Source of the DNA: Diogma glabrata
Taxonomy: Eukaryota; Arthropoda; Insecta; Diptera; Cylindrotomidae
Direction: 5' to 3'
Length of the DNA stretch: 64,000 bases
Assembly (NCBI GenBank): GCA_963693315.1
Contig: OY856186.1
Span: forward strand, 382,204,215-382,268,214
In this document: piece after piece, positions 1 through 64,000 of the stretch
How the letters are laid out: each line of letters begins with the position of its first letter
How positions within the stretch are numbered: the stretch's first letter is position 1
The notes under the pieces: generated by a model
The model's database searches: none
What the model was told of the DNA's origin: nothing
Seen by the model: only the letters and a program-made list of their open reading frames with translations
Position numbers and translations under genes: made by a program

Positions 1-1800
1 AATCCAATTAAAATATTTGTTATTCTTTGTTGTCATAGTTATAGAATAATTTTGAAAAAAATCAGACTGTTGTATGATAGAGATAAATATGTGTGTTTAT
101 ATATCTGTTCAAATGGTTACTTCCGTGCAAAATTCTCATAACGCGCCTAAAGAAATTTTACTTCAATAACACCGTTCACAACTTACAAGCGTCGTACCGC
201 GCTAACGAACTATGAACCCGATTTCAGACAAGTCACAAACACACATGCCATATACCAGTAATCAATAGCTGTCAGTGCCATGTTACAAAATTTAAATATA
301 TGTATGCATTCATAATTAAAGTATTTGTTTGAAGACGGTGTATGCAAGGAAATAAAAATTCCAAAACAATTTTGATATTTAATTTTTTGGTTGGCTCTCG
401 TAACGAGAACTTATTGAAATCCGGCTCCACATGTAACGAAGTTTGTAATAATTGGATTGTTTAGGTTGGTTGAGATTAAACTAAATCTCAGCCATTCCTT
501 GAGAGCTTGCACTCCTAGTATATGCACTAGCCTAGCTCAGCCTGCAAGTTCGATCTGCTCTCGTTCACCATTACAAAAAAAAAATTTTGAGTGCAAAAAC
601 AAAATAATTATATTTACAAAGTAAAACAAGATTTAATTTACGTTAGTTGAACTCAGCTGACCGTAGTGCTACGCGAGTAAAAATTAAATAATATAAAACC
701 AACAAAAAAACTCACCCCATACTAATGATGACCATAATCATCTTTCCTCCTTCCTAATAATAAAACTAAATTAATGCATTATACATATAAACATATGAAA
801 TGTAAAATTCGTATGCCCCTAATTTTTATAATAAAAATTTGTTTATTGAAGAAAAGATATTAGTTTATTTTTCCATCCGTAAGAGCAAATAGAAATCTCC
901 AAAATCAAGTATTTAAACCAATGTTCAATCAATAACCAAATAATTCTTCTTTTTCATAATTACTTCTTTAAAAGAAATAATATTACTTCTTTAAAAGAAA
1001 TAATAAACAAACAAAATTAATCTCCTCTTACTTTTGTTTCAATTGGTAAATCGAATTCCTTTTCAAAAATGAAATAATTTTTGTACCATTGACAAATCAT
1101 TTCCAATTAAACACAATATCAATATAGGTAATTAATCCAAAAACCATATTTTCAATTCGATTGAACAACAACCATTCATATTTCTTACCCACATATTATT
1201 TCCAATAAAATTCATATTATTTCCAATGTAAGATAACTGCATTCAAAATTACGAACATATATTTAATATTGAACATTTATCAAATCCATCAATTTTTTTA
1301 CTACACAGATTATAAAAAAAATTTGTTTATTAAGATAAGCACCTTAATAATATTAACTTATTATCCAAAATTATTTTATTATCAAAAAAAACTAATTCAA
1401 TCAACATTTTATCAAATGTAAGAAAATTTTTTTTTTGATTTCAACCTATCTCGATCTTTTTAAAAACCGTCGCTCGATTCATTTCTTTTTCTGAATCTTG
1501 TTTTCGTATCTTCTTTTCAAAAAAAAATTCCTCGCCAACTATATATTTTTTAGTTTTTCATTGCAAAACCAGGCAACTTTGTTTATGAAAACCTTTTTCA
1601 ATTTTTGTAGAGTTCAGGTTGCAAACTGAATCATTACAAGTTTGGCCATCTCTGCTATATACAATTAAAATGGATATACCTCTAGTGAAATTTAACAAAA
1701 TCAAAACAAGGTCATATTTAAGTCCAAATTATGATATCAAAGCTAAATTTAAGATCAGTGTGATGTCATGAAAGCATCATATAAATGATACCAGGTTATA
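1..1800. other. Non-coding AT-rich stretch
   Basis: No convincing coding sequence is visible. A short motif around 120-170 (…CATAACGCGCCTAAAGAA…) recurs near 56247-56300, and the first 60 bases resemble 56550-56600. This marks an old dispersed repeat shared by the two ends of the window. Long A/T runs are common. Confidence 0.5.
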
Positions 1801-1804
1801 GTCA

Positions 1805-2050
1805 TGACGAGTGTCAGTTTTATGTCAAATTTACGTAACAACTACATCACACATATATGACGTTCCTGTGATGTCATATTTACGTCTTGTGTTCTCTGGG
1901 CAGTGCAACACATCACTTCTTCGTTTCTTACCTCTTGGTCTATAAATTGCATACAAACTAAATTCAAATATGGCAGCTCTAACTATGTTTATAGGTAATT
2001 TATAGGCAAAGAGGTAAGGAATGAAGAAGTGTTGTATTGCACTGCATAAA
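1805..2050. repeat. Small inverted-repeat (MITE-like) element
   Basis: The segment around 1901-1955 (AGTGCAACACATCACTTCTT…) is repeated in inverted orientation at about 1993-2045, with roughly 50-bp imperfect arms. A related half-copy lies at 49254-49300, and the flanking CACATATATGACGT / GTCATATTTACGTC motif recurs at about 21263-21306. The open frame on the minus strand here is a by-product of the hairpin. Element ends and target duplication were not resolved. Confidence 0.5.
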
Positions 2051-4279
2051 AGTGTGGAACGGAGCAATTATTTTAAACTTCAAAAAACTATTTATTTTCT
2101 AGACATCGCTTCGCTTTCCGCTCGTAATAACCTTATCATCCGTACGGATGAAATCAATTCAAGCAAACAAAAAATTTATTTAAATTAATTTCCGTATTTA
2201 GTGCATACATACTATTCTATCAAATAGAATAAATAATAAAGACAAAAACCTTTTTAACATGTCTTTTAAAAACAACTATTTTAATTAAAACTTCTATAAC
2301 CAATCAATTTAAATAATTCCATCTAAAATGAAAATATACAATTTTTTATGAATTGACGTTTCAAGGCGTTGACATTACAAATCGTTTAAATTTGAGGTGT
2401 AGTGTAGCGTTTTGTTCGTATGTGGATTTAAACAAATATACTTTTGATAGGTTTTCTTTCTTTTTTATAAATCTTTCTAATTCCATAAATTAAATTAACT
2501 TACATATATTTTAACTAAAATTTGTTTTTTATTTTATTAGATGTATATGAACAAGAAGAATGATAACTGATGACAAGCTAATCGGAGTGGATTTCAAAAA
2601 TCAAAATAAATTGCCGTTTATGTTTTGGAAGCAGGACAACTCTATACTGAAAACTATCATGGACGATGAAAAAAATAACTAGATCTATCGTATGTCTTAT
2701 TTACTTAACCATTTGAAAAAATGTATTAAATACTAAACTGCAATAGCCTTGGAGAAATTAGCTTGTTATTATTATTATAATAAAAATAAAACAGAACAAT
2801 AAACAAAAATGTGTAAAAATAAAATTTTTTGCGCAAACTGAAATAGTTTTTTGATAGTGAAATGCGAATATGTAGGTAATTGTAATTAATGAAACCGTTA
2901 TGGTTAATTTAAGAATGGTTAAATAAATTTCAACCGCATAATAAAAATTACGTATTATTTAAAATTAACACAATAAATTATTTTTTATTTTAATGAGCTA
3001 AATTCCAACAATGCATTTATTGTCACGTTTGGAATTTTTAGTTAGATTTGTTATGTTTTTGGGGTGGTGGGTGGTATGTCTTATATGTTTAACCAGATTA
3101 GTGTATGTGTATTAGTGTAAAACGTCCTTGGTGACGAGAAGAAACTAGTACACAAGATGAAAAAAACGCAATTGCAAAAATAAATACAATTGTTTCCATT
3201 TGTTTAAAGGACAGTCGAGTGACACTTTTTTTAGAAAGAAACTAGTATTTTTACTATGTCAAGTTGGGTATCATACGAATGAAAAATATCCCGAAATTTC
3301 CCAAAAATTTATTTTAAAATGATATTCGAAAGAACAATTTTTAAATTTGACCGAAACATATAGTGAAAATTAATTATACATTTATAATTATGTTAGGGGC
3401 TTGAGGAGAGTTTAAAACATATAACCCTGTCAAGAGTTGATATTACATAAAAACTTTCCTAATCCTCCTAAAAAATGAAAATGAGGCGTACAGTATTCTA
3501 TATTAATTATATAGTGTGGGTGTTAAAACAAGTTCCAAGCATTTCATACATAATAATTATATAATAATTTTAAAAATTATGCATGAAATTTCAAAATTCA
3601 CTGCAAGTTTAAGTTGCTTATGATATTGATATTTATCATATTATTCCTTAAAATCAAATATATTATTCGTATTTAGTTGATAAAGATAACATAAAAATAA
3701 CATAAAAATTGTCGAAGTTGGTGTAAGTAAAAATAACATTTTTATAGATAGATACATCCAAAAAGACCTTCTATATTTATTCAACCTTCTTCTTCTACTT
3801 CTTTAATAACAAAACAAACTGTCTGTCTGCTCTCCGGAGAAATCTACGGCACACTGGAGTTTGAAATTTTGTCAGGAGAAGATCATTGATAGGTTCTAAA
3901 ATATATCTCGGCGCCCGAATTTTAAAATTTTAATTAGTTTTTTTAATTAATGTGTAAATTTTCTTAAGGGTTTGCCTAAATGTTGATTATATTTTAATTT
4001 GGTATTCAAGTTTTATTTGATTTGGTCAGCTATCTTTGATAATTTTTTTTTCGCTGAACAAAATTATAATAAAATTGAAAAATCAAGGTATAATGTAACA
4101 AACAAAATATGGAGGGGCTGAAATATCACAGCTCTGAGATATCAAGACTTCGGTCTGGGTTAAGGATTTTGATATAGTTTCCGGCAAAAAACTTTTATGA
4201 GGACATGGTTTTTAGTTTTGGGCAGCGATGTATATCAAACATAACTCTTTATTAAAGTACAAGTATTTTTTTATCTCTG
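2051..4279. other. Non-coding AT-rich stretch
   Basis: I see no gene. Around 3815-3905 there is a short higher-GC patch (GTCTGTCTGCTCTCCGGAG) resembling the edges of dispersed insect repeats, but its boundaries cannot be defined by eye. Confidence 0.4.
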
Positions 4280-5545
4280 TTTAAAAATTTATTACACAAC
4301 TAACACGAAACATCAATACGTTGCCGGAAAATTATAATCAAAATTCCAAAAATATTGTTAAATTAAATAAAATCAAAATTTTTCAAAATTCCAAAAATTA
4401 TAATAAAATCAAAAATTTAAAATTTTTCAAAATTCTAAAAATATTCCAAAAATTCTTACGAAATCAAAAATTAAAACTTTTTCCAAAATTCTAAAAATAT
4501 TGCAAAAATTATTACAAAATCAAAAATACAAACTTTTTCAAAATTCCAAAAATATTTCCATGTCCAATTTCATTTTAAATTACATTTACGTCATAAAAAC
4601 AGCTACATTTTTTTTCCCAAAAAATTGGCTAAAATATTAAATGAAATCATTTTTTGACACACTTGACATTATTTTTTGACAAACTTATAATGCCATAATT
4701 CTCTATAATAATAATAAAATATCATGTCATACGAACTATTAATTTTTTTTTTTCTAGGAAAATAGGATAAAAAATAAATAAAAACCTTTCTTTTGACACA
4801 CTTGACAACATTTTTTGACAAACTTATAATGCCATAATTCTCAATAATCATAATAAAATTTCATTTCAAACAAACAATTTTTTTTTTCCAAAAAATTAGG
4901 TAAAAAAACTAAATAAAAATCTTTTGACACACTTGACAACATTTTTTTGACAAACTTATAATGCCATAATTCTCAATAATAATAAAATAAAACTTCATTT
5001 CATGTTTATTTGAATTAATTTTATTTTTTTTCCAAAAAATTGAGTAAAAAAATAAATAAAAATCTTTCTTTTGACACACTTGACAACATTTTTTTGACAA
5101 ACTTATAACGCAATAATCTAGATTTTGGTCTCACATACCAATCCCGACCATCAAGATTTCTCCAAATTCAAGTTTCTTATCGTAATCACTTAAAATGAAC
5201 GTTTTTTTAAGCAAAAAATATGCAAATTTCCTTGTTTTGACACCTTTGACGATTTTTTTGACACACTTCCGGTACAGTTATCAAACACATCGTCCTTTCG
5301 GCTCTTCCCATTGAGTAAACCTATTTTAAGAAAAAAAAATTTTTGAAATCCGTCCAGCGGTTTTCTAGATTTCGTCGGTTGTGACGGCCGGACGGCCGGA
5401 CGGCCGACAGACAGACACACATTTTTTATTTTTTGCTTTTTTAGAATCAGTAGGTCCTAAAACGTCGAGAAATGCCAAAAAAGTGGGGGTAAGAATTTCA
5501 CTTTGAGCTCATGAATGTAATACTTAGGTCTTTCAGATCGAAGTA
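4280..5545. repeat. Composite dispersed repeat, modules A-B-C (copy 1)
   Basis: Three modules in order. A (about 4300-4560) is a degenerate A-rich tandem of TTCAAAATTCCAAAAATATT-like units. B (about 4650-5110) contains four tandem units starting TTTTGACACACTTGACA at about 4654, 4793, 4924 and 5071. C (about 5110-5545) carries CCTTTCGG, a run of GACGGCCG and AGACAGACA, then AGTAGGTCCTAAAACGTCGA. The same modules recur at about 16995-18420, and C recurs reversed at about 56640-56790. Short open frames within it are products of the repeats. The family is not identified. Confidence 0.65.
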
Positions 5546-7059
5546 ATAAATTTTCAGGAATAGAAATTTTCAAAATTAGTACATATCAGTATATTTCGAA
5601 TGAATTAAAGAAACCACCAGTCGATTTAAAAATCAAAACTAGGAGATAGAATTCGCACCAATACGATACAAATAAGAATTACTTATGTATGAATAAACAT
5701 TAATTTCCATATAAGTTTTCCAGCATGTTTTTATCGAAATTTTTTTTTTTAAATGCTAGAAGGAAGGTCTGGATATCCATGTTATCAAAATTAGGCTAGT
5801 CATGAATCAAAAAACAACTAGCCAACATTTATCTAGCCACAAATCAACAAACCTCAAGCAAGATCAAACTTTAGCACCATGTAGGATATATAACAGATAA
5901 CCTTTGGATTGAATCATACTCGGCATTACTTTTAAAAAGAAACAAAGCACCTGCACCAATGTAGAGTATTGTAGGGAATCGATACAATATTTAAGCAGTT
6001 TTGTCCACAAATGTGATTTGACTGTTTTTAGAACAGTATATAAGTCTAAATTTAAAATTTATAAAATTGATAATTGATTAATTAAACGCTGAACAAGTAT
6101 AAATTGCAAGAAAATTAATTAGTTTATTAGTTTTTATAATTATTATTTATTATCAAATAAAAAACATTTAAATTTAATAGCTATACATATATAAATATTC
6201 CAGTCAATGACCATTTTCCCGTATAATCCTTACAAGCAGCACAGATTTGCACAAACATTTAAATTTAGGTTAAACTTGCCCTCTTCTTCAAATGTGACGC
6301 TGTGACGGTGGGTGCTTTTACTCTAGGGGTGAATACCACCCCTTCTCGAATGTGAAAAATATTACATTACAAATTAGTATGGGAATAGATAGATTGACTA
6401 ATTTTAAGCAACTTTTGTCCTAGAAATATTATTCTGAAAGTCTTATACTTTTCAACTTATTCGCGAGTGAAAATGTCAATTTTTCATTAAAAAAAACCAC
6501 GTTTTCAGACGGTTTTTCATGAATAACTCAAAATGTAAGTATTTATCGTAAAAATGATTTTAAATTACAATGTAGCTTATAAAAAACAAAAATAATCCTG
6601 GGTTTATGGTGTCTGTAGACCCATTACAAACGCAATAATAGCTTGTTGAAGGTAAGTCCGTCAAACGCAAAAATTGAAAGTTTCGACGTGAATAAACAAA
6701 AAACATTGCATTTTTCGGGGAAATTTGTTGGAATATTATTTAAAGTATATTAAAAATCCTTTATTTTTGTTTTTTATAAAAGACCCTAGCATCAATACTA
6801 AGCGTGTTATGACGAAAATAAAGATGATCCCCATTTTTTCGGCGAGAAAAAAGTGAAACTCACCCACTAATTACCACCCCAATCAAAAGTAATTGGTACC
6901 ACTTAACAATTCACTTTACTAATGTACTTGTAATATGTTCTAGAAGTTTGACAGGTTTACAGCGCTTAGTTTTGAAAAAAAAATTGAGGTGGAAGTGAAG
7001 AGATTTTATTGAAATTTTGCAAAATATTACATGTTCTTCAAAATAACTAAAAAAAAGTC
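5546..7059. other. Non-coding stretch before the Crypton remnant
   Basis: No coding region is visible. A small palindrome at about 6326-6343 (GGGGTGAATACCACCCC) and similar CACCCC motifs near 6866-6884 suggest an old repeat, possibly the untranslated part of the adjacent recombinase element. Boundaries were not resolved. Confidence 0.35.
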
Positions 7060-8081
7060 TTGATACGTAAAATTTGCTCATTACATAATTGTAGGTTATG
7101 CTTTTCTAAAAGTTTTGATTTCCATCGTTTTTCTTCAGGACGGTGTAATTGCAAAAAAATTAGGAACATTACAGAAAATGTAATGCTAGCTTTCTTTAGC
7201 GAAATTGCAAAATCTAAAAAGCCGTCAACACTCTGGGCGCAACATATTCCATGCTCAAAACAACTCTAAACATTAACGAAAAAACGGGTATATCAAAATT
7301 TTCCAAATTGATTGCTCTCCTGAAGAAACAAAACACAGGATATAAACCAAAAAAATCGAGTGTCTTTGGAAGAAATGATATTAATATTTTTTTAGATGAA
7401 GCTCCCCTTGAGTTTCTTCCTCAGAAAGTGAATATTTTTGAAGTTTATATTTTAAATTATATACTTTATTTTATTGTTTTTGTGTAGGCTGCATTAATTA
7501 TCGGGATTTCCGGAACTTGTAGAAGCGACGAGCTTATAAAATGAAGAAAACTGAAATCGATGTTTCAGAAAATGAAATAAGCGTCACGATTCCCTCCTCG
7601 AAAACCTACATATCCGGATCATTTGCAGTGACCAATATTCAGTGGATTAATATCTTAAAAAATTACATTGAAATGAACAAGGGTAATGATATAGAAAGAT
7701 TTTTCTATCAAATCAGAAGTACAAAAATCACCAAACAACCATTTGGGCATAGGCATAATTCTATTGCTCAGTTTCCTAAAAAAAATAGCGGAGTTTTTGA
7801 AACTGAACAATGTGGGCACGTTCACTAGGCATTGTTTTAGACGCACCGCAGCTACATTGTTTGCAAATAAGGGCTGTGATGTTTTGCAATTAAAACGATT
7901 GGGGGAATGGAAATCTAGCTCTGTAGCCGAAAGATATGTAGAGAATTCTACGGATGGACAAGAAAAAATTGCAAACATGCTGTCATCTGAGAACCACAAT
8001 TTTGGAGAAGGCACATCTACCTTGAATAGTTTCACAAACAATTCGGTGCAGAAGTTCAATTTTTCGTCTGATCAGATATAG
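7060..8081 (+). pseudogene. Crypton-like tyrosine recombinase, frameshifted
   Basis: Remnant of a eukaryotic tyrosine-recombinase (Crypton-type) transposase, which would cut and rejoin DNA through a tyrosine intermediate. Signs seen: an N-terminal core-binding-like region with KPSTLW and LKKQNTGYKPKKS; GISGTCRSDEL around 7508-7537, providing the first catalytic Arg; RHCFRRTAATLFANKG with the His..Arg pair; and LGEWKSSSVAERYVE with the Trp and the nucleophilic Tyr near 7939. A 60-bp intron is likely at about 7428-7487 (GTGAAT…TTTTGTGTAG), because removing it joins LPQK to AALIIG. At least three frame breaks are visible: near 7250, near 7540 (one base short before ATGAAG), and at the A8 run near 7779-7786. 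It is therefore inactive. The overlapping minus-strand frame is a shadow. Confidence 0.8.
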
Positions 8082-8360
8082 GGATTGTCATTGACAATAA
8101 ACGGCCATGAAAAATTCCAACATAACTATTAATTTCAATAATAATTAATATCTTGATTTTTATTTATACTTTAAAATATTTATAAATAAATTAAATATCC
8201 AAAATGAAAACATTTTAAAGAAAATTCTACTTTAAATTCCGGATTAGAGATTATTTGTTTCTTTTATTTTCTATTCCCTTGCTAATAATTAAGAGAGATG
8301 AAAAAGTGAGACTCTCGTAAAATGTGCAATCGAAATTCCTACTCAGGTCGGGAAGTGTTA
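8082..8360. other. Non-coding spacer
   Basis: Spacer between the recombinase remnant and the TIR of the next element. Nothing is recognised beyond AT-rich sequence. Confidence 0.4.
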
Positions 8361-8389
8361 TGGTGCTATTACACACAAATTAAATTCAG

Positions 8390-8693
8390 CTCCCATAATC
8401 AATTTTGCAGTTACCATAATCTGAAAAGTTGATGAAAAATATTTTGTATGAGAAAGAGAGATTGCATGCGCGAGATAGACATAAAAACTGCAAGAAAAGT
8501 TAGCTGATAGCAACTGACTTTTTGAAAAATTATTTGGTTTACTAATTAACTGCTAGAAAATTGTCAGATGATTTCATCTGCAAATTCAACCGGTTTAAAA
8601 CCGATTATCACATTAATTGATTTTCATATTAAAATCATAATAAAAATTATATTATATTAGGTATAAAATGATTAAATACATATTGTTACGTGT
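8390..8693. other. Left body of the TIR element
   Basis: AT-rich, non-coding. It contains palindromic motifs such as GATGATTTCATC and CAACCGGTTTAAAACCG. It ends in ATAT immediately before TGTTACG, the reversed LTR terminus. Confidence 0.4.
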
Positions 8694-9068
8694 TTCCAAC
8701 CTTACTTCGAATTGGCCTTACTCTCAATTCGATAAACGTAACTCCCAATCTCTTCTGAGTTCGATCACTGATTAGTAAGCACAAACACCAGGTTTTATTA
8801 AGTATTCAATTCCTTAATTGCTCCACAACAACAGAAAACAATACAGCAAACAATATTCCTAGATAGAATATTCTTTTAACAGCTTCAGAAACTCCAACGG
8901 TTTATTGTAGAAATTTCCAGTACACCACGTTCAAAATAATACACAAAATATTTCTACTCAATAACACTTATACTTTATTACACTTATATAACTTTACACA
9001 AAAACTAATTTAAAGATCACTTTTATAATTTTAACTTCACTATCGCAGGTTTAAAATAAAACTAATTT
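8694..9068 (-). repeat. Inverted 5' LTR segment
   Basis: Reverse complement of the 3' part of the LTR: it begins TGTTACG and contains motifs that match 9069-9372 and 12157-12537 in opposite orientation. It ends at a near-perfect palindrome AAACTAATTTTTAAATTAGTTT at about 9057-9080, where it switches to forward orientation. Confidence 0.8.
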
Positions 9069-9372
9069 TTAAATTAGTTTTTGTGTAAAGTTATAAGTGT
9101 AATAAAGTTATAAGTGTTATTGAGTAGAAATTTTTTGTGTATTATTTTGAACGTGGTGTACTGTTTCGAAGCTGTTGGAAGAATATTCTAGTTAGGAATA
9201 TTGTTTGCTGTATTGTTTTCCTGTTGTTGTGGAACAATCAAAGAGTTGAAGACTTAATAAAACCTGGTGTTTGTGCTTACTAATCAGTGATCGAACTCAG
9301 GAAGAGATTGGGGATTGCGTTTATCGAATTGTGAGTTAGGCCGATTCGAAGGAAGTTTGGAAAAACGTAACA
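9069..9372 (+). repeat. Truncated forward 5' LTR
   Basis: Matches the downstream part of the 3' LTR, including ACCTGGTGTTTGTGCTTACT near 9264, and ends in CGTAACA at 9372. It lacks the upstream half of the LTR. It also lacks about 30 bases around the AATTTCTACAATC block that the inverted copy and the 3' LTR keep. It is followed by TTGTTGACAGTGGCGGGATT, the probable primer-binding and leader region. Confidence 0.75.
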
Positions 9373-9407
9373 TTGTTGACAGTGGCGGGATTAGTTAGCT
9401 GTTAATA

Positions 9408-9743
9408 ATGGTTTTGTTAAGTGAATTAAAAGTTCCTGAGCTAAAGAAGGAACTAGAACAACGTGGATTGTCAACTAGTGGAAACAAAATTGAATTGATG
9501 CTACGGCTTCGAGAAGCAATGGAAGCCAGTGTAGTAGTTGTGGAAAGTTACCAGTTTGGAGTGATTAGTAGAAATGCTGATTCAATAGCAGGTGATGAGG
9601 AGAAAAGTTTTGTTGCGGAAACAACAACAACATTACCTTCTTACGCAGTTAATGGCTATGATGCAACAAATGAGTTGGAACATCAGTCAACAGAATCAGC
9701 AATTGGCTGCCGTAAATGCCAATATGAATCAAAAACTGGATGA
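9408..9743 (+). pseudogene. gag N-terminus with SAP domain (5' part of a frame-broken gag)
   Basis: Starts at the first ATG after the leader. Residues about 5-40 (LKVPELKKELEQRGLSTSGN…) match the SAP fold, a helix-extension-helix DNA-binding motif found at the N-terminus of gag in several insect LTR families. After about residue 80 the meaningful reading moves to the next frame, so this ORF runs on into an out-of-frame tail and stops. One frame break near 9650-9720 separates it from the rest of gag. I infer the two parts were one ORF in the ancestor. Confidence 0.8.
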
Positions 9744-11331
9744 TGTAAATACAAACATGGCTACCACTAAGCAAGAAATTAGTTGTAACATCAATCAACA
9801 AATGGCCGCTACTAAGGAAGAAATTAGTTGTAACATCAATCAACAAATGGCTGCTACTAAGGAAGAAATCAGTAGCAACATCAATCAACAGCTGGAAATA
9901 GTCAACAATAACATGGCTACAACCAAGGAAGAGATCAGTTTGAACGTCAAGCAAATAATGGACGAGAAACTTCTCGAAATATCTACTACGTTACGGGAGG
10001 AGGTAGGCAGAGTTCATCAAGAGGTGAGAGAGCTAGAGCAGAAAGTACTTGATGAAAACAAAAAGGTACTTGTAAAAGTAGATGATTTCGAAAAACGGTT
10101 GCAGGATGTTGAAACAGCGAAAGTTACTTCACAGGTTGTACAACAGATAGCAAATATTAAATTGAAACCACCATCATATGACGGTACCACATCTTTTGGT
10201 ATTTTCAAGTTCCTGTTCGAGACCGCAGCAGATCAAAATGTTTGGAACGCTGAAAATCGTCTAGCTGCATTAATAGTTGCTCTTAAGGGGGAAGTAGCTG
10301 AAGCATTACAGGCAGTGCCGGAAAATGATCGGAAAAGTTATGCAGAGGTGATGAATGCTTTGGAACGTAAATATGGCAGTGACCATAAAAAGGAGCTATA
10401 CCGGATCGAGCTAAAGGGTCGCTTGCAACGGAATGGAGAAAGCCTTCAGGACTATTCTTCAGCAGTAGAACGGCTTGTACATTTGGCACATTCTAACACT
10501 CCACCGTATTTTATGGAGAAGATGAAAATCGAGGCCTTCATTGATAGTATCCGAGATCCAGAAACCAGGATCAAACTAATGACTACACCTAAGGCGACTT
10601 TTCATGAAACAGTCGCATACGCAATGCAATATGAGATGGTACAGAGGATGTGTATGCCATCTGGTGGATGCAGAAAAAGGAATGTAGAGGGGAACATCAA
10701 AGGGGAAGTTTTGGCACCCAGAGATAGAAGCGACATCAGATGCTGGGTATGTGATGAAGAGGGTCACATGGCACGGGAGTGCAAGAAAAACAGGGAAGCA
10801 GACAGATTGTCGTCTTCTGTGAAGAACAGAGGAGCCGAAGAAATGGAGCACGTAGGGTTCAGGAACAGCATTAGAAAACTCCTGTGCTGGATATGTAGGA
10901 AATCGGGCCATATCTCACAGGACTGCTGGAACAGGAAGCGTGATAGATCTTCATCTCCTATTCAAGGGAAGCCTATTGAAGGTGCAACTGTAAAGCCAAA
11001 AAGTGAGGAGACTGCAGCCTACATTCCAATTTCAAGAATTGCGGTAAATGGTGAAAGCTTGGGTATCAACGGACAACTTGAAGGCAAAGGTTGCTTCATG
11101 ACACTGGATACAGGTTCAGCTCGAACATTCGTTCGCAAAGGTTTAATTGACGGTGTTTTGGAACCATCAGATGGATTGAAACTCCAAACAGTAACTGGAG
11201 AATGCGCTGAAATAGAAGGTAAAAAAATCGCTGAAATAAAATTGGGAAATAACTGCTATCAACAAGAGGTGCTAGTGGCAGACATTATGGATGAAGTCAT
11301 TTTGGGGATGGACTTCATGAAGGCGAAATGA
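9592..11331 (+). pseudogene. gag capsid, zinc knuckles and aspartic protease (main part)
   Basis: The first roughly 20-30 residues are probably out-of-frame shadow. Real sequence begins near the MSWNISQQNQQL stretch, and a later ATG is the likely reference point. Next come three to four tandem 21-residue coiled-coil units (NINQQMAATKEEIS type), a capsid-like region about residues 190-370, two CX2CX4HX4C zinc knuckles (CWVCDEEGHMAREC near residue 384 and CWICRKSGHISQDC near 431), and an aspartic-protease domain with LDTGSA near residue 505 and ILGMDFM near the end. A TGA at 11329-11331 cuts the protease region. The same frame stays open afterwards to 11790. Confidence 0.85.
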
Positions 11332-11790
11332 ATAGTCTTCGATTTTGGATGTGGAATCCTAAAGATTAATAACGTTGAGATGCCACTACTTGTGAATGAG
11401 GCAGAGTCAACAGATATTGGCAGCGATGAGAAACTATGCAGTGCAGAGGAAAATCCAGAACCATCATCCAAACAGATGAGGGAGAGAAACGTCAACCAAC
11501 GCAAACGTTTGAACAAACGCCGAAAGTTAAAAAGGAAACAAGTTCAGGTCCAGTACGAAGTGAGCAATGTAAATGAAGTGGTTCAAATAGCTTCAAATGG
11601 AAACGAATCGCAGCTGAATATGAGAATGGTTCAGGGACATGGCAGTGTGAAACACTCAAAGAGAAGAGATAAGGAGCACTTAAGAGATAATGAGAATCCA
11701 TACTCATCACGGTGCGCTGACATAGAACAAAGTAATGGCCAAGGACTTAGAAAGGGACCGGAAGTAGTTATTAAACAGCCTGGGAAATAG
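11332..11790 (+). pseudogene. Downstream in-frame continuation of the gag-protease ORF
   Basis: In the same frame as the upstream ORF after its TGA. It reads FDFGCGILKINNVEM, the usual continuation after a retropepsin ILGMDF motif, then a Lys/Arg-rich stretch (RKRLNKRRKLKRK) and a low-complexity tail. A first ATG lies at 11380, but translation from there is not supported. No reverse-transcriptase, RNase H or integrase motif is present, so pol appears to have been deleted between protease and 3' end. Confidence 0.65.
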
Positions 11791-11864
11791 AAAAAGAAAA
11801 AAAAAATGTTTGGATTCAACAATTGGAGGAGAGATCTAGATCCTGTTCGGGACGAACAGGCTTA

Positions 11865-11876
11865 AGTGGAGGGTAA
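11865..11876 (+). promoter_or_regulatory. Polypurine tract of the LTR element
   Basis: AAGTGGAGGGTAA immediately precedes the 3' LTR start (TGTCACG). It is the expected position and composition for the plus-strand primer. Confidence 0.6.
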
Positions 11877-12537
11877 TGTCACGAATACAGAAAAATCTAA
11901 ACGATTAGAGAAAGATCTAGACGATTACGGTCACTTCCAGGAAAATAAAATCAACAAAACACAACAGAAAGTGAATGAAATGAATAGTGTTGTTGTACAT
12001 GTTCTTAGAATTAAGGTCTACACAAAACAAATGATTTTATGAATCAAATCAACATAACGTAAAATAATCGAATATTCCTAATATTTTCTCAAGGTTTCTG
12101 GAAAGTGATGTCGAATTATCTAGAAGTATTGCAGAAGGTATATAAGAAAATTACCTCTTGTAGTTTTGAATTAGTTTTATTTTAAACGTGTGACAGTAAA
12201 GTTAAAATTATAAAAGTGATATTTAAAATTAGTTTTTGTAAATAAAGTTATAATTGTGTGGAGTAGAAATATTTTGTGTATTATTTTGAACGTTGTGAAC
12301 TGGAAATTTCTACAATCAACCGTTGGAGTTTCGAAGCTGTTGGAAGAATATTCTAGTTAAGAATATTGTTTGCTGTATTGTTTTCCTGTTGTTCTGGAAC
12401 AATCAAAGAGTTGAAGACTTAATAAAACCTGGTGTTTGTGCTTACTAATCAGTGATCGAACTCAGGAAGAGATTGGGGATTGCGTTTATCGAATTGTGAG
12501 TTAGGCCAATTCGAAGGAAGTTTGGAAAAACGTAACA
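11877..12537 (+). repeat. 3' LTR
   Basis: 661 bp, TGTCACG…CGTAACA. It contains a TATATAAG box near 12137, an AATAAA at about 12240 and another within TTAATAAAACC near 12421. It matches the solo LTR at 20309-21007 and the interrupted LTR around the foldback element. Confidence 0.85.
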
Positions 12538-13085
12538 ATATTTTCAAGATTTTAATGTCAAAATTTTACGTTTTCCTTACGTATTTTCGATTCACATTTT
12601 CTTTTTCAAATCCTAGCGCATTTTCTTCTTGTACAAGCTACAACAATTGCTCTATAATGTGTTGTCACCATTTTGTCGCTTCATTTACTTTTACAGTATA
12701 TAATTTATTTATATACCACTAATTTAGATATAATCGATTACATAATATAATATTAATACTAAATAACTAATGATTTTTTTTAGAAATTGTTGTTTAAAAA
12801 TTATTATTAAATTACCTCGTAAATTTTCTTGCAGTTTTTGATCTTTTCGTCATCTACAGTCCAAATTAATAAATACTATCATCTGAAAAGTTGATGATAT
12901 AGCAACTGAATTTAATTTGTGTGTAATAGCACCATTACTTTCCAACCGGTTGGGAAGTAAAAGTTAGCAATCAAGTACTTCCCAACTTTTAAAAAGTTGA
13001 AAAACGACAGATTACTTAGTTGTTGTGAATAAAATACTTTTTTGAGAAAATTGTAAAATTCACGTAATATTTTGATAACTTTTTT
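12538..13085. other. Right body of the TIR element and flank
   Basis: No gene. Immediately beyond the right TIR there is an inverted repeat: GGTTGGGAAGTA near 12947 and TACTTCCCAACT near 12975, separated by about 18 bases. The open frame at 12480-12722 begins inside the LTR and is not credible. Confidence 0.5.
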
Positions 13086-13089
13086 TCTA

Positions 13090-13210
13090 AATTTCTTTAG
13101 GAACCAATTTATTTAATTTTAACTGTCTATAAAATTATAAACAAACAAAAATATACTTAGATTAAACAATTTTCTCAAAATAAAATTTCACAAAACATAT
13201 ATGTCTGTAA
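13090..13210. repeat. Inverted repeat pair I, left arm
   Basis: Reverse-complementary, with scattered mismatches, to about 15298-15411. Shared blocks include AATTTATTTAATTTTAA, TTAAACAATTTTCTCAAAAT and TGTCTGTAAA in matching order. It may be the end of a roughly 2.3-kb DNA element, or two opposite copies of a short repeat. Confidence 0.6.
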
Positions 13211-13500
13211 ATATATGTGTTTTTTTTTTGAAATAGCAATAATTTATTTTGTTCTTTTGAGTTCGTTTGATGTTGTCAAAAATATTTACGCTTTAGGGCG
13301 TAAAATAGTAGTTTTAGTCATTGTTATTTGAATTTTAGGCATTCTCATTTCAATAGGAAAACAGGCCTGCTTTACGCACAATTTTTGAATTGTAAAAGTG
13401 CATTTTACGGTTAACTCGTACAAAAAAGTATTTACAACTCCTATTGCGATATCACTAATCCATACATATTTCACATCAAGATTTGTTTTGTATTCTTTTT

Positions 13501-13838
13501 AAGTTTCCCGAAACGAGCGTAGCGAGTGGAGGGAATCATCCGAGTGAAGAATTGCCATCATCCTAAGCGAATACAAGATGCTATTTTATCCACGACTGTA
13601 AAATATTTCGTTTAATTTCCAGTTTTCATGCAAAAATTTGTATCGCCATATTGAAATAAATACATCAAAGATAGCGAAAAACAAAACAAGTTTGTTGTTT
13701 AATTTGTTAGGGGAATATTTAATAAACTATAGAACTGTTAAAGAATTTTAATCAAATTCACTAGTTGTGGAATGAATACAATTACAATGGAAGACATACG
13801 CATGGAAAGCATATATTCTTTAGTAGTCGTGGATAAAA
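13501..13838. repeat. Inverted repeat pair II, left arm
   Basis: 338 bases, nearly identical in reverse complement to 19401-19737. The outer end is AAGTTTCCCGAAACGAGCG, and the inner end is AGTCGTGGATAAAA. A TTTTATCCACGACT motif at about 13584 pairs with the inner end, so each arm itself contains a smaller roughly 255-bp inverted-end element. Confidence 0.8.
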
Positions 13839-15297
13839 GAGGTTCACAACAGATTCCAAAAAAAAGCATTCTCTAACCACTAATTTGCAAATCACGGGCA
13901 AAGTGGATGTTTGAAGTGAAATTATTTCATATTAAATTTGGACGACTTTTACTATTGTCACTATTAATTAAATTGTTGTAATCTAAAACAGTGCTACTTG
14001 TAGTTAACAAACCCATTACCTAAACATATTATAACAATTTTGTTATTGACCTTCTGTTCATTTTCCATTCACTTATGTATTTTATTATAAAAAGATTATC
14101 TTTGAAGTTAATCGAATAGATACAAATAACTTAGACAATTCTCAATTCTACCCTTACGAATTCTTTACATACTATTAGGTACGATACCAATCATACACAG
14201 TTCATATGAAATTCACTCATACTAAGTTTTATATCACGATTGTTATATTGGTATTGATGGCTGGTTAATTAAATTGTGCTTTCATTACAATTAGGAGTAT
14301 GTACATTACATATAGTTATATTACTAAACTTTCTTTAAAACATTTTGTTGCCTATACATTATAGGAAATGTAAACTATCATTACAACCTTGGAATTGTTT
14401 AATTTTCCAATAATTAGTTCAACGGTTATAATATCTATACAAAGCCATCTGTATATGTAAACTAATCTTATGTCAATTTTATTTGTATTGGATGCTGTGA
14501 TTATGATTAATTAATTATAGTGCAAATGGAATATTTCGTTTGTTGCTTATAGTTTTATAAAAGAGATAAATAGTTATAGATTAAATTAAAGCAAAGAACT
14601 GTGGAGTAATTGTTTATGTTAAAGATACCGCATTATCAATCATAATTACGACAGCTTGAAAGTTTTATTACACAGAAGTCATGATTAACCCATTATGTTA
14701 GTTTGAAGCAGTTTTAATTTAATTTTATTTTATCATATTAGTTTTTTGAAACAAATATTTTCTGAACTGAAAAATTTGTTTGACACTTCATATACTCATT
14801 AGTACCGCTGATTCGAATCCATTTGTAGTTGACACTATATCAACCGCCTCGATAACATATATTTGTTGTAATATAATAATATATATGCAATGTTAAATTA
14901 CATATATTTGTTATATAAATATTAAAATAAGTTAATAATTTAGATATCTCAAATTCGGTTTCAGTAAAGGGATTAATCGTTTTTAGATTTCAAAAAATCA
15001 TTTATTTAGCTATCACATCTATGTTATTAGTTTTTCAATTGATATATTCAATCGAAGTATCCCGTTGCCACAGCTAATATCGTATTTTCGATTGTTATTT
15101 TTTGAGTTTTGTTTGTTCTTATTTTTGCGAGATGTTAGCGTTGTTAAAGTTATCATTTCAATTTGTGTTGTGTATTTACTGTATTTATTAATAAATTTTA
15201 GTTTATCGTAAATTAAATAAGTTCATATTTGGTTTTCCGATTGAAGTGTGAAGATTTTGCTTAAAACTGTTGAACTAATTTATTTTAAATGTATTTA
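13839..15297. other. Non-coding AT-rich interior
   Basis: Lies between the two left inverted-repeat arms and the right arm of pair I. No coding sequence is recognised. Confidence 0.45.
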
Positions 15298-15413
15298 CAG
15301 ACATGTGTTTTGTTAAATTTTATTTTGAGAAAATTGTTTAATCTATCCATTTTAGGTTTGTTGATTTAATATACAATTAAAATTAAATAAATTGGTGCTA
15401 AAGAGATTTAAAA
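15298..15413. repeat. Inverted repeat pair I, right arm
   Basis: Partner of 13090-13210, as described there. It starts CAGACATGTGTTTTG and ends TAAAGAGATTT. Confidence 0.6.
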
Positions 15414-15554
15414 AAAAACAAAAACTTACTAAAGTTTAACGATTTTATCAAAAAAAAATTTTAAAAAACATATGTATACTATGTATGCAATACGATAGGT
15501 CAAACACAACTGAAAAACAAAATGTTTTAAATAATAGTAGATTAACCAATAAGT

Positions 15555-15651
15555 GTTTAATGTATTAGTTTATTCTCAAGCAAATGTTTAAAATTCGAGT
15601 GAGACACGAGCGAGAATTTTTAGTTTGCGAGAGAATAAAATACATTAAACA
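15555..15651. repeat. 97-bp hairpin
   Basis: About 48-base arms. GTGTTTAATGTATTAG…AAATTCGAGTG is followed by its reverse complement, CACGAGCGAGAATTTT…ACATTAAACAC, with a few mismatches and almost no loop. Too short to judge whether it is a MITE. Confidence 0.6.
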
Positions 15652-16380
15652 CGAATTGATTACACTACTTTATTCTCTGACAAAGAATTATGTATTATAT
15701 AAAATAGAAACGTTTTCTCAAATTAAAATCATAAATCTTTATTGTTTTAATTGAGAAATCAAATTTCTGATTAAAAAAAACCCTGATGATAAAAAACCCA
15801 CATTCCATACAATCAACCAAATTCAACTAAAAGAAATAAGAGAATTTAACTTAAAAATTGATTTTTGAACAAAACGTAGCAAAGCCATTGTGATTATAAT
15901 TTGAAAAATAATTTTAATACAATGAAAACAATTTGACCAATTGAATCATACTAATTGAATAATGATAATTTTTTATATGAAAATATTCATTAGACAATAG
16001 GTTAAGTTCATTAATCTATAGGTTAGAAAACAACAATACTACTAACGGGTTTGGTTTCAGTTGTCAAGTAAGTCGGACATGTTAATAAATTGCTCTTGAA
16101 ATTCAGTTGAAATATTAGTAAAACGAAAAATTAAAATTAAAGTAAAACCGTGATTTGTTATAAATACTATAATTGATAATAATATAGTTGCTTGCAAGAA
16201 TATTACACATAAATAAAATAACAACGTAACAGTGTATGTGTTCAAGAGAAATTTCTAGTTATAACCGCAATCGGAGGTCACGAAGCTAATATATTTATTG
16301 AAGTGAAATATTTACACAAGCCATAACAAACACATAAGTCATAACTCATAACAATCAAACAGTAAATGCATAAAGGCTTG
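15652..16380. other. Non-coding AT-rich stretch
   Basis: Nothing recognised. The short minus-strand open frame at 16057-16245 shows no domain. Confidence 0.4.
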
Positions 16381-16385
16381 AAACC

Positions 16386-16492
16386 ACATACAACAGAAAC
16401 AGAAACAGAATTCCATACAAATCTTACAGAAACCGAATTTTTATCTGTCAAATTTGTATGAAATTCAGTTTCTGTTTCTGTTGTATGTGAAT
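16386..16492. repeat. Inverted repeat with AACAGAAACAGAAACAG arms
   Basis: About 37-base arms. ACATACAACAGAAACAGAAA…CATACAAAT pairs with ATTTGTATGAAAT…TTCTGTTGTATGT. The minus-strand open frame at 16278-16574 covers this hairpin and is not taken as a gene. Confidence 0.6.
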
Positions 16493-16668
16493 GCCCGGCT
16501 TTAGTCATTAAAAATATTTTCATTGTCTGTTCAGCTGATTTTGTTCTGTTTCGGTATGATACAGTTGATGACAAAGTAGTAACAATTTTACTATTATAAA
16601 ATTAAAATTGCGTGAATTTGTTTGTCACCTACTGAATCTGATATTAAACAGATTGCGAAATTTAAAAA

Positions 16669-16995
16669 TTGTCGGTGCCTCAGTACTTGAATTCATGGAC
16701 TAAAGCCATTATGGATATAATCAAGGAGGCGAACAAGGATTTGGTGCCTGCTATAAATGCCATGTCTACACAAATAAAGGAGATGCACAACAGCCATATT
16801 GAGTTGAAGGAGGAAGTGAAAAAGTTAAGAGAAGAAAGAGAAATGGACCGGCGTTGTATTCGTGATCTGGAAAACCTGCTGAAGAAAAGAAATGTTATCT
16901 TCAAAGGAATTCCATCAGAAATGTCAGCATTTGAAACAGTGTCCAAGGTCATTACTCAAACCTTGAACATAACAACTCCAACCAATATAAGATCT
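16669..16995 (+). pseudogene. LINE ORF1-like fragment (coiled coil plus KRNVIFKGIP)
   Basis: The frame is open from a TAA at 16663. The first ATG is at about 16711 (MDIIKEANKD…). The protein has a long coiled coil (IKEMHNSHIELKEEVKKLRE) followed by a KKRNVIFKGIP motif, the hallmark linking coiled coil to the RNA-binding domain of non-LTR ORF1 and related proteins. At about 16995 the sequence runs into repeat module C and the frame ends in TAG/TGA. It is thus truncated, apparently by the repeat insertion. Which LINE clade it belongs to is unclear. Confidence 0.6.
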
Positions 16996-18420
16996 AATGC
17001 AATAATTTCTAGTTTTTGATCTCACATACAGTCAAGATTTCTCCAAATTCAATGTTTCTACTCGTAATCACTTAAAACGAATGTTTTTTAAGCCAAAAAT
17101 ATGAAGATCTGCTATTTTTGACACACTTAATGATTTTTTGACACACTTCCAGTACAGTTATCAAACACAGCGTCCTTTCGGACCTGTCCATAGAGTATAC
17201 CTATCTTTAGGAACCAACATTTTTGAAATCGCTCTAGCGGTTTTCTAGATTTCGTAGGTAATGACGGCCGACCGGCAGACAGACATACATTTTTTTGCTT
17301 TTTTAGAATCAGTAGGTCCTAAAACGTCGAGAAATGCAAAAAAAAAGTGGGGGTAAGAATTTCACTTTTGGTTCATGAATGTAATACTTAGGTGTTTCAG
17401 ACAAGAAACATTGCCGGAATTCTGATTGAATTGATTTAAAAAAATTCCAAATATTATAATAAAATCAAAAATTCCAACTTTCTTCAAAATCCAAAAAGAT
17501 TCAAGAGAATATTACAAAATAAACAATTCAAACTTTTTTCAAAAATCCTAAAATTTTTAAAAATTATCATAAAATCAAAAATTTAAATTTTTTTTCAAAA
17601 TTTAAAAATATTCCAAAAATTTTAAAAAAATCAAAAACTTAAACTTTTTCAAAATTCTAAATAATCCAAAAATTATTACAAAATCAAAAATTGAAACTTT
17701 TTTCAAAATTACAAACATATTGCAAAAATTATAACAAAATCAAAAATTCAAACTTTTTCTAAGATTCTAAAAATTATAACAAAATCATAAATTTCAGTTT
17801 TCTTCAAAAAATCAAACATATTCAAGAGAATATTACAAAATCAAAAATTGGAACTATTTTCAAAATTCTAAAGATATTGCAAAAATCAAAACAAAATAAA
17901 AACTTTATCAAAATTCAAAAAATATTCCAAAACATATAATAAAATCCAAAATTAAACTTTTTTCAAAATTCTAAATATATTCCAAAAATTAATCAATCTT
18001 TTTAAAAACGACATTCAATCTGCAACAACATGATATTTCCCAATTGTTCCTATAAGTTGGGAGGAGTTGAAACTGGATAGAAACATGTCCAATTACATGT
18101 TCAAATACATTTCAACTCATAAAAATAATTACATACTTAATTTTATTTTTTTCCAAAAAATTGGGTTAAAAAATAAATGAAAAACATTCTTTTGACACAC
18201 TTGACAGTATTTTTTGACACACTTACAATACAATAATCAAGGTTCTGCTCCTACATACCAATGCCAACCATCAAATTTTCTCCACATTCAATGTTACTCT
18301 ACTCGTAATCACTTAGAATGATCGATTTTTAAGCAAAAAATGCTCATTTTCGTGTTTTAACACACTTCATTATTTTTTGAAAAATACTTGACACACACTT
18401 TCTTTCGCCAATACAAATTT
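16995..18420. repeat. Composite dispersed repeat, modules C-A-B-C (copy 2)
   Basis: Module C at about 16995-17410 (again CCTTTCGG, AGACAGACA, AGTAGGTCCTAAAACGTCGA), module A at about 17430-18000 (TTCAAAATTCCAAAAA-type units), a module-B unit at about 18150-18235 (TTTTGACACACTTGACA), and a partial module C to about 18400. The repeated C on both sides of A-B suggests the element normally occurs in tandem. Confidence 0.65.
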
Positions 18421-18864
18421 CGTCAATACTAAACATACCAAATGTTTTAGGCATTTTGAAAAAAAAAACTATAAAACATGCGCATTTTCAAAAGAATACA
18501 GGGTGAATATAATATAATACTATAGGGCAAAGTATTTATTATTCAAAAAAAACGTAGAAAAATCGGTTTGGAATCCTAAAACTTTATCTTCAAAATATGA
18601 TAGCACATAATATATTATCTATGTAAACCAAAAGAAATTACTAAAAATGTATGCCGGCAAAACTGCATTTCAAAGCAATAAATAAAAAATTCAGAATTTA
18701 GATTTTTTCATTCGTTCCACTCATACAAAATTTTGATTTAAAAAAAAATCCACAAATAAATGTACATTTTCAAACGAATTGCCCAATTAACATATACTGC
18801 TGACATTTAACATTTTAATTTACAAAAGTTTTATCTGTGAGGAGAGTACACCCTGTTTTTCGAT
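18421..18864. other. Non-coding AT-rich stretch
   Basis: No gene or clear repeat is recognised. Confidence 0.4.
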
Positions 18865-19205
18865 GGTATGATTTTTCGATATAATGATTTATTCATTACA
18901 TCGAATATTTTCGATGTAATGATATTTCGATGATATGATTTTTTTTTCGATTTTACGATTTTCGATGGTATGATTTTTCGATTTTGTGAATCAAATTTTC
19001 GATGATATGATTTTCGGTGATGTGATTTTTCAATGCTATGACTTTTCGACGTAATGAATTTTCGGTGATATGATTTTCGATGTTGCGATTTTCAGTTGTG
19101 TGATTTTTCGACGGTATGATTTTTATTTTTCAATTTATTGCTTTTTTTCGATGTAACGATTTAACGATTTCGATGTAACGGTATGATTTTTCGATGATAT
19201 GACAC
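18865..19205. repeat. Degenerate 16-17-bp minisatellite
   Basis: About 20 imperfect units of ATTTTTCGATGGTATG / ATTTTCGATGATATG. Variant units replace TATG with AATG, TACG or TGTG. Confidence 0.8.
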
Positions 19206-19341
19206 GATCCGGATTCACTGGTGGAAATCAACGAATTTGCTCTCTTTGTGGTCTTAACGAAGTCGAAAACATAAAACATTTTATTGCCATATGCCTAACT
19301 CTTTCCGAATTTAGAACATTGTATTTTGAAAAATCTTAATT
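19204..19341 (+). pseudogene. LINE C-terminal zinc-finger remnant
   Basis: A 45-codon reading, RSGFTGGNQRICSLCGLNEV…, then IKHFIAICLTLSEFR and stop TAA. The CX2C…HX4C arrangement with a hydrophobic HFIAIC core is the usual C-terminal zinc knuckle of non-LTR retrotransposon ORF2 proteins. It is cut off upstream by the minisatellite. It could be the tail of the same LINE as the ORF1 fragment at 16669, but that is inference. Confidence 0.6.
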
Positions 19342-19400
19342 AAATCATACCTAATTTATCCAAACCATGAATGGAATTCACGATCCACACTGGAATAAAT

Positions 19401-19737
19401 TTTATCCACGACTACTAAAGAATATATGCTTTCCATGCGTATGTCTTCCATTGTAATTGTATTCATTCCACAACTAGTGAATTTGATTAAAATTCTTTAA
19501 CAGCTCTATAGTTTATTAAATATTCCTATAACAAATTAAACAACAAACTTGTTTTGTTTTTCGCTATCTTTGATGTATTTATTTCAATATGGCGATACAA
19601 ATTTTTGCATGAAAACTGGAAATTAAACGAAATATTTTACAGTCGTGGATAAAATAGCATCTTGTATTCGCTTAGGATGATGGCAATTCTTCATTCGGAT
19701 GATTCCCTCCACTCGCTACGCTTGTTTCGGGAAACTT
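19401..19737. repeat. Inverted repeat pair II, right arm
   Basis: Partner of 13501-13838; ends …TGTTTCGGGAAACTT. The spacing between arms is about 5.6 kb and includes the LINE fragments and repeat modules. Confidence 0.8.
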
Positions 19738-20060
19738 CATCCTCGTGAAGAATTGCCTTCATTCTAAGCTCATAGAAGAATCTACTATTATTTATATATC
19801 ACGAATGCTCTTAAATATCGTAAAGATTTAATATTCGAGTTCAATTTTTAATATATAAATGAAAACTAAATAGAATAAATATAGAAAAATTATAGAAAAA
19901 AATACTATTTTTTTTAAATAAAAGACTATGTAAAACGTCTGTATATTAATTTTAGATACAATAATTGAAGCTAAACCGCCGACAGACGACCAGATGTGTC
20001 ATGTCGTACGCACTTTATTAATTTTAAGAAAAAAATGCATATGTATTGTAATATTGTAAG
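19738..20060. other. Non-coding spacer
   Basis: AT-rich, no gene seen. It carries a short degenerate echo of the arm (CATCCTCGTGAAGAATTGCC at 19738). Confidence 0.4.
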
Positions 20061-20204
<144 letters not shown>

Positions 20205-20308
20205 GTAGGTGGGAGGTAAACTACAGCAAGTCACATTTTTAAAATTTTACAGGAAAGCCAAAAAACTGTTTGAAAATGGACTATTTACTATGGACTTGGA
20301 TACGGTAT

Positions 20309-21007
20309 TGTTACGATTCTACATAAACGTAATGAAATACAGATAACAGAACCTTAATTTTCGATATACATAATTTCAAAAATAAAACAAGGTGTTATTC
20401 TTTTCTTAGAAAAAGGGTCAACATGAAATACAATTAAATTACTTTATGAATCGAATCAACATTACGTAAAATAATCGATTATTCTAATATTTTCCCAAGG
20501 TTTCAAAAAAGTGGCCTCGAATAGTCCAGAAATTATGCAGAATTGTATATGTGGAAATCGCTCTTGGAGAATTAGAGATAGTTTTATTTTAACCTGCGAT
20601 GAATGATGTAAAATGTGCGATACTGAAAATATATTGAAATTAATTGTAAACAAAAGGTTACACAGTGCATGCAAAATCGTGTAAATAGAAGTTATTGTAC
20701 TTCTTGTGAATAAAGTTTTAAGTGTTATTGAGTAGAAATATTTTGCGTATTATTTTGGAAGCTGTGTTACTGGAAAATTTCTGCAATCAACCGCTGGAGT
20801 TTCGAAGCTGTTGGAAGAATATTCTAGATAGGAATATTGTTGTTGTATTATTTTCTTGTTGTTGTGGAACAATTAAGGTGTTGAATACTTAATAAAATCT
20901 GGTGTGTTTGCTTACTAATCAGTGATCGAACTCATAAGGAGATTGGGAATTGCGTTTATCGAATTGAGAGTAAGGCCAATTCGAAGTAAGGTTAAATGAA
21001 CGTAACA
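20309..21007 (+). mobile_element. Solo LTR of the SAP-gag retroelement family
   Basis: 699 bp, TGTTACG…CGTAACA. It shares the 3' LTR's blocks: AAAATAATCGATTATTC near the 5' part, GAAGCTGTTGGAAGAATATT, ACTAATCAGTGATCGAACTC and GGCCAATTCGAAG. No internal region follows, so it is the product of LTR-LTR recombination or a fragment. I could not find a matching target duplication (GTAT left, GATT right). Confidence 0.85.
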
Positions 21008-21708
21008 GATTTTTTTTTTTGCTTTCGAGTGTTGGTTGCCCTCGGCTAATGCCTCGACAAACAATTTCATTCTCAACCAAAAATTACCTACTTTACGCCC
21101 TTAATCCATAAATAGCTATATACCTTTCTTTTTCCAGCAATGACGTTGCTGCAATTTTCACAAAAATGTATATATGCTGTCTTAAAATTAAAGTAAAATT
21201 AATTTGCATTGAGTATTGTTATTTGTAAACGATCAAAGAATCTATACACAGTAAACACATGACATAAATATGACATCACACGAAGTTCAAATATGTGTGT
21301 CATATTTACGTTCACTACTGCCAAGTCTAAATTTCTCCAAACGCTAGGCAAATTGCCTCACATAACTACATACAAAACTGTTTAAATTAAATTTTCTGAA
21401 AAAATCTTAAATCATGTATTGGAAAGAGTTTACTTATTATTTGTTATGAAGTCATCATAATCTATTTAGTATTTGACACCATTTTATACTTAAAGACAAC
21501 AACATAATTAGATAAATTGTTATATTTTTTATTCATATTTTGTGTTACTGAATATCATTTTAAATAAATTTTACATGCTTTTAAAATAAAATTCTAAGTT
21601 AAATCAAAATGTTAAAAAAATAATAAAATAGTTAAATAATTATAGTTTTAAAATCAATTAAATTATTCAATCAATATCATTTTATCAAAAAATGTATTTT
21701 GGACAACC
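21008..21708. other. 3' flank of the IAP-like gene
   Basis: Non-coding on both strands. It contains an AT-rich tail and the CATATTTACG motif at about 21298. A minus-strand AATAAA lies near 21526-21531 and could be the polyadenylation signal of the IAP-like gene. Confidence 0.35.
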
Positions 21709-21912
21709 TTAAAAAATTGCTTCTATTTTTTCTGTTATTTTTTGTCGACAAACAGGACAGAGTGTTAATTTAATCGCACAAGTGGAGCAGGTTATCAAAT
21801 GATTACATGGTCGAAATAAATTCGTTACTGTACGTTCCATACAAATTTTACATTCTATTTGAGTTTGTAGATCTTCCATTTTATTGATAATTGACTGATT
21901 CTCCAAATTATC
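21709..21912 (-). CDS. IAP-like exon 5 (RING finger)
   Basis: 67 codons plus TAA, acceptor TTATTTTTAG|GATAAT. The RING ligands C319, C322, C334, H336, C340, C343, C350 and C353 follow CX2C-X11-CXHX3CX2C-X6-CX2C. The motifs CKICMER, PCNHLITC and CPVCRQKI are typical of IAP RINGs. Confidence 0.9.
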   Translation of the reverse strand, partial: DNLENQSIINKMEDLQTQIECKICMERTVTNLFRPCNHLITCSTCAIKLTLCPVCRQKITEKIEAIF

Positions 21913-24900
21913 CTAAAAATAAAACACATTATTTATAAATTTTAATTTTAATTTAAATATTTACTTACGTTAATCTCAAAATAAATATTTATTAGTTCGG
22001 ATACCGACTCAATTTTTCCACCAAAATATAAACGTCGTTTCAATATTTGTTTAAGCTTATCACTATCCAATCCTAAGCTGACAGCAAAATAATAAAATCC
22101 TTTAGTGTTTGGACATGTTAAAAATTGATTGAGTTCTTCCTCGATTTTGGCTTTTGTTGGAGATTTTTTGTTATTATTCATATCCATTATTTCTTGTTGG
22201 TTATTAGCGGTTATAGTAACTTGAGTCGAAGATCCAGCTTCGTTTATTACTTTAGGAGATTGTACAACTGCTATATTTTTCTTCAAACAATGAACATTAT
22301 TTTTACTTATGTTGGGTATATTTTTTAAATGGGATGTACTACTTAAATTCTTAATTCTAATTTGCTGAAAATATAAATGCGTAAAATCGATGCAGTTTAA
22401 AAGTAGTCGATTATTCAAGTTTGACGCTTTTAAAAAACTAAATAAGGTTAAACAAGTCGAAGCGGCAAGGTTTGCGTACAAGTAAAATCGGTTGTATCAT
22501 ATTAGTTTAAATAAAAAAATTAATTATTTATAAACAGAATTACGTTTTTTGAAAACTCTTGTTTTCTAAGCTTTAAAATAAAAAATTTAAACAATTAATT
22601 AATTTTTTTGAAATGCCATTGACAAATTAAAATATTATAAGTTTATCGAATATCGAAACCATATTAATTAATAAGATCCAATTAATTGGTTGCTTATGTC
22701 GTTGAGAGGTTTGACAATTTCTATTTTAAATCGCTAAGTCAACAAGCAGACGATTGTTGATGTGCATTCAAAAATAAAATCAACGTCACATCACGTTGTT
22801 TCTAAGAAAAAGGGTCAAAACATGAAATAAAATATATCCAGAATAATTCTTTCTTTGTAAAGAATGGATTTTCCTAGAATATACTAGAAATTAAACAGTA
22901 TTATATATAAGGAATTCATTTTGTAGACTAAGTTTAATTAGTTTAAATTAGACATGTATGTGAAGTTAGCCCGTTTTTCATCCCGTAAAAATGCGATGGC
23001 AACACTAAAAATTGATATCATGACACTTTCAACTGTCAGCCCAAAAATTATACTCTCAGCCCAGAAAAATAACTATCGCGACAGTTTTGTGTGAAATTAA
23101 CTTATGAAGTTAACTATTAATTAATGAAGGTTTAATTAATATAACGAGATTTTTGCAAAATTTTTTACCTTTGTGAAGTTAGCCCGTAATTCTATCCCGT
23201 AAAACAAGGAAAGTTTCATATGGTAATAATATTAGAAAACTTTATGCTATCATGATAGTTTATTTGAGTTTTATTACGAAACAATGCTATTTTACTTATT
23301 CATTAATTAAATTCAATTTTCAGTTAAAACTAATTTTTATTCAAATAACCTATTATAAAATGATTCCTCTAAAAATCTGCAACAAAACAATAACATCAAC
23401 TACTTCAATTAATTTTGTTTTTACTATATGCTACTCTCAGCCCGTTTTTTTCTGTCACGACAGTCGACAGTGAAGTTAGCCCGTAATTTTATCCATTGAA
23501 TTTATGTGGTAATAATTTTAGAAAATTTTATGCTATCATTATAGTTTATTTGGGTTTTATTGGGAAACAATGCTATTTACTTATTCATTAATTAAATTCA
23601 ATTGTCAGTGAAGTTAGCCCAGAATTCTATCACCGTAATAGAATCCCTGTGGTAACTGCACAATATGGGTAAAGGATCAAGAATATAAAATTTGATTTTT
23701 CCATTATCCGATTTCTGCGGAAAGCGGTTAAATCTAGATTATTTCTCAAAACTTTGGAGTAAATTGTCATTTTTGAGAATTTTTCAGTGTAGCGATAAAG
23801 ACGCAAGTAGACTGAAAACTAGTTGCTGGCCGGAAACTGTGGTACCTGCAAAAAACAGGTAAAGGTTTAATAATGTGTTATTTGATTTTTCTATTACCAA
23901 ATATCTGCTCCGAAATTAGAATCGATTCTCCGAACTTTGGAGTTAAATCTAGAATTGTCATTTTTGAGAATTTTTCAGTGTAGCGATACAGACGCTTTTA
24001 GGCTACAAACTAGCTGCTGGCCGAGAACTGTGGTACCTGCAGTAAAAATGCAAAGGTTTCATTATATGTAATATGAATTTTTCATTCCCAAATAACTGCT
24101 GTGAAATCTGAATAAATTCTCCGAACTTTGTTGTAAATTGTCATTTTCGAGAATTTTTCATTGTAGCGATACAGATGCTTTTGGGCTACAAACTAGTTGC
24201 TGGCCGGGAACTGTGGTACACGTACAAAAAATGCAAAGGTTTATAAATATGTAATATGATGTTTTTATTCCCAAAAAACTGCTGTGAAATCTGAATAAAT
24301 TCTCTGAACTTTGGAGTAAATTGTGAATTTTGAGAATTTTTCATTGTAGCGAAACAGACGCTTTTAGCCCACAAACTGGTTGCTGGCCGGGATTTGTGGT
24401 ACCCGCATGAAAAATTCGAAGGTTCAATTATATGTAATAAGATTGTTTTATCCCGAATATCTGCTGTGAAATCAGAAATAAATTCTCCGAACTTTGGAGT
24501 AAATTGTCATTTTTGAGAATTTTTCATTGTAGAGATACAGACACTTTTGGGCTATAAACTGGTTGCTGGCTGGGGATTGTGGTACCTGGACTAAAAATGC
24601 AGAGATTCAATTATATATAATATGATTTTTTTAAGTCCTAAATAACTGCTGTGAAATCTGAATAAATTCTCCGAACTTTGGAGTAAATTGTCATTTTTGA
24701 GAATTTTTCATTGTAGCGATACAGACGTTTTTGGGCTACAAACAAGTTGCTGGTCGGGAACTGTGGTACACGCACACAAAACGGGAAGGTTTATTCATAT
24801 GTAATATGATATTTTCATTCCCAAGAAACTGCTGTGAAATCTGAATAAATTCTCCCAACTTTGGAGTAAATTGTCATTTTTGAGAATTTTTCATTGTAGC

Positions 24901-27900
24901 AATACAGACGCTTTTAGCCTAAAACTAGTTGCTGGCCGGGAACTATGGTACACGCACACAAAATGTGAAGGTTTAATTGTATGTTATATGATTATTTCAT
25001 GCCCGAAAAACTGCTGTGAAATCTGAACAAATCCTCCAAACTTTGGAGTAAACAGTCATTTTTGAGAATTTTTCATTGTAGCAATACAGACGCTTTTTAC
25101 CTACAAGCTGGTCAGTGGCCGGGAGCTGAGGTACACGCACAAAAATTTCGAAGGTTCAGTTATATGTAATATGATTTTTTCATTCCCAAAAAACTGCTGT
25201 AAAGTTTGAATAAATTCTCCAAACTTTGGAGTAAATTTTCGTTTTTGAGAATTTTTCATTGTAGCGATACAGACGCTTTTGGGCTACAAACTAGTTGCTG
25301 GCCGGAAACTGTGGTACACGCACAAAAACTGTGAAGGTTCAATTGTATGTAATATGATTTTTTCATTTCCAAAAAACTGCTGTGAAATCTGAATAAATTC
25401 TCCAAACTTTGGAGTAAATTGTCATTTTTGAGAATTTTTCATTGTAGCAATACAGACGCTTTTAACCTACAAACTAGTTGTTGGCCGGGAACTGTGGAGC
25501 CTGCAGTAAAAATGCAAAGGTTTATTTATATGTAATATGAATTTTTCGTTCCTAAATAACTGCTGTGAAATCTGAATAAATTCTCCGAACTTTGGAGTAA
25601 ATTGTCATTTTTGAGAATTTTTCAGTGTAGCGATACAGACGCTTTCAGCCTGAAAACTAGTTGCTGGCCGGGAACTGTGGTACACGCACACAAAATGCGC
25701 AAGTTCAGTTGTATGTAATATGATTTTTTCATTCCCAAAAAACTGCTGTGAAATCTGAATAAATTCTCCGAACTTTGTTGTAAATTGTCATTTTTGAGAA
25801 TTTTTCATTGTAGCGACACAGACGGACGCTTTTGGGCTACAAACTAGTTCTTGTCCGGAAATTGAGGTAACCGTATGAAAAATTCGAAGATTCAATTATA
25901 TGTAATAAATTTTTTTTGTTCCCAAATATCTGCTGTGAAATCAGAATAAATTCTCCGAACTTTGGAGTAAATTGTCATTTTTAAGAATTTTTCATTGTAG
26001 CTATACAGACGCTTTTAGCTTACAAACTAGTTGTTGGCCGGAAACTGTGGTACACGCACACAATATGCGAAAGTTCAATTGTATGTAATAAAATTTTTAC
26101 ATGCCCAAAAAACTGCTGTGAAATCTGAATAAATTATCCAATCTTTGAAGTAAATTGTCATTTTTGAGAATTTTTCATTGTAGCGATACAGACGCTTTCG
26201 GGCTACAAACAAAATGCTGGCCGGGAACTAAAGTATACGCACAAAAAATGCGAAAGTTCAATTGTATGTTATATGATTTTTTTATTCCCAAAAAACTGCT
26301 GTGAAATCTGAATAAATTCTCCGAACTTTGGAGTAAATTGTCATTTTTGAGAAATTTTTATTGTAGCGATACAGACGCTTTTAGCCTACAAACTAGTTGC
26401 TGGCCGGAAACTGTGGTACCCGCATAAAAAATTCGAAGGTTCAATTATATGTAATAAGATTGTTTTTTTCCCAAATATCTGCTGTGAAATCAGAATAAAT
26501 TCTCCGAACTTTGGTGTAAATTGTCATTTTTGAGAATTTTTGTTTTTGCGATACTTACGCTTTTGGGCTACAAACTGATTGCTGCCGGGAATTGTGGTAC
26601 CTGCACTAAAAATGCAAAGATACAATTATGTATTATATGATGTTTTAATTCCCAAATAACTGCTGTGAAATTTGAATAAATTCTCCGAACTTTTGAGTAA
26701 ATTGTCATTTTTTAGAATTTTTCATTGTAGCGATACAGACGCTTTTAGCTTACAAACTAGTTGCTGGCCGGATTTTGTGGTACATGCACAAAGAATGCGA
26801 AAGTTCAATTGTATGTAATATGATTTTTTCATTCCCAAAAAACTGCTGTGAAATCTGAATAAATTCTCCAAACTTTGGAGTAAATTGTCATTTTTGAGAA
26901 TTTTTTATTGTAGCAATACAGACGCTTTTGGATTACAAACTAGTTGCTGGCCGGGAACTAAGGTACATGCACAAAAATTGCAAAGATTTAGTTGTATGTA
27001 ATATGATTTTTTTATTCCCAAAACACTGCTGTGAAATTTAAATAAATTCTCCGAACTTTGGAGTAAATTGTCATTTTTGAGAATTTTTCAGTGTAGCGAT
27101 ACAGACGCTTTTGGGTTATCAACTGGTTGTTGGCCGGGAAATGTGGTACCTGCACTAAAAATGCATAGATTCAATTAAATGTTATATGATTTTTTCATTC
27201 CCAAATAACTGCTGTGAAATCTGAATAAATTCTTCCAACTTTGGAGTAAATTGTTATTTTTGAGAATTTTTCATTGTAGCGATACAGACGCTTTTGGGCT
27301 ACAAACTAGTTGATGGCCGGGAACTATGCTACACGCACAAAAAATGCGAAGGTTCAATTGTATGTAATATGATTTTTTCATTCCCAAAAAACTGCTGTTA
27401 AATCAGAATAAATTCTCCGAACTTTGGAGTAAATTGTCATTTTTGAGAATTTTTCATTGTAGCGATACAGACGCTTTTGGGCTACAAACTGGTTGCTGGC
27501 CGGGAACTATGGTAAACGCACAAAAAATGCGAAAGTTTAGTTGTATGTAATATGATTTTTTCGTTCCCAAATAACTGCTGTGAAATCTGAATAAATTCTC
27601 TGAACTTTGGAGTAAATTGTCATTTTTGAGAATTTTTTTATTGTGGCGATACAGACGTTTTTGGGCGACAAACAAGTTGCTGGCCGGGAACTGTGGTGCA
27701 CGCACAAAAAATGAGAAAGTTCAATTGTATGTTATATGATTTTTTCATTCCCAAAAAACTGCTGTGAAATCAGAATAAATTCTCCGAACTTTGGAGTAAA
27801 TTGTCATTTTTGAGAATTTTTCATTGTAGCGATACAGACGCTTTTAGCCTACAAACTAGTTGCTGACCGGGATTTGTGGTACCCGCATGAAAATTCGAAG

Positions 27901-30900
27901 GTTCGATTATATGTAATATGATTTTTTTATTCCCAAATATCTGCTGTGAAATCAGAATAAATTCTCCGAACTTTGGAGTAAATTGTCATTTTTGAGAATT
28001 TTTCATTTTTGCGATACTGACGCTTTTGGGCTACAAACTGGTTGCGGGCCGGGAACTGTGGTACCTGCACTAAAAATGCAAAGATTCAATTATGTGTAAT
28101 TTGACTTATTTAATCCCAAATAACTGCTGTGAAATTTGAACAAATGCTCCGAACTTTCGAGTAAATTGTCATTTTTGAGAATTTTTCATTGTAGCGATAC
28201 AGACGCTTTTGGGCTACAAACTAGTTTCTGGCCGAGAACTGTGGTACCGCATGCAAAATTCGAAGGTTCAATGTTATGTCAAAAGATGTTTTTATTCCCA
28301 AATATCTGCTGTGAAATCTGAATAAATTCTCCGAACTTTAGAATAATTTGTCATTGTTGAGAATTTTTCATTTTTGCGATACTGACGCTTTTGGGCTACA
28401 AACTAGTTGCTGGCCGGGAACTGTGGTGCACGCACAAAAAATGCAAAGATTCAATCATATGTAATATGATTTTTTCATTTCCAAAAAACTGCTGTGAAGT
28501 TTGAATTGTTTCTCCGAACTTTGGAGTAAATTGTCATTTTTGAGAATTTTTCATTGTAGCGATACAGACGTTTTTGGGCTAGGCTACAAACTAGTTGCTG
28601 GCCGGAAACTGTGGTACACGCACAAAAACTGTGAAGGTTCAATTGTATGTAATATGATTTTTTCATTTCCAAAAAACTGCTGTGAAATCTGAATAAATTC
28701 TCCAAACTTTGGAGTAAATTGTCATTTTTGAGAATTTATCATTGTAGCAATACAGACGCTTTTAACCTACAAACTAGTTGTTGGCCGGGAACTGTGGTAC
28801 CTGCAATAAAAATACAAAGGTTTGTTTATATGTAATATGAATTTTTCATTCCCAAATAACTGCTGTGAAATCTGAATAAATTCTCCGAACTTTTTAGTAA
28901 ATTGTCATTTTTGAGAATTTTTCATTGTAGCGATACAGACGCTTTTAGCATACAAACTAGTTGTTGGCCGGGAGCTGTGGTACCTGCAGTAAAAATGCAA
29001 AGGTTTATTTCTATGTAATATGAATTTTTCATTCCCAAATAACTGCTGTGAAATCTGAATAAATTCTCCGAACTTTGTTGAAAATTGTCACTTTTGAGAA
29101 TTTTTCAATGTAGCGATACAGACGCTTTTGGGCTACAAACTAGTTGCTGGCCGGGAAATGTGGTATCTGCACGATAAATGCAAAGGTTTAATGATATGTA
29201 ATATGATTTTTTCATTCCCAAAAAAACTGCTGTGAAATCAGAATAAATTCTCCCAACTTTGGAGTAAATTGTCATTTTTGAGAAATTTTCATTGTAGCGA
29301 TCCAGACTTTCTCGGCCTACAAACTAGTTGCTGGCCGGGAATTGTAGTACACGCACAACAAATGCAAAGGTTTAATTATATGTAATATGATTGTTTTATT
29401 CCCAAATAACTGCTGTGAAATCTGAATAAATTCTCCCAACTTTGGAGTAAATTGTGATTTTTGAGAATTTTTCATTGTAGCGACACAGACGGACGCTTTT
29501 GGGCTACAAACTAGTTCTTGTCCGGAAATTGAGGTAACCGTATGAAAAATTCGAAGATTCAATTATATGTAATAAAATTTTTTTGTTCCCAAATATCTGC
29601 TGTGAAATCAGAATAAATTCTCCGAACTTCGGAGTAAATTGTCATTTTTGAGAATTTTTCATTTTAGCGATACAGACGCTTTTAGCTTACAAACTAGTTG
29701 CTGGCCGGAAATTGAGGTATTAGCACACAAAATGCGATGGTTCAATTGTATTTAATATGATTTTTGCATTCCCCAAAAACTGCTGTGAAATCTGAATAAA
29801 TTCTCCCAACTATGGAGTAAATTGTCATTTTTGAGAATTTTTCAATGAAGCGATACAGACGCTTTTGAGCTACAAACTAGTTGCTGGCCGGGAACTGTGA
29901 TACACGCACAAAAAATGCAGAGATGCAATTATATGTAATATGATTTTTACATTTCCAAAAAGCTGCTGTGAAGTTTGAATAAATTCCCCGAGCTTTTGAG
30001 TAAATTGTCATTTTTGAGAATTTTTCATTGTAGCGATACAGACGCTTTTGGGCTGCAAACTAGTTGCTGGCCGGGAACTGTGGTACCCGCACAAAAAATG
30101 CAAAGATACAATTATATGTAATAAGATTGTTTTCATTCCCAAATATCTGCTGTGAAATCAGAATAAATTCTCCGAACTTTGGAGTAAATTGTCATTTTTG
30201 AGAATTTTTCATTGTAGCGATACTGACGCGTTTGGGCTACAAACTGTTTGCTGGCCGGTAACTGTGGTACCTGCACTAAAAATGCAAAGATGCAATTATG
30301 TGTAATTTGATTTTTTTATTCCCAAATAACTGCTGCGAGATCTGAATAAATTCTCCGAACTTTCGAGTAAATTGTCATTTTTGAGAATTTTTCATTGTAG
30401 CGATACAGACGCTTTTAGCCTACAAACTAGTTGCTGGCCGGGAACTGTGGCACCCGCACAAAAAATGCAAAGATACAACTATATGTAATAAGATTTTTTC
30501 ATTCCCAAATATCTGCTGTGAAATCAGAATAAATTCTCCGAACTTAGGAGTAAATTGTCATTTTTGAGAATTTTTCATTGTAGCGATACTGACGCTTTTG
30601 GGCTACAAACTGGTTGCTGGCCGGTAACTGTGGCACCTGCACTAAAAATGCAAAGATACAATTATGTGTAATATGATTTTTTATTTCCCCAATAACTGCT
30701 GTGAAATCTGAATAAATTCTCCGAACTTTCGAGTAAATTGTTATTTTTGAGAATTTTTCATTGTAGCGATACAGACGCTTTTAGCCTACAAACTAGTTGC
30801 TGGCCGGAAACTGTGATACACGCACAAAAAATGCGAAAGTTCAATTGTATGTAATATGATTTTTTTATTTCCAAAAAACTGCTGTGAAATCTGAATAAAT

Positions 30901-33900
30901 TCTCCAAACTTTGGAGTAAATTGTCATGTTTGAGAATTCTTTATTGTAGCGATACAGACGCTTTTAGCCTGAAAACTAGTTGCTGGCCGGGAACTGGGCT
31001 ACATGCTCAAAAAATTTGAAACGTTAATTCCATATAATATGATTTTTTCATTCCCAAAAAACTGCTGTGAAATCTGAATAAATTCTCCGAACTTTGGAGT
31101 AAATTGTCATTTTTGAGAATTTTTCATTGTAGCGATACAGACGCTTTTGGGCTACAAACTAGTTTCTGGCTGGGAACTGTGCTACACGCACAAAAAATGC
31201 GAAAGTTCAATTGGATGTAATATGATTTTTTCATTCCCAAAAAACTGCTGTGAAATCAGAATAAATTCTCCGAACTTTGGAGTAAATTGTCATTTTTGAG
31301 AATTTTTCAGTGTAGCGATACAGACGCTTTTGGGCTATAAACTGATTATTGGCCGGGTAATGTGGTACGTGCACCAAAAATTCGAAGATTCAATTATATG
31401 TAATATGATTTTTTCATTCCAAAATAACTGCTGTTAATTCTGAATAAATTCTCCGAACTTTGGAGTTCTCAAAATGACAATTTACTCCATAGTTGGGAGA
31501 ATTTATTCAGATTTCACAGCAATTTTTTGGGAATGAAAAAATCATATTAAATACAATTGAACCATCGCATTTTATGTGCATATACCACAATTTCCGGCCA
31601 GCAACTAGTTTGTAGCCCAAAAGCGTCTGTATCGCTACAATGAAAAATTCTCAAAAATGACAATTTACTCCAAAGTTCGGAGAATTTATTCAGATTTCAC
31701 AGCAGTTATTTGGGAATGAAAAAATCATAAATGATTTAATTGAATCTTTTTTTTTTAGTGCAGGCACCACATTTCCCGGCAAACAACCAGTTGATAGCCC
31801 AAAAGCGTCTGTATCGCTACAATGAAAAATTCTCAAATATGACAATTTACTCCTAAGATCGGAGAATTTATTCTGATTTCACAGCAGATTTTTGGGAATG
31901 AAAAAATTATTACATACGATTCAACCTTCAAATTTTTTTATGTGTAGCACAGTTCCCGGCCAGCAACTAGTTTGTAGCCCAAAAGCGTCTGTATCGCTAC
32001 AATGAAAAATTCTCAAAAATGACAATTTACTCCAAAGTTCGGAGAATTTATACAGATTTCACAACAGTTTTTTGGGAATGAAAAAATCATATTATATACA
32101 ATTAAACCTTCAAATTTTTTGTGCATGTAGCCCAGTTCCCGGCCAGCAACTAGTTTTCAGGGCTAAAAGCGTCTGTATCGCTACAATGAAAAATTCTCAA
32201 AAATGACAATTTACTCCAAAGTTTGGAGAATTTATTCAGATTCCACAACAGTTTTTTGGAAATAAAAAAATCATATTACATACAATTGAACTTCCGAATT
32301 TTTTGTGCGTGTACCACAGTTTCCGGCCAGCAACTAGTTTGTAGGCTAGAAGCGTCTGTATCGCTACAATGAAAAATTCTCAAAAATAACAATTTACTCG
32401 AAAGTTCGGAGAATTTATTAAGATTTCACAGCAGTTATTTGGGAATGAAAAAATCATATTACACATAATTGTATGCATTTTTAGTGCAGGTACCACAGTT
32501 ACCGGCCAGCAACTAGTTTGTAGCCCAAAAGCGTCAGTATCGCAAAAATGAAAATTCTCAAAAATGACAATTTACTCCAAAGTTCGGAGACTTTATTCTG
32601 ATTTCACAGCAGTTTTTTTGAAATGAAAAAATCATATTACATACAATTTAAATTTCGTATTTTTTGTGCGTGTAGCACAGTTACCGGCCAGCAACTAGTT
32701 TGCAGCCCAAAAGCGTCTGTATCGCTACAATGAAAAATTCTCAAAAATGACAATTTACTCCAAAGTTCGGGGAATTTATTCAAACTGCACAGCAGCTTTT
32801 TGGAAATGAAAAAATCATATTACATATAATTGTATCTTTGCATTTTTTGTGCGTGTATCACAGTTCCCGGCCAGCAACTAGTTTGTAGCCCAAAAGCGTC
32901 TGTATCGCTACATTGAAAAATTCTCAAAAATGACAATTTACTCCAAAGTTTGGAGAATTTGTTCAGATTTCACAGCAGTTATTTGGGAATGAAAAAATCA
33001 TATATGATTTAATTGAATCTTTGTCCTTTTAGTGCAGGCACCACATTTCCCGACCAACAATCAGTTGATAGGCCAAAAGCGTCTGTATCGCTACATTGAA
33101 AAATTCTCAAAAATGACAATTTACTCCTAAGTTCGGAGAATTTATTCTGATTTCACAGCAGATTTTTGGGAATGTAAAAATCATATTACATACAATTTAA
33201 CCTTCAAATTTTTTTGTGTGTAGCACAGTTCCCGGCCAGCAGCTAGTTTGTAGCCCAAAAGCGTCTGTATCGCTACAATGAAAAATTCTCAAAAATGACA
33301 ATTTACTCCAAAGTTCGGAGAATTTATTCAGATTTCACAGCAGTTTTTTGGGAATGAAAAAATCATTTTATATGGAATTAAACTTTCAAATTTTTTGTGC
33401 ATGTAGTCCAGTTCCCGGCCAGCAACTAGTTTTCAGGCTAAAAGCGTCTGTATCGCTACAATAAAAAATTCTCAAAAATGACAATTTACTCCAAAGTTTG
33501 GAGAATTTATTCAGATTTCACAGCAGATTTTTGGGAATAAAATAATCATATTACATACAATTGAACTTTTGCATTTTTTGTGCGTGTACCACAGTTTCCG
33601 GACAGCAACCAGTTTGTAGCCCAAAAGCGTCAGTATCGCAAAAATGAAAAAAATCAAATTACACATAATTGCATCTTTGCATTTTTAGTGCAGGTACCAC
33701 AGTTACCGGCCAGCAACCAGTTTGTAGCCCAAAAGCGTCAGTATCGCTACAATGAAAAATTCTCAAAAATGACAATTTACTCCAAAGTTCGGAGAATTTA
33801 TTCTGATTTCACAGCAGATATTTGCGAATGAAAAAATCTTATTACATATAAATGTATCTTTTCATTTTTTGTGCGGGTACCACAGTTCCCGGCCAGCAAC

Positions 33901-36900
33901 TAGTTTGCAGCCCAAAAGCGTCTGTATCGCTACAATGATAAATTCTCAAAAATGACAATTTACTCCAAAGTTCGGGGAATTTATTCAAACTTCACAGCAG
34001 CTTTTTGGAAATGAAAAAATCATATTACATATAATTGTATCTCTGCATTTTTTGTGCGTGTATCACAGTTCCCGGCCAGCAACTAGTTTGTAGCCCAAAA
34101 GCGTCTGTATCGCTACATTGAAAAATTCTCAAAAATGACAATTTACTCCATAGTTGGGAGAATTTATTCAGATTTCACAGCAGTTTTTAGGAATGAAAAA
34201 ATCATATTAAATACAATTGAACCATCGCATTTTGTGTGCATATACCACAATTTCCGGCCAGCAACTAGTTTGTAGCCCAAAAGCGTCTGTATCGCTACAA
34301 TGAAAAATTCTCAAAAATGACAATTTACTCCTAAGTTCGGAGAATTTATTCTGATTTCACAGCAGATTTTTGGGAATGTAAAAATCATATTACACACAAT
34401 TTAACCTTCAAATTTTTTGTGTGTAGCACAGTTCCCGGCCAGCAACTAGTTTGTAGCCCAAAAGCGTCTGTATTGCTACAATGAAAAATTCTCAAAAATG
34501 ACAATTTACTCCAAAGTACGGAGAATTTATTCAGATTTCACAGCAGTTTTTTGGGATTAAAAAAATCATATTATATACAAGTAAACCTTCAAATTTTTTG
34601 TGCATGTAGCCCAGTTCCCGGCCAGCAACTAGTTTTCAGGCTAAAAGCGTCTGTATCGCTACAATAAAAAATTCTCAAAAATGACAATTTACTCCAAAGC
34701 TTGGAGAATTTATTCAGATTTCACAGCAGATTTTTGGGAAAAAAACAATCTTATTACATATAACTGAACCTTCGAATTTTTAATGGGGGTACCACAGTTC
34801 CCGGCCAGCAACTAGTTTGTAGGCTAAAAGCGTCTGTATCGCTACAATAAAAAATTCTTAAAAATGACAATTTACTCCAAAGTTCGGAGAATTTATTCAG
34901 ATTTCACAGCAGCTTTTGGGATTAAAAAAATCATATAACATACAATTGAACTTTCTCATTTTTTGTGCGTATACTTTAGTTCCCGGCCAGCAACTTGTTT
35001 GTAGCCCGAAAGCGTCTGTATCGCTACAATGAAAAATTCTCAAAAATGACAATTTACTTCAAAGATTGGATAATTTATTCAGAATTCACAGCAGTTTTTT
35101 GGGCATGTAAAAATTTTATTACATACAATTGAACTTTCGCATATTGTGTGCGTGTACCACAGTTTCCGGCCAACAACTAGTTTGTAAGCTAAAAGCGTCT
35201 CTATCGCTACAATGAAAAATTCTCAAAAATGACAATTTACTCCAAAGTTCGGAGAATTTATTCTGATTTCACAGCAGATATTTGGGAACAAAAAAATTTT
35301 ATTACATATAATTGAATCTTCGAATTTTTCATACGGTTACCTCAATTTCCGGACAAGAACTAGTTTGTAGCCCAAAAGCGTCCGTCTGTGTCGCTACAAT
35401 GATAAATTCTCAAAAATCACAATTTACTTCAAAGTTGGGAGAATTTATTCAGATTTCACAGCAGTTTTTTGGGAATAAAACAATCATATTACATATAATT
35501 AAACCTTTGCATTTGTTGTGCGTGTACCACAATTCCCGGCCAGCAACTAGTTTGTAGGCCAAGAAAGTCTGTATCGCTGCATTGAAAAATTCTCAAAAAT
35601 GACAATTTACTCCAAAGTTGGGAGAATTTATTCTGATTTCACAGCAGTTTTTTGGGAATGAAAAAATCATATTACATACAACTAAACTTTTGCATTTTTT
35701 GTGACTTTACCATAGTTCCCGGCCAGCAACCAGTTTGTAGCCTAAAAGCGTCTGTATCGCTACAATGAAAAATTCTCAAAAATGACAATTTACTCCAAAG
35801 TTCGGAGAATTTATTCAGATTTCACAGCAGTTATTTGGGAATGAAAAAATCATATTACATACAATTTAACCTTCGAATTTTTCATGTGGGTACCACAGTT
35901 CCCGGTCAGCAACTAGTTTGTAGGCTAAAAGCGTCTGTATCGCTACAATGAAAAATTCTCAAAAATGACAATTTACTCCAAAGTTCGGAGAATTTATTCT
36001 GATTTCACAGCAGTTTTTTTGGGAATGAAAAAATCATATAACATACAATTGAACTTTCTCATTTTTTGTGCGTGCACCACAAATCCCGGCCAGCAACTTG
36101 TTTGTAGCCCAAAAACGTCTGTATCGCCACAATAAAAAATTCTCAAAAATGACAATTTACTCCAAAGTTCAGAGAATTTATTCAGATTTCACAGCAGTTT
36201 TTTGGGAATGAAAAAATCATATTACATACAACTAAACTTTTGCATTTTTTGTGCGTTTACCATAGTTCCTGGCCAGCAACCAGTTTGTAGCCTAAAAGCG
36301 TCTGTATCGCTACAATGAAAAATTCTCAAAAATGACAATTTACTCCAAAGTTCGGAGAATTTATTCAGATTTCACAGCAGTTATTTGGGAATGAAAAAAT
36401 CATATTACATACAATTGAACTTTCTCATTTTTTGTGTGTGTAGCATAGTTCCCGGCCAGCAACTAATTTGTAGCCCAAAAGCGTCTGTATCGCTACAATG
36501 AAAAATTCTCAAAAATGACAATTTACTCGAAAGTTCGGAGAATTTATTCAGATTTCACAGCAGTTTTTTGGGAATAAAAAAATCATATTACATACAATTG
36601 AATTTTCGCATATTGTGTGCGTGTACCACATTTCGCGGCCAGCAACTGCTTTGTAGCCCAAAAGCGTCTGTACCGCTACAATGAAAAATTCTCAAAAATA
36701 ACAATTTACTCCAAAGTTGGAAGAATTTATTCAGATTTCACAGCAGTTATTTGGGAATGAAAAAATCATATTACATATAATTGAATCTATGCATTTTTAG
36801 TGCAGGTACCACATTTCACGGCCAACAACCAGTTGATAGCCCAAAAGCTCTGTATCGCTACACTGAAAAATTCTCAAAAATGACAATTTACTCCAAAGCT

Positions 36901-39900
36901 CGGAGAATTTATTTAAATTTCACAGCAGTGTTTTGGGAATAAAAAAATCATATTACATACAACTAAACCTTTGCAATTTTTGTGCATGTACCTTAGCTCC
37001 CGGCCAGCAACTAGTTTGTAGCCCAAAAGCGTCTGTATTGCTACAATGAAAAATTCTCAAAAATGACAATTTACTCCAAAGTTCGGAGAAACTATTCAGA
37101 TTTCACAGCAGTTTTTTGGGAATGAAAAACTTTTATTAGATACAATTAAACCTTTGCATTTTTTGTGCATGTAGCACAGTTCCCGGCCAGCTACTAGTTT
37201 TCAGGTTAAAAGCGTCTGCATCGCTACAATAAAAAATTCTCAAAAATGACAATTTACTCCAAAGTTTGGAGAATTTATTCAGATTTGACAGCAGTTTTTT
37301 GGGAATGAAAAAATCATATTACATACAATTGAACTTTCGCATTCTTTGTGCAGGTACCACAGTATCCGGCCAGCAACTAGTTTGTAGGCTAAAAGCGTCT
37401 GTATCGCTACAATGAAAAATTCTCAAAAATGACAATTTACTCAAAAGTTCGGAGAATTTATTCAAATTTCAAAGCAGTTCTTTGGGAATAAAAACATCAT
37501 ATTATACATAATTGTATCTTTGCATTTTTAGTGCAGGTACCACAATTCCCGGCCAGCAATCAGTTTGTAGCCCAAAAGCGTCAGTATCGCAAAAACAAAA
37601 ATTCTCAAAAATGACAATTTACTCCAAAGTTCGGAGAATTTATTCTGATTTCACAGCAGATATTTGGGAAAAAAACAATCTTATTACATATAATTGAACC
37701 TTCGAATTTTTTATGCGGGTACCACAGTTCCCGGCCAGCAACTAGTTTGTAGGCTAAAAGCGTCTGTATCGCTACAATAAAAAATTCTCAAAAATGACAA
37801 TTTACTCCAAAGTTTGGAGAATTTATTCAGATTTCACAGCAGTTTTTTGGGAATACAAAAATCATAAAACATCTAATTGAACTTTCTCATTTTTGGTGCG
37901 TATACTTTAGTTCCCGGCCAGCATTTTGTTTGTAGCCCGAAGGCGTCTGTATCGCTGTATTTACTTTAAAGATTGGATAATTTATTCAGATTTCACAGCA
38001 GTTTTTTGGGCATGTAAAAATTTTATTACATACAATTGAACTTTCGCATATTGTGTGCGTGTACCACAGTTTCCGGCCAACAACTAGTTTGTAAGCTAGA
38101 AGCGTCTGTATCGCTACAATGAAAAATTCTCAAAAATGACAATTTACTCCAAAGTTCGGAGAATTTATTCTGATTTCACAGCAGATATTTGGGAACAAAA
38201 AAATTTTATTACATATAATTGAATCTTCGAATTTTTCATACGGTTACCTCAATTTCCGGACAAGAACTAGTTTGTAGCCCAAACGCGTCCGTCTGTGTCG
38301 CTACAATGAAAAATTCTCAAAAATCACAATTTACTCCAAAGTTGGGAGAATTTATTCAGATTTCACAGCAGTTTTTTGGGAATAAAACAATCATATTACA
38401 CATAATTGTATCTTTGCATTTTTAGTGCAGGTACCACAGTTACCGGCCAGCAACTAGTTTGCAGCCCAAAAGCGTCTGTATCGCTACAATGAAAAATTCT
38501 CAAAAATGACAATTTACTCCAAAGTTCGGGGAATTTATTCAAACTGCACAGCAGCTTTTTGGAAATGAAAAAATCATATTACATATAATTGTATCTTTGC
38601 ATTTTTTTGCGTGTATCACAGTTCCCGGCCAGCAACTAGTTTGTAGCCCAAAAGCGTCTGTATCGCTTCATTGAAAAATTCTCAAAAATGACAATTTACT
38701 CCATAGTTGGGAGAATTTATTCAGATTTCACAGCAGTTTTTTGGGAATGAAAAAATCATATTAAATACAATTGAACCATCGCATTTTGTTTGCATATACC
38801 CCAATTTCCGGCCAGCAACTAGCTTGTAGGCTAAAAGCGTCAGTATCGCTACAATGAAAAATTCTCAAAAATGACAATTTACTCCAAAGTTTGGAGAATT
38901 TGTTCAGATTTCACAGCAGTTATTTGGGAATGAAAAAATCATATATGATTTAATTGCATCTTTGTACTTTTAGTGCAGGTACCACATTTCCCGACCAACA
39001 ACCAGTTGATAGCCCAAAAGCGTCTGTATCGCTACAATGAAAAATTCTCAAAAATGACAATTTACTCGAAAGTTCGGAGAATTTATTCTGATTTCACAGC
39101 AGATTTTTGGGAATGTAAAAATCATATTACATACAATTTAACCATCAAATTTTTTGTGCGTGTAGCACAGTTCCCGGCCAGAAACTAGTTTGTAGCCCAA
39201 AAGCGTCTGTATCGCTACAATGAAAAATTCTCAAAAATGACAATTTACTCCAAAGTTCGGAGAATTTATTCAGATTTCACAGCAGTTTTTTGGGAATAAA
39301 AAAATCATATTATATGGAATTAAACTTTCAAATTTTTTGTGCATGTAGCCCAGTTCCCGGCCAGCAACTAGTTTTCAGGCTAAAAGCGTCTGTATCGCTA
39401 CAATAAAAAATTCTCAAAAATGACAATTTACTCCAAAGTTTGGAGAATTTATTCAGATTTCACAGCAGATTTTTGGGAATGAAAAAACCATATTACATAC
39501 AATTGAACTTTTGCGTTTTTTGTGCGTGTACCTCAGTTTCCGGCCAGCAACTAGTTTGTAACTAAAAGCGTCTGTATCGCTACAATGAAAAATTCTCAAA
39601 AATAACAATTTACTCGAAAGTTCGGAGAATTTATTCAGATTTCACAGCAGTTTTTTGGGAATAAAAAAATCATATTACACATAATTGTATCTTTGCATTT
39701 TTAGTGCAGGTACCACAGTTGCCGGCCAGCAACCAGTTTGTAGCCCAAAAGCCTCAGTATCGCAAAAATGAAATATTCTGAAAAATGAAATTTACTATAA
39801 AGTGCGGAGACTTTATTCTGATTTCACAGCAGATATTTGGGAATGAAAAAATTTTATTACATATAATTGAACGATCGAATTTTTAATGCGGGTACCTCAG

Positions 39901-42900
39901 TTCCCGGCCAGCAACTAGTTTGTACGCTAAAAGCGTCTGTATCGCTACAATGAAAAATTCTCAAAAATGACAATTTACTCCAAAGTTCGGAAAATTTATT
40001 CTGATTTCACAGCAGTTTTTTGGAAATAAAAAAATCATATTACATACAATTGAACTTTCTCATTTTTTGTGCGTGTACCTTAGTTTCCGGCCAGCAACCA
40101 GTTTGTTGCCCAAAAACGTCTGTATCGCTACAATGAAAAATTCTCAAAAATGACAATTTACTCCAAAGTTCGGAGAATTTATTCAAACTTCACAGCAGTT
40201 TTTTGGAAATGAAAAAATCATATTACATATGATTGAATCTTTGCATTTTTTGTGCGTACACCACAGTTCCCGGCCAGCAACTAGTTTGTAGCCCAAAAGC
40301 GTCAGTATCGCAAAAATGAAAAATTCTCAACAATGACAAATTACTCTAAAGTTCGGAGAATTTATTCAGATTTCACAGCAGATATTTGGGAATAAAAACA
40401 TCTTTTGACATAACATTGAACCTTCGAATTTTGCATGCGGTACCACAGTTCTCGGCCAGAAACTAGTTTGTAGCCCAAAAGCGTCTGTATCGCTACAATG
40501 AAAAATTCTCAAAAATGACAATTTACTCGAAAGTTCGGAGCATTTGTTCAAATTTCACAGCAGTTATTTGGGAATAAATAAGTCAAATTACACATAATTG
40601 TATCTTTGCATTTTTAGTGCAGGTACCACAGTTCCCGGTCAGCAACCAGTTTGTAGCCCAAAAGCGTCAGTATCGCAAAAATGAAAAATTCTCAAAAATG
40701 ACAATTTACTCCAAAGTTCGGAGAATTTATTCTGATTTCACAGCAGTTTTTTGGGAATGAAAAAATCATATAACATACAATTGAACTTTCTCATTTTTTG
40801 TGCGTGCACCACAGTTCCCGGCCAGCAACTTGTTTGTAGCCCCAAAACGTCTGTATCGCCACAATGAAAAATTCTCAAAAATGACAATTTACTCCAAAGT
40901 TCAGAGAATTTATTCAGATTTCACAGCAGTTATTTGGGAATGAAAAAATCATATTACATACAACTAAACTTTCGCATTTTTTCTGCGTTTACCATAGTTC
41001 CCGGCCAGCAACCAGTTTGTAGCCCAAAAGCGTCTGTATCGCTACAATGAAAAATTCTCAAAAATGATAATTTACTCCAAAGTTCGGAGAATTTATTCTG
41101 ATTTCACAGCAGTTATTTGGGAATGAAAAAATCATATTACATTCAATTTAACCTTCGCATTTTTTGTGCGTGTAGCATAGTTCCCGGCCAGCAACTAGTT
41201 TGCAGCCCAAAAGCGTCTGTATCGCTACAATGAAAAATTCTCAAAAATGACAATTTACTCGAAAGTTCGGAGAATTTATTCAGATTTCACAGCAGTTTTT
41301 TGGGAATAAAAAAATCATATTACATACAATTGAATTTTCGCATATTGTGTGCGTGTACCACATTTCGCGGCCAGCAACTGCTTTGTAGCCCAAAAGCGTC
41401 TGTGTCGCTACAATGAAAAATTCTCAAAAATAACAATTTACTCCAAAGTTGGAAGAATTTATTCAGATTTCACAGCAGTTATTTGGGAATGAAAAAATCA
41501 TATTACATATAATTGAATCTATGCGTTTTTATTGCAGGTACCACATTTCCCGACCAACAACCAGTTGATAGCCCAAAAGCGTCTGTATCGCTACACTGAA
41601 AAATTCTCAAAAATGACAATTTACTCCAAAGCTCGGAGAATTTATTTAAATTTCACAGCAGTGTTTTGGGAATAAAAAAATCATATTACATACAACTAAA
41701 CCTTTGCAATTTTTGTGCATGTACCTAAGTTCCCGGCCAGCAACCAGTTTGTAGCCCAAAAGCGTCTGTATTGCTACAATGAAAAATTCTCAAAAATGAC
41801 AATTTACTCCAAAGTTCGGAGAAACTATTCAGATTTCGCAGCAGTTTTTTGGGAATGAAAAACTTTTATTAGATACAATTAAACCTTTGCGTGCGTGTAG
41901 CACAGTTCCCTGCCAGCTACTAGTTTTCAGGCTAAAAGCGTCTGCATCGCTACAATAAAAAATTCTCAAAAATGACAATTTACCCCAAAGTTTGGAGAAT
42001 TTATTCAGATTTCACAGCAGTTTTTTGGGAATGAAAAAATCATATTACATACAATTGAACTTTCGCATTCTTTGTGCATGTACCACAGTATCCGGCCAGC
42101 AACTAGTTTGTAGGCTAAAAGCGTCTGTATCGCTACAATGAAAAATTCTCAAAAATGACAATTTACTCAAAAGTTCGGAGAATTTATTCAAATTTCACAG
42201 CAGTTATTTGGGAATAAAAACGTCATATTATACATAATTGTATCTTTGCATTTTTAGTGCAGGTACCACAATTCCCGGCCAGCAATCAGTTTGTAGCCCA
42301 AAAGCGACAGTATCGCAAAAACAAAAATTCTCAAAAATCACAATTTACACCAAAGTTCGGAGAATTTATTCTGATTTCACCGCAGATATTTGGGAAAAAA
42401 ACAATCTTATTACATATAATTGAACCTTCGAATTTTTTATGCGGGTACCACAGTTCCCGGCCAGCAACCAGTTTGTAGGCTAAAAGCGTCTGTATCGCTA
42501 CAATGAAAAATTCTCAAAAATGACAATTTACTCCAAAGTTCGGAGAATTTATTCAGATTTCACAGCAGTTTTTTGGGATTAAAAAAATCATATAACATAC
42601 AATTGAACTTTCTCATTTTTTGTGCGTATACTTTAGTTCCCGGCCAGCAACTTGTTTGTAGCCCGAAAGCGTCTGTATCGCTACAATGAAAAATTCTCAA
42701 AAATGACAATTTACTTCAAAGATTGGATAATTTATTCAGAATTCACAGCAGTTTTTTGGGCATGTAAAAATTTTATTACATACAATTGAACTTTCGCATA
42801 TTGTGTGCGTGTACCACAGTTTCCGGCCAACAACTAGTTTGTAAGCTAAAAGCGTCTGTATCGCTACAATGAAAAATTCTCAAAAATGACAATTTACTCC

Positions 42901-45900
42901 AAAGTTCGGAGAATTTATTCTGATTTCACAGCAGATATTTGGGAACAAAAAAATTTTATTACATATAATTGAATCTTCGAATTTTTCATACGGTTACCTC
43001 AATTTCCGCACAAGAACTAGTTTGTAGCCCAAAAGCGTCCGTCTGTGTCGCTGCAATGAAAAATTCTCAAAAATCACAATTTACTCCAAAGTTGGGAGAA
43101 TTTATTCAGATTTCACAGCAGTTTTTTGGGAATAAAACAATCATATTACATATAATTAAACCTTTGCATTTGTTGTGCGTGTACCACAATTCCCGGCCAG
43201 CAACTAGTTTGTAGGCCAAGAAAGTCTGTATCGCTACATTGAAAAATTTTCAAAAATGACAATTTACTCCAAAGTTCGGAGAATTTATTCTGATTTCACA
43301 GCAGTTTTTTGGGAATGAAAAAATCATATTACATATCATTGAACCTTTGCATTTATCGTGCAGATACCACATTTCCGGCCAGCAACTACTTTGTAGCCCA
43401 AAAGCGTCTGTATCGCTACAATGAAAAATTCTCAAAAATGATAATTTACAACAAAGTTCGGAGAATTTATTCAGATTTCACAGCAGTTTTTTGGGTATGA
43501 AAAAATCATATTACATACAACTGAACTTGCACATTTTGAGTGCGTGTACCACAGTTCCCGGCCAGCAACTAGTTTTCAGGCTGAAAGCGTCTGTATCGCT
43601 ACAATGAAAAATTCTCAAAAATGACAATTTACTAAAAAAATCGGAGAATTTATTCAGATTTCACAGCAGTTATTTAGGAACGAAAAATTCATATTACATA
43701 TAAATAAAACTTTGCATTTTTACTGCAGGTACCACAGTTCCCGGCCAACAACTAGTTTGTAGGTTAAAAGCGTCTGTATTGCTACAATGAAAAATTCTCA
43801 AAAATGCAATTTACTCCAAAGTTTGGAGAATTTATTCAGATTTCACAGCAGTTTTTTGGAAATGAAAAAATCATATAACATACAATTAAACCTTCACAGT
43901 TTTTGTGCGTGTACCACAGTTTCCGGCCAGCAACTAGTTTGCAGCCCAAAAGCGTCTGTATCGCTACAATGAAAAATTCTCAAAAACAAAAATTTAATCC
44001 AAAGTTTGGAGAATTTATTCAAACTTTACAGCAGTTTTTTGGGAATGAAAAAATCATATTACATATAACTGAACCTTCGAAATTTTTGTGCGTGTACCTC
44101 AGCTCCCGGCCAACAACCAGCTTGTAGGTAAAAAGCGTCTGTATTGCTACAATGAAAAATTCTCAAAAATGACTGTTTACTCCAAAGTTTGGAGGATTTA
44201 TTCAGATTTCACAGCAGTTTTTCGGGCATGAAATAATCATATAACATACAATTTAACCTTCACATTTTGTGTGCGTTTACCATAGTTCCCGGCCAGCAAC
44301 TAGTTTTAGGCTAAAAGCGTCTGTATTGCTACAATGAAAAATTCTCAAAAATGACAATTTACTCCAAAGTTGGGAGAATTTATTCAGATTTCACAGCAGT
44401 TTCTTGGGAATGAAAATATCATATTACATATGAATAAACCTTCGCGTTTTGTGTGCGTGTACCACAGTTCCCGGCCAGTAACTTGTTTGTAGCCCAAAAA
44501 CGTCTGTATCGCTACAATGAAAAATTCTCAAAAATGACAATTTACTCCAAAGTTCGGAGAATTTATTCAGATTTCACAGCAGTTATTTGGGAATGAAAAA
44601 ATCATATTACATATAATGAAACCTTTGCATTTTTACTGCAGGTACCACAGTTCTCGGCCAGCAACTAGTTTGTAGCCTAAAAGCGTCTGTATCGCTACAC
44701 TGAAAAATTCTCAAAAATGACAATTCTAGATTTAACTCCAAAGTTCGGAGAATTGATTCTAATTTCGGAGCAGATATTTGGTAATAGAAAAATCAAATAA
44801 CACATTATTGAACCTTTACCTGTTTTTTGCAGGTACCACAGTTTCCGCCCAGCAACTAGTTTTCAGTCTACTTGCGTCTGTATCGCTACACTGAAAAATT
44901 CTCAAAAATGACAATTTACTCCAAAGTTTTGAGAAATAATCTAGATTTAACCGCTTTCCGCAGAAATCGGATAATGGAAAAATCAAATTTTATATTCTTG
45001 ATCCTTTACCCATATTGTGCAGTTACCACAGGGATTCTATTACGGTGATAGAATTCTGGGCTAACTTCACTGACAATTGAATTTCATTAATGAATAAGTA
45101 AATAGCATTGTTTCCCAATAAAACCCAAATAAACTATAATGATAGCATAAAATTTTCTAAAATTATTACCACATAAAACTCTCCTTGTTTCAATGGATAA
45201 AATTACGGGCTAACTTCACTGTCGACTGTCGTGACAGAAAAAAACGGGCTGAGAGTAGCATATAGTAAAAACAAAATTAATTGAAGTAGTTGATGTTATT
45301 GTTTTGTTGCAGATTTTTAGAGGAATCATTTTATAATAGGTTATTTGAATAAAAATTAGTTTTAACTGAAAATTGAATTTAATTAATAAATAAGTAAAAT
45401 AGCATTGTTTCGTAATAAAACTCAAATAAACTATCATGATAGCATAAAGTTTTCTAATATTATTACCATATGAAACTTTCCTTGTTTTACGGGATAGAAT
45501 TACGGGCTAACTTCACAAAGATAAATTAGACTGCGATAGTGTAAAGTTATTTTAAATTAGATTGCGATAATGTAAATAGTTTAAGTGGAATGTGATTATG
45601 TTAAACGAAAATTTACTGTAAAAGAAACGCTGTTTCGTGTATTACTTTGGACGCTGAAGATTGGAAATTTCTACAATCTTTCTAGATAGGAATACTGTTT
45701 GCTGTACTGTATTCCTGTTGTTGTGAAACAATAAAGTTGTGAGATGCTTAATGCTGTTTAAACTTGTTGTTTTTACCTACTAATCAGTTATAGAATCCAG
45801 AAGATGATTTGGAAATTACTTTTATTGAATTGAGAGTAAGGCCAATTCGAAAAACTTGACAATTGAATAGTTGACATGTCATTGTAGATCTTAAAGCGAT

Positions 45901-48067
45901 GTCACATGCAAAATTAAAACGAGCGAATTCGTTCGTTTTATAAGTAAAATGTGTCACCTATTATGCATAAAAATGCCTAGATTTCTATCCGTGTATAGAC
46001 AGACATACACAGATTTTGACCTTTGCCCCCTATATCTCGAGTCTTGGGGTCAACATGCCATGTGGTTTCTGAGATATTTTGTCCACAGACAGACAGGCAC
46101 ACACGCATACGGACAACATTGCAATCGCATAAACTATCTCTATAGCTTTCATTCAAAATTCATTCAAAATTCTCGAGCTTCTCCAAAAATCGTTGGACAT
46201 TGCGATATTTTTACTAAAAATTGACGATAGAAATCGTGCGAAATGATTATTGTTAAAGTCATTAATTAAAATTTAATCAAATTCAAAGATTAAACAATCA
46301 TAAACTTATTTTATATCATACTGATATCTAAAACGACATTTTTTGGATTATTTATGGTACAAAAAGTTGAACTTTAATGTCCTAGGACTTTATAAAATTT
46401 CATAAAGTCCTAGGACGGTAAAGTTCAACTTTTTGAGCAAAATTTAAAACTCATTTCTTTTTATTTCAATAAATTTCCAGTATGAAATAAAATTTTGTAT
46501 TTACCTCAAACGAAAAGTGTTTTTAAAGGTACTCACTAGTAATTTCGGCCTCGGCTAGACGCCTGGGCCGTAAACAACTAGCTTGAATATACTTTAAAGT
46601 TTCATTTTTCGTTCTAGATGAATAAATAACTATTATTTTAATTAAGATAAGTGTTCTACTTTAAAATCTATTTTGCATCATTTCCAAATAGAAGAAGTTG
46701 TAATTAAATGAAAAATTAGAAAATCATTCCTTGCAAACGGGTTAATGTTTTTGTCATGTCAGTTTTTTTACCAAGTATTTTATTTTACAAAAAAATATAG
46801 CCATAAAAAACTTACCGCAGACAATCGTTTTTGTTCACATTTCTTTAACAATTTGTGGTTTGTAATCATATTTAGAGGAGAACTTGCTACATTACATTCC
46901 ATTTTGCAGTAAAAACATTTTATTTTATCAGGACTCTCAGAAAAATAAAAACCCGTCTTAGCCAAATCATAAATTGAAATTCCAACTCTTCTTGTAATCT
47001 ATTTGATTTTAAATAAAAAATTGTTATTGATTACCTAATAATAATCCTCTTTCATAAACTTACCATTTTTGAAAATGTCGATATCCGAAATTCTTCATGA
47101 TTCAAATCGTTGTTCTCTATTGCTATGGATCGAACATCTATCCATGGCGATTCAATTTTGATATTGCGTGTTAAAATAGAACATTTATGAATCGCATCAA
47201 CATTGACAACTGCCTAAAATAAGAATTTTATAGTTTATTTATTGTTATTGTTAACTAAAATAAAAGCTATTTATATCGTAATGATTGTAACGCGAATTAT
47301 AAAGATACTACTTGTAAAGAAAAATTACACAGAGGATCCATTCCGCTACTACCGAATTGTACAAATTGTATTAAGAATTTTCTCTAGTAAATTAAAGTGT
47401 AATTTTTGTTAATATGTTGTGGGTTGGGTAGGAAAAAGTTTTGTTAAGAAGATTTCAGTTAGTTGAAAATCTTGACGACTGTTGATAATTATGCCCTTGT
47501 AAAAGTAAATTTTTCATTTACAAAATTTGGAACAAGGTAGCATACGAGACATTGGACTGTTATATTTAAGGTCATTACTAAAACAGCATAGTCAATTCAT
47601 ATATCATAAATCAATTTTTCTATAAGCCAACACTATATGCTATGCACATGGTATTTGGAAGTTTTTTTTACACTAATCGCACTTGATGATACGAGACATT
47701 GGACTGTTATATTTAAGGCTATTACTAAAACAGTTTAGTCAATTCATATATCATAAATCAATTTTTCTATAATCCAACACTATGCTATGCACATGGTATT
47801 TAGACATTTTATTTTCACTAATTGCACTTGATGATACACTAAACGAGTTCATTTTAAATCACTTTAAAAAATATTTAAATACACAAAAGAAATATTACTT
47901 ACTTGCAGTGAAGAGGGATCCTGCCATTCTTCTATGCACTCATAGCATATTGAACAATTGAGAGCACTACTATAATATAATCCATTGCTTGCTAATCTTG
48001 ACTTCAGTTTCGGTGATATATTTTGATGTGAATAATAAGATCTTAATCTATTTATTTCGGAAAACAT
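21709..48067 (-). CDS. IAP-like protein (BIR-BIR-UBA-RING), 5 exons, 365 aa
   Basis: Predicted inhibitor-of-apoptosis family protein. In this family BIR domains bind caspases or IAP-antagonist peptides, the UBA domain binds ubiquitin chains and the RING acts as an E3 ubiquitin ligase in the cytosol. Exons on the minus strand are 48067-47903, 47213-47064, 46998-46816, 22364-21969 and 21912-21709. All junctions are phase 0, every donor reads GTAAGT and every acceptor ends AG. The joined frame has no stop until TAA at 21709. BIR1 is about residues 5-70, BIR2 about 93-160, UBA-like about 252-296 and RING 319-353. Both BIRs are degenerate; the RING is canonical. Intron 3 is about 24.45 kb and holds the foldback element. 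Exon structure is my own reading; transcript evidence is absent. Confidence 0.8.
21969..22364 (-). CDS. IAP-like exon 4 (linker and UBA-like domain)
   Basis: 132 codons from acceptor TATTTTCAG|CAAATT to donor ATTAAC|GTAAGT. The first half is a low-complexity linker rich in Asn, Ser and Lys. The second half (FAVSLGLDSDKLKQILKRRL then GGKIESVSELI) resembles the UBA domain between BIRs and RING in XIAP/cIAP/DIAP2-type proteins. An open frame continues upstream to 22481, but it crosses the acceptor and is not part of the spliced product. Confidence 0.75.
22482..22754. other. Intronic AT-rich sequence
   Basis: No gene or repeat recognised. Confidence 0.4.
22755..22953 (+). repeat. 5' part of an LTR interrupted by the foldback element
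   Basis: Shares AGAAAAAGGGTCAA, TATATAAGGAATTC and TTTAATTAGTTTAAATTAGAC with the LTR family at 11877-12537 and 20309-21007. It is continuous with 45522-45861 once the foldback element is removed. The 5' boundary is approximate. Confidence 0.65.
22944..22953. repeat. Target-site duplication TAAATTAGAC, left
   Basis: Identical to 45522-45531. A related TAAATTAGAT lies 31 bases further on at about 45553 because the LTR has a small tandem duplication there. The 10-bp match is therefore good but not conclusive. Confidence 0.6.
22954..23171. repeat. Left-only terminal segment of the foldback element
   Basis: Starts ATGTATGTGAAGTTAGCCCG and contains AACTGTCAGCCC and CTCAGCCC variants of the terminal module. 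It has no counterpart at the right end, which stops at the equivalent of 23169. The right tip may have been lost, or the left tip gained. Confidence 0.6.
23172..23640. repeat. Left terminal modules
   Basis: Two related units of about 300 and 140 bases, each beginning GTGAAGTTAGCCCG and containing TATGCTATCATGATAG and GAAACAATGCTATTT. They are inverted copies of about 45055-45517. The plus-strand open frame at 23252-23473 has a reversed twin at 45216-45437 and is a consequence of this, not a gene. Confidence 0.75.
23641..31467 (+). repeat. 182-bp satellite array, left arm (about 43 copies)
   Basis: The monomer contains CTGCTGTGAAATCTGAATAA, CTCCGAACTTTGGAG (a short palindrome), GAGAATTTTTCATTGTAGCG, ACAGACGCTTTTGGGCTAC, AACTAGTTGCTGGCCGGGAA and TATGTAATATGATTTTTTC. 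Successive copies start 182-183 bases apart (for example 24831, 25013, 25196). The 3' third (CGCACAAAAAATGCG region) varies most. The count is from length divided by period. Confidence 0.95.
31468..45020 (-). repeat. 182-bp satellite array, right arm (about 74 copies)
   Basis: Same monomer in reverse orientation, beginning at an abrupt switch near 31467 (…AACTTTGGAGT|TCTCAAAATGACAATTT). It is longer than the left arm by about 5.75 kb. It contains higher-order duplications, such as 35.9-38.4 kb against 40.6-43.1 kb, offset 4.73 kb or 26 monomers. Confidence 0.95.
45021..45521. repeat. Right terminal modules
   Basis: Inverted counterpart of 23172-23640, ending CGGGCTAACTTCACAAAGA. Confidence 0.75.
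45522..45861 (+). repeat. 3' part of the interrupted LTR
   Basis: Begins with the duplicated TAAATTAGAC, continues TGCGATAGTGTAAAG as in the intact LTRs, and contains TTTCTACAATC, GGAATACTGTTTGCTG, ACTAATCAGTTATAG and GGCCAATTCGAAAAAC. It ends in CTTGACA, a decayed CGTAACA. It is more diverged than the LTR copies at 12 and 20 kb. Confidence 0.7.
45862..46360. repeat. Intronic dispersed repeat with AGACAGACA motifs
   Basis: The stretch about 45985-46140 (TATAGACAGACATACACAG, CCCCCTATATCTCGAG, CCACAGACAGACAGGCACAC) is of the same general type as module C elsewhere but not clearly homologous. The open frame 45949-46224 runs through it and shows no domain. Confidence 0.4.
46361..46435. repeat. 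Near-perfect intronic hairpin
   Basis: AAAAAGTTGAACTTTA…CCTAGGACTTTATA is followed after about 5 bases by its reverse complement CATAAAGTCCTAGGAC…AAAGTTCAACTTTTT. The arms are about 35 bases with at most two mismatches. It lies in intron 3, close to exon 3. Confidence 0.8.
46436..46815. other. Intronic sequence next to exon 3
   Basis: No further feature recognised. Confidence 0.4.
46816..46998 (-). CDS. IAP-like exon 3 (BIR2 core)
   Basis: 61 codons. LAKTGFYFS and CFYCKMEC are classical BIR features. The zinc ligands are C133, C136, H153 and C159, giving CX2C-X16-H-X5-C, one residue short of the usual X6 before the final Cys. The conserved Trp after the second Cys is missing. Acceptor AAATAG|ATTACA, donor TCTGCG|GTAAGT. 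Confidence 0.85.
47064..47213 (-). CDS. IAP-like exon 2
   Basis: Acceptor TTATTTTAG|GCAG and donor AAAATG|GTAAGT; 50 codons, phase 0 at both ends. It supplies the end of BIR1 (HKCSIL) and the start of BIR2 (EEFRISTFSKM). Not recognisable alone; supported by the frame and splice sites. Confidence 0.75.
47544..47837. repeat. Tandem duplication of 147 bp in IAP-like intron 1
   Basis: ACGAGACATTGGACTGTTAT at 47544 recurs at 47691. The two units share most of their sequence through CTATGCACATGGTATTT and CACTTGATGATAC. Confidence 0.9.
47903..48067 (-). CDS. IAP-like exon 1 (BIR1)
   Basis: ATG at 48067 begins MFSEINRLRSYYSHQ. The RLRSYY and LASNGLYY segments correspond to the RLxTF and LAxAGFYY positions of BIR domains. 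C38, C41 (CSIC) and W48 fit the zinc site and conserved Trp. The donor is CAA|GTAAGT at 47902. The expected His and last Cys fall in exon 2 (H64, C66) with non-standard spacing. Confidence 0.8.
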
Positions 48068-48500
48068 TTTTTCAACGAGGAAGAATGTCTACTAATCCTT
48101 ATGTCTACTAATCACTTATTGAGTTATTTCCTTTAAATTAATGGTAACAACGGTACAAGAAATAAATACTTTTTTTTATATTTAGATATAATTTTTTTAT
48201 ATTCGAAATTTAATCCAGTTATTTTTTATTTTTTCGGAAGTCATTATGATTTTTCGTTAAAAATAATTTGATGAAAAGAAATTGTTGCATTAAGAGGTAA
48301 TTCAATGGCTCATTGGGTTCAGTCTTCACTGATGGAATTGTTACATTAAAATTTATTTTTGTTTAGAATCAACTTCAAACATTAAAATTAAAATTCATAT
48401 AAATTTACTTATTATTTTAAGACTGCAGGCACATAGTTCAAAAATCAAACCTTAATTATTTTGAATTATGTTTAGCATGCTTATAGACGAAAATATAATA
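48068..48500. other. 5' flank of the IAP-like gene
   Basis: No gene. A duplicated ATTAGTAGACAT lies just upstream of the start codon on the minus strand. The promoter cannot be located by eye. Confidence 0.35.
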
Positions 48501-50090
48501 CACCGTTTATCCCTTGATATATGAAGATATATTGGAACATACCCTATAGCCGATACTAACTAAACTTCCCACTCGATTCCTAAGGTTTGCAAAGCTGAAA
48601 ATTTTACATAGCATATTATTACATTCGAATGCTCCAAAACAGTTATACCTATATATTATAGTTTTAAAATACTGCAGGCTCGTGTATAGAATATGCTCAA
48701 AAGCCTCCACGGGATCATTACAGATTCGAAATTAATTCATCTCAACTATACCCATCTTCTGAAGGTAATACCTTACGCCTTACGGAGCAATACCAAGATC
48801 GCGTTAATGAATAAAGATATCCTGAGGCTTGAATTCGAAAATAACTTAAAATTCTAATTTTGAAAGCAGCAGCAATAATATTGGAAGCAAATGGAAGCAG
48901 CAGTGCCAGCGATAGTAAAAAATATTACTACCATCGATAATTTCATTAGCATATATACTGGTGAGGTCTTCATCATTCGACACGCAGTAAGATATTGAAT
49001 AAAACAATATTTATTTGATTGCAAATGAGACATCGACTTACATAACAACACGCAGCACTTAATACGTCTTTCCACATGAGCGAGCACTGCAACGCTTCGC
49101 AAGCACACCTCACGTTCCAGCGAACATTTATAAGCTTTTGCTATTTTTTTTATCTTCATTCCAGAACAACAAATTACAAATGAAACCGATTTTCTAAAAT
49201 AAAAGTTGATTTATCTTTGTGTTGATTTTTCCTCCTGCATCGTCGTTTGTAGACAAAGAGGTAAGAATGAGGAAATGATGTGTTGTAGTGAGGCATTTTT
49301 TAAACATGGTGGATATAAAGCAGTCATCCCCGACATAATTTATAAACACACATTAAAATTTTTCTAAAACCAGAAGTAAGTTATCCAAAATTGGACAGCA
49401 TGCACTAAAAGGAACCTAATAACATCCTAGACCTCAGGGTTCATCTTATAATCAGTAATCAGAAACTGAAGTTGAAGCTGTTCGAGAAATTATTCTTATT
49501 CTTAATTCTTAATCTTATTCTTATTCATTCTTTTTGAAGTTAAAATGTTTTACATAAATACTAGAACTTATGAATCACATATGTATCAGATTATTGCAAT
49601 TAAAATTACACAATTTTGTAAATATAATCTATTTATTTTTACCTATCAGCTTTCTAAATTAAAAAGCTTCCGTTTTTAGTGTTCCAGCACAAACCCTATA
49701 TGCGTTCATGCGTCCATCATATTAATTCAAAACACAATTGAAACAACATTTATTTGTGTTATCTAATAACTAATCAACTAAATTAAAATCAATAAAAATT
49801 AATTTCAGAAAATTTATTACCTCATATTACCTTTTTAAATCTTTTTACCTTTCTAAATTTGCCTCCTAATTAAATAATATACTATTTTATTCGTCTCCAA
49901 CATAAAGTGCTACGTAATTACTGTAATTTACGGTCGTAAAATGCCACTTTTTAACCCTGTATTTTGTTGTCATAGTTACGTCCAAAAAAGTAAAAAACAT
50001 TTATATTTGTATAAATTAAATAAAAAATAAAATTTTTTATCAAAGCAACCTTTCAATTAACAATCAACCTTTCAACCTTTTAATTAAGGG
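48501..50090. other. Intergenic, possible LTR fragment
   Basis: On the minus strand around 49130-48960 there is a GC-richer patch with TATAAATG, CGCTGGAACGTGAGG and AATAAATATTGTTTTATTC. Its spacing resembles the promoter and poly(A) region of an insect LTR, but no second copy or termini were found. A half-copy of the small inverted repeat of 1.9 kb lies at 49254-49300. The open frames here have no recognisable domain. Confidence 0.3.
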
Positions 50091-50095
50091 AATTA

Positions 50096-50317
50096 ATGAA
50101 TGAAAAGAAACGGGTGGAACGAATGGATGAGATTTTCACTGTGAGTGATTTCGTTAATGCGGAACAACTTCAGTGCGAAATAGAGAGAATGAACGAAATA
50201 TGCGTTAGAACGGTTGATATGAAAGATTGGTAGAATAATGAATTCCAGTACTGGTATGAAAAGAAACAGGTAGCTCTACGCAATTTTAACCGGTGCATTT
50301 GCACGAAAATAGAATAA
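50096..50317 (+). pseudogene. Unidentified small ORF interrupted by TAG
   Basis: Reads MNEKKRVERMDEIFTVSDFV onward for 46 codons to TAG at 50231, then stays open in the same frame (WYEKKQVALRNFNRCICTKIE) to TAA at 50317. The composition is hydrophilic and protein-like, and GC is higher than its surroundings. I do not recognise it. It may be a fragment of a larger coding sequence, possibly from a mobile element. Confidence 0.35.
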
Positions 50318-50950
50318 CTTTGTCTAGAATGACAGCAGAGTTAAAGAAAACCATCCGTAGTGGCAAAAGGAAGTGTTGGTGTGTGACGAACTAGCTTTAA
50401 AAATATAATAAAGTGTTGGTTGTGACTAGCCCTAATAATTTTTGTTTATATTGTTGTTAACGCCTAGGAATAATTCTGACAGTACAAAATATAAATTAAC
50501 ACATCTTAACTAATTCATTTTTGTGTTACAATAAAAAGTTCTCTAAACATATTTTGTTTTTTATTCATTAAAACTGTTACTGTTACTTAAAGATCTCTAC
50601 AATATTAAACTAATTTACCTAAATATTAAATGTAAGAAAAATCTAAATTACATATATCTAAATCTAAATATAGTGGATCACGAAACAGTTCGCCATTTAT
50701 AAAAAAATTGTTTTTGTTTTATCAAACTGTTGGGAATACAAACGTTATTGGGGTTAAATAATGTCAATCAATGCTTCTTTACTCAACTAAATCTTCAAAA
50801 TTGATATCAAAACAATCTTCGGAGATCCTGATACAATTGGAATTTAATACAGAAAAATATATTGTTGGAATTAATCTCATCTCATAATCACCAAAGAATT
50901 ATTCGCTACTCAACTATAAATTATAGAAACACAGCTATAGGCGTAATTAT
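50318..50950. other. Non-coding AT-rich stretch
   Basis: AAGTGTTGGT-containing duplicates at about 50372 and 50412 are visible; nothing else is recognised. Confidence 0.35.
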
Positions 50951-51840
50951 GTGTCAGAAATGACATATAGGACAACTACACGGGATGTATGGCAAAAGTT
51001 CAATAGAATGAGAGGAATGAATGTTGGTGGAAGGAATGTGGTGTTGGATGACCATCACTATGTGGTTCCGAGGAAATCAAGCCAAGCTCTTATAGACTTA
51101 TGGATTCCAAAGAAATGGATTAAATGGATATATGCGTTTATAAGTGAAAGGAGAATAGTTATAAATGGGAAAACTTTTAGATTGAGCGAGGAGGTGAATT
51201 TAGGACTGCCGCAAGGTAGTAAGAAATCACCGACTCTCTTCAATTTTTATACGCAGTAGATACATCAGATCAACGATAGCGAACTAATCATTCTGCAGTT
51301 CGCATATGATATCGTTATCGTTGCGAAGGTAGATCTCCAGTCGAAGCGATTCAGCAAGAACTGCATGGTGTAAATCAGGTTGTGCTGAAGCTTAAACCTT
51401 AGGGTGAATGCGAGCAAATGTAATTTTATGAAATTTCGAATGGGACCACAGAGAATGTTGAGAATGATAGAATTGAACAAGTGAATGTATTTAAGTATTT
51501 GGGTATTTGGATCGATCAGCACATGAATTCGGGGCGATATCGGGGGCGATAAATTCGACTCCAATCCACTGTCTTCATTCGGAAGTTGGTGATTCACCTC
51601 TTGGTTATAAGAGAGAGTGGATCACAGTACGTGAGAAAGTAAGAATGAAGACGAACAAAAATCAACTAATTGAGGAAATGTTGACAAGATTACAGAGTCA
51701 ACCCCCTTTTAAGAAAACCTATAAGACCTCCATTTTGAGTGAAAACTTTAACGAGTTTTCTTCAATTGGAAACATTGGTCGGGGGGGTAAAGTCTGCTTA
51801 CCTTGTAGTTTGATTGGAATTTGAGATACTTAGTAAGAAT
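50951..51840 (+). pseudogene. Non-LTR retrotransposon (LINE A) reverse-transcriptase fragment
   Basis: The first ORF (to 51259) contains WIYAFISERRIVINGKTF and GLPQGSKKSPTLFNFYT, the RT motif usually written GLPQGS..SPtLFN.Y. Downstream in other frames are FAYDIVIVAK (decayed FADD box), NASKCNFMKF and VFKYLGIWID, the expected order in a LINE RT thumb. Stops and frameshifts separate them, and the segment upstream of the RT palm is largely missing. It is a dead 5'-truncated copy. Its C-terminus appears at 53869-54318, after an insertion. Confidence 0.75.
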
Positions 51841-52358
51841 AAAATGATTGAAACTATAGTTAAAAGACTGTGGTTGAGTGTGAAAATGACGTATCATGCA
51901 TATTTCACTGTTTACACAGATGCTAGTGTAAATGAATATGTTAGGATTTACCGCAAGTAAGTGCGGCAACACTGAATTATAAGGTGTTACCGCAAGTGCA
52001 TGTGATATCACTCATTTAGTTTAATATCCGAACTAGATCGGCAAATAGAATAAACTGATGATAGTTGATGAAATGAAACAATAATTTTTTTTTCTTTAAT
52101 TTTATACTTTTGGATTGTATACTTTTAGATTTAATGTTTTTGGTAATTATTATTTCTCAAACTATATGAATTAATCTAGACACTTTATTAATGGTTATCT
52201 TGTTGTTAATATTAACTTGAATTTATATAAAATCAACTTTATACTTAAAAATGTAAATATTTGATTTAACTTGTACAAATCAAAAAATCCACTTGTAACT
52301 TTATTTTGTAATATTGAAGCAGCATATAACTGGGCAACTGTTTGCTGCTCTTGCCAAA

Positions 52359-52389
<31 letters not shown>

Positions 52390-52390
52390 A
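51841..52390 (+). repeat. Probable LINE 3' UTR with (AAATA)n tail
   Basis: AT-rich non-coding DNA ending in about eight AAAT/AATA units at 52356-52389, preceded by GGGCAACTGTTTGCTGCTCTTGCC. Such a tail marks the 3' end of a non-LTR insertion. Its 5' boundary is uncertain. Confidence 0.45.
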
Positions 52391-52680
52391 CTATAAAGTG
52401 GTAGTCATTAAGAAACCTTATGTGAATGCTATATATATATGAATAAAAAGTAACAAATGGTTATTTAAAAGTTATTTTATTTTATTTAAGAATTTGAACC
52501 AACAAATATGGATTTGGAATAAGAGTGTTTCGGCCTGTGATTGACTATGAGAGTTCTGTGAAACTAGAAAACAGCATCTGTATAATGAATGCTTGGAATG
52601 TAAGAAGGAGAAGGTATCAAGTTAGGAATAAATGAAAGGAAAAGGAGGATAGTAATATTCTCCAATTCCAAGAGTGGACG
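52391..52680 (+). pseudogene. Middle part of LINE A, heavily decayed
   Basis: Short readings such as FRPVIDYESSVKLENSICIM resemble the post-RT region of LINE proteins. No continuous frame. Assignment to LINE A rests on position. Confidence 0.35.
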
Positions 52681-52787
52681 CATGATCGATGATTATTTGA
52701 CGATGAAAACATTTCTCGAAACCAACAAGTTACTGGTAAACGTTAAAAAAACACGGTTTTTAGTTTTTTGTCAGAGAAAATACTAAC

Positions 52788-53415
52788 TTGGAAGAATTAT
52801 TTGATGAGATAAATTTTGAGCATGACAGTATAAATAGAGTTCCTAATGTCTCTTATTTGGGACTAGTCATTGATCAGAGACTAAATTGGTCTTCGCATAT
52901 CCATAAAATAAATTCTAAATTATCAGGTTTAGCAGGTGTTTTAAAAAAAATATCATATCTCCTCAAAATTCTCAAAGAAATGTATTTTGCTTATTTTCAT
53001 TCTGTACTATCATATCTTATTCCCATATGGAGTAACGCTCCCAACTACATCATGAATGAACTATCTACAGTGCAAAATAGGAAGGTGAAGGCGATTTTGA
53101 GACTACCATATTTAACTCCATCCGTTGATTTATACCAGGATAACATTTTACTGGTAATAGAATTGGGAAAGTTTGAATTACTGATCCTAATCTACAGAAT
53201 TGATAATAAGCTGACTAAATCTAATATCAGTTTTGTTACAGCAAATCATAATCATTCTACGCGAAATGCCACATCATATAGACCGATATTTGCCAGAATG
53301 AGTCTCACTTAAAATAGTATAATGAAAAAGGGAGTGGATTTGTACAGCTCCCTTCCGGCTAATATTAAACCTTTAACGAAACTATCGGATTTCAAAAGGG
53401 AAATTCGAATTATCT
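52788..53415 (+). pseudogene. LINE B RT C-terminal region
   Basis: VSYLGLVIDQRLNWSSHIHK followed by MYFAYFHSVLSYLIPIWSNA matches the conserved post-RT region of jockey/CR1-type ORF2 proteins. The TAA at 53310-53312 is followed in frame by VDLYSSLPANIKPLTKLSDF, another conserved stretch, so the stop is a degenerative mutation. The reading is then broken by the MITE at 53416. Confidence 0.8.
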
Positions 53416-53577
53416 GGGTGGTTATTTTGTAGCGTTATCTCACTACGTGAGATAAAAAGTGAGATAAAATATTTGTCTTTGATCGATTATATTAGATAAA
53501 AGAAATCATTTAAACATAATTTTTTTATCTCACTATTTATCTCACCTAGTGAGATAACGCTACAAAATAACCACCCG
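53416..53577. mobile_element. 162-bp MITE inserted in LINE B
   Basis: The ends GGGTGGTTATTTTGTAGCG and CGCTACAAAATAACCACCC are perfect inverted repeats, extended inward by GTTATCTCACTA / TAGTGAGATAAC and further TATCTCAC units. No coding capacity. The bases outside (ATCT left, GGGTTAGAT right) give no clear target duplication. Confidence 0.85.
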
Positions 53578-53860
53578 GGTTAGATATGTTCAGGTCTGAT
53601 TATTTCGCACATCATTAAATGTATCATTGGATATTTAATGTTTCATTACTTTCGATATCTTTCATAAAAGAAATAAAATTTTTTTTTTGTTGTTTCTTTT
53701 CTTTGGCAACCTCTTTTTAAAATAAGATTTAATAAATATAAACGAAAATTTTGTTAACTTGATCCTTTCATAGGCTTTTAGCCTCTTAGGAGAAATTTTT
53801 ATATAATGTATTAATTATTACCATGAAATAAATAAATATTCATAAAAAAAAAAAAAAAAA
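53578..53860 (+). other. LINE B 3' end and untranslated region
   Basis: AT-rich, ends in AATAAATAAATATTC then the poly(A) tract. Confidence 0.55.
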
Positions 53861-53868
53861 GCATAAAT

Positions 53869-54318
53869 GAGCAAGCCATTGTGTATGAAAAGAAGGATGC
53901 AAGGGATGTACGTAGGATGTTTCAGCAAATGATCTGGCATAAATGGGAGTATGAATATGAAAATAAAAGTCAAGTGTAAGGCGAAAAGTACAGAGAGCTA
54001 GTGAGTATTCCTTGGAGAAAACCTTATTATAAGGGCCTCAATGGAAGTACTAGAATGATAAGAACGATTGAAAGGGTACGAATGAACCATGGAAATTGGA
54101 AGAAATGCTTGTACAAACGTCGTCTAAATGAAAATAATTTGTGTGAAAGATGAAGTGTGATGGAGGATATTGAGCATCTGATTCTGGTGTGCCCTAAGTA
54201 CGACCAGATCAGATCGCAATTCAATACCCTATTGAGTGGAAGACGATTGAATGAAATCTTTAAATTAGATAGAATGGAAATTAAAGATGTGTATGAGTTT
54301 ATTAGAATGAGAGAATAG
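53869..54318 (+). pseudogene. LINE A C-terminal region with zinc knuckle
   Basis: A single frame from GAG at 53869 to TAG at 54318 with two internal stops (near 53977 and 54148). It contains YKGLNGSTRMIRTIERVRMN, NNLCER then EDIEHLILVCPKYDQIRSQF, the C…HX4C zinc-knuckle-like tail of R1/LOA/I-type LINE ORF2 proteins. It is separated from its RT portion by LINE B. Confidence 0.7.
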
Positions 54319-54369
54319 AAGTGTGAAAGTGGTGTGAATTAGTCGATCTAAGAATGAGAATTTTTTGTA

Positions 54370-54945
54370 TGAATGGACAAGTTTTATTTATATAAAAAAT
54401 GTATTGCGTATCTTTACACGCTGTTGGAGTAAAACTTCTTTGGTCACTGCAGCAGATATTACTAAAAATATTAAATATAAAATAAAATAGATATGTCATA
54501 TTGAAATTTAGAGTTTCTTTCTAATATTCTTGATAGTATAAATTACAACAATGTGTAATAAAAAGCCATATTTACATGTTTTACAAAGTCTTACAACGTA
54601 TTACAAATTAAATTTCACGATGAATACATGTCCACTTAATTTAACAATTGATGCATTTTTTAACAAAATTTAGCAAATTTGTCATAAACCTCTAATTTCA
54701 TATTTCAATTATGCTAATAATTGAATTGACTTTGTAATACATCATGTAAATGTTGCTTTTTATTACACAGTAAATTATATTATCAAGAAATGCAACTCTA
54801 AATTGCAATATGACATATTTATTTTATATTTCATCTTTTTATTAATACCTGCCACAGTAGCCAAAGAAATTTATTTTAACCCCGTGCAAAGATTACACGC
54901 ACTCATTTTTTTATTTAAAAATACAAATTTAATCAACACAAATAT
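54370..54945. mobile_element. Hairpin (foldback MITE-like) element, about 575 bp
   Basis: The halves 54370-54625 and 54715-54945 are imperfect reverse complements (about three-quarters identity by eye). Shared blocks include GTGTAATAAAAAGC, ACTCTAAATTTCAATATGACATAT (trimmed by mismatches) and GTAAAGATACGC / GCAAAGATTACACGC. The loop is about 90 bases. Open frames on both strands at 54302-54499 and 54803-55021 mirror each other for this reason. Confidence 0.7.
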
Positions 54946-54983
54946 TTTTTCCCGCCCGGGAAAGCCCGGGATGCAAACTCTAA

Positions 54984-55695
54984 ACACCATGACCACCGTG
55001 ACACCACCATGGTCATCATGACCACCGTGGACCCCATGACCACCATGACCACCATGACCACCGTGACTACCATTACCACCATGACTAAAATGACCATTTT
55101 GATCACCATGACCACCATGACCAACATGAACATCATGACCACCGTGAACACCATGACCATCATAACCACCGTGAACACCATGACCACCATAACCACCGTG
55201 ACCACCATGACCACCATGACCACTATGACTAGCATGACCACCATGACCACCATGAACCCCATGACCACCGTGACCACCATAACCACCATGATCACTATGA
55301 CCACCATGACCACCATAACCACTATGACCACCATGACCACCATGTTCACCTTGACCACCATGACCACCATGACCGCCATTACCACCGTGAACACCATGAC
55401 CACCGTGACCACCATGACCACCATAACCACCATGACCACTATGACCACCATGACCACCATGACCACCATGATCACCATGACCACCATGACTACCATGACC
55501 ACCATGACCACAATGAACACCATGACCACTATGACCACCGTGACCACCGTGACCACCATGACCACTGTGAACACCGTGATCACCCTTACCACTATGACCA
55601 CCATGACCACCCTGACCTCTATTACAACCATGACTACCATGACCACCATGACCACCATGGTCACCATGACCACAATGACCACCATGACCACCATC
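54984..55695. repeat. 9-bp minisatellite (ATGACCACC)n, about 79 units
   Basis: Tandem ATGACCACC with variants (GTGACCACC, ATAACCACC, ATGAACACC). Because the unit is divisible by three and lacks stops, all frames stay open: Gly-His-Gly repeats on the minus strand, Met-Thr-Thr on the plus. The Gly-His frame (55725-54871) has no signal peptide or conserved flank, so I do not call a gene. Confidence 0.9.
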
Positions 55696-56639
55696 TACAA
55701 TCGACACATCCAACTCATATAACATTTAGTACGAGACTGCATAAGTGAATAAAAAATATAATAACAAATGAACAAATGAATGACTTGACCATACAAACCA
55801 AAAAGATCCACCAAACATGCTTCCATTCCTGAACCAGTTATTCGATTTTGCTCAAATTTCAAAACGGTTCTTTTTGTCATCTTATATTTCATTATATATG
55901 CCATTTACCAAGATTTGCGACAACTTATTTCTCTGCCTTTAAAAAAGCCAAATATGCTGCCATTTTTATTAATTTACGAGTCTAAGCATCCATTGTAAAC
56001 AAAAATGGAGCAGACATATAATATTTTGAAAACTGATATTAAATTAAATGAAAATACTCCAAAAATTGGGATTGAAAATCATTAAATTTAATTCAAAATT
56101 ATGTTTTTTTAATTGAATTTCTGTTAAATTACTAATATCGAAAAATATGAACTATTTCTATAATGCACCAAAAACCAGTGAATATTTAAAATATGTGTGT
56201 CATAATCGGATTGTATCGTATATTTGCCGAATATTATATTCGTTTTTTGTACTTCCGTTGCAAAATTCTCATAACGCGCCTAAAGAAGTTTTACTTCAAA
56301 AATATTTGTTTTCTTTCTTTCTCATTTTACATTTGGATATTTTCTCCCTTTTTGGTATATCCTAATTGGTTCTATTAATTTTTATTTTATGTATTATGAG
56401 ATTCACGTTTGATGAGATTCACGTTTGATGTATCTTTTCTATTTATGTATTTTTTAATGTTATATTAATATTAATTTGTAATTGATCGGCGATATGGCTC
56501 CAAAGCAAAGCAATAAATTAAAAAAAAACCTTTCAACTCAAAATTTCACAATCCAATCAAAATATTTGTTATTATTTGTTTTCATAATTATACAACTTGT
56601 TTGAAAAAGTAACCAATATTTTGGTCAGAGACTACTTGT
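55696..56639. other. Non-coding stretch with a second copy of the window-start repeat
   Basis: CATAACGCGCCTAAAGAAGT at about 56270 and AATCCAATCAAAATATTTG near 56549 correspond to 121-170 and 1-60 in swapped order. No gene recognised. Confidence 0.4.
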
Positions 56640-56790
56640 TCAACATATTACTTCGGTCTGAAAGACCTAAGTATTATATTCATGAGCTAAAAGTGAAATT
56701 CTTACCCCCACTTTTTTTGGCATTTCTCGGCGTTTTACGACCTACTGATTCTAAAAAAGCAAAAAAAAATGTATGTCTGTCGTCCAAAAC
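56640..56790 (-). repeat. Module C of the composite repeat, reversed (copy 3)
   Basis: Contains GAAAGACCTAAGTATTA, CTTACCCCCACTTTTTTTGG and CGACCTACTGATTCTAAAAA, the reverse complement of parts of 5440-5540 and 17280-17410. It is truncated at GTATGTCTGTC. Confidence 0.75.
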
Positions 56791-57526
56791 TGAATATTAC
56801 CCCCAGCCAGCACACTTAATGAAATTTAGGTGAACCATTTTGGGATTTGGTTAAATTTAAGTAAAAGTTTGGTTAAACATGTGGAAAAAGGTAATAGATG
56901 ACTGTTTCAGCTAATTAGTGTACATGTATTTTTAGTCGAAAATTATAGTTAATATGTTTTTGGTGTAAAAAAATAAGTTAATAGGTAAATTTAACATATT
57001 ATGTATACAAATTTAAGTTAAAAAAATCATATAATACAGATAGTACATGTATTTCATGTATTAAGTGAAATTTTAAGTTACAAAAGTGTATCTAATACAT
57101 GTATTTAACTAATTACCTGCTGTTTAGCTAGCGGTAATTTAGCTGACATTGCAACAGTTATTTCATGAAATAAGTTAAATAGCCTAAAATAACATAACTA
57201 CGGAACATTGAAACTTAAAAAAAATTCTCAGACAGTTGTTAAGCTAAATTGGTCGAGTTTTACATGTAATATTGAATTTAATTTGGTTTAGCGAACGAAT
57301 GTTAACTAAATTTTTGCTGTCTTTTTCATATAATACATATAATAAGTGTATGTGTTTATAAGTATCCATAAAGATTTATAGCAAATCTCGTTTTCCGATG
57401 ACATTTATTATTAGTGCGCAGTATATTGATCAAATCGCTCGGATACAGTCTTTATTATATATTTTTCTCACTAACGTTGTTTTAAATAGTAAAAAAGTGC
57501 CTCTGAAAAACGGTCGATACTACTTA

Positions 57527-57607
57527 ATGCGGCGGAAGAGAGCGGCCGAATTCGAAGCAAGATTTGATGCATCAAATGTGTCAACGGATGCAGAAATGGT
57601 GTGCTGA
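57527..57607 (+). CDS. Possible first exon of the 5.3-kb element's ORF
   Basis: ATG at 57527 gives MRRKRAAEFEARFDASNV then a TGA. It is basic, protein-like and GC-richer than the surroundings. Upstream the frame stays open from 57398. It may be spliced to the exon at about 58570, but no convincing donor is visible. Confidence 0.3.
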   Translation: MRRKRAAEFEARFDASNVSTDAEMVC

Positions 57608-58281
<674 letters not shown>

Positions 58282-58779
58282 TGTTTTAAATTACTTATTG
58301 CAAAAAATGCAATAACAACAAAAATGTACATAAAAGTATTTTCGATTTATTTACTCTATATTTTTCTTCAAATAAAATATACAAGTCATCATAAGTATTT
58401 TAACTTTTATTTAAATTTTATGAATATTTTGAAATACAATATGTGATGACATATATACGGATTAAGTTCATGAAACTTTGTTTACAATTGACGATACGAA
58501 ATATTGTTTATTTGTTATTTTGTTTTGATAAAATTAATGTCGTCATGGGAATTCCTTTATAACTTATTTATATAGGTTTTAATTTGGATAGGTTAGTGAG
58601 TAGACGTAGTAGTATCTCTACAATGGATCGGCCACCGCCACAACAACTGAATGTCATTTTTGAAAATAATTTGCCAGCAGAAAATGCTATGATCGAAAAT
58701 ACCATCCCCGTTAGTGTTACTTGTGATGAAAATGTAGAGTGTGACGATGATATGCCAGATGATTGTACATCCCAAGTTG

Positions 58780-58787
58780 GTGAAAAT
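58780..58787. repeat. hAT target-site duplication GTGAAAAT, left
   Basis: Identical to 60386-60393; 8 bp is the hAT signature. Confidence 0.95.
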
Positions 58788-60385
58788 TAGGGTTGCACCG
58801 ATAAGCAAAATTGCCGATTACCGATTACCGATTAATCGGCTGCCGATTATTTGATAAAAATGAATAAAACAAATCTACACAAAGAATTTTTTAATTAGAC
58901 TATTAATTAGAACGCGGGACTTTTCTTTAAAAATCGGGACAATTCCCCCAAAATCGGTACGCTTTGTAACCTTAGTTTGAAATATTATGCAAATGTCGCT
59001 TTTATTTTTTTAATTAATATATAGTTCGACAATATTTAAATAAAAAAATTTTGTAACTGTTGAAAGTGCTTTTTTGCAAATTTCTGGCAACTATTATCTA
59101 TTTGTAGGTAAAACAATCTGCAGTCCTGCTTGCTTATTTTTTACCCAATATCCTGTGAACTGTCTCACATTTGGTGGAATTCGTTGTCATTATTTCAAGC
59201 ATGGTACTCTGGTATGGAAATAATAAAAACTTACGTATTTATAAGACAGTAGCCACGAATGGCAAACTTCGAGAACCACACTGCCATTACTGACCGAACG
59301 AAAAACTTTGCACGAATTTTTTTTAACACAAATCGAGTTTTTCCAATCTGAAAGAAACTACTTCTCTTATAACGTATTGAACTGAGAGCATTTTAGTTCA
59401 GACAAAATAGCTTTAGTGAATATTTCATGTTTTTAAGCTAAACGAATGTTTTATTGCCAATTGAATTATATAGTACCCTAGATCTAGTTCTGAACTCTTT
59501 TTAAATTTATTTTCGGTTACTTTCGATATTTTCTGGGTGCTTCGAAATATTCACCTTACAGACTGTTCAGCCCTCGGAACCATGCTTTTACTGGTTTGGA
59601 AATATTTCTTACTGATATGCTGCATGTTTTTAAGCATACATGATTTTTCTATTATATCGAGTATCTCATAAACTCCAAACCCTATGGGTCTGACTGAAAT
59701 TTAAGATGCGTATAAAATTAACCTGTCCACCCAAAATGGCGTGGTTATTCATAAATAAAGTTGTTTTTGTTTGTTTTGCAAGAATGCGATGTAAAGCTAT
59801 AAAAAATATACATTTTTTATCGAGCCCATTAGCGTATCAAATAAAAGGGCGGTACATCAGTATTTTTACATTTATTTTTGAAATTTACACCGCGCATTTT
59901 TTGTATAAATTTGATTAATAGCAGTCCTTCCGTGGTATTTTTCGCTTTGTTCCGAACCTGATTGACTGAAAAACTTACGAGTTCGGAATGATAGGAAAAT
60001 TAATAAGTTTACAATGAAAAATACAATGATATCTCAAGTAAGAATTTATGAATGGGTAAAACCAACATTCATGACACAGTTTAGAGAAGTGTCATTTGAA
60101 AGAGCTTTTAATTTAAGTAACATCGTAATTTTTTATATAATTTTCAGACAGATTTGTCATATTTTTAAACAGCCCTCAGTCAATCTTATACATTTTTAAA
60201 AAGGTTTTTAACTATGGCTGACTATGGTGTTTTAGAATTTGGTATTTGTAGTGTTTAAAATGAAATAAACAATTAAAAACGCATTTCTTGATAATCGGTT
60301 GATTAATCGGACAAAAAAGCCGATACCGATTAATCGGAAAAATGGCCGATTACCGATTATCTACCGATTAATCGGTGCAACCCTA
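58788..60385. mobile_element. Non-autonomous hAT transposon, 1598 bp
   Basis: Terminal inverted repeats TAGGGTTGCACCGAT / ATCGGTGCAACCCTA, perfect at the tips, with subterminal CCGATTA and AATCGG repeats at both ends. Flanked by a perfect 8-bp duplication. The interior has no transposase. The open frame at 59706-59918 shows no hAT motif and is not called. Confidence 0.95.
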
Positions 60386-60393
60386 GTGAAAAT
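60386..60393. repeat. hAT target-site duplication GTGAAAAT, right
   Basis: Pairs with 58780-58787. Confidence 0.95.
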
Positions 60394-60600
60394 TCTGAAT
60401 TTTTATTATCAGAAGCAGGTATTGCTGAGGAATTGATGCGCGAAAACCTGGAATATGAGCATAACGCTCAAACTAAAATAGATCTGTTGAACGAACTGAG
60501 GCAATGGGCTTTGCAAAACAAGATTTCATTAACAGCGTTGTCACAACCACTGAAATTGGTGAATAAGGCTGGCATTGAAAATCTACCATTGGATGAATAA

Positions 60601-61080
60601 TGAACTGTTGAACCTGATGAACAATAAAGAAGGAAACAGAAAATCTAATTTATTTAACCTAATAATTAAAAGACCGCCGAACAACATATAATAAATAAAT
60701 CACCTAAACTATATTTATGACTGAAGGATATTGTTTTATTAGATTCATTCATTTTGCTATATATATTATAATTTTCTGTAGTTAGATTATTAATTTTTAA
60801 AAATGGGTTTTTATTAAACCACCGGTATATAATGGAAATATGGAATGTATCTTACTTTAAAATTTAGCTTTCGAAATGCGTATCTAGTAAAAAATAATAA
60901 AACTCAGTAAACAAGAATAAGGTTAAGAATAAGGCTTTTTCATTCATTTTTTAAAATATTTTGTTTCCTATAATATTATTTTTAAGCTTTTTTATGGTAG
61001 AATGACAGCCCGATAATAAAGTAAGGTTAAAGAAAAATGGATGGTTCAATTACATGAAATTCTCATGAAAAAAACATGTA
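60601..61080. other. 3' non-coding part of the 5.3-kb element
   Basis: AT-rich. AATAAA-type signals follow the stop codon at about 60625 and 60690. Nothing else is recognised. Confidence 0.4.
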
Positions 61081-61085
61081 ATAAC

Positions 61086-61212
61086 TACAATATCTGACTT
61101 TGGTACAGTAAAATTACAAATATTTTGCACTTGCTTAGTTTTGTATTCAGCTGTTACATGAAATATACATGAATTTACTCTGCCAAAGTCAGATATTGTA
61201 GCTATTAAATGT
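61086..61212. repeat. Inverted repeat in the subterminal region
   Basis: ACTACAATATCTGACTTTGG at about 61085 pairs with CCAAAGTCAGATATTGTAG at about 61184. The arms are about 30 bases with a loop of about 65. Confidence 0.75.
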
Positions 61213-62075
61213 ATTCTAGATAAGAATTATATGATCAAATTTCCACTTAATAGCTAGATAATTTACATGTATTAAATAAAATGCGTGAAAAAATTTAGGT
61301 TAAATTTAAGTAATTTCATGAAACACCTGACAAAATTTAACTTAAATAACAGGTAAATAATTTTATGGCTAGGAATTATGGATACGATATTATCTATCTC
61401 CCAAACTAATGCATTTAAGGACAAAATAGGTTTTTATGACAATTTCAAAACCGACTTCAAATAAACATTTTTATACATACTTTGGAGCGTATTTTTGAAT
61501 GGATTTAAATGTTCATGTATAAAGAAAGGTTCGATCTTTTTTATACATAAAAAAAACAGGAAAAAATAATGAGAACAACCCTTAAAAATACAATTAAATA
61601 TTTATTTTTTTATAAACTTAATACTTTAATTTTCAAGTTTCTTTTCGGTATTCGATAAAAAACATTAATTATTGAAAATATAATAATAGTTTGTAGTATA
61701 CTATAAAGTAAGCTTATGTGATCATGAGGGGCATACATTTCGGCATTTCGGAACATACATTTTGTGGTTTGCATGTGTAACAAACAAGTTAAATTTAACT
61801 AATAATTAGCTAAAATATAACATAGCATTTGCACTTATTTAACTTAAAATTTGGTTAAATTATAGTTAAACTTAATCACATATTAGCCAGCGTATTACAT
61901 AAAAATTACATGAAAATTTAACCAATATTTTTATGGAAAAACTACGACACTTAGGTTAAATTTAACCTTTTATTATACATAAATTTAGGTTAAATGAGAA
62001 TGTTCACTAAAATTTTGTACAGATAATATCAACCTATATTAAAGCTAAAATCCACCTATTGTGTTAGCTGGGGGC
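61213..62075. repeat. Right subterminal region of the 5.3-kb element
   Basis: Dense AATTTAGGTTAAATTTAAG-type motifs in both orientations, matching those at 56820-57330 in style. No coding sequence. Confidence 0.5.
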
Positions 62076-63230
62076 CAATTCCATTGGTAATATTCAGTTT
62101 ACACTGAATGTAAATTGAGCTACTACAGAATAGTTTTATCTAATAGGCAAATAAAATAAAACTACGCAGTGTATAATAGAGTAGGTAAACCAACAAATTA
62201 AAAAGTACATATATCACATCTATGTGTGAACTGTTGACTATGTTATCATATGATGTTATCGTATGATTGTGTTATCATATTTTTGTTGTTTAGGGTCAAT
62301 TCTAGAATATTGTAGATACATTGCAATTGTTTCGGTCAGAATATAAGAGGTCGCGTTAGGGATGGTTAGTTCAGTTAATGGTAAAATAATTTAGTCATAA
62401 CAAGATTAATAAAGCAATAGTACAAGATTATTAGCAATAGTACAAGATATGAAAAATTAAGAGGAATAATAATTAATTAAGAGGAATAATAAAAGGAGAA
62501 ATATTTTGTAATAAGACAAAGTCTTGAACAGGAGTTTGGTTTCGACTTTAAATCGATACGGTCGACTTTTAATTATCAAAATTCTTTTTGTGCAATTAAA
62601 TTTAATTTAATCAATAATCCGGTTTTAACGGTGAAGTGTAGTGTAGTGATTGCAGTTTCTGATATATTAATTATCTAAACTGAGAATTGTTTGAACCGGC
62701 TTTTTTGTTTTCCTCTTCAATTCCCCCTTCCTTCCTCAACAATTAACCTTGTAGTGCAATAATTAATAAGTTACAATTTTAATAAGTGACCCATTTCTAA
62801 CAGTTTTTTTCTTTTTTTCAAAAATACTTTTTTTTTTTTTTTTTTTTTAATAAAATGTGATGTGTAGTAGGCATTACAATATGTGTCACAACAACACATA
62901 AAAACCTTTTAAGACCAAGGTCCCACAACAACATGCGTTCTAAGGATGTTAATGGACGCAAATCTGTTTTTTTTTGTTTTTTTTAATTTTTTTTTGTTCA
63001 ATAATGGATAACTAAGCCATAAATCCTATCACATATAAAATATGACATAGGCCAATATTTCGTGATAGGATAGAGAAAATAAAAATAAAATAAGAGATAA
63101 AAAGCAAATTTGTTTTAAAAATTTGCAGGAACAAAACTAAAATTGGTTTGCCAATAGTCCAGCTAATGGCATAATCCTTGATTATGGGACGCAGTATATT
63201 TTTCAATGATTAAAGCTCAGATATATAGTT
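62076..63230. other. Non-coding flank
   Basis: Around 62330-62350 there is AGAATATAAGAGGTCGCG, resembling an LTR or retroposon promoter, but no termini were found. Poly(T) tracts at about 62820-62850 and 62967-63000 hint at reverse-oriented retroposon tails. Confidence 0.3.
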
Positions 63231-63700
63231 ATATGAAGGCTCGTTTCTTCGAGCAAGCTACAGCGTTCCAGCATCAAGGAATATTCATTAGCTACGACTG
63301 AGAGTGCTACCGTTGACTGAATACAGTTCATCCGCCAGCACCCCTAAGATATCACCTTGGCTAGTGATATCTCACTGCTATTGCCAGTGGTATGTGATAT
63401 CTCACGTTAACTCATATGCCAATAGCAGGGACTGGAGTATGCGGGGTTGTCACACCCGTGGATCAAAAACTAGAAAAAAATTAACAAATTAATAAAAACT
63501 GATCCCTCCATGCGTTCAATATTTTCGTTTTTTTTTTCATTATTGAAATAATAAAAAACAATCAATTGGGATTAAATTGCGTGGTAGCAAGAAATATCAA
63601 TTAACTTCAATTTGCTTTCTTTCGTTTCTTTGATTTTCGTTGATTCAATTGTGTTTTCTGTTGGTGTGGCTCTGTTCGCCAGTTCTTGGCTTTTGATTCT
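63231..63700 (+). other. GC-richer leader-like region
   Basis: Contains CTACCGTTGACTGAATACAG and two GTGATATCTCAC motifs (about 63365 and 63391). Its position upstream of the edge ORF suggests an untranslated leader, perhaps of a LINE. This is inference. Confidence 0.3.
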
Positions 63701-63705
63701 ACTAA

Positions 63706-63858
63706 GATGGAAAATTCAGATGCAGACGACGAATATACACGGGCATCAGAAGAGCTGAGAGATCTCATGGACAAACTACCATCGAGTCCAACCTACTCCC
63801 AACAAACTGATGAAACATCAACGATTTGCGAAAGGAAGGCGAATGGGCAGATGCTTTA
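63706..63858 (+). pseudogene. Start of an unidentified acidic ORF, frame-broken
   Basis: ATG at 63706 reads MENSDADDEYTRASEELRDL and runs 50 codons to TAA at 63858. A neighbouring frame continues with EWADALTKNQR and then, in a third frame, LRRVQNKQSKLVEHKNLQL, a charged helical stretch up to the window edge. It looks like a gag or LINE ORF1 N-terminus with at least two frame breaks; it is cut off by the end of the window. Confidence 0.4.
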
Positions 63859-64000
63859 ACGAAAAACCAACGTAAAAGTTGAGGAGAGTACAAAATAAAC
63901 AAAGTAAGCTCGTGGAGCACAAGAATCTTCAGTTAAGTCTAAAAGACAAGACCTTTCCAACGATATACATATCGCTGACGATATCGTCCCACTTTTGTTG

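Follow-up and report, generated by a model that had tools for sequence, protein, structure and literature searches.

The window analysed here, a stretch of 64,000 nucleotides from Diogma glabrata, holds an insertion of 22.6 kb (22954-45522) with the same 9-bp target duplication, AAATTAGAC, on both sides (9/9). Terminal modules, an array period of about 182-183 bp, a single orientation switch and an inverted far end had all been proposed from the sequence, and all were found in the window, with the switch at 31466 (Table 1). The proposed numbers of about 43 monomers one way and about 74 the other agreed with our counts, which were 43 + and 74 - by motif and 42 + and 75 - by profile. The right end had been placed at 45521 with a duplication of 9-10 bp; the 9 bp held, but the element ends at 45522 and the 10-bp version takes in an extra T. 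In the genome copies, too, the duplication in the canonical position is 9 bp long.

The end motif has seven matches in the window compared with 0.06 expected by chance, the fourth copy on the left lying at 22960 inside the outer module. The two ends are related but unequal. The right terminus matches the second left module (from 23164) with 570 matches, 3 mismatches and one 11-bp indel, and the outer left module lacks a right-hand counterpart. The window element has no long open frame, the longest measuring 106 aa; two of its non-coding frames had no match in a protein collection, and an Rfam search of the window gave no match.

Table 1. Parts of the insertion and their positions in the window
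Feature	Position	Strand	Remark
Left target-site duplication AAATTAGAC	22945..22953	.	9/9 identity with 45523-45531; abuts element end
Left outer end module, ATGTAT-GTGAAGTTAGCCCGTTTTTC end type	22954..23163	+	missing from right end
Left inner end module	23164..23640	+	end-motif copies at 23173, 23470 and 23608
Degenerate half monomer, joint of end module and array	23641..23736	+	local alignment 30 vs shuffle maximum 22 (300 shuffles)
Left arm, ~43 monomers of ~183 bp	23737..31466	+	monomer motif and period
Foldback junction, orientation switch without spacer	31460..31500	.	sequence common to 16 other genomic places
Right arm, ~74 monomers	31467..44941	-	collinear with left arm, lengthened by block duplications
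Right-side degenerate half monomer	44942..45037	-	terminal-module alignment
Right end module, ATCTTT-GTGAAGTTAGCCCGTAATTC end type	45038..45522	-	end-motif copies at 45503, 45206 and 45057
Right target-site duplication AAATTAGAC	45523..45531	.	same 9 bp as 22945-22953

Relation between the two arms

The arms were compared monomer by monomer, in place of nucleotide BLAST block scans that gave no usable result, with monomers of 170-195 bp (2 of 115 fell outside this range and were omitted). The results showed that 33 of 42 left-arm monomers have a right-arm partner in the same succession, with 96.8% identity against a background of 86%, and that the arm-order score was 0.79 compared with a maximum of -0.11 among 200 shuffles. 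The arms are collinear inverted copies of each other rather than independent expansions. Both sides enter the array at one shared degenerate half monomer, the first two monomers are 98% alike, and the right arm shows block duplications.

We rejected the idea that the monomers are arrays of the transposase end motif: the score of monomer against end module was 18, compared with a shuffle mean of 17.6, and with the half monomer excepted 139 of 300 shuffles scored equally high. Moreover, among the least conserved positions of the monomer, two (61% each) fall within its AGCCC-like stretch. A fresh snap-back at the switch point of the window copy was also unsupported, since L42 and R73, the monomers nearest the switch, did not arise as copies of one another and the junction is common to 16 other places.

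Copies across the genome and a coding relative

The 1.33-Gb genome contains 316 exact end motifs. One hundred of these places were listed (97 on contig C1 and 3 on C3), and we tested all 21 convergent end pairs of at most 35 kb among them. An exact 9-bp duplication was present at the canonical place in 16 of the 21 pairs and an 8/9 match in one further pair; mispaired controls gave a match of 8 or more in 0 of 420 cases. The duplications are flush with the element ends and differ in sequence between loci. Further loci with paired modules bounding inverted arrays, which had been proposed as a check, are present. The duplication is missing in four pairs (C1 at 5.10, 132.3 and 336.2 Mb; C3 at 10.0 Mb); the pairing at 21.40 Mb is ambiguous because the left end and its flank are present twice. 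In each of the 21 elements an ATGTAT-type end is paired with an A(T/C)CTTT-type end, indicating that unequal ends are canonical. The pair test covered loci with the motif at both ends; at about 29 more loci among the 100 listed places, an exact match was found at a single end. Besides the window element, those at 134.4, 196.7, 323.9 and 344.8 Mb were read whole, as were small elements at 5.10, 13.59, 21.40, 31.65 and 366.7 Mb and at C3:10.0 Mb; at 361.2 and 447.5 Mb we read 141-161 bp per end (plus 8 kb of the middle at 447.5 Mb), and in the remaining paired elements 1.3-2.7 kb per end. Element patterns had no match in viral and genome contig collections, and a text search of the literature for the end motif returned one match, which was unrelated.

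Besides the window, the foldback junction was found at 16 places (on six other or the same contigs), with 0 matches for the reversed control. With profile matches below 150 bp omitted, 12 comparisons of long arms between loci were made, and in 10 of them the arms were collinear, clearly above shuffles. Between the window left arm and the 134.4-Mb element, 40 of 42 monomers could be paired in the same succession (mean identity 96.7%, background 86.6%); the score was 1.09, whereas none of 30 shuffles exceeded -0.03. For the right arm of the 134.4-Mb element, which has 10 monomers, the comparison with the window left arm was not above shuffles and that with the window right arm was barely so. The recurrence of the junction and the collinearity of arms between loci indicate that the long arms spread with the element, and the monomer order common to different insertion sites gives good support to the earlier inference that it moved as a unit. 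In duplication-flanked copies the arms measure about 2-15 kb, with lengths varying between copies. The junction is flipped relative to the ends in two of the six junction-bearing paired elements (105.7 and 323.9 Mb), suggesting that recombination between arms probably occurs.

Of the 19 paired elements for which enough sequence was read, 17 have homologous repeats, mostly as multi-kilobase arms; the coding subfamily, whose copies are near-identical, is among them. The arm repeats of six other elements were homologous to the window monomer above shuffles. Since elements of other subfamilies hold homologous arrays within their ends, the arm repeat, judged by this sequence homology, is an old part of the family. 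The foldback layout of long inverted tandem-repeat arms was found in the window element and others, but not in five small members: those at 13.59 and 366.7 Mb and C3:10.0 Mb have an array in one orientation only, and those at 5.10 and 21.40 Mb have the same ends and no homologous array. The monomer pattern has 2,650 matches genome-wide. The 100 matches listed are exact ones on C1 as far as 196.7 Mb. Five loci bearing the exact end motif account for 97 of them, and the other 3 are isolated exact matches (16.0, 19.3 and 131.1 Mb); no free-standing satellite array emerged from this listing.

The proposed search for a relative with a transposase also turned up one with a transposase-like frame. 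The element at C1:344.8 Mb shares the end types of the window element and is flanked by the duplication CAAAATTAG. Its long arm arrays (364 and 377 bp) are oppositely oriented, and it carries a single transposase-like open frame of 1,094 aa, which has six full-length, 100% stop-free genome copies among 47 match rows. Its protein looks Mutator-like. The motifs DATGG (418), VVTDFS (493), CCSHL (542) and SNSHIEN (705) follow in order and may correspond to the catalytic D, D, CxxH and E of Mutator (MULE); the 9-bp duplications fit the Mutator range of 8-11 bp, usually 9. Searched against Pfam whole and in pieces, the protein matched no MULE profile and nothing reached the cut-off, the one trace being ZSWIM1-3_RNaseH-like (E = 0.008, below cut-off). 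It had no match in viral contigs or among solved structures. The 9-bp duplications and the lack of any THAP or P-element Pfam match in the protein do not fit the P superfamily (7-8-bp duplication, THAP-type transposase). Nor do the 9-bp duplications and inverted ends fit a Helitron or Helentron with an internal satellite, which would have rolling-circle ends and lack a target duplication.

Proposed mobilisation in trans and rival explanations

Building on the observed anatomy, target duplications, common junction, between-locus arm order and coding relative with the same end types, we conclude that the window element is very probably a non-autonomous copy of a large foldback DNA transposon family, presumably mobilised in trans, whose coreless form spread. 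The transposase, probably the 1,094-aa Mutator-like protein of relatives with the same end types, would recognise an ATGTAT-type end and an A(T/C)CTTT-type end around GTGAAGTTAGCCCG; the element would be excised and then inserted with a 9-bp target duplication. The arms are arrays of the family's own ~182-bp repeat, and block duplication and unequal exchange would alter their length. In an ancestral event, two arms may have been joined head to head at one junction with no coding centre, after which the coreless two-armed form would have reached at least 17 places. Recombination between arms may have inverted the element interior.

It is unlikely that a small foldback element inserted and its arms then grew into satellite in place. 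Expansion into longer arrays has been proposed for the internal repeats of Tetris (PMC4079207), and the right-arm block duplications, the variable arm lengths and the existence of small members with short arrays point the same way, but a monomer order and junction common to different loci are not expected from independent growth. Growth in place is thus largely refuted already, and gene conversion between loci as the source of the common order would revive it; some later in-place change of length, compatible with the spread of long arms, is likely. Capture of a pre-existing satellite array by two inverted copies of a small transposon is very unlikely: the array is indeed bounded by end modules in opposite orientation, and members with the same ends lack a homologous array at 5.10 and 21.40 Mb, but the shared half-monomer entry, the alike first two monomers and the homologous arrays within the ends of other-subfamily elements speak against it.

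Against spread by segmental duplication or ectopic recombination in place of transposition, 16 of the 21 pairs have different, end-flush duplications; a segmental duplication should bring along the flanks and a single common duplication. The four pairs lacking a duplication and the two flipped junctions are in favour of such spread; it is already refuted for most of the 21 pairs and has scarcely any probability as a general account. The least probable rival is an assembly artefact in which an ordinary head-to-tail array was misjoined into a palindrome. Palindromic chimeras do occur as artefacts, and the window element was examined in the assembly, but its arms are ~97% rather than ~100% identical and differ in blocks, its flanks have nothing in common except short dispersed repeats away from the element boundary, and the same junction was assembled at 16 other places.

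A bolder reading, to which we give slightly less than even chances, is that the family has kept the ~182-bp satellite from its ancestors as a working part. A 'satellite transposon' lineage would then have passed from one-armed to two-armed forms, moving tens of kilobases of nucleosome-length repeats as a unit, inserting into the arms of other members and seeding inverted satellite arrays genome-wide.

Long inverted satellite arms are common to insertion sites with their own target duplications, and the coding relative, with its intact transposase-like frame, has long arrays too. These findings directly exemplify satellite arrays of several kilobases that move as parts of a transposon. The common junction can serve as a tag for tracing copies, and whether the repeats serve transposase binding or chromatin or are passive riders becomes testable.

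Comparison with known systems

Drosophila FB and FB-NOF, the comparison offered originally, have repeat-rich inverted arms, a 9-bp duplication and an optional coding centre. The window family resembles them in this layout; FB repeats are short and FB arms a few kb, whereas the window family has ~183-bp repeats and longer arms. Tetris and Galileo fit better and, as described, are the closest known systems, with arm repeats of ~210-220 bp and arms several times shorter than those of the window family. Because both have such arm repeats, the link between foldback elements and satellite-size repeats is not new in kind.

Tetris of Drosophila virilis is described (Dias et al. 2014, PMC4079207) with inverted repeats of up to 1,735 bp, internal ~220-bp tandem repeats and 8-10-bp target duplications; the copies described there lack coding capacity, and that account reports no autonomous copy. 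It also reports longer arrays of the repeat, up to 66 copies, and suggests that larger arrays may have disrupted transposition. By description, the window family shares the foldback layout, the satellite-size tandem repeats within inverted repeats and the short target duplication, but its arms reach about 2-15 kb and it has a coding relative. Galileo (Drosophila, P superfamily; PMC3573991) has a ~210-bp tandem repeat in subfamily F, inverted repeats of up to about 1.26 kb, 7-bp duplications and a P-type transposase. Long, internally repetitive inverted repeats with unequal repeat number at the two ends are common to both families, whereas in the window family the duplications are 9 bp long and no Pfam match of P type was found.

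Tm1 of root-knot nematodes (Mutator/foldback, Phantom subclass; PMC3169594) likewise has composite repeat-rich inverted repeats, asymmetric terminal motifs, mostly 9-bp duplications, and coding and non-coding members. However, its repeats of 13-15 bp are far from ~183 bp, and its FLYWCH and MULE transposase has 496 aa compared with 1,094 aa. Palindromic Tc1-mariner elements of Callosobruchus maculatus (PMC10849321; consensus 0.65-2.2 kb) are large, often fully inverted and non-autonomous, and resemble the window element in this form, but satellite arms are not among the features described in that account. Relative to these systems, what is new is how large the arms are in complete copies, the existence of a coding relative, and the homology of the arm repeat between subfamilies.

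Anatomy of the window element and its arms

The window element is an insertion that carries a satellite array with one reversal of orientation (Table). By motif spacing, we counted 43 monomers in the + and 74 in the - orientation (75 matches, one being a stray inside the left array), in agreement with the original prediction of opposed arrays of about 43 and about 74 monomers; counting by profile gave 42 and 75. Allowing up to 2 mismatches, the GTGAAGTTAGCCCG-type motif was present in seven copies, where 0.06 would be expected; the four on the left are in + and the three on the right in - orientation. AAATTAGAC was found in both flanks, flush with the two ends; the chance that two random masked flank 9-mers are identical is 2.5e-5, or 0.004 with 13 x 13 offsets. 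The left and right end modules matched at 570 of 573 aligned bases, plus one 11-bp indel. The insertion site lies within a direct repeat, which may bear on target choice.

Mean pairwise identity of the window monomers was 86.3% (n = 113), and adjacent monomers were no closer in sequence than distant ones. The two arms were collinear: 33 of the 42 left monomers matched right monomers in order (mean 96.8%), with an arm-order alignment score of 0.79 against -0.11 for the best of 200 shuffles, and of 288 rare-variant cases, 200 were shared with the paired monomer, versus 6% with random partners. Block duplications, at ~2.2% divergence (20 monomer pairs), account for the greater length of the right arm. 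The outer 22 left/right pairs differed at 98 of 4,017 sites (2.4%) and the inner 11 pairs were 4.7% divergent, and divergence of the end modules (3/573) was below that of the outer monomers (Fisher p = 0.0012). Variants at the outer-pair differences were seen in at least three other monomers in 61% of cases versus 32% expected under a simple mutation model, and this excess of array-wide variants fits exchange between monomers.

Elsewhere in the window, one copy of a dispersed ~172-bp repeat lies ~160 bp right of the element, and AT-rich tandem arrays stand near two copies of a ~140-bp repeat, possibly another repeat-carrying mobile element.

Coordinates of the window element, of arm arrays in related elements and of neighbouring features (bare numbers, window positions; other elements by Mb position on C1 or C3)
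Feature	Location	Description
Window element	22954-45522	
Satellite array	23743-44935	period 183; single orientation reversal at 31466
Direct repeat at insertion site	45522-45576	TAAATTAGACTGCGATAGTGTAAA; second copy 31 bp further, 92%
16-bp tandem repeat	18856-19124	TTTTTCGATGATATGA-type; window flank
16-bp tandem repeat	3728-4062, 5378-5665 of L015 (locus of the 366.7-Mb element)	TTTTTCGATGATATGA-type
Doubled left end and flank	C1:21400384, 21404148	in L011 (locus of the 21.40-Mb element); 3.8 kb apart
182-183-bp arm arrays	13.59 Mb, 366.7 Mb, one side of 132.3 Mb, 2.1-kb element on C3	homologous to window monomer
357-364-bp arm arrays	31.65, 132.3, 344.8 Mb	homologous to window monomer
377-bp arm array	other arm at 344.8 Mb	homologous to window monomer
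~172-bp dispersed repeat	45680-45851, 8706-8868, 9186-9350, 12351-12515, 20822-20985	five copies, ~77-78% identity
~140-bp dispersed repeat	5406-5548, 17276-17401, 56646-56781	89-92%
AT-rich tandem arrays	4338-5117, 17439-17991	
9-bp minisatellite	54871-55725	~79 copies of CACCATGAC within a 284-aa Gly-His-rich open frame, - strand
SAP domain and retrotransposon frames	9399-11331	SAP domain frame, then retrotransposon gag + zinc-knuckle + aspartyl protease frame
Tyrosine recombinase-like fragment	7695-8078	Phage_integrase E = 1.4e-5, below cut-off

End pairs, junction and arm order across the genome

We searched the 1.33-Gb assembly (1,788 contigs) for the end motif and found 157 + 159 matches; the reversed motif, used as a control, gave 1 + 1. 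Pairing drew on 100 of these 316 places and took convergent pairs of up to 35 kb, which among the matches listed gave 21 pairs sized 2.1 to 34.2 kb (20 on C1, including the window element, and one on C3). Each pair combined one ATGTAT-type end with one ATCTTT, ACCTTT, ACTTTT or AACTTT end, indicating that the extra left module of the window element is the canonical second end type. At the canonical place, the target duplication was an exact 9 bp in 16 of the 21 pairs, 8/9 in one and missing in four; none of 420 mispaired end controls reached 8, the top value being 7, in three. In eight elements, the two end modules of the same element were 0.4-1.7% apart; between elements the mean divergence was 1.8%. 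The 21.40-Mb element has two copies of its left end plus flank, as though a single duplication had copied both.

Three other elements of the window element's type, read at full length at 134.4, 196.7 and 323.9 Mb, carried 11 + / 78 -, 37 / 39 and 59 / 49 monomers, each with one orientation switch and an identical sequence at the junction, where the two arms meet head to head; one arm held a non-satellite stretch of 1.2 kb at 134.4 Mb and of 1.9 kb at 323.9 Mb. Genome-wide, the junction occurred at 16 places at no more than 3 mismatches, 13 of them exact, not counting the window's own copy with its 1-bp deletion; the control gave 0. Relative to the ends, junctions ran one way in four of six paired elements and the opposite way in two (105.7 and 323.9 Mb), as an inversion between arms would produce.

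Monomer order also recurred between loci. The window left arm paired 40 of 42 monomers with the 134.4-Mb element at 96.7%, versus a background of 86.6%, and the right arm gave 39 pairs at 96.9% with the flipped 323.9-Mb arm. Ten of 12 comparisons were clearly above shuffles (30 each); of the two with the 10-monomer short arm at 134.4 Mb, one was not above shuffles and the other barely so. Long arms that had grown independently at each insertion site would yield neither a common monomer order nor a common junction. Together, the shared order and junction argue that the long arms travelled with the element; their size at each insertion may have differed from the present one, and the two arms would have been joined during the family's history. 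The original prediction had proposed a search for paired modules with a 9-10-bp duplication at other loci and had inferred movement as a unit; such pairs were found, and the recurring arm order and junction support movement as a unit.

Satellite distribution and the coding relative

Arm repeats of other subfamilies scored at best 55.5-84 against the window monomer, versus 50.5 for the largest shuffle. The two sides were opposed in repeat orientation at 31.65, 132.3 and 344.8 Mb, and a single-orientation repeat lay on the ATGTAT-end side at 13.59 Mb, 366.7 Mb and C3:10.0 Mb. Elements at 285.2, 304.8 and 336.2 Mb matched the monomer profile partially at both ends, and eight ATCTTT-end elements, window included, had window-type monomers on both sides. 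Those at 5.10 and 21.40 Mb had no homologous array; the ATCTTT-end elements at 361.2 and 447.5 Mb were left out because too little sequence was read. Homologous repeats were present in 17 of the 19 elements read far enough and, judged by this homology, the satellite is part of the transposon family. The 447.5-Mb element (34 kb) has a non-satellite middle of ~7.9 kb that lacks the transposase-like gene. The TTTTTCGATGATATGA-type repeat, found in the window flank and twice within the 5.5-kb element at 366.7 Mb, is another small repeat that may travel with the family.

The monomer pattern had 2,650 matches genome-wide, 100 being expected from the window element alone. Among the 100 matches listed (exact, C1 up to 196.7 Mb, assembled arrays only), 97 fell within five loci that contain the end motif in exact form, and three were isolated as exact matches elsewhere, where diverged arrays may lie. 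No free array was evident among these exact matches. The coding element at 304.8 Mb sits within window-type monomers, which occupy both flanks; the one at 336.2 Mb has them only on its right side and lacks a duplication.

A relative with a transposase-like gene, the kind of element that the original prediction had proposed to search for, was found at C1:344.8 Mb. This 22.8-kb element has the duplication CAAAATTAG and opposed arms of 364- and 377-bp repeats flanking a 1,094-aa open frame. Searched with this protein, the genome yielded 47 match rows, 33 with stops; six full-length copies were 100% identical and without stops, three of them in the study pairs (304.8, 336.2 and 344.8 Mb). These near-identical copies suggest recent activity. 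The full protein had no usable match in Pfam or among solved structures. Below Pfam cut-offs, its C-terminal piece is similar to ubiquitin/SUMO peptidases (Peptidase_C98 E = 9e-5, UCH E = 9e-4) and the piece from the middle to an RNaseH-like domain (ZSWIM1-3, E = 0.008). The residues D, D, CxxH and E look Mutator-like in their order and spacing, and the family is a candidate Mutator member. The putative transposase would act in trans on non-coding copies.

Comparison with known foldback elements

Tetris (PMC4079207) and Galileo (PMC3573991) are foldback elements already linked to 210-220-bp arm repeats, and Tm1 has asymmetric ends, 9-bp duplications and a Mutator-type transposase (PMC3169594). 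The excerpts of open-licence literature searched described no complete foldback element whose arms reach this size. Compared with Tetris, Galileo and Tm1, the Diogma glabrata family differs in its scale, in including a coding relative whose end types are the same, and in a long-array order common to different insertion sites.
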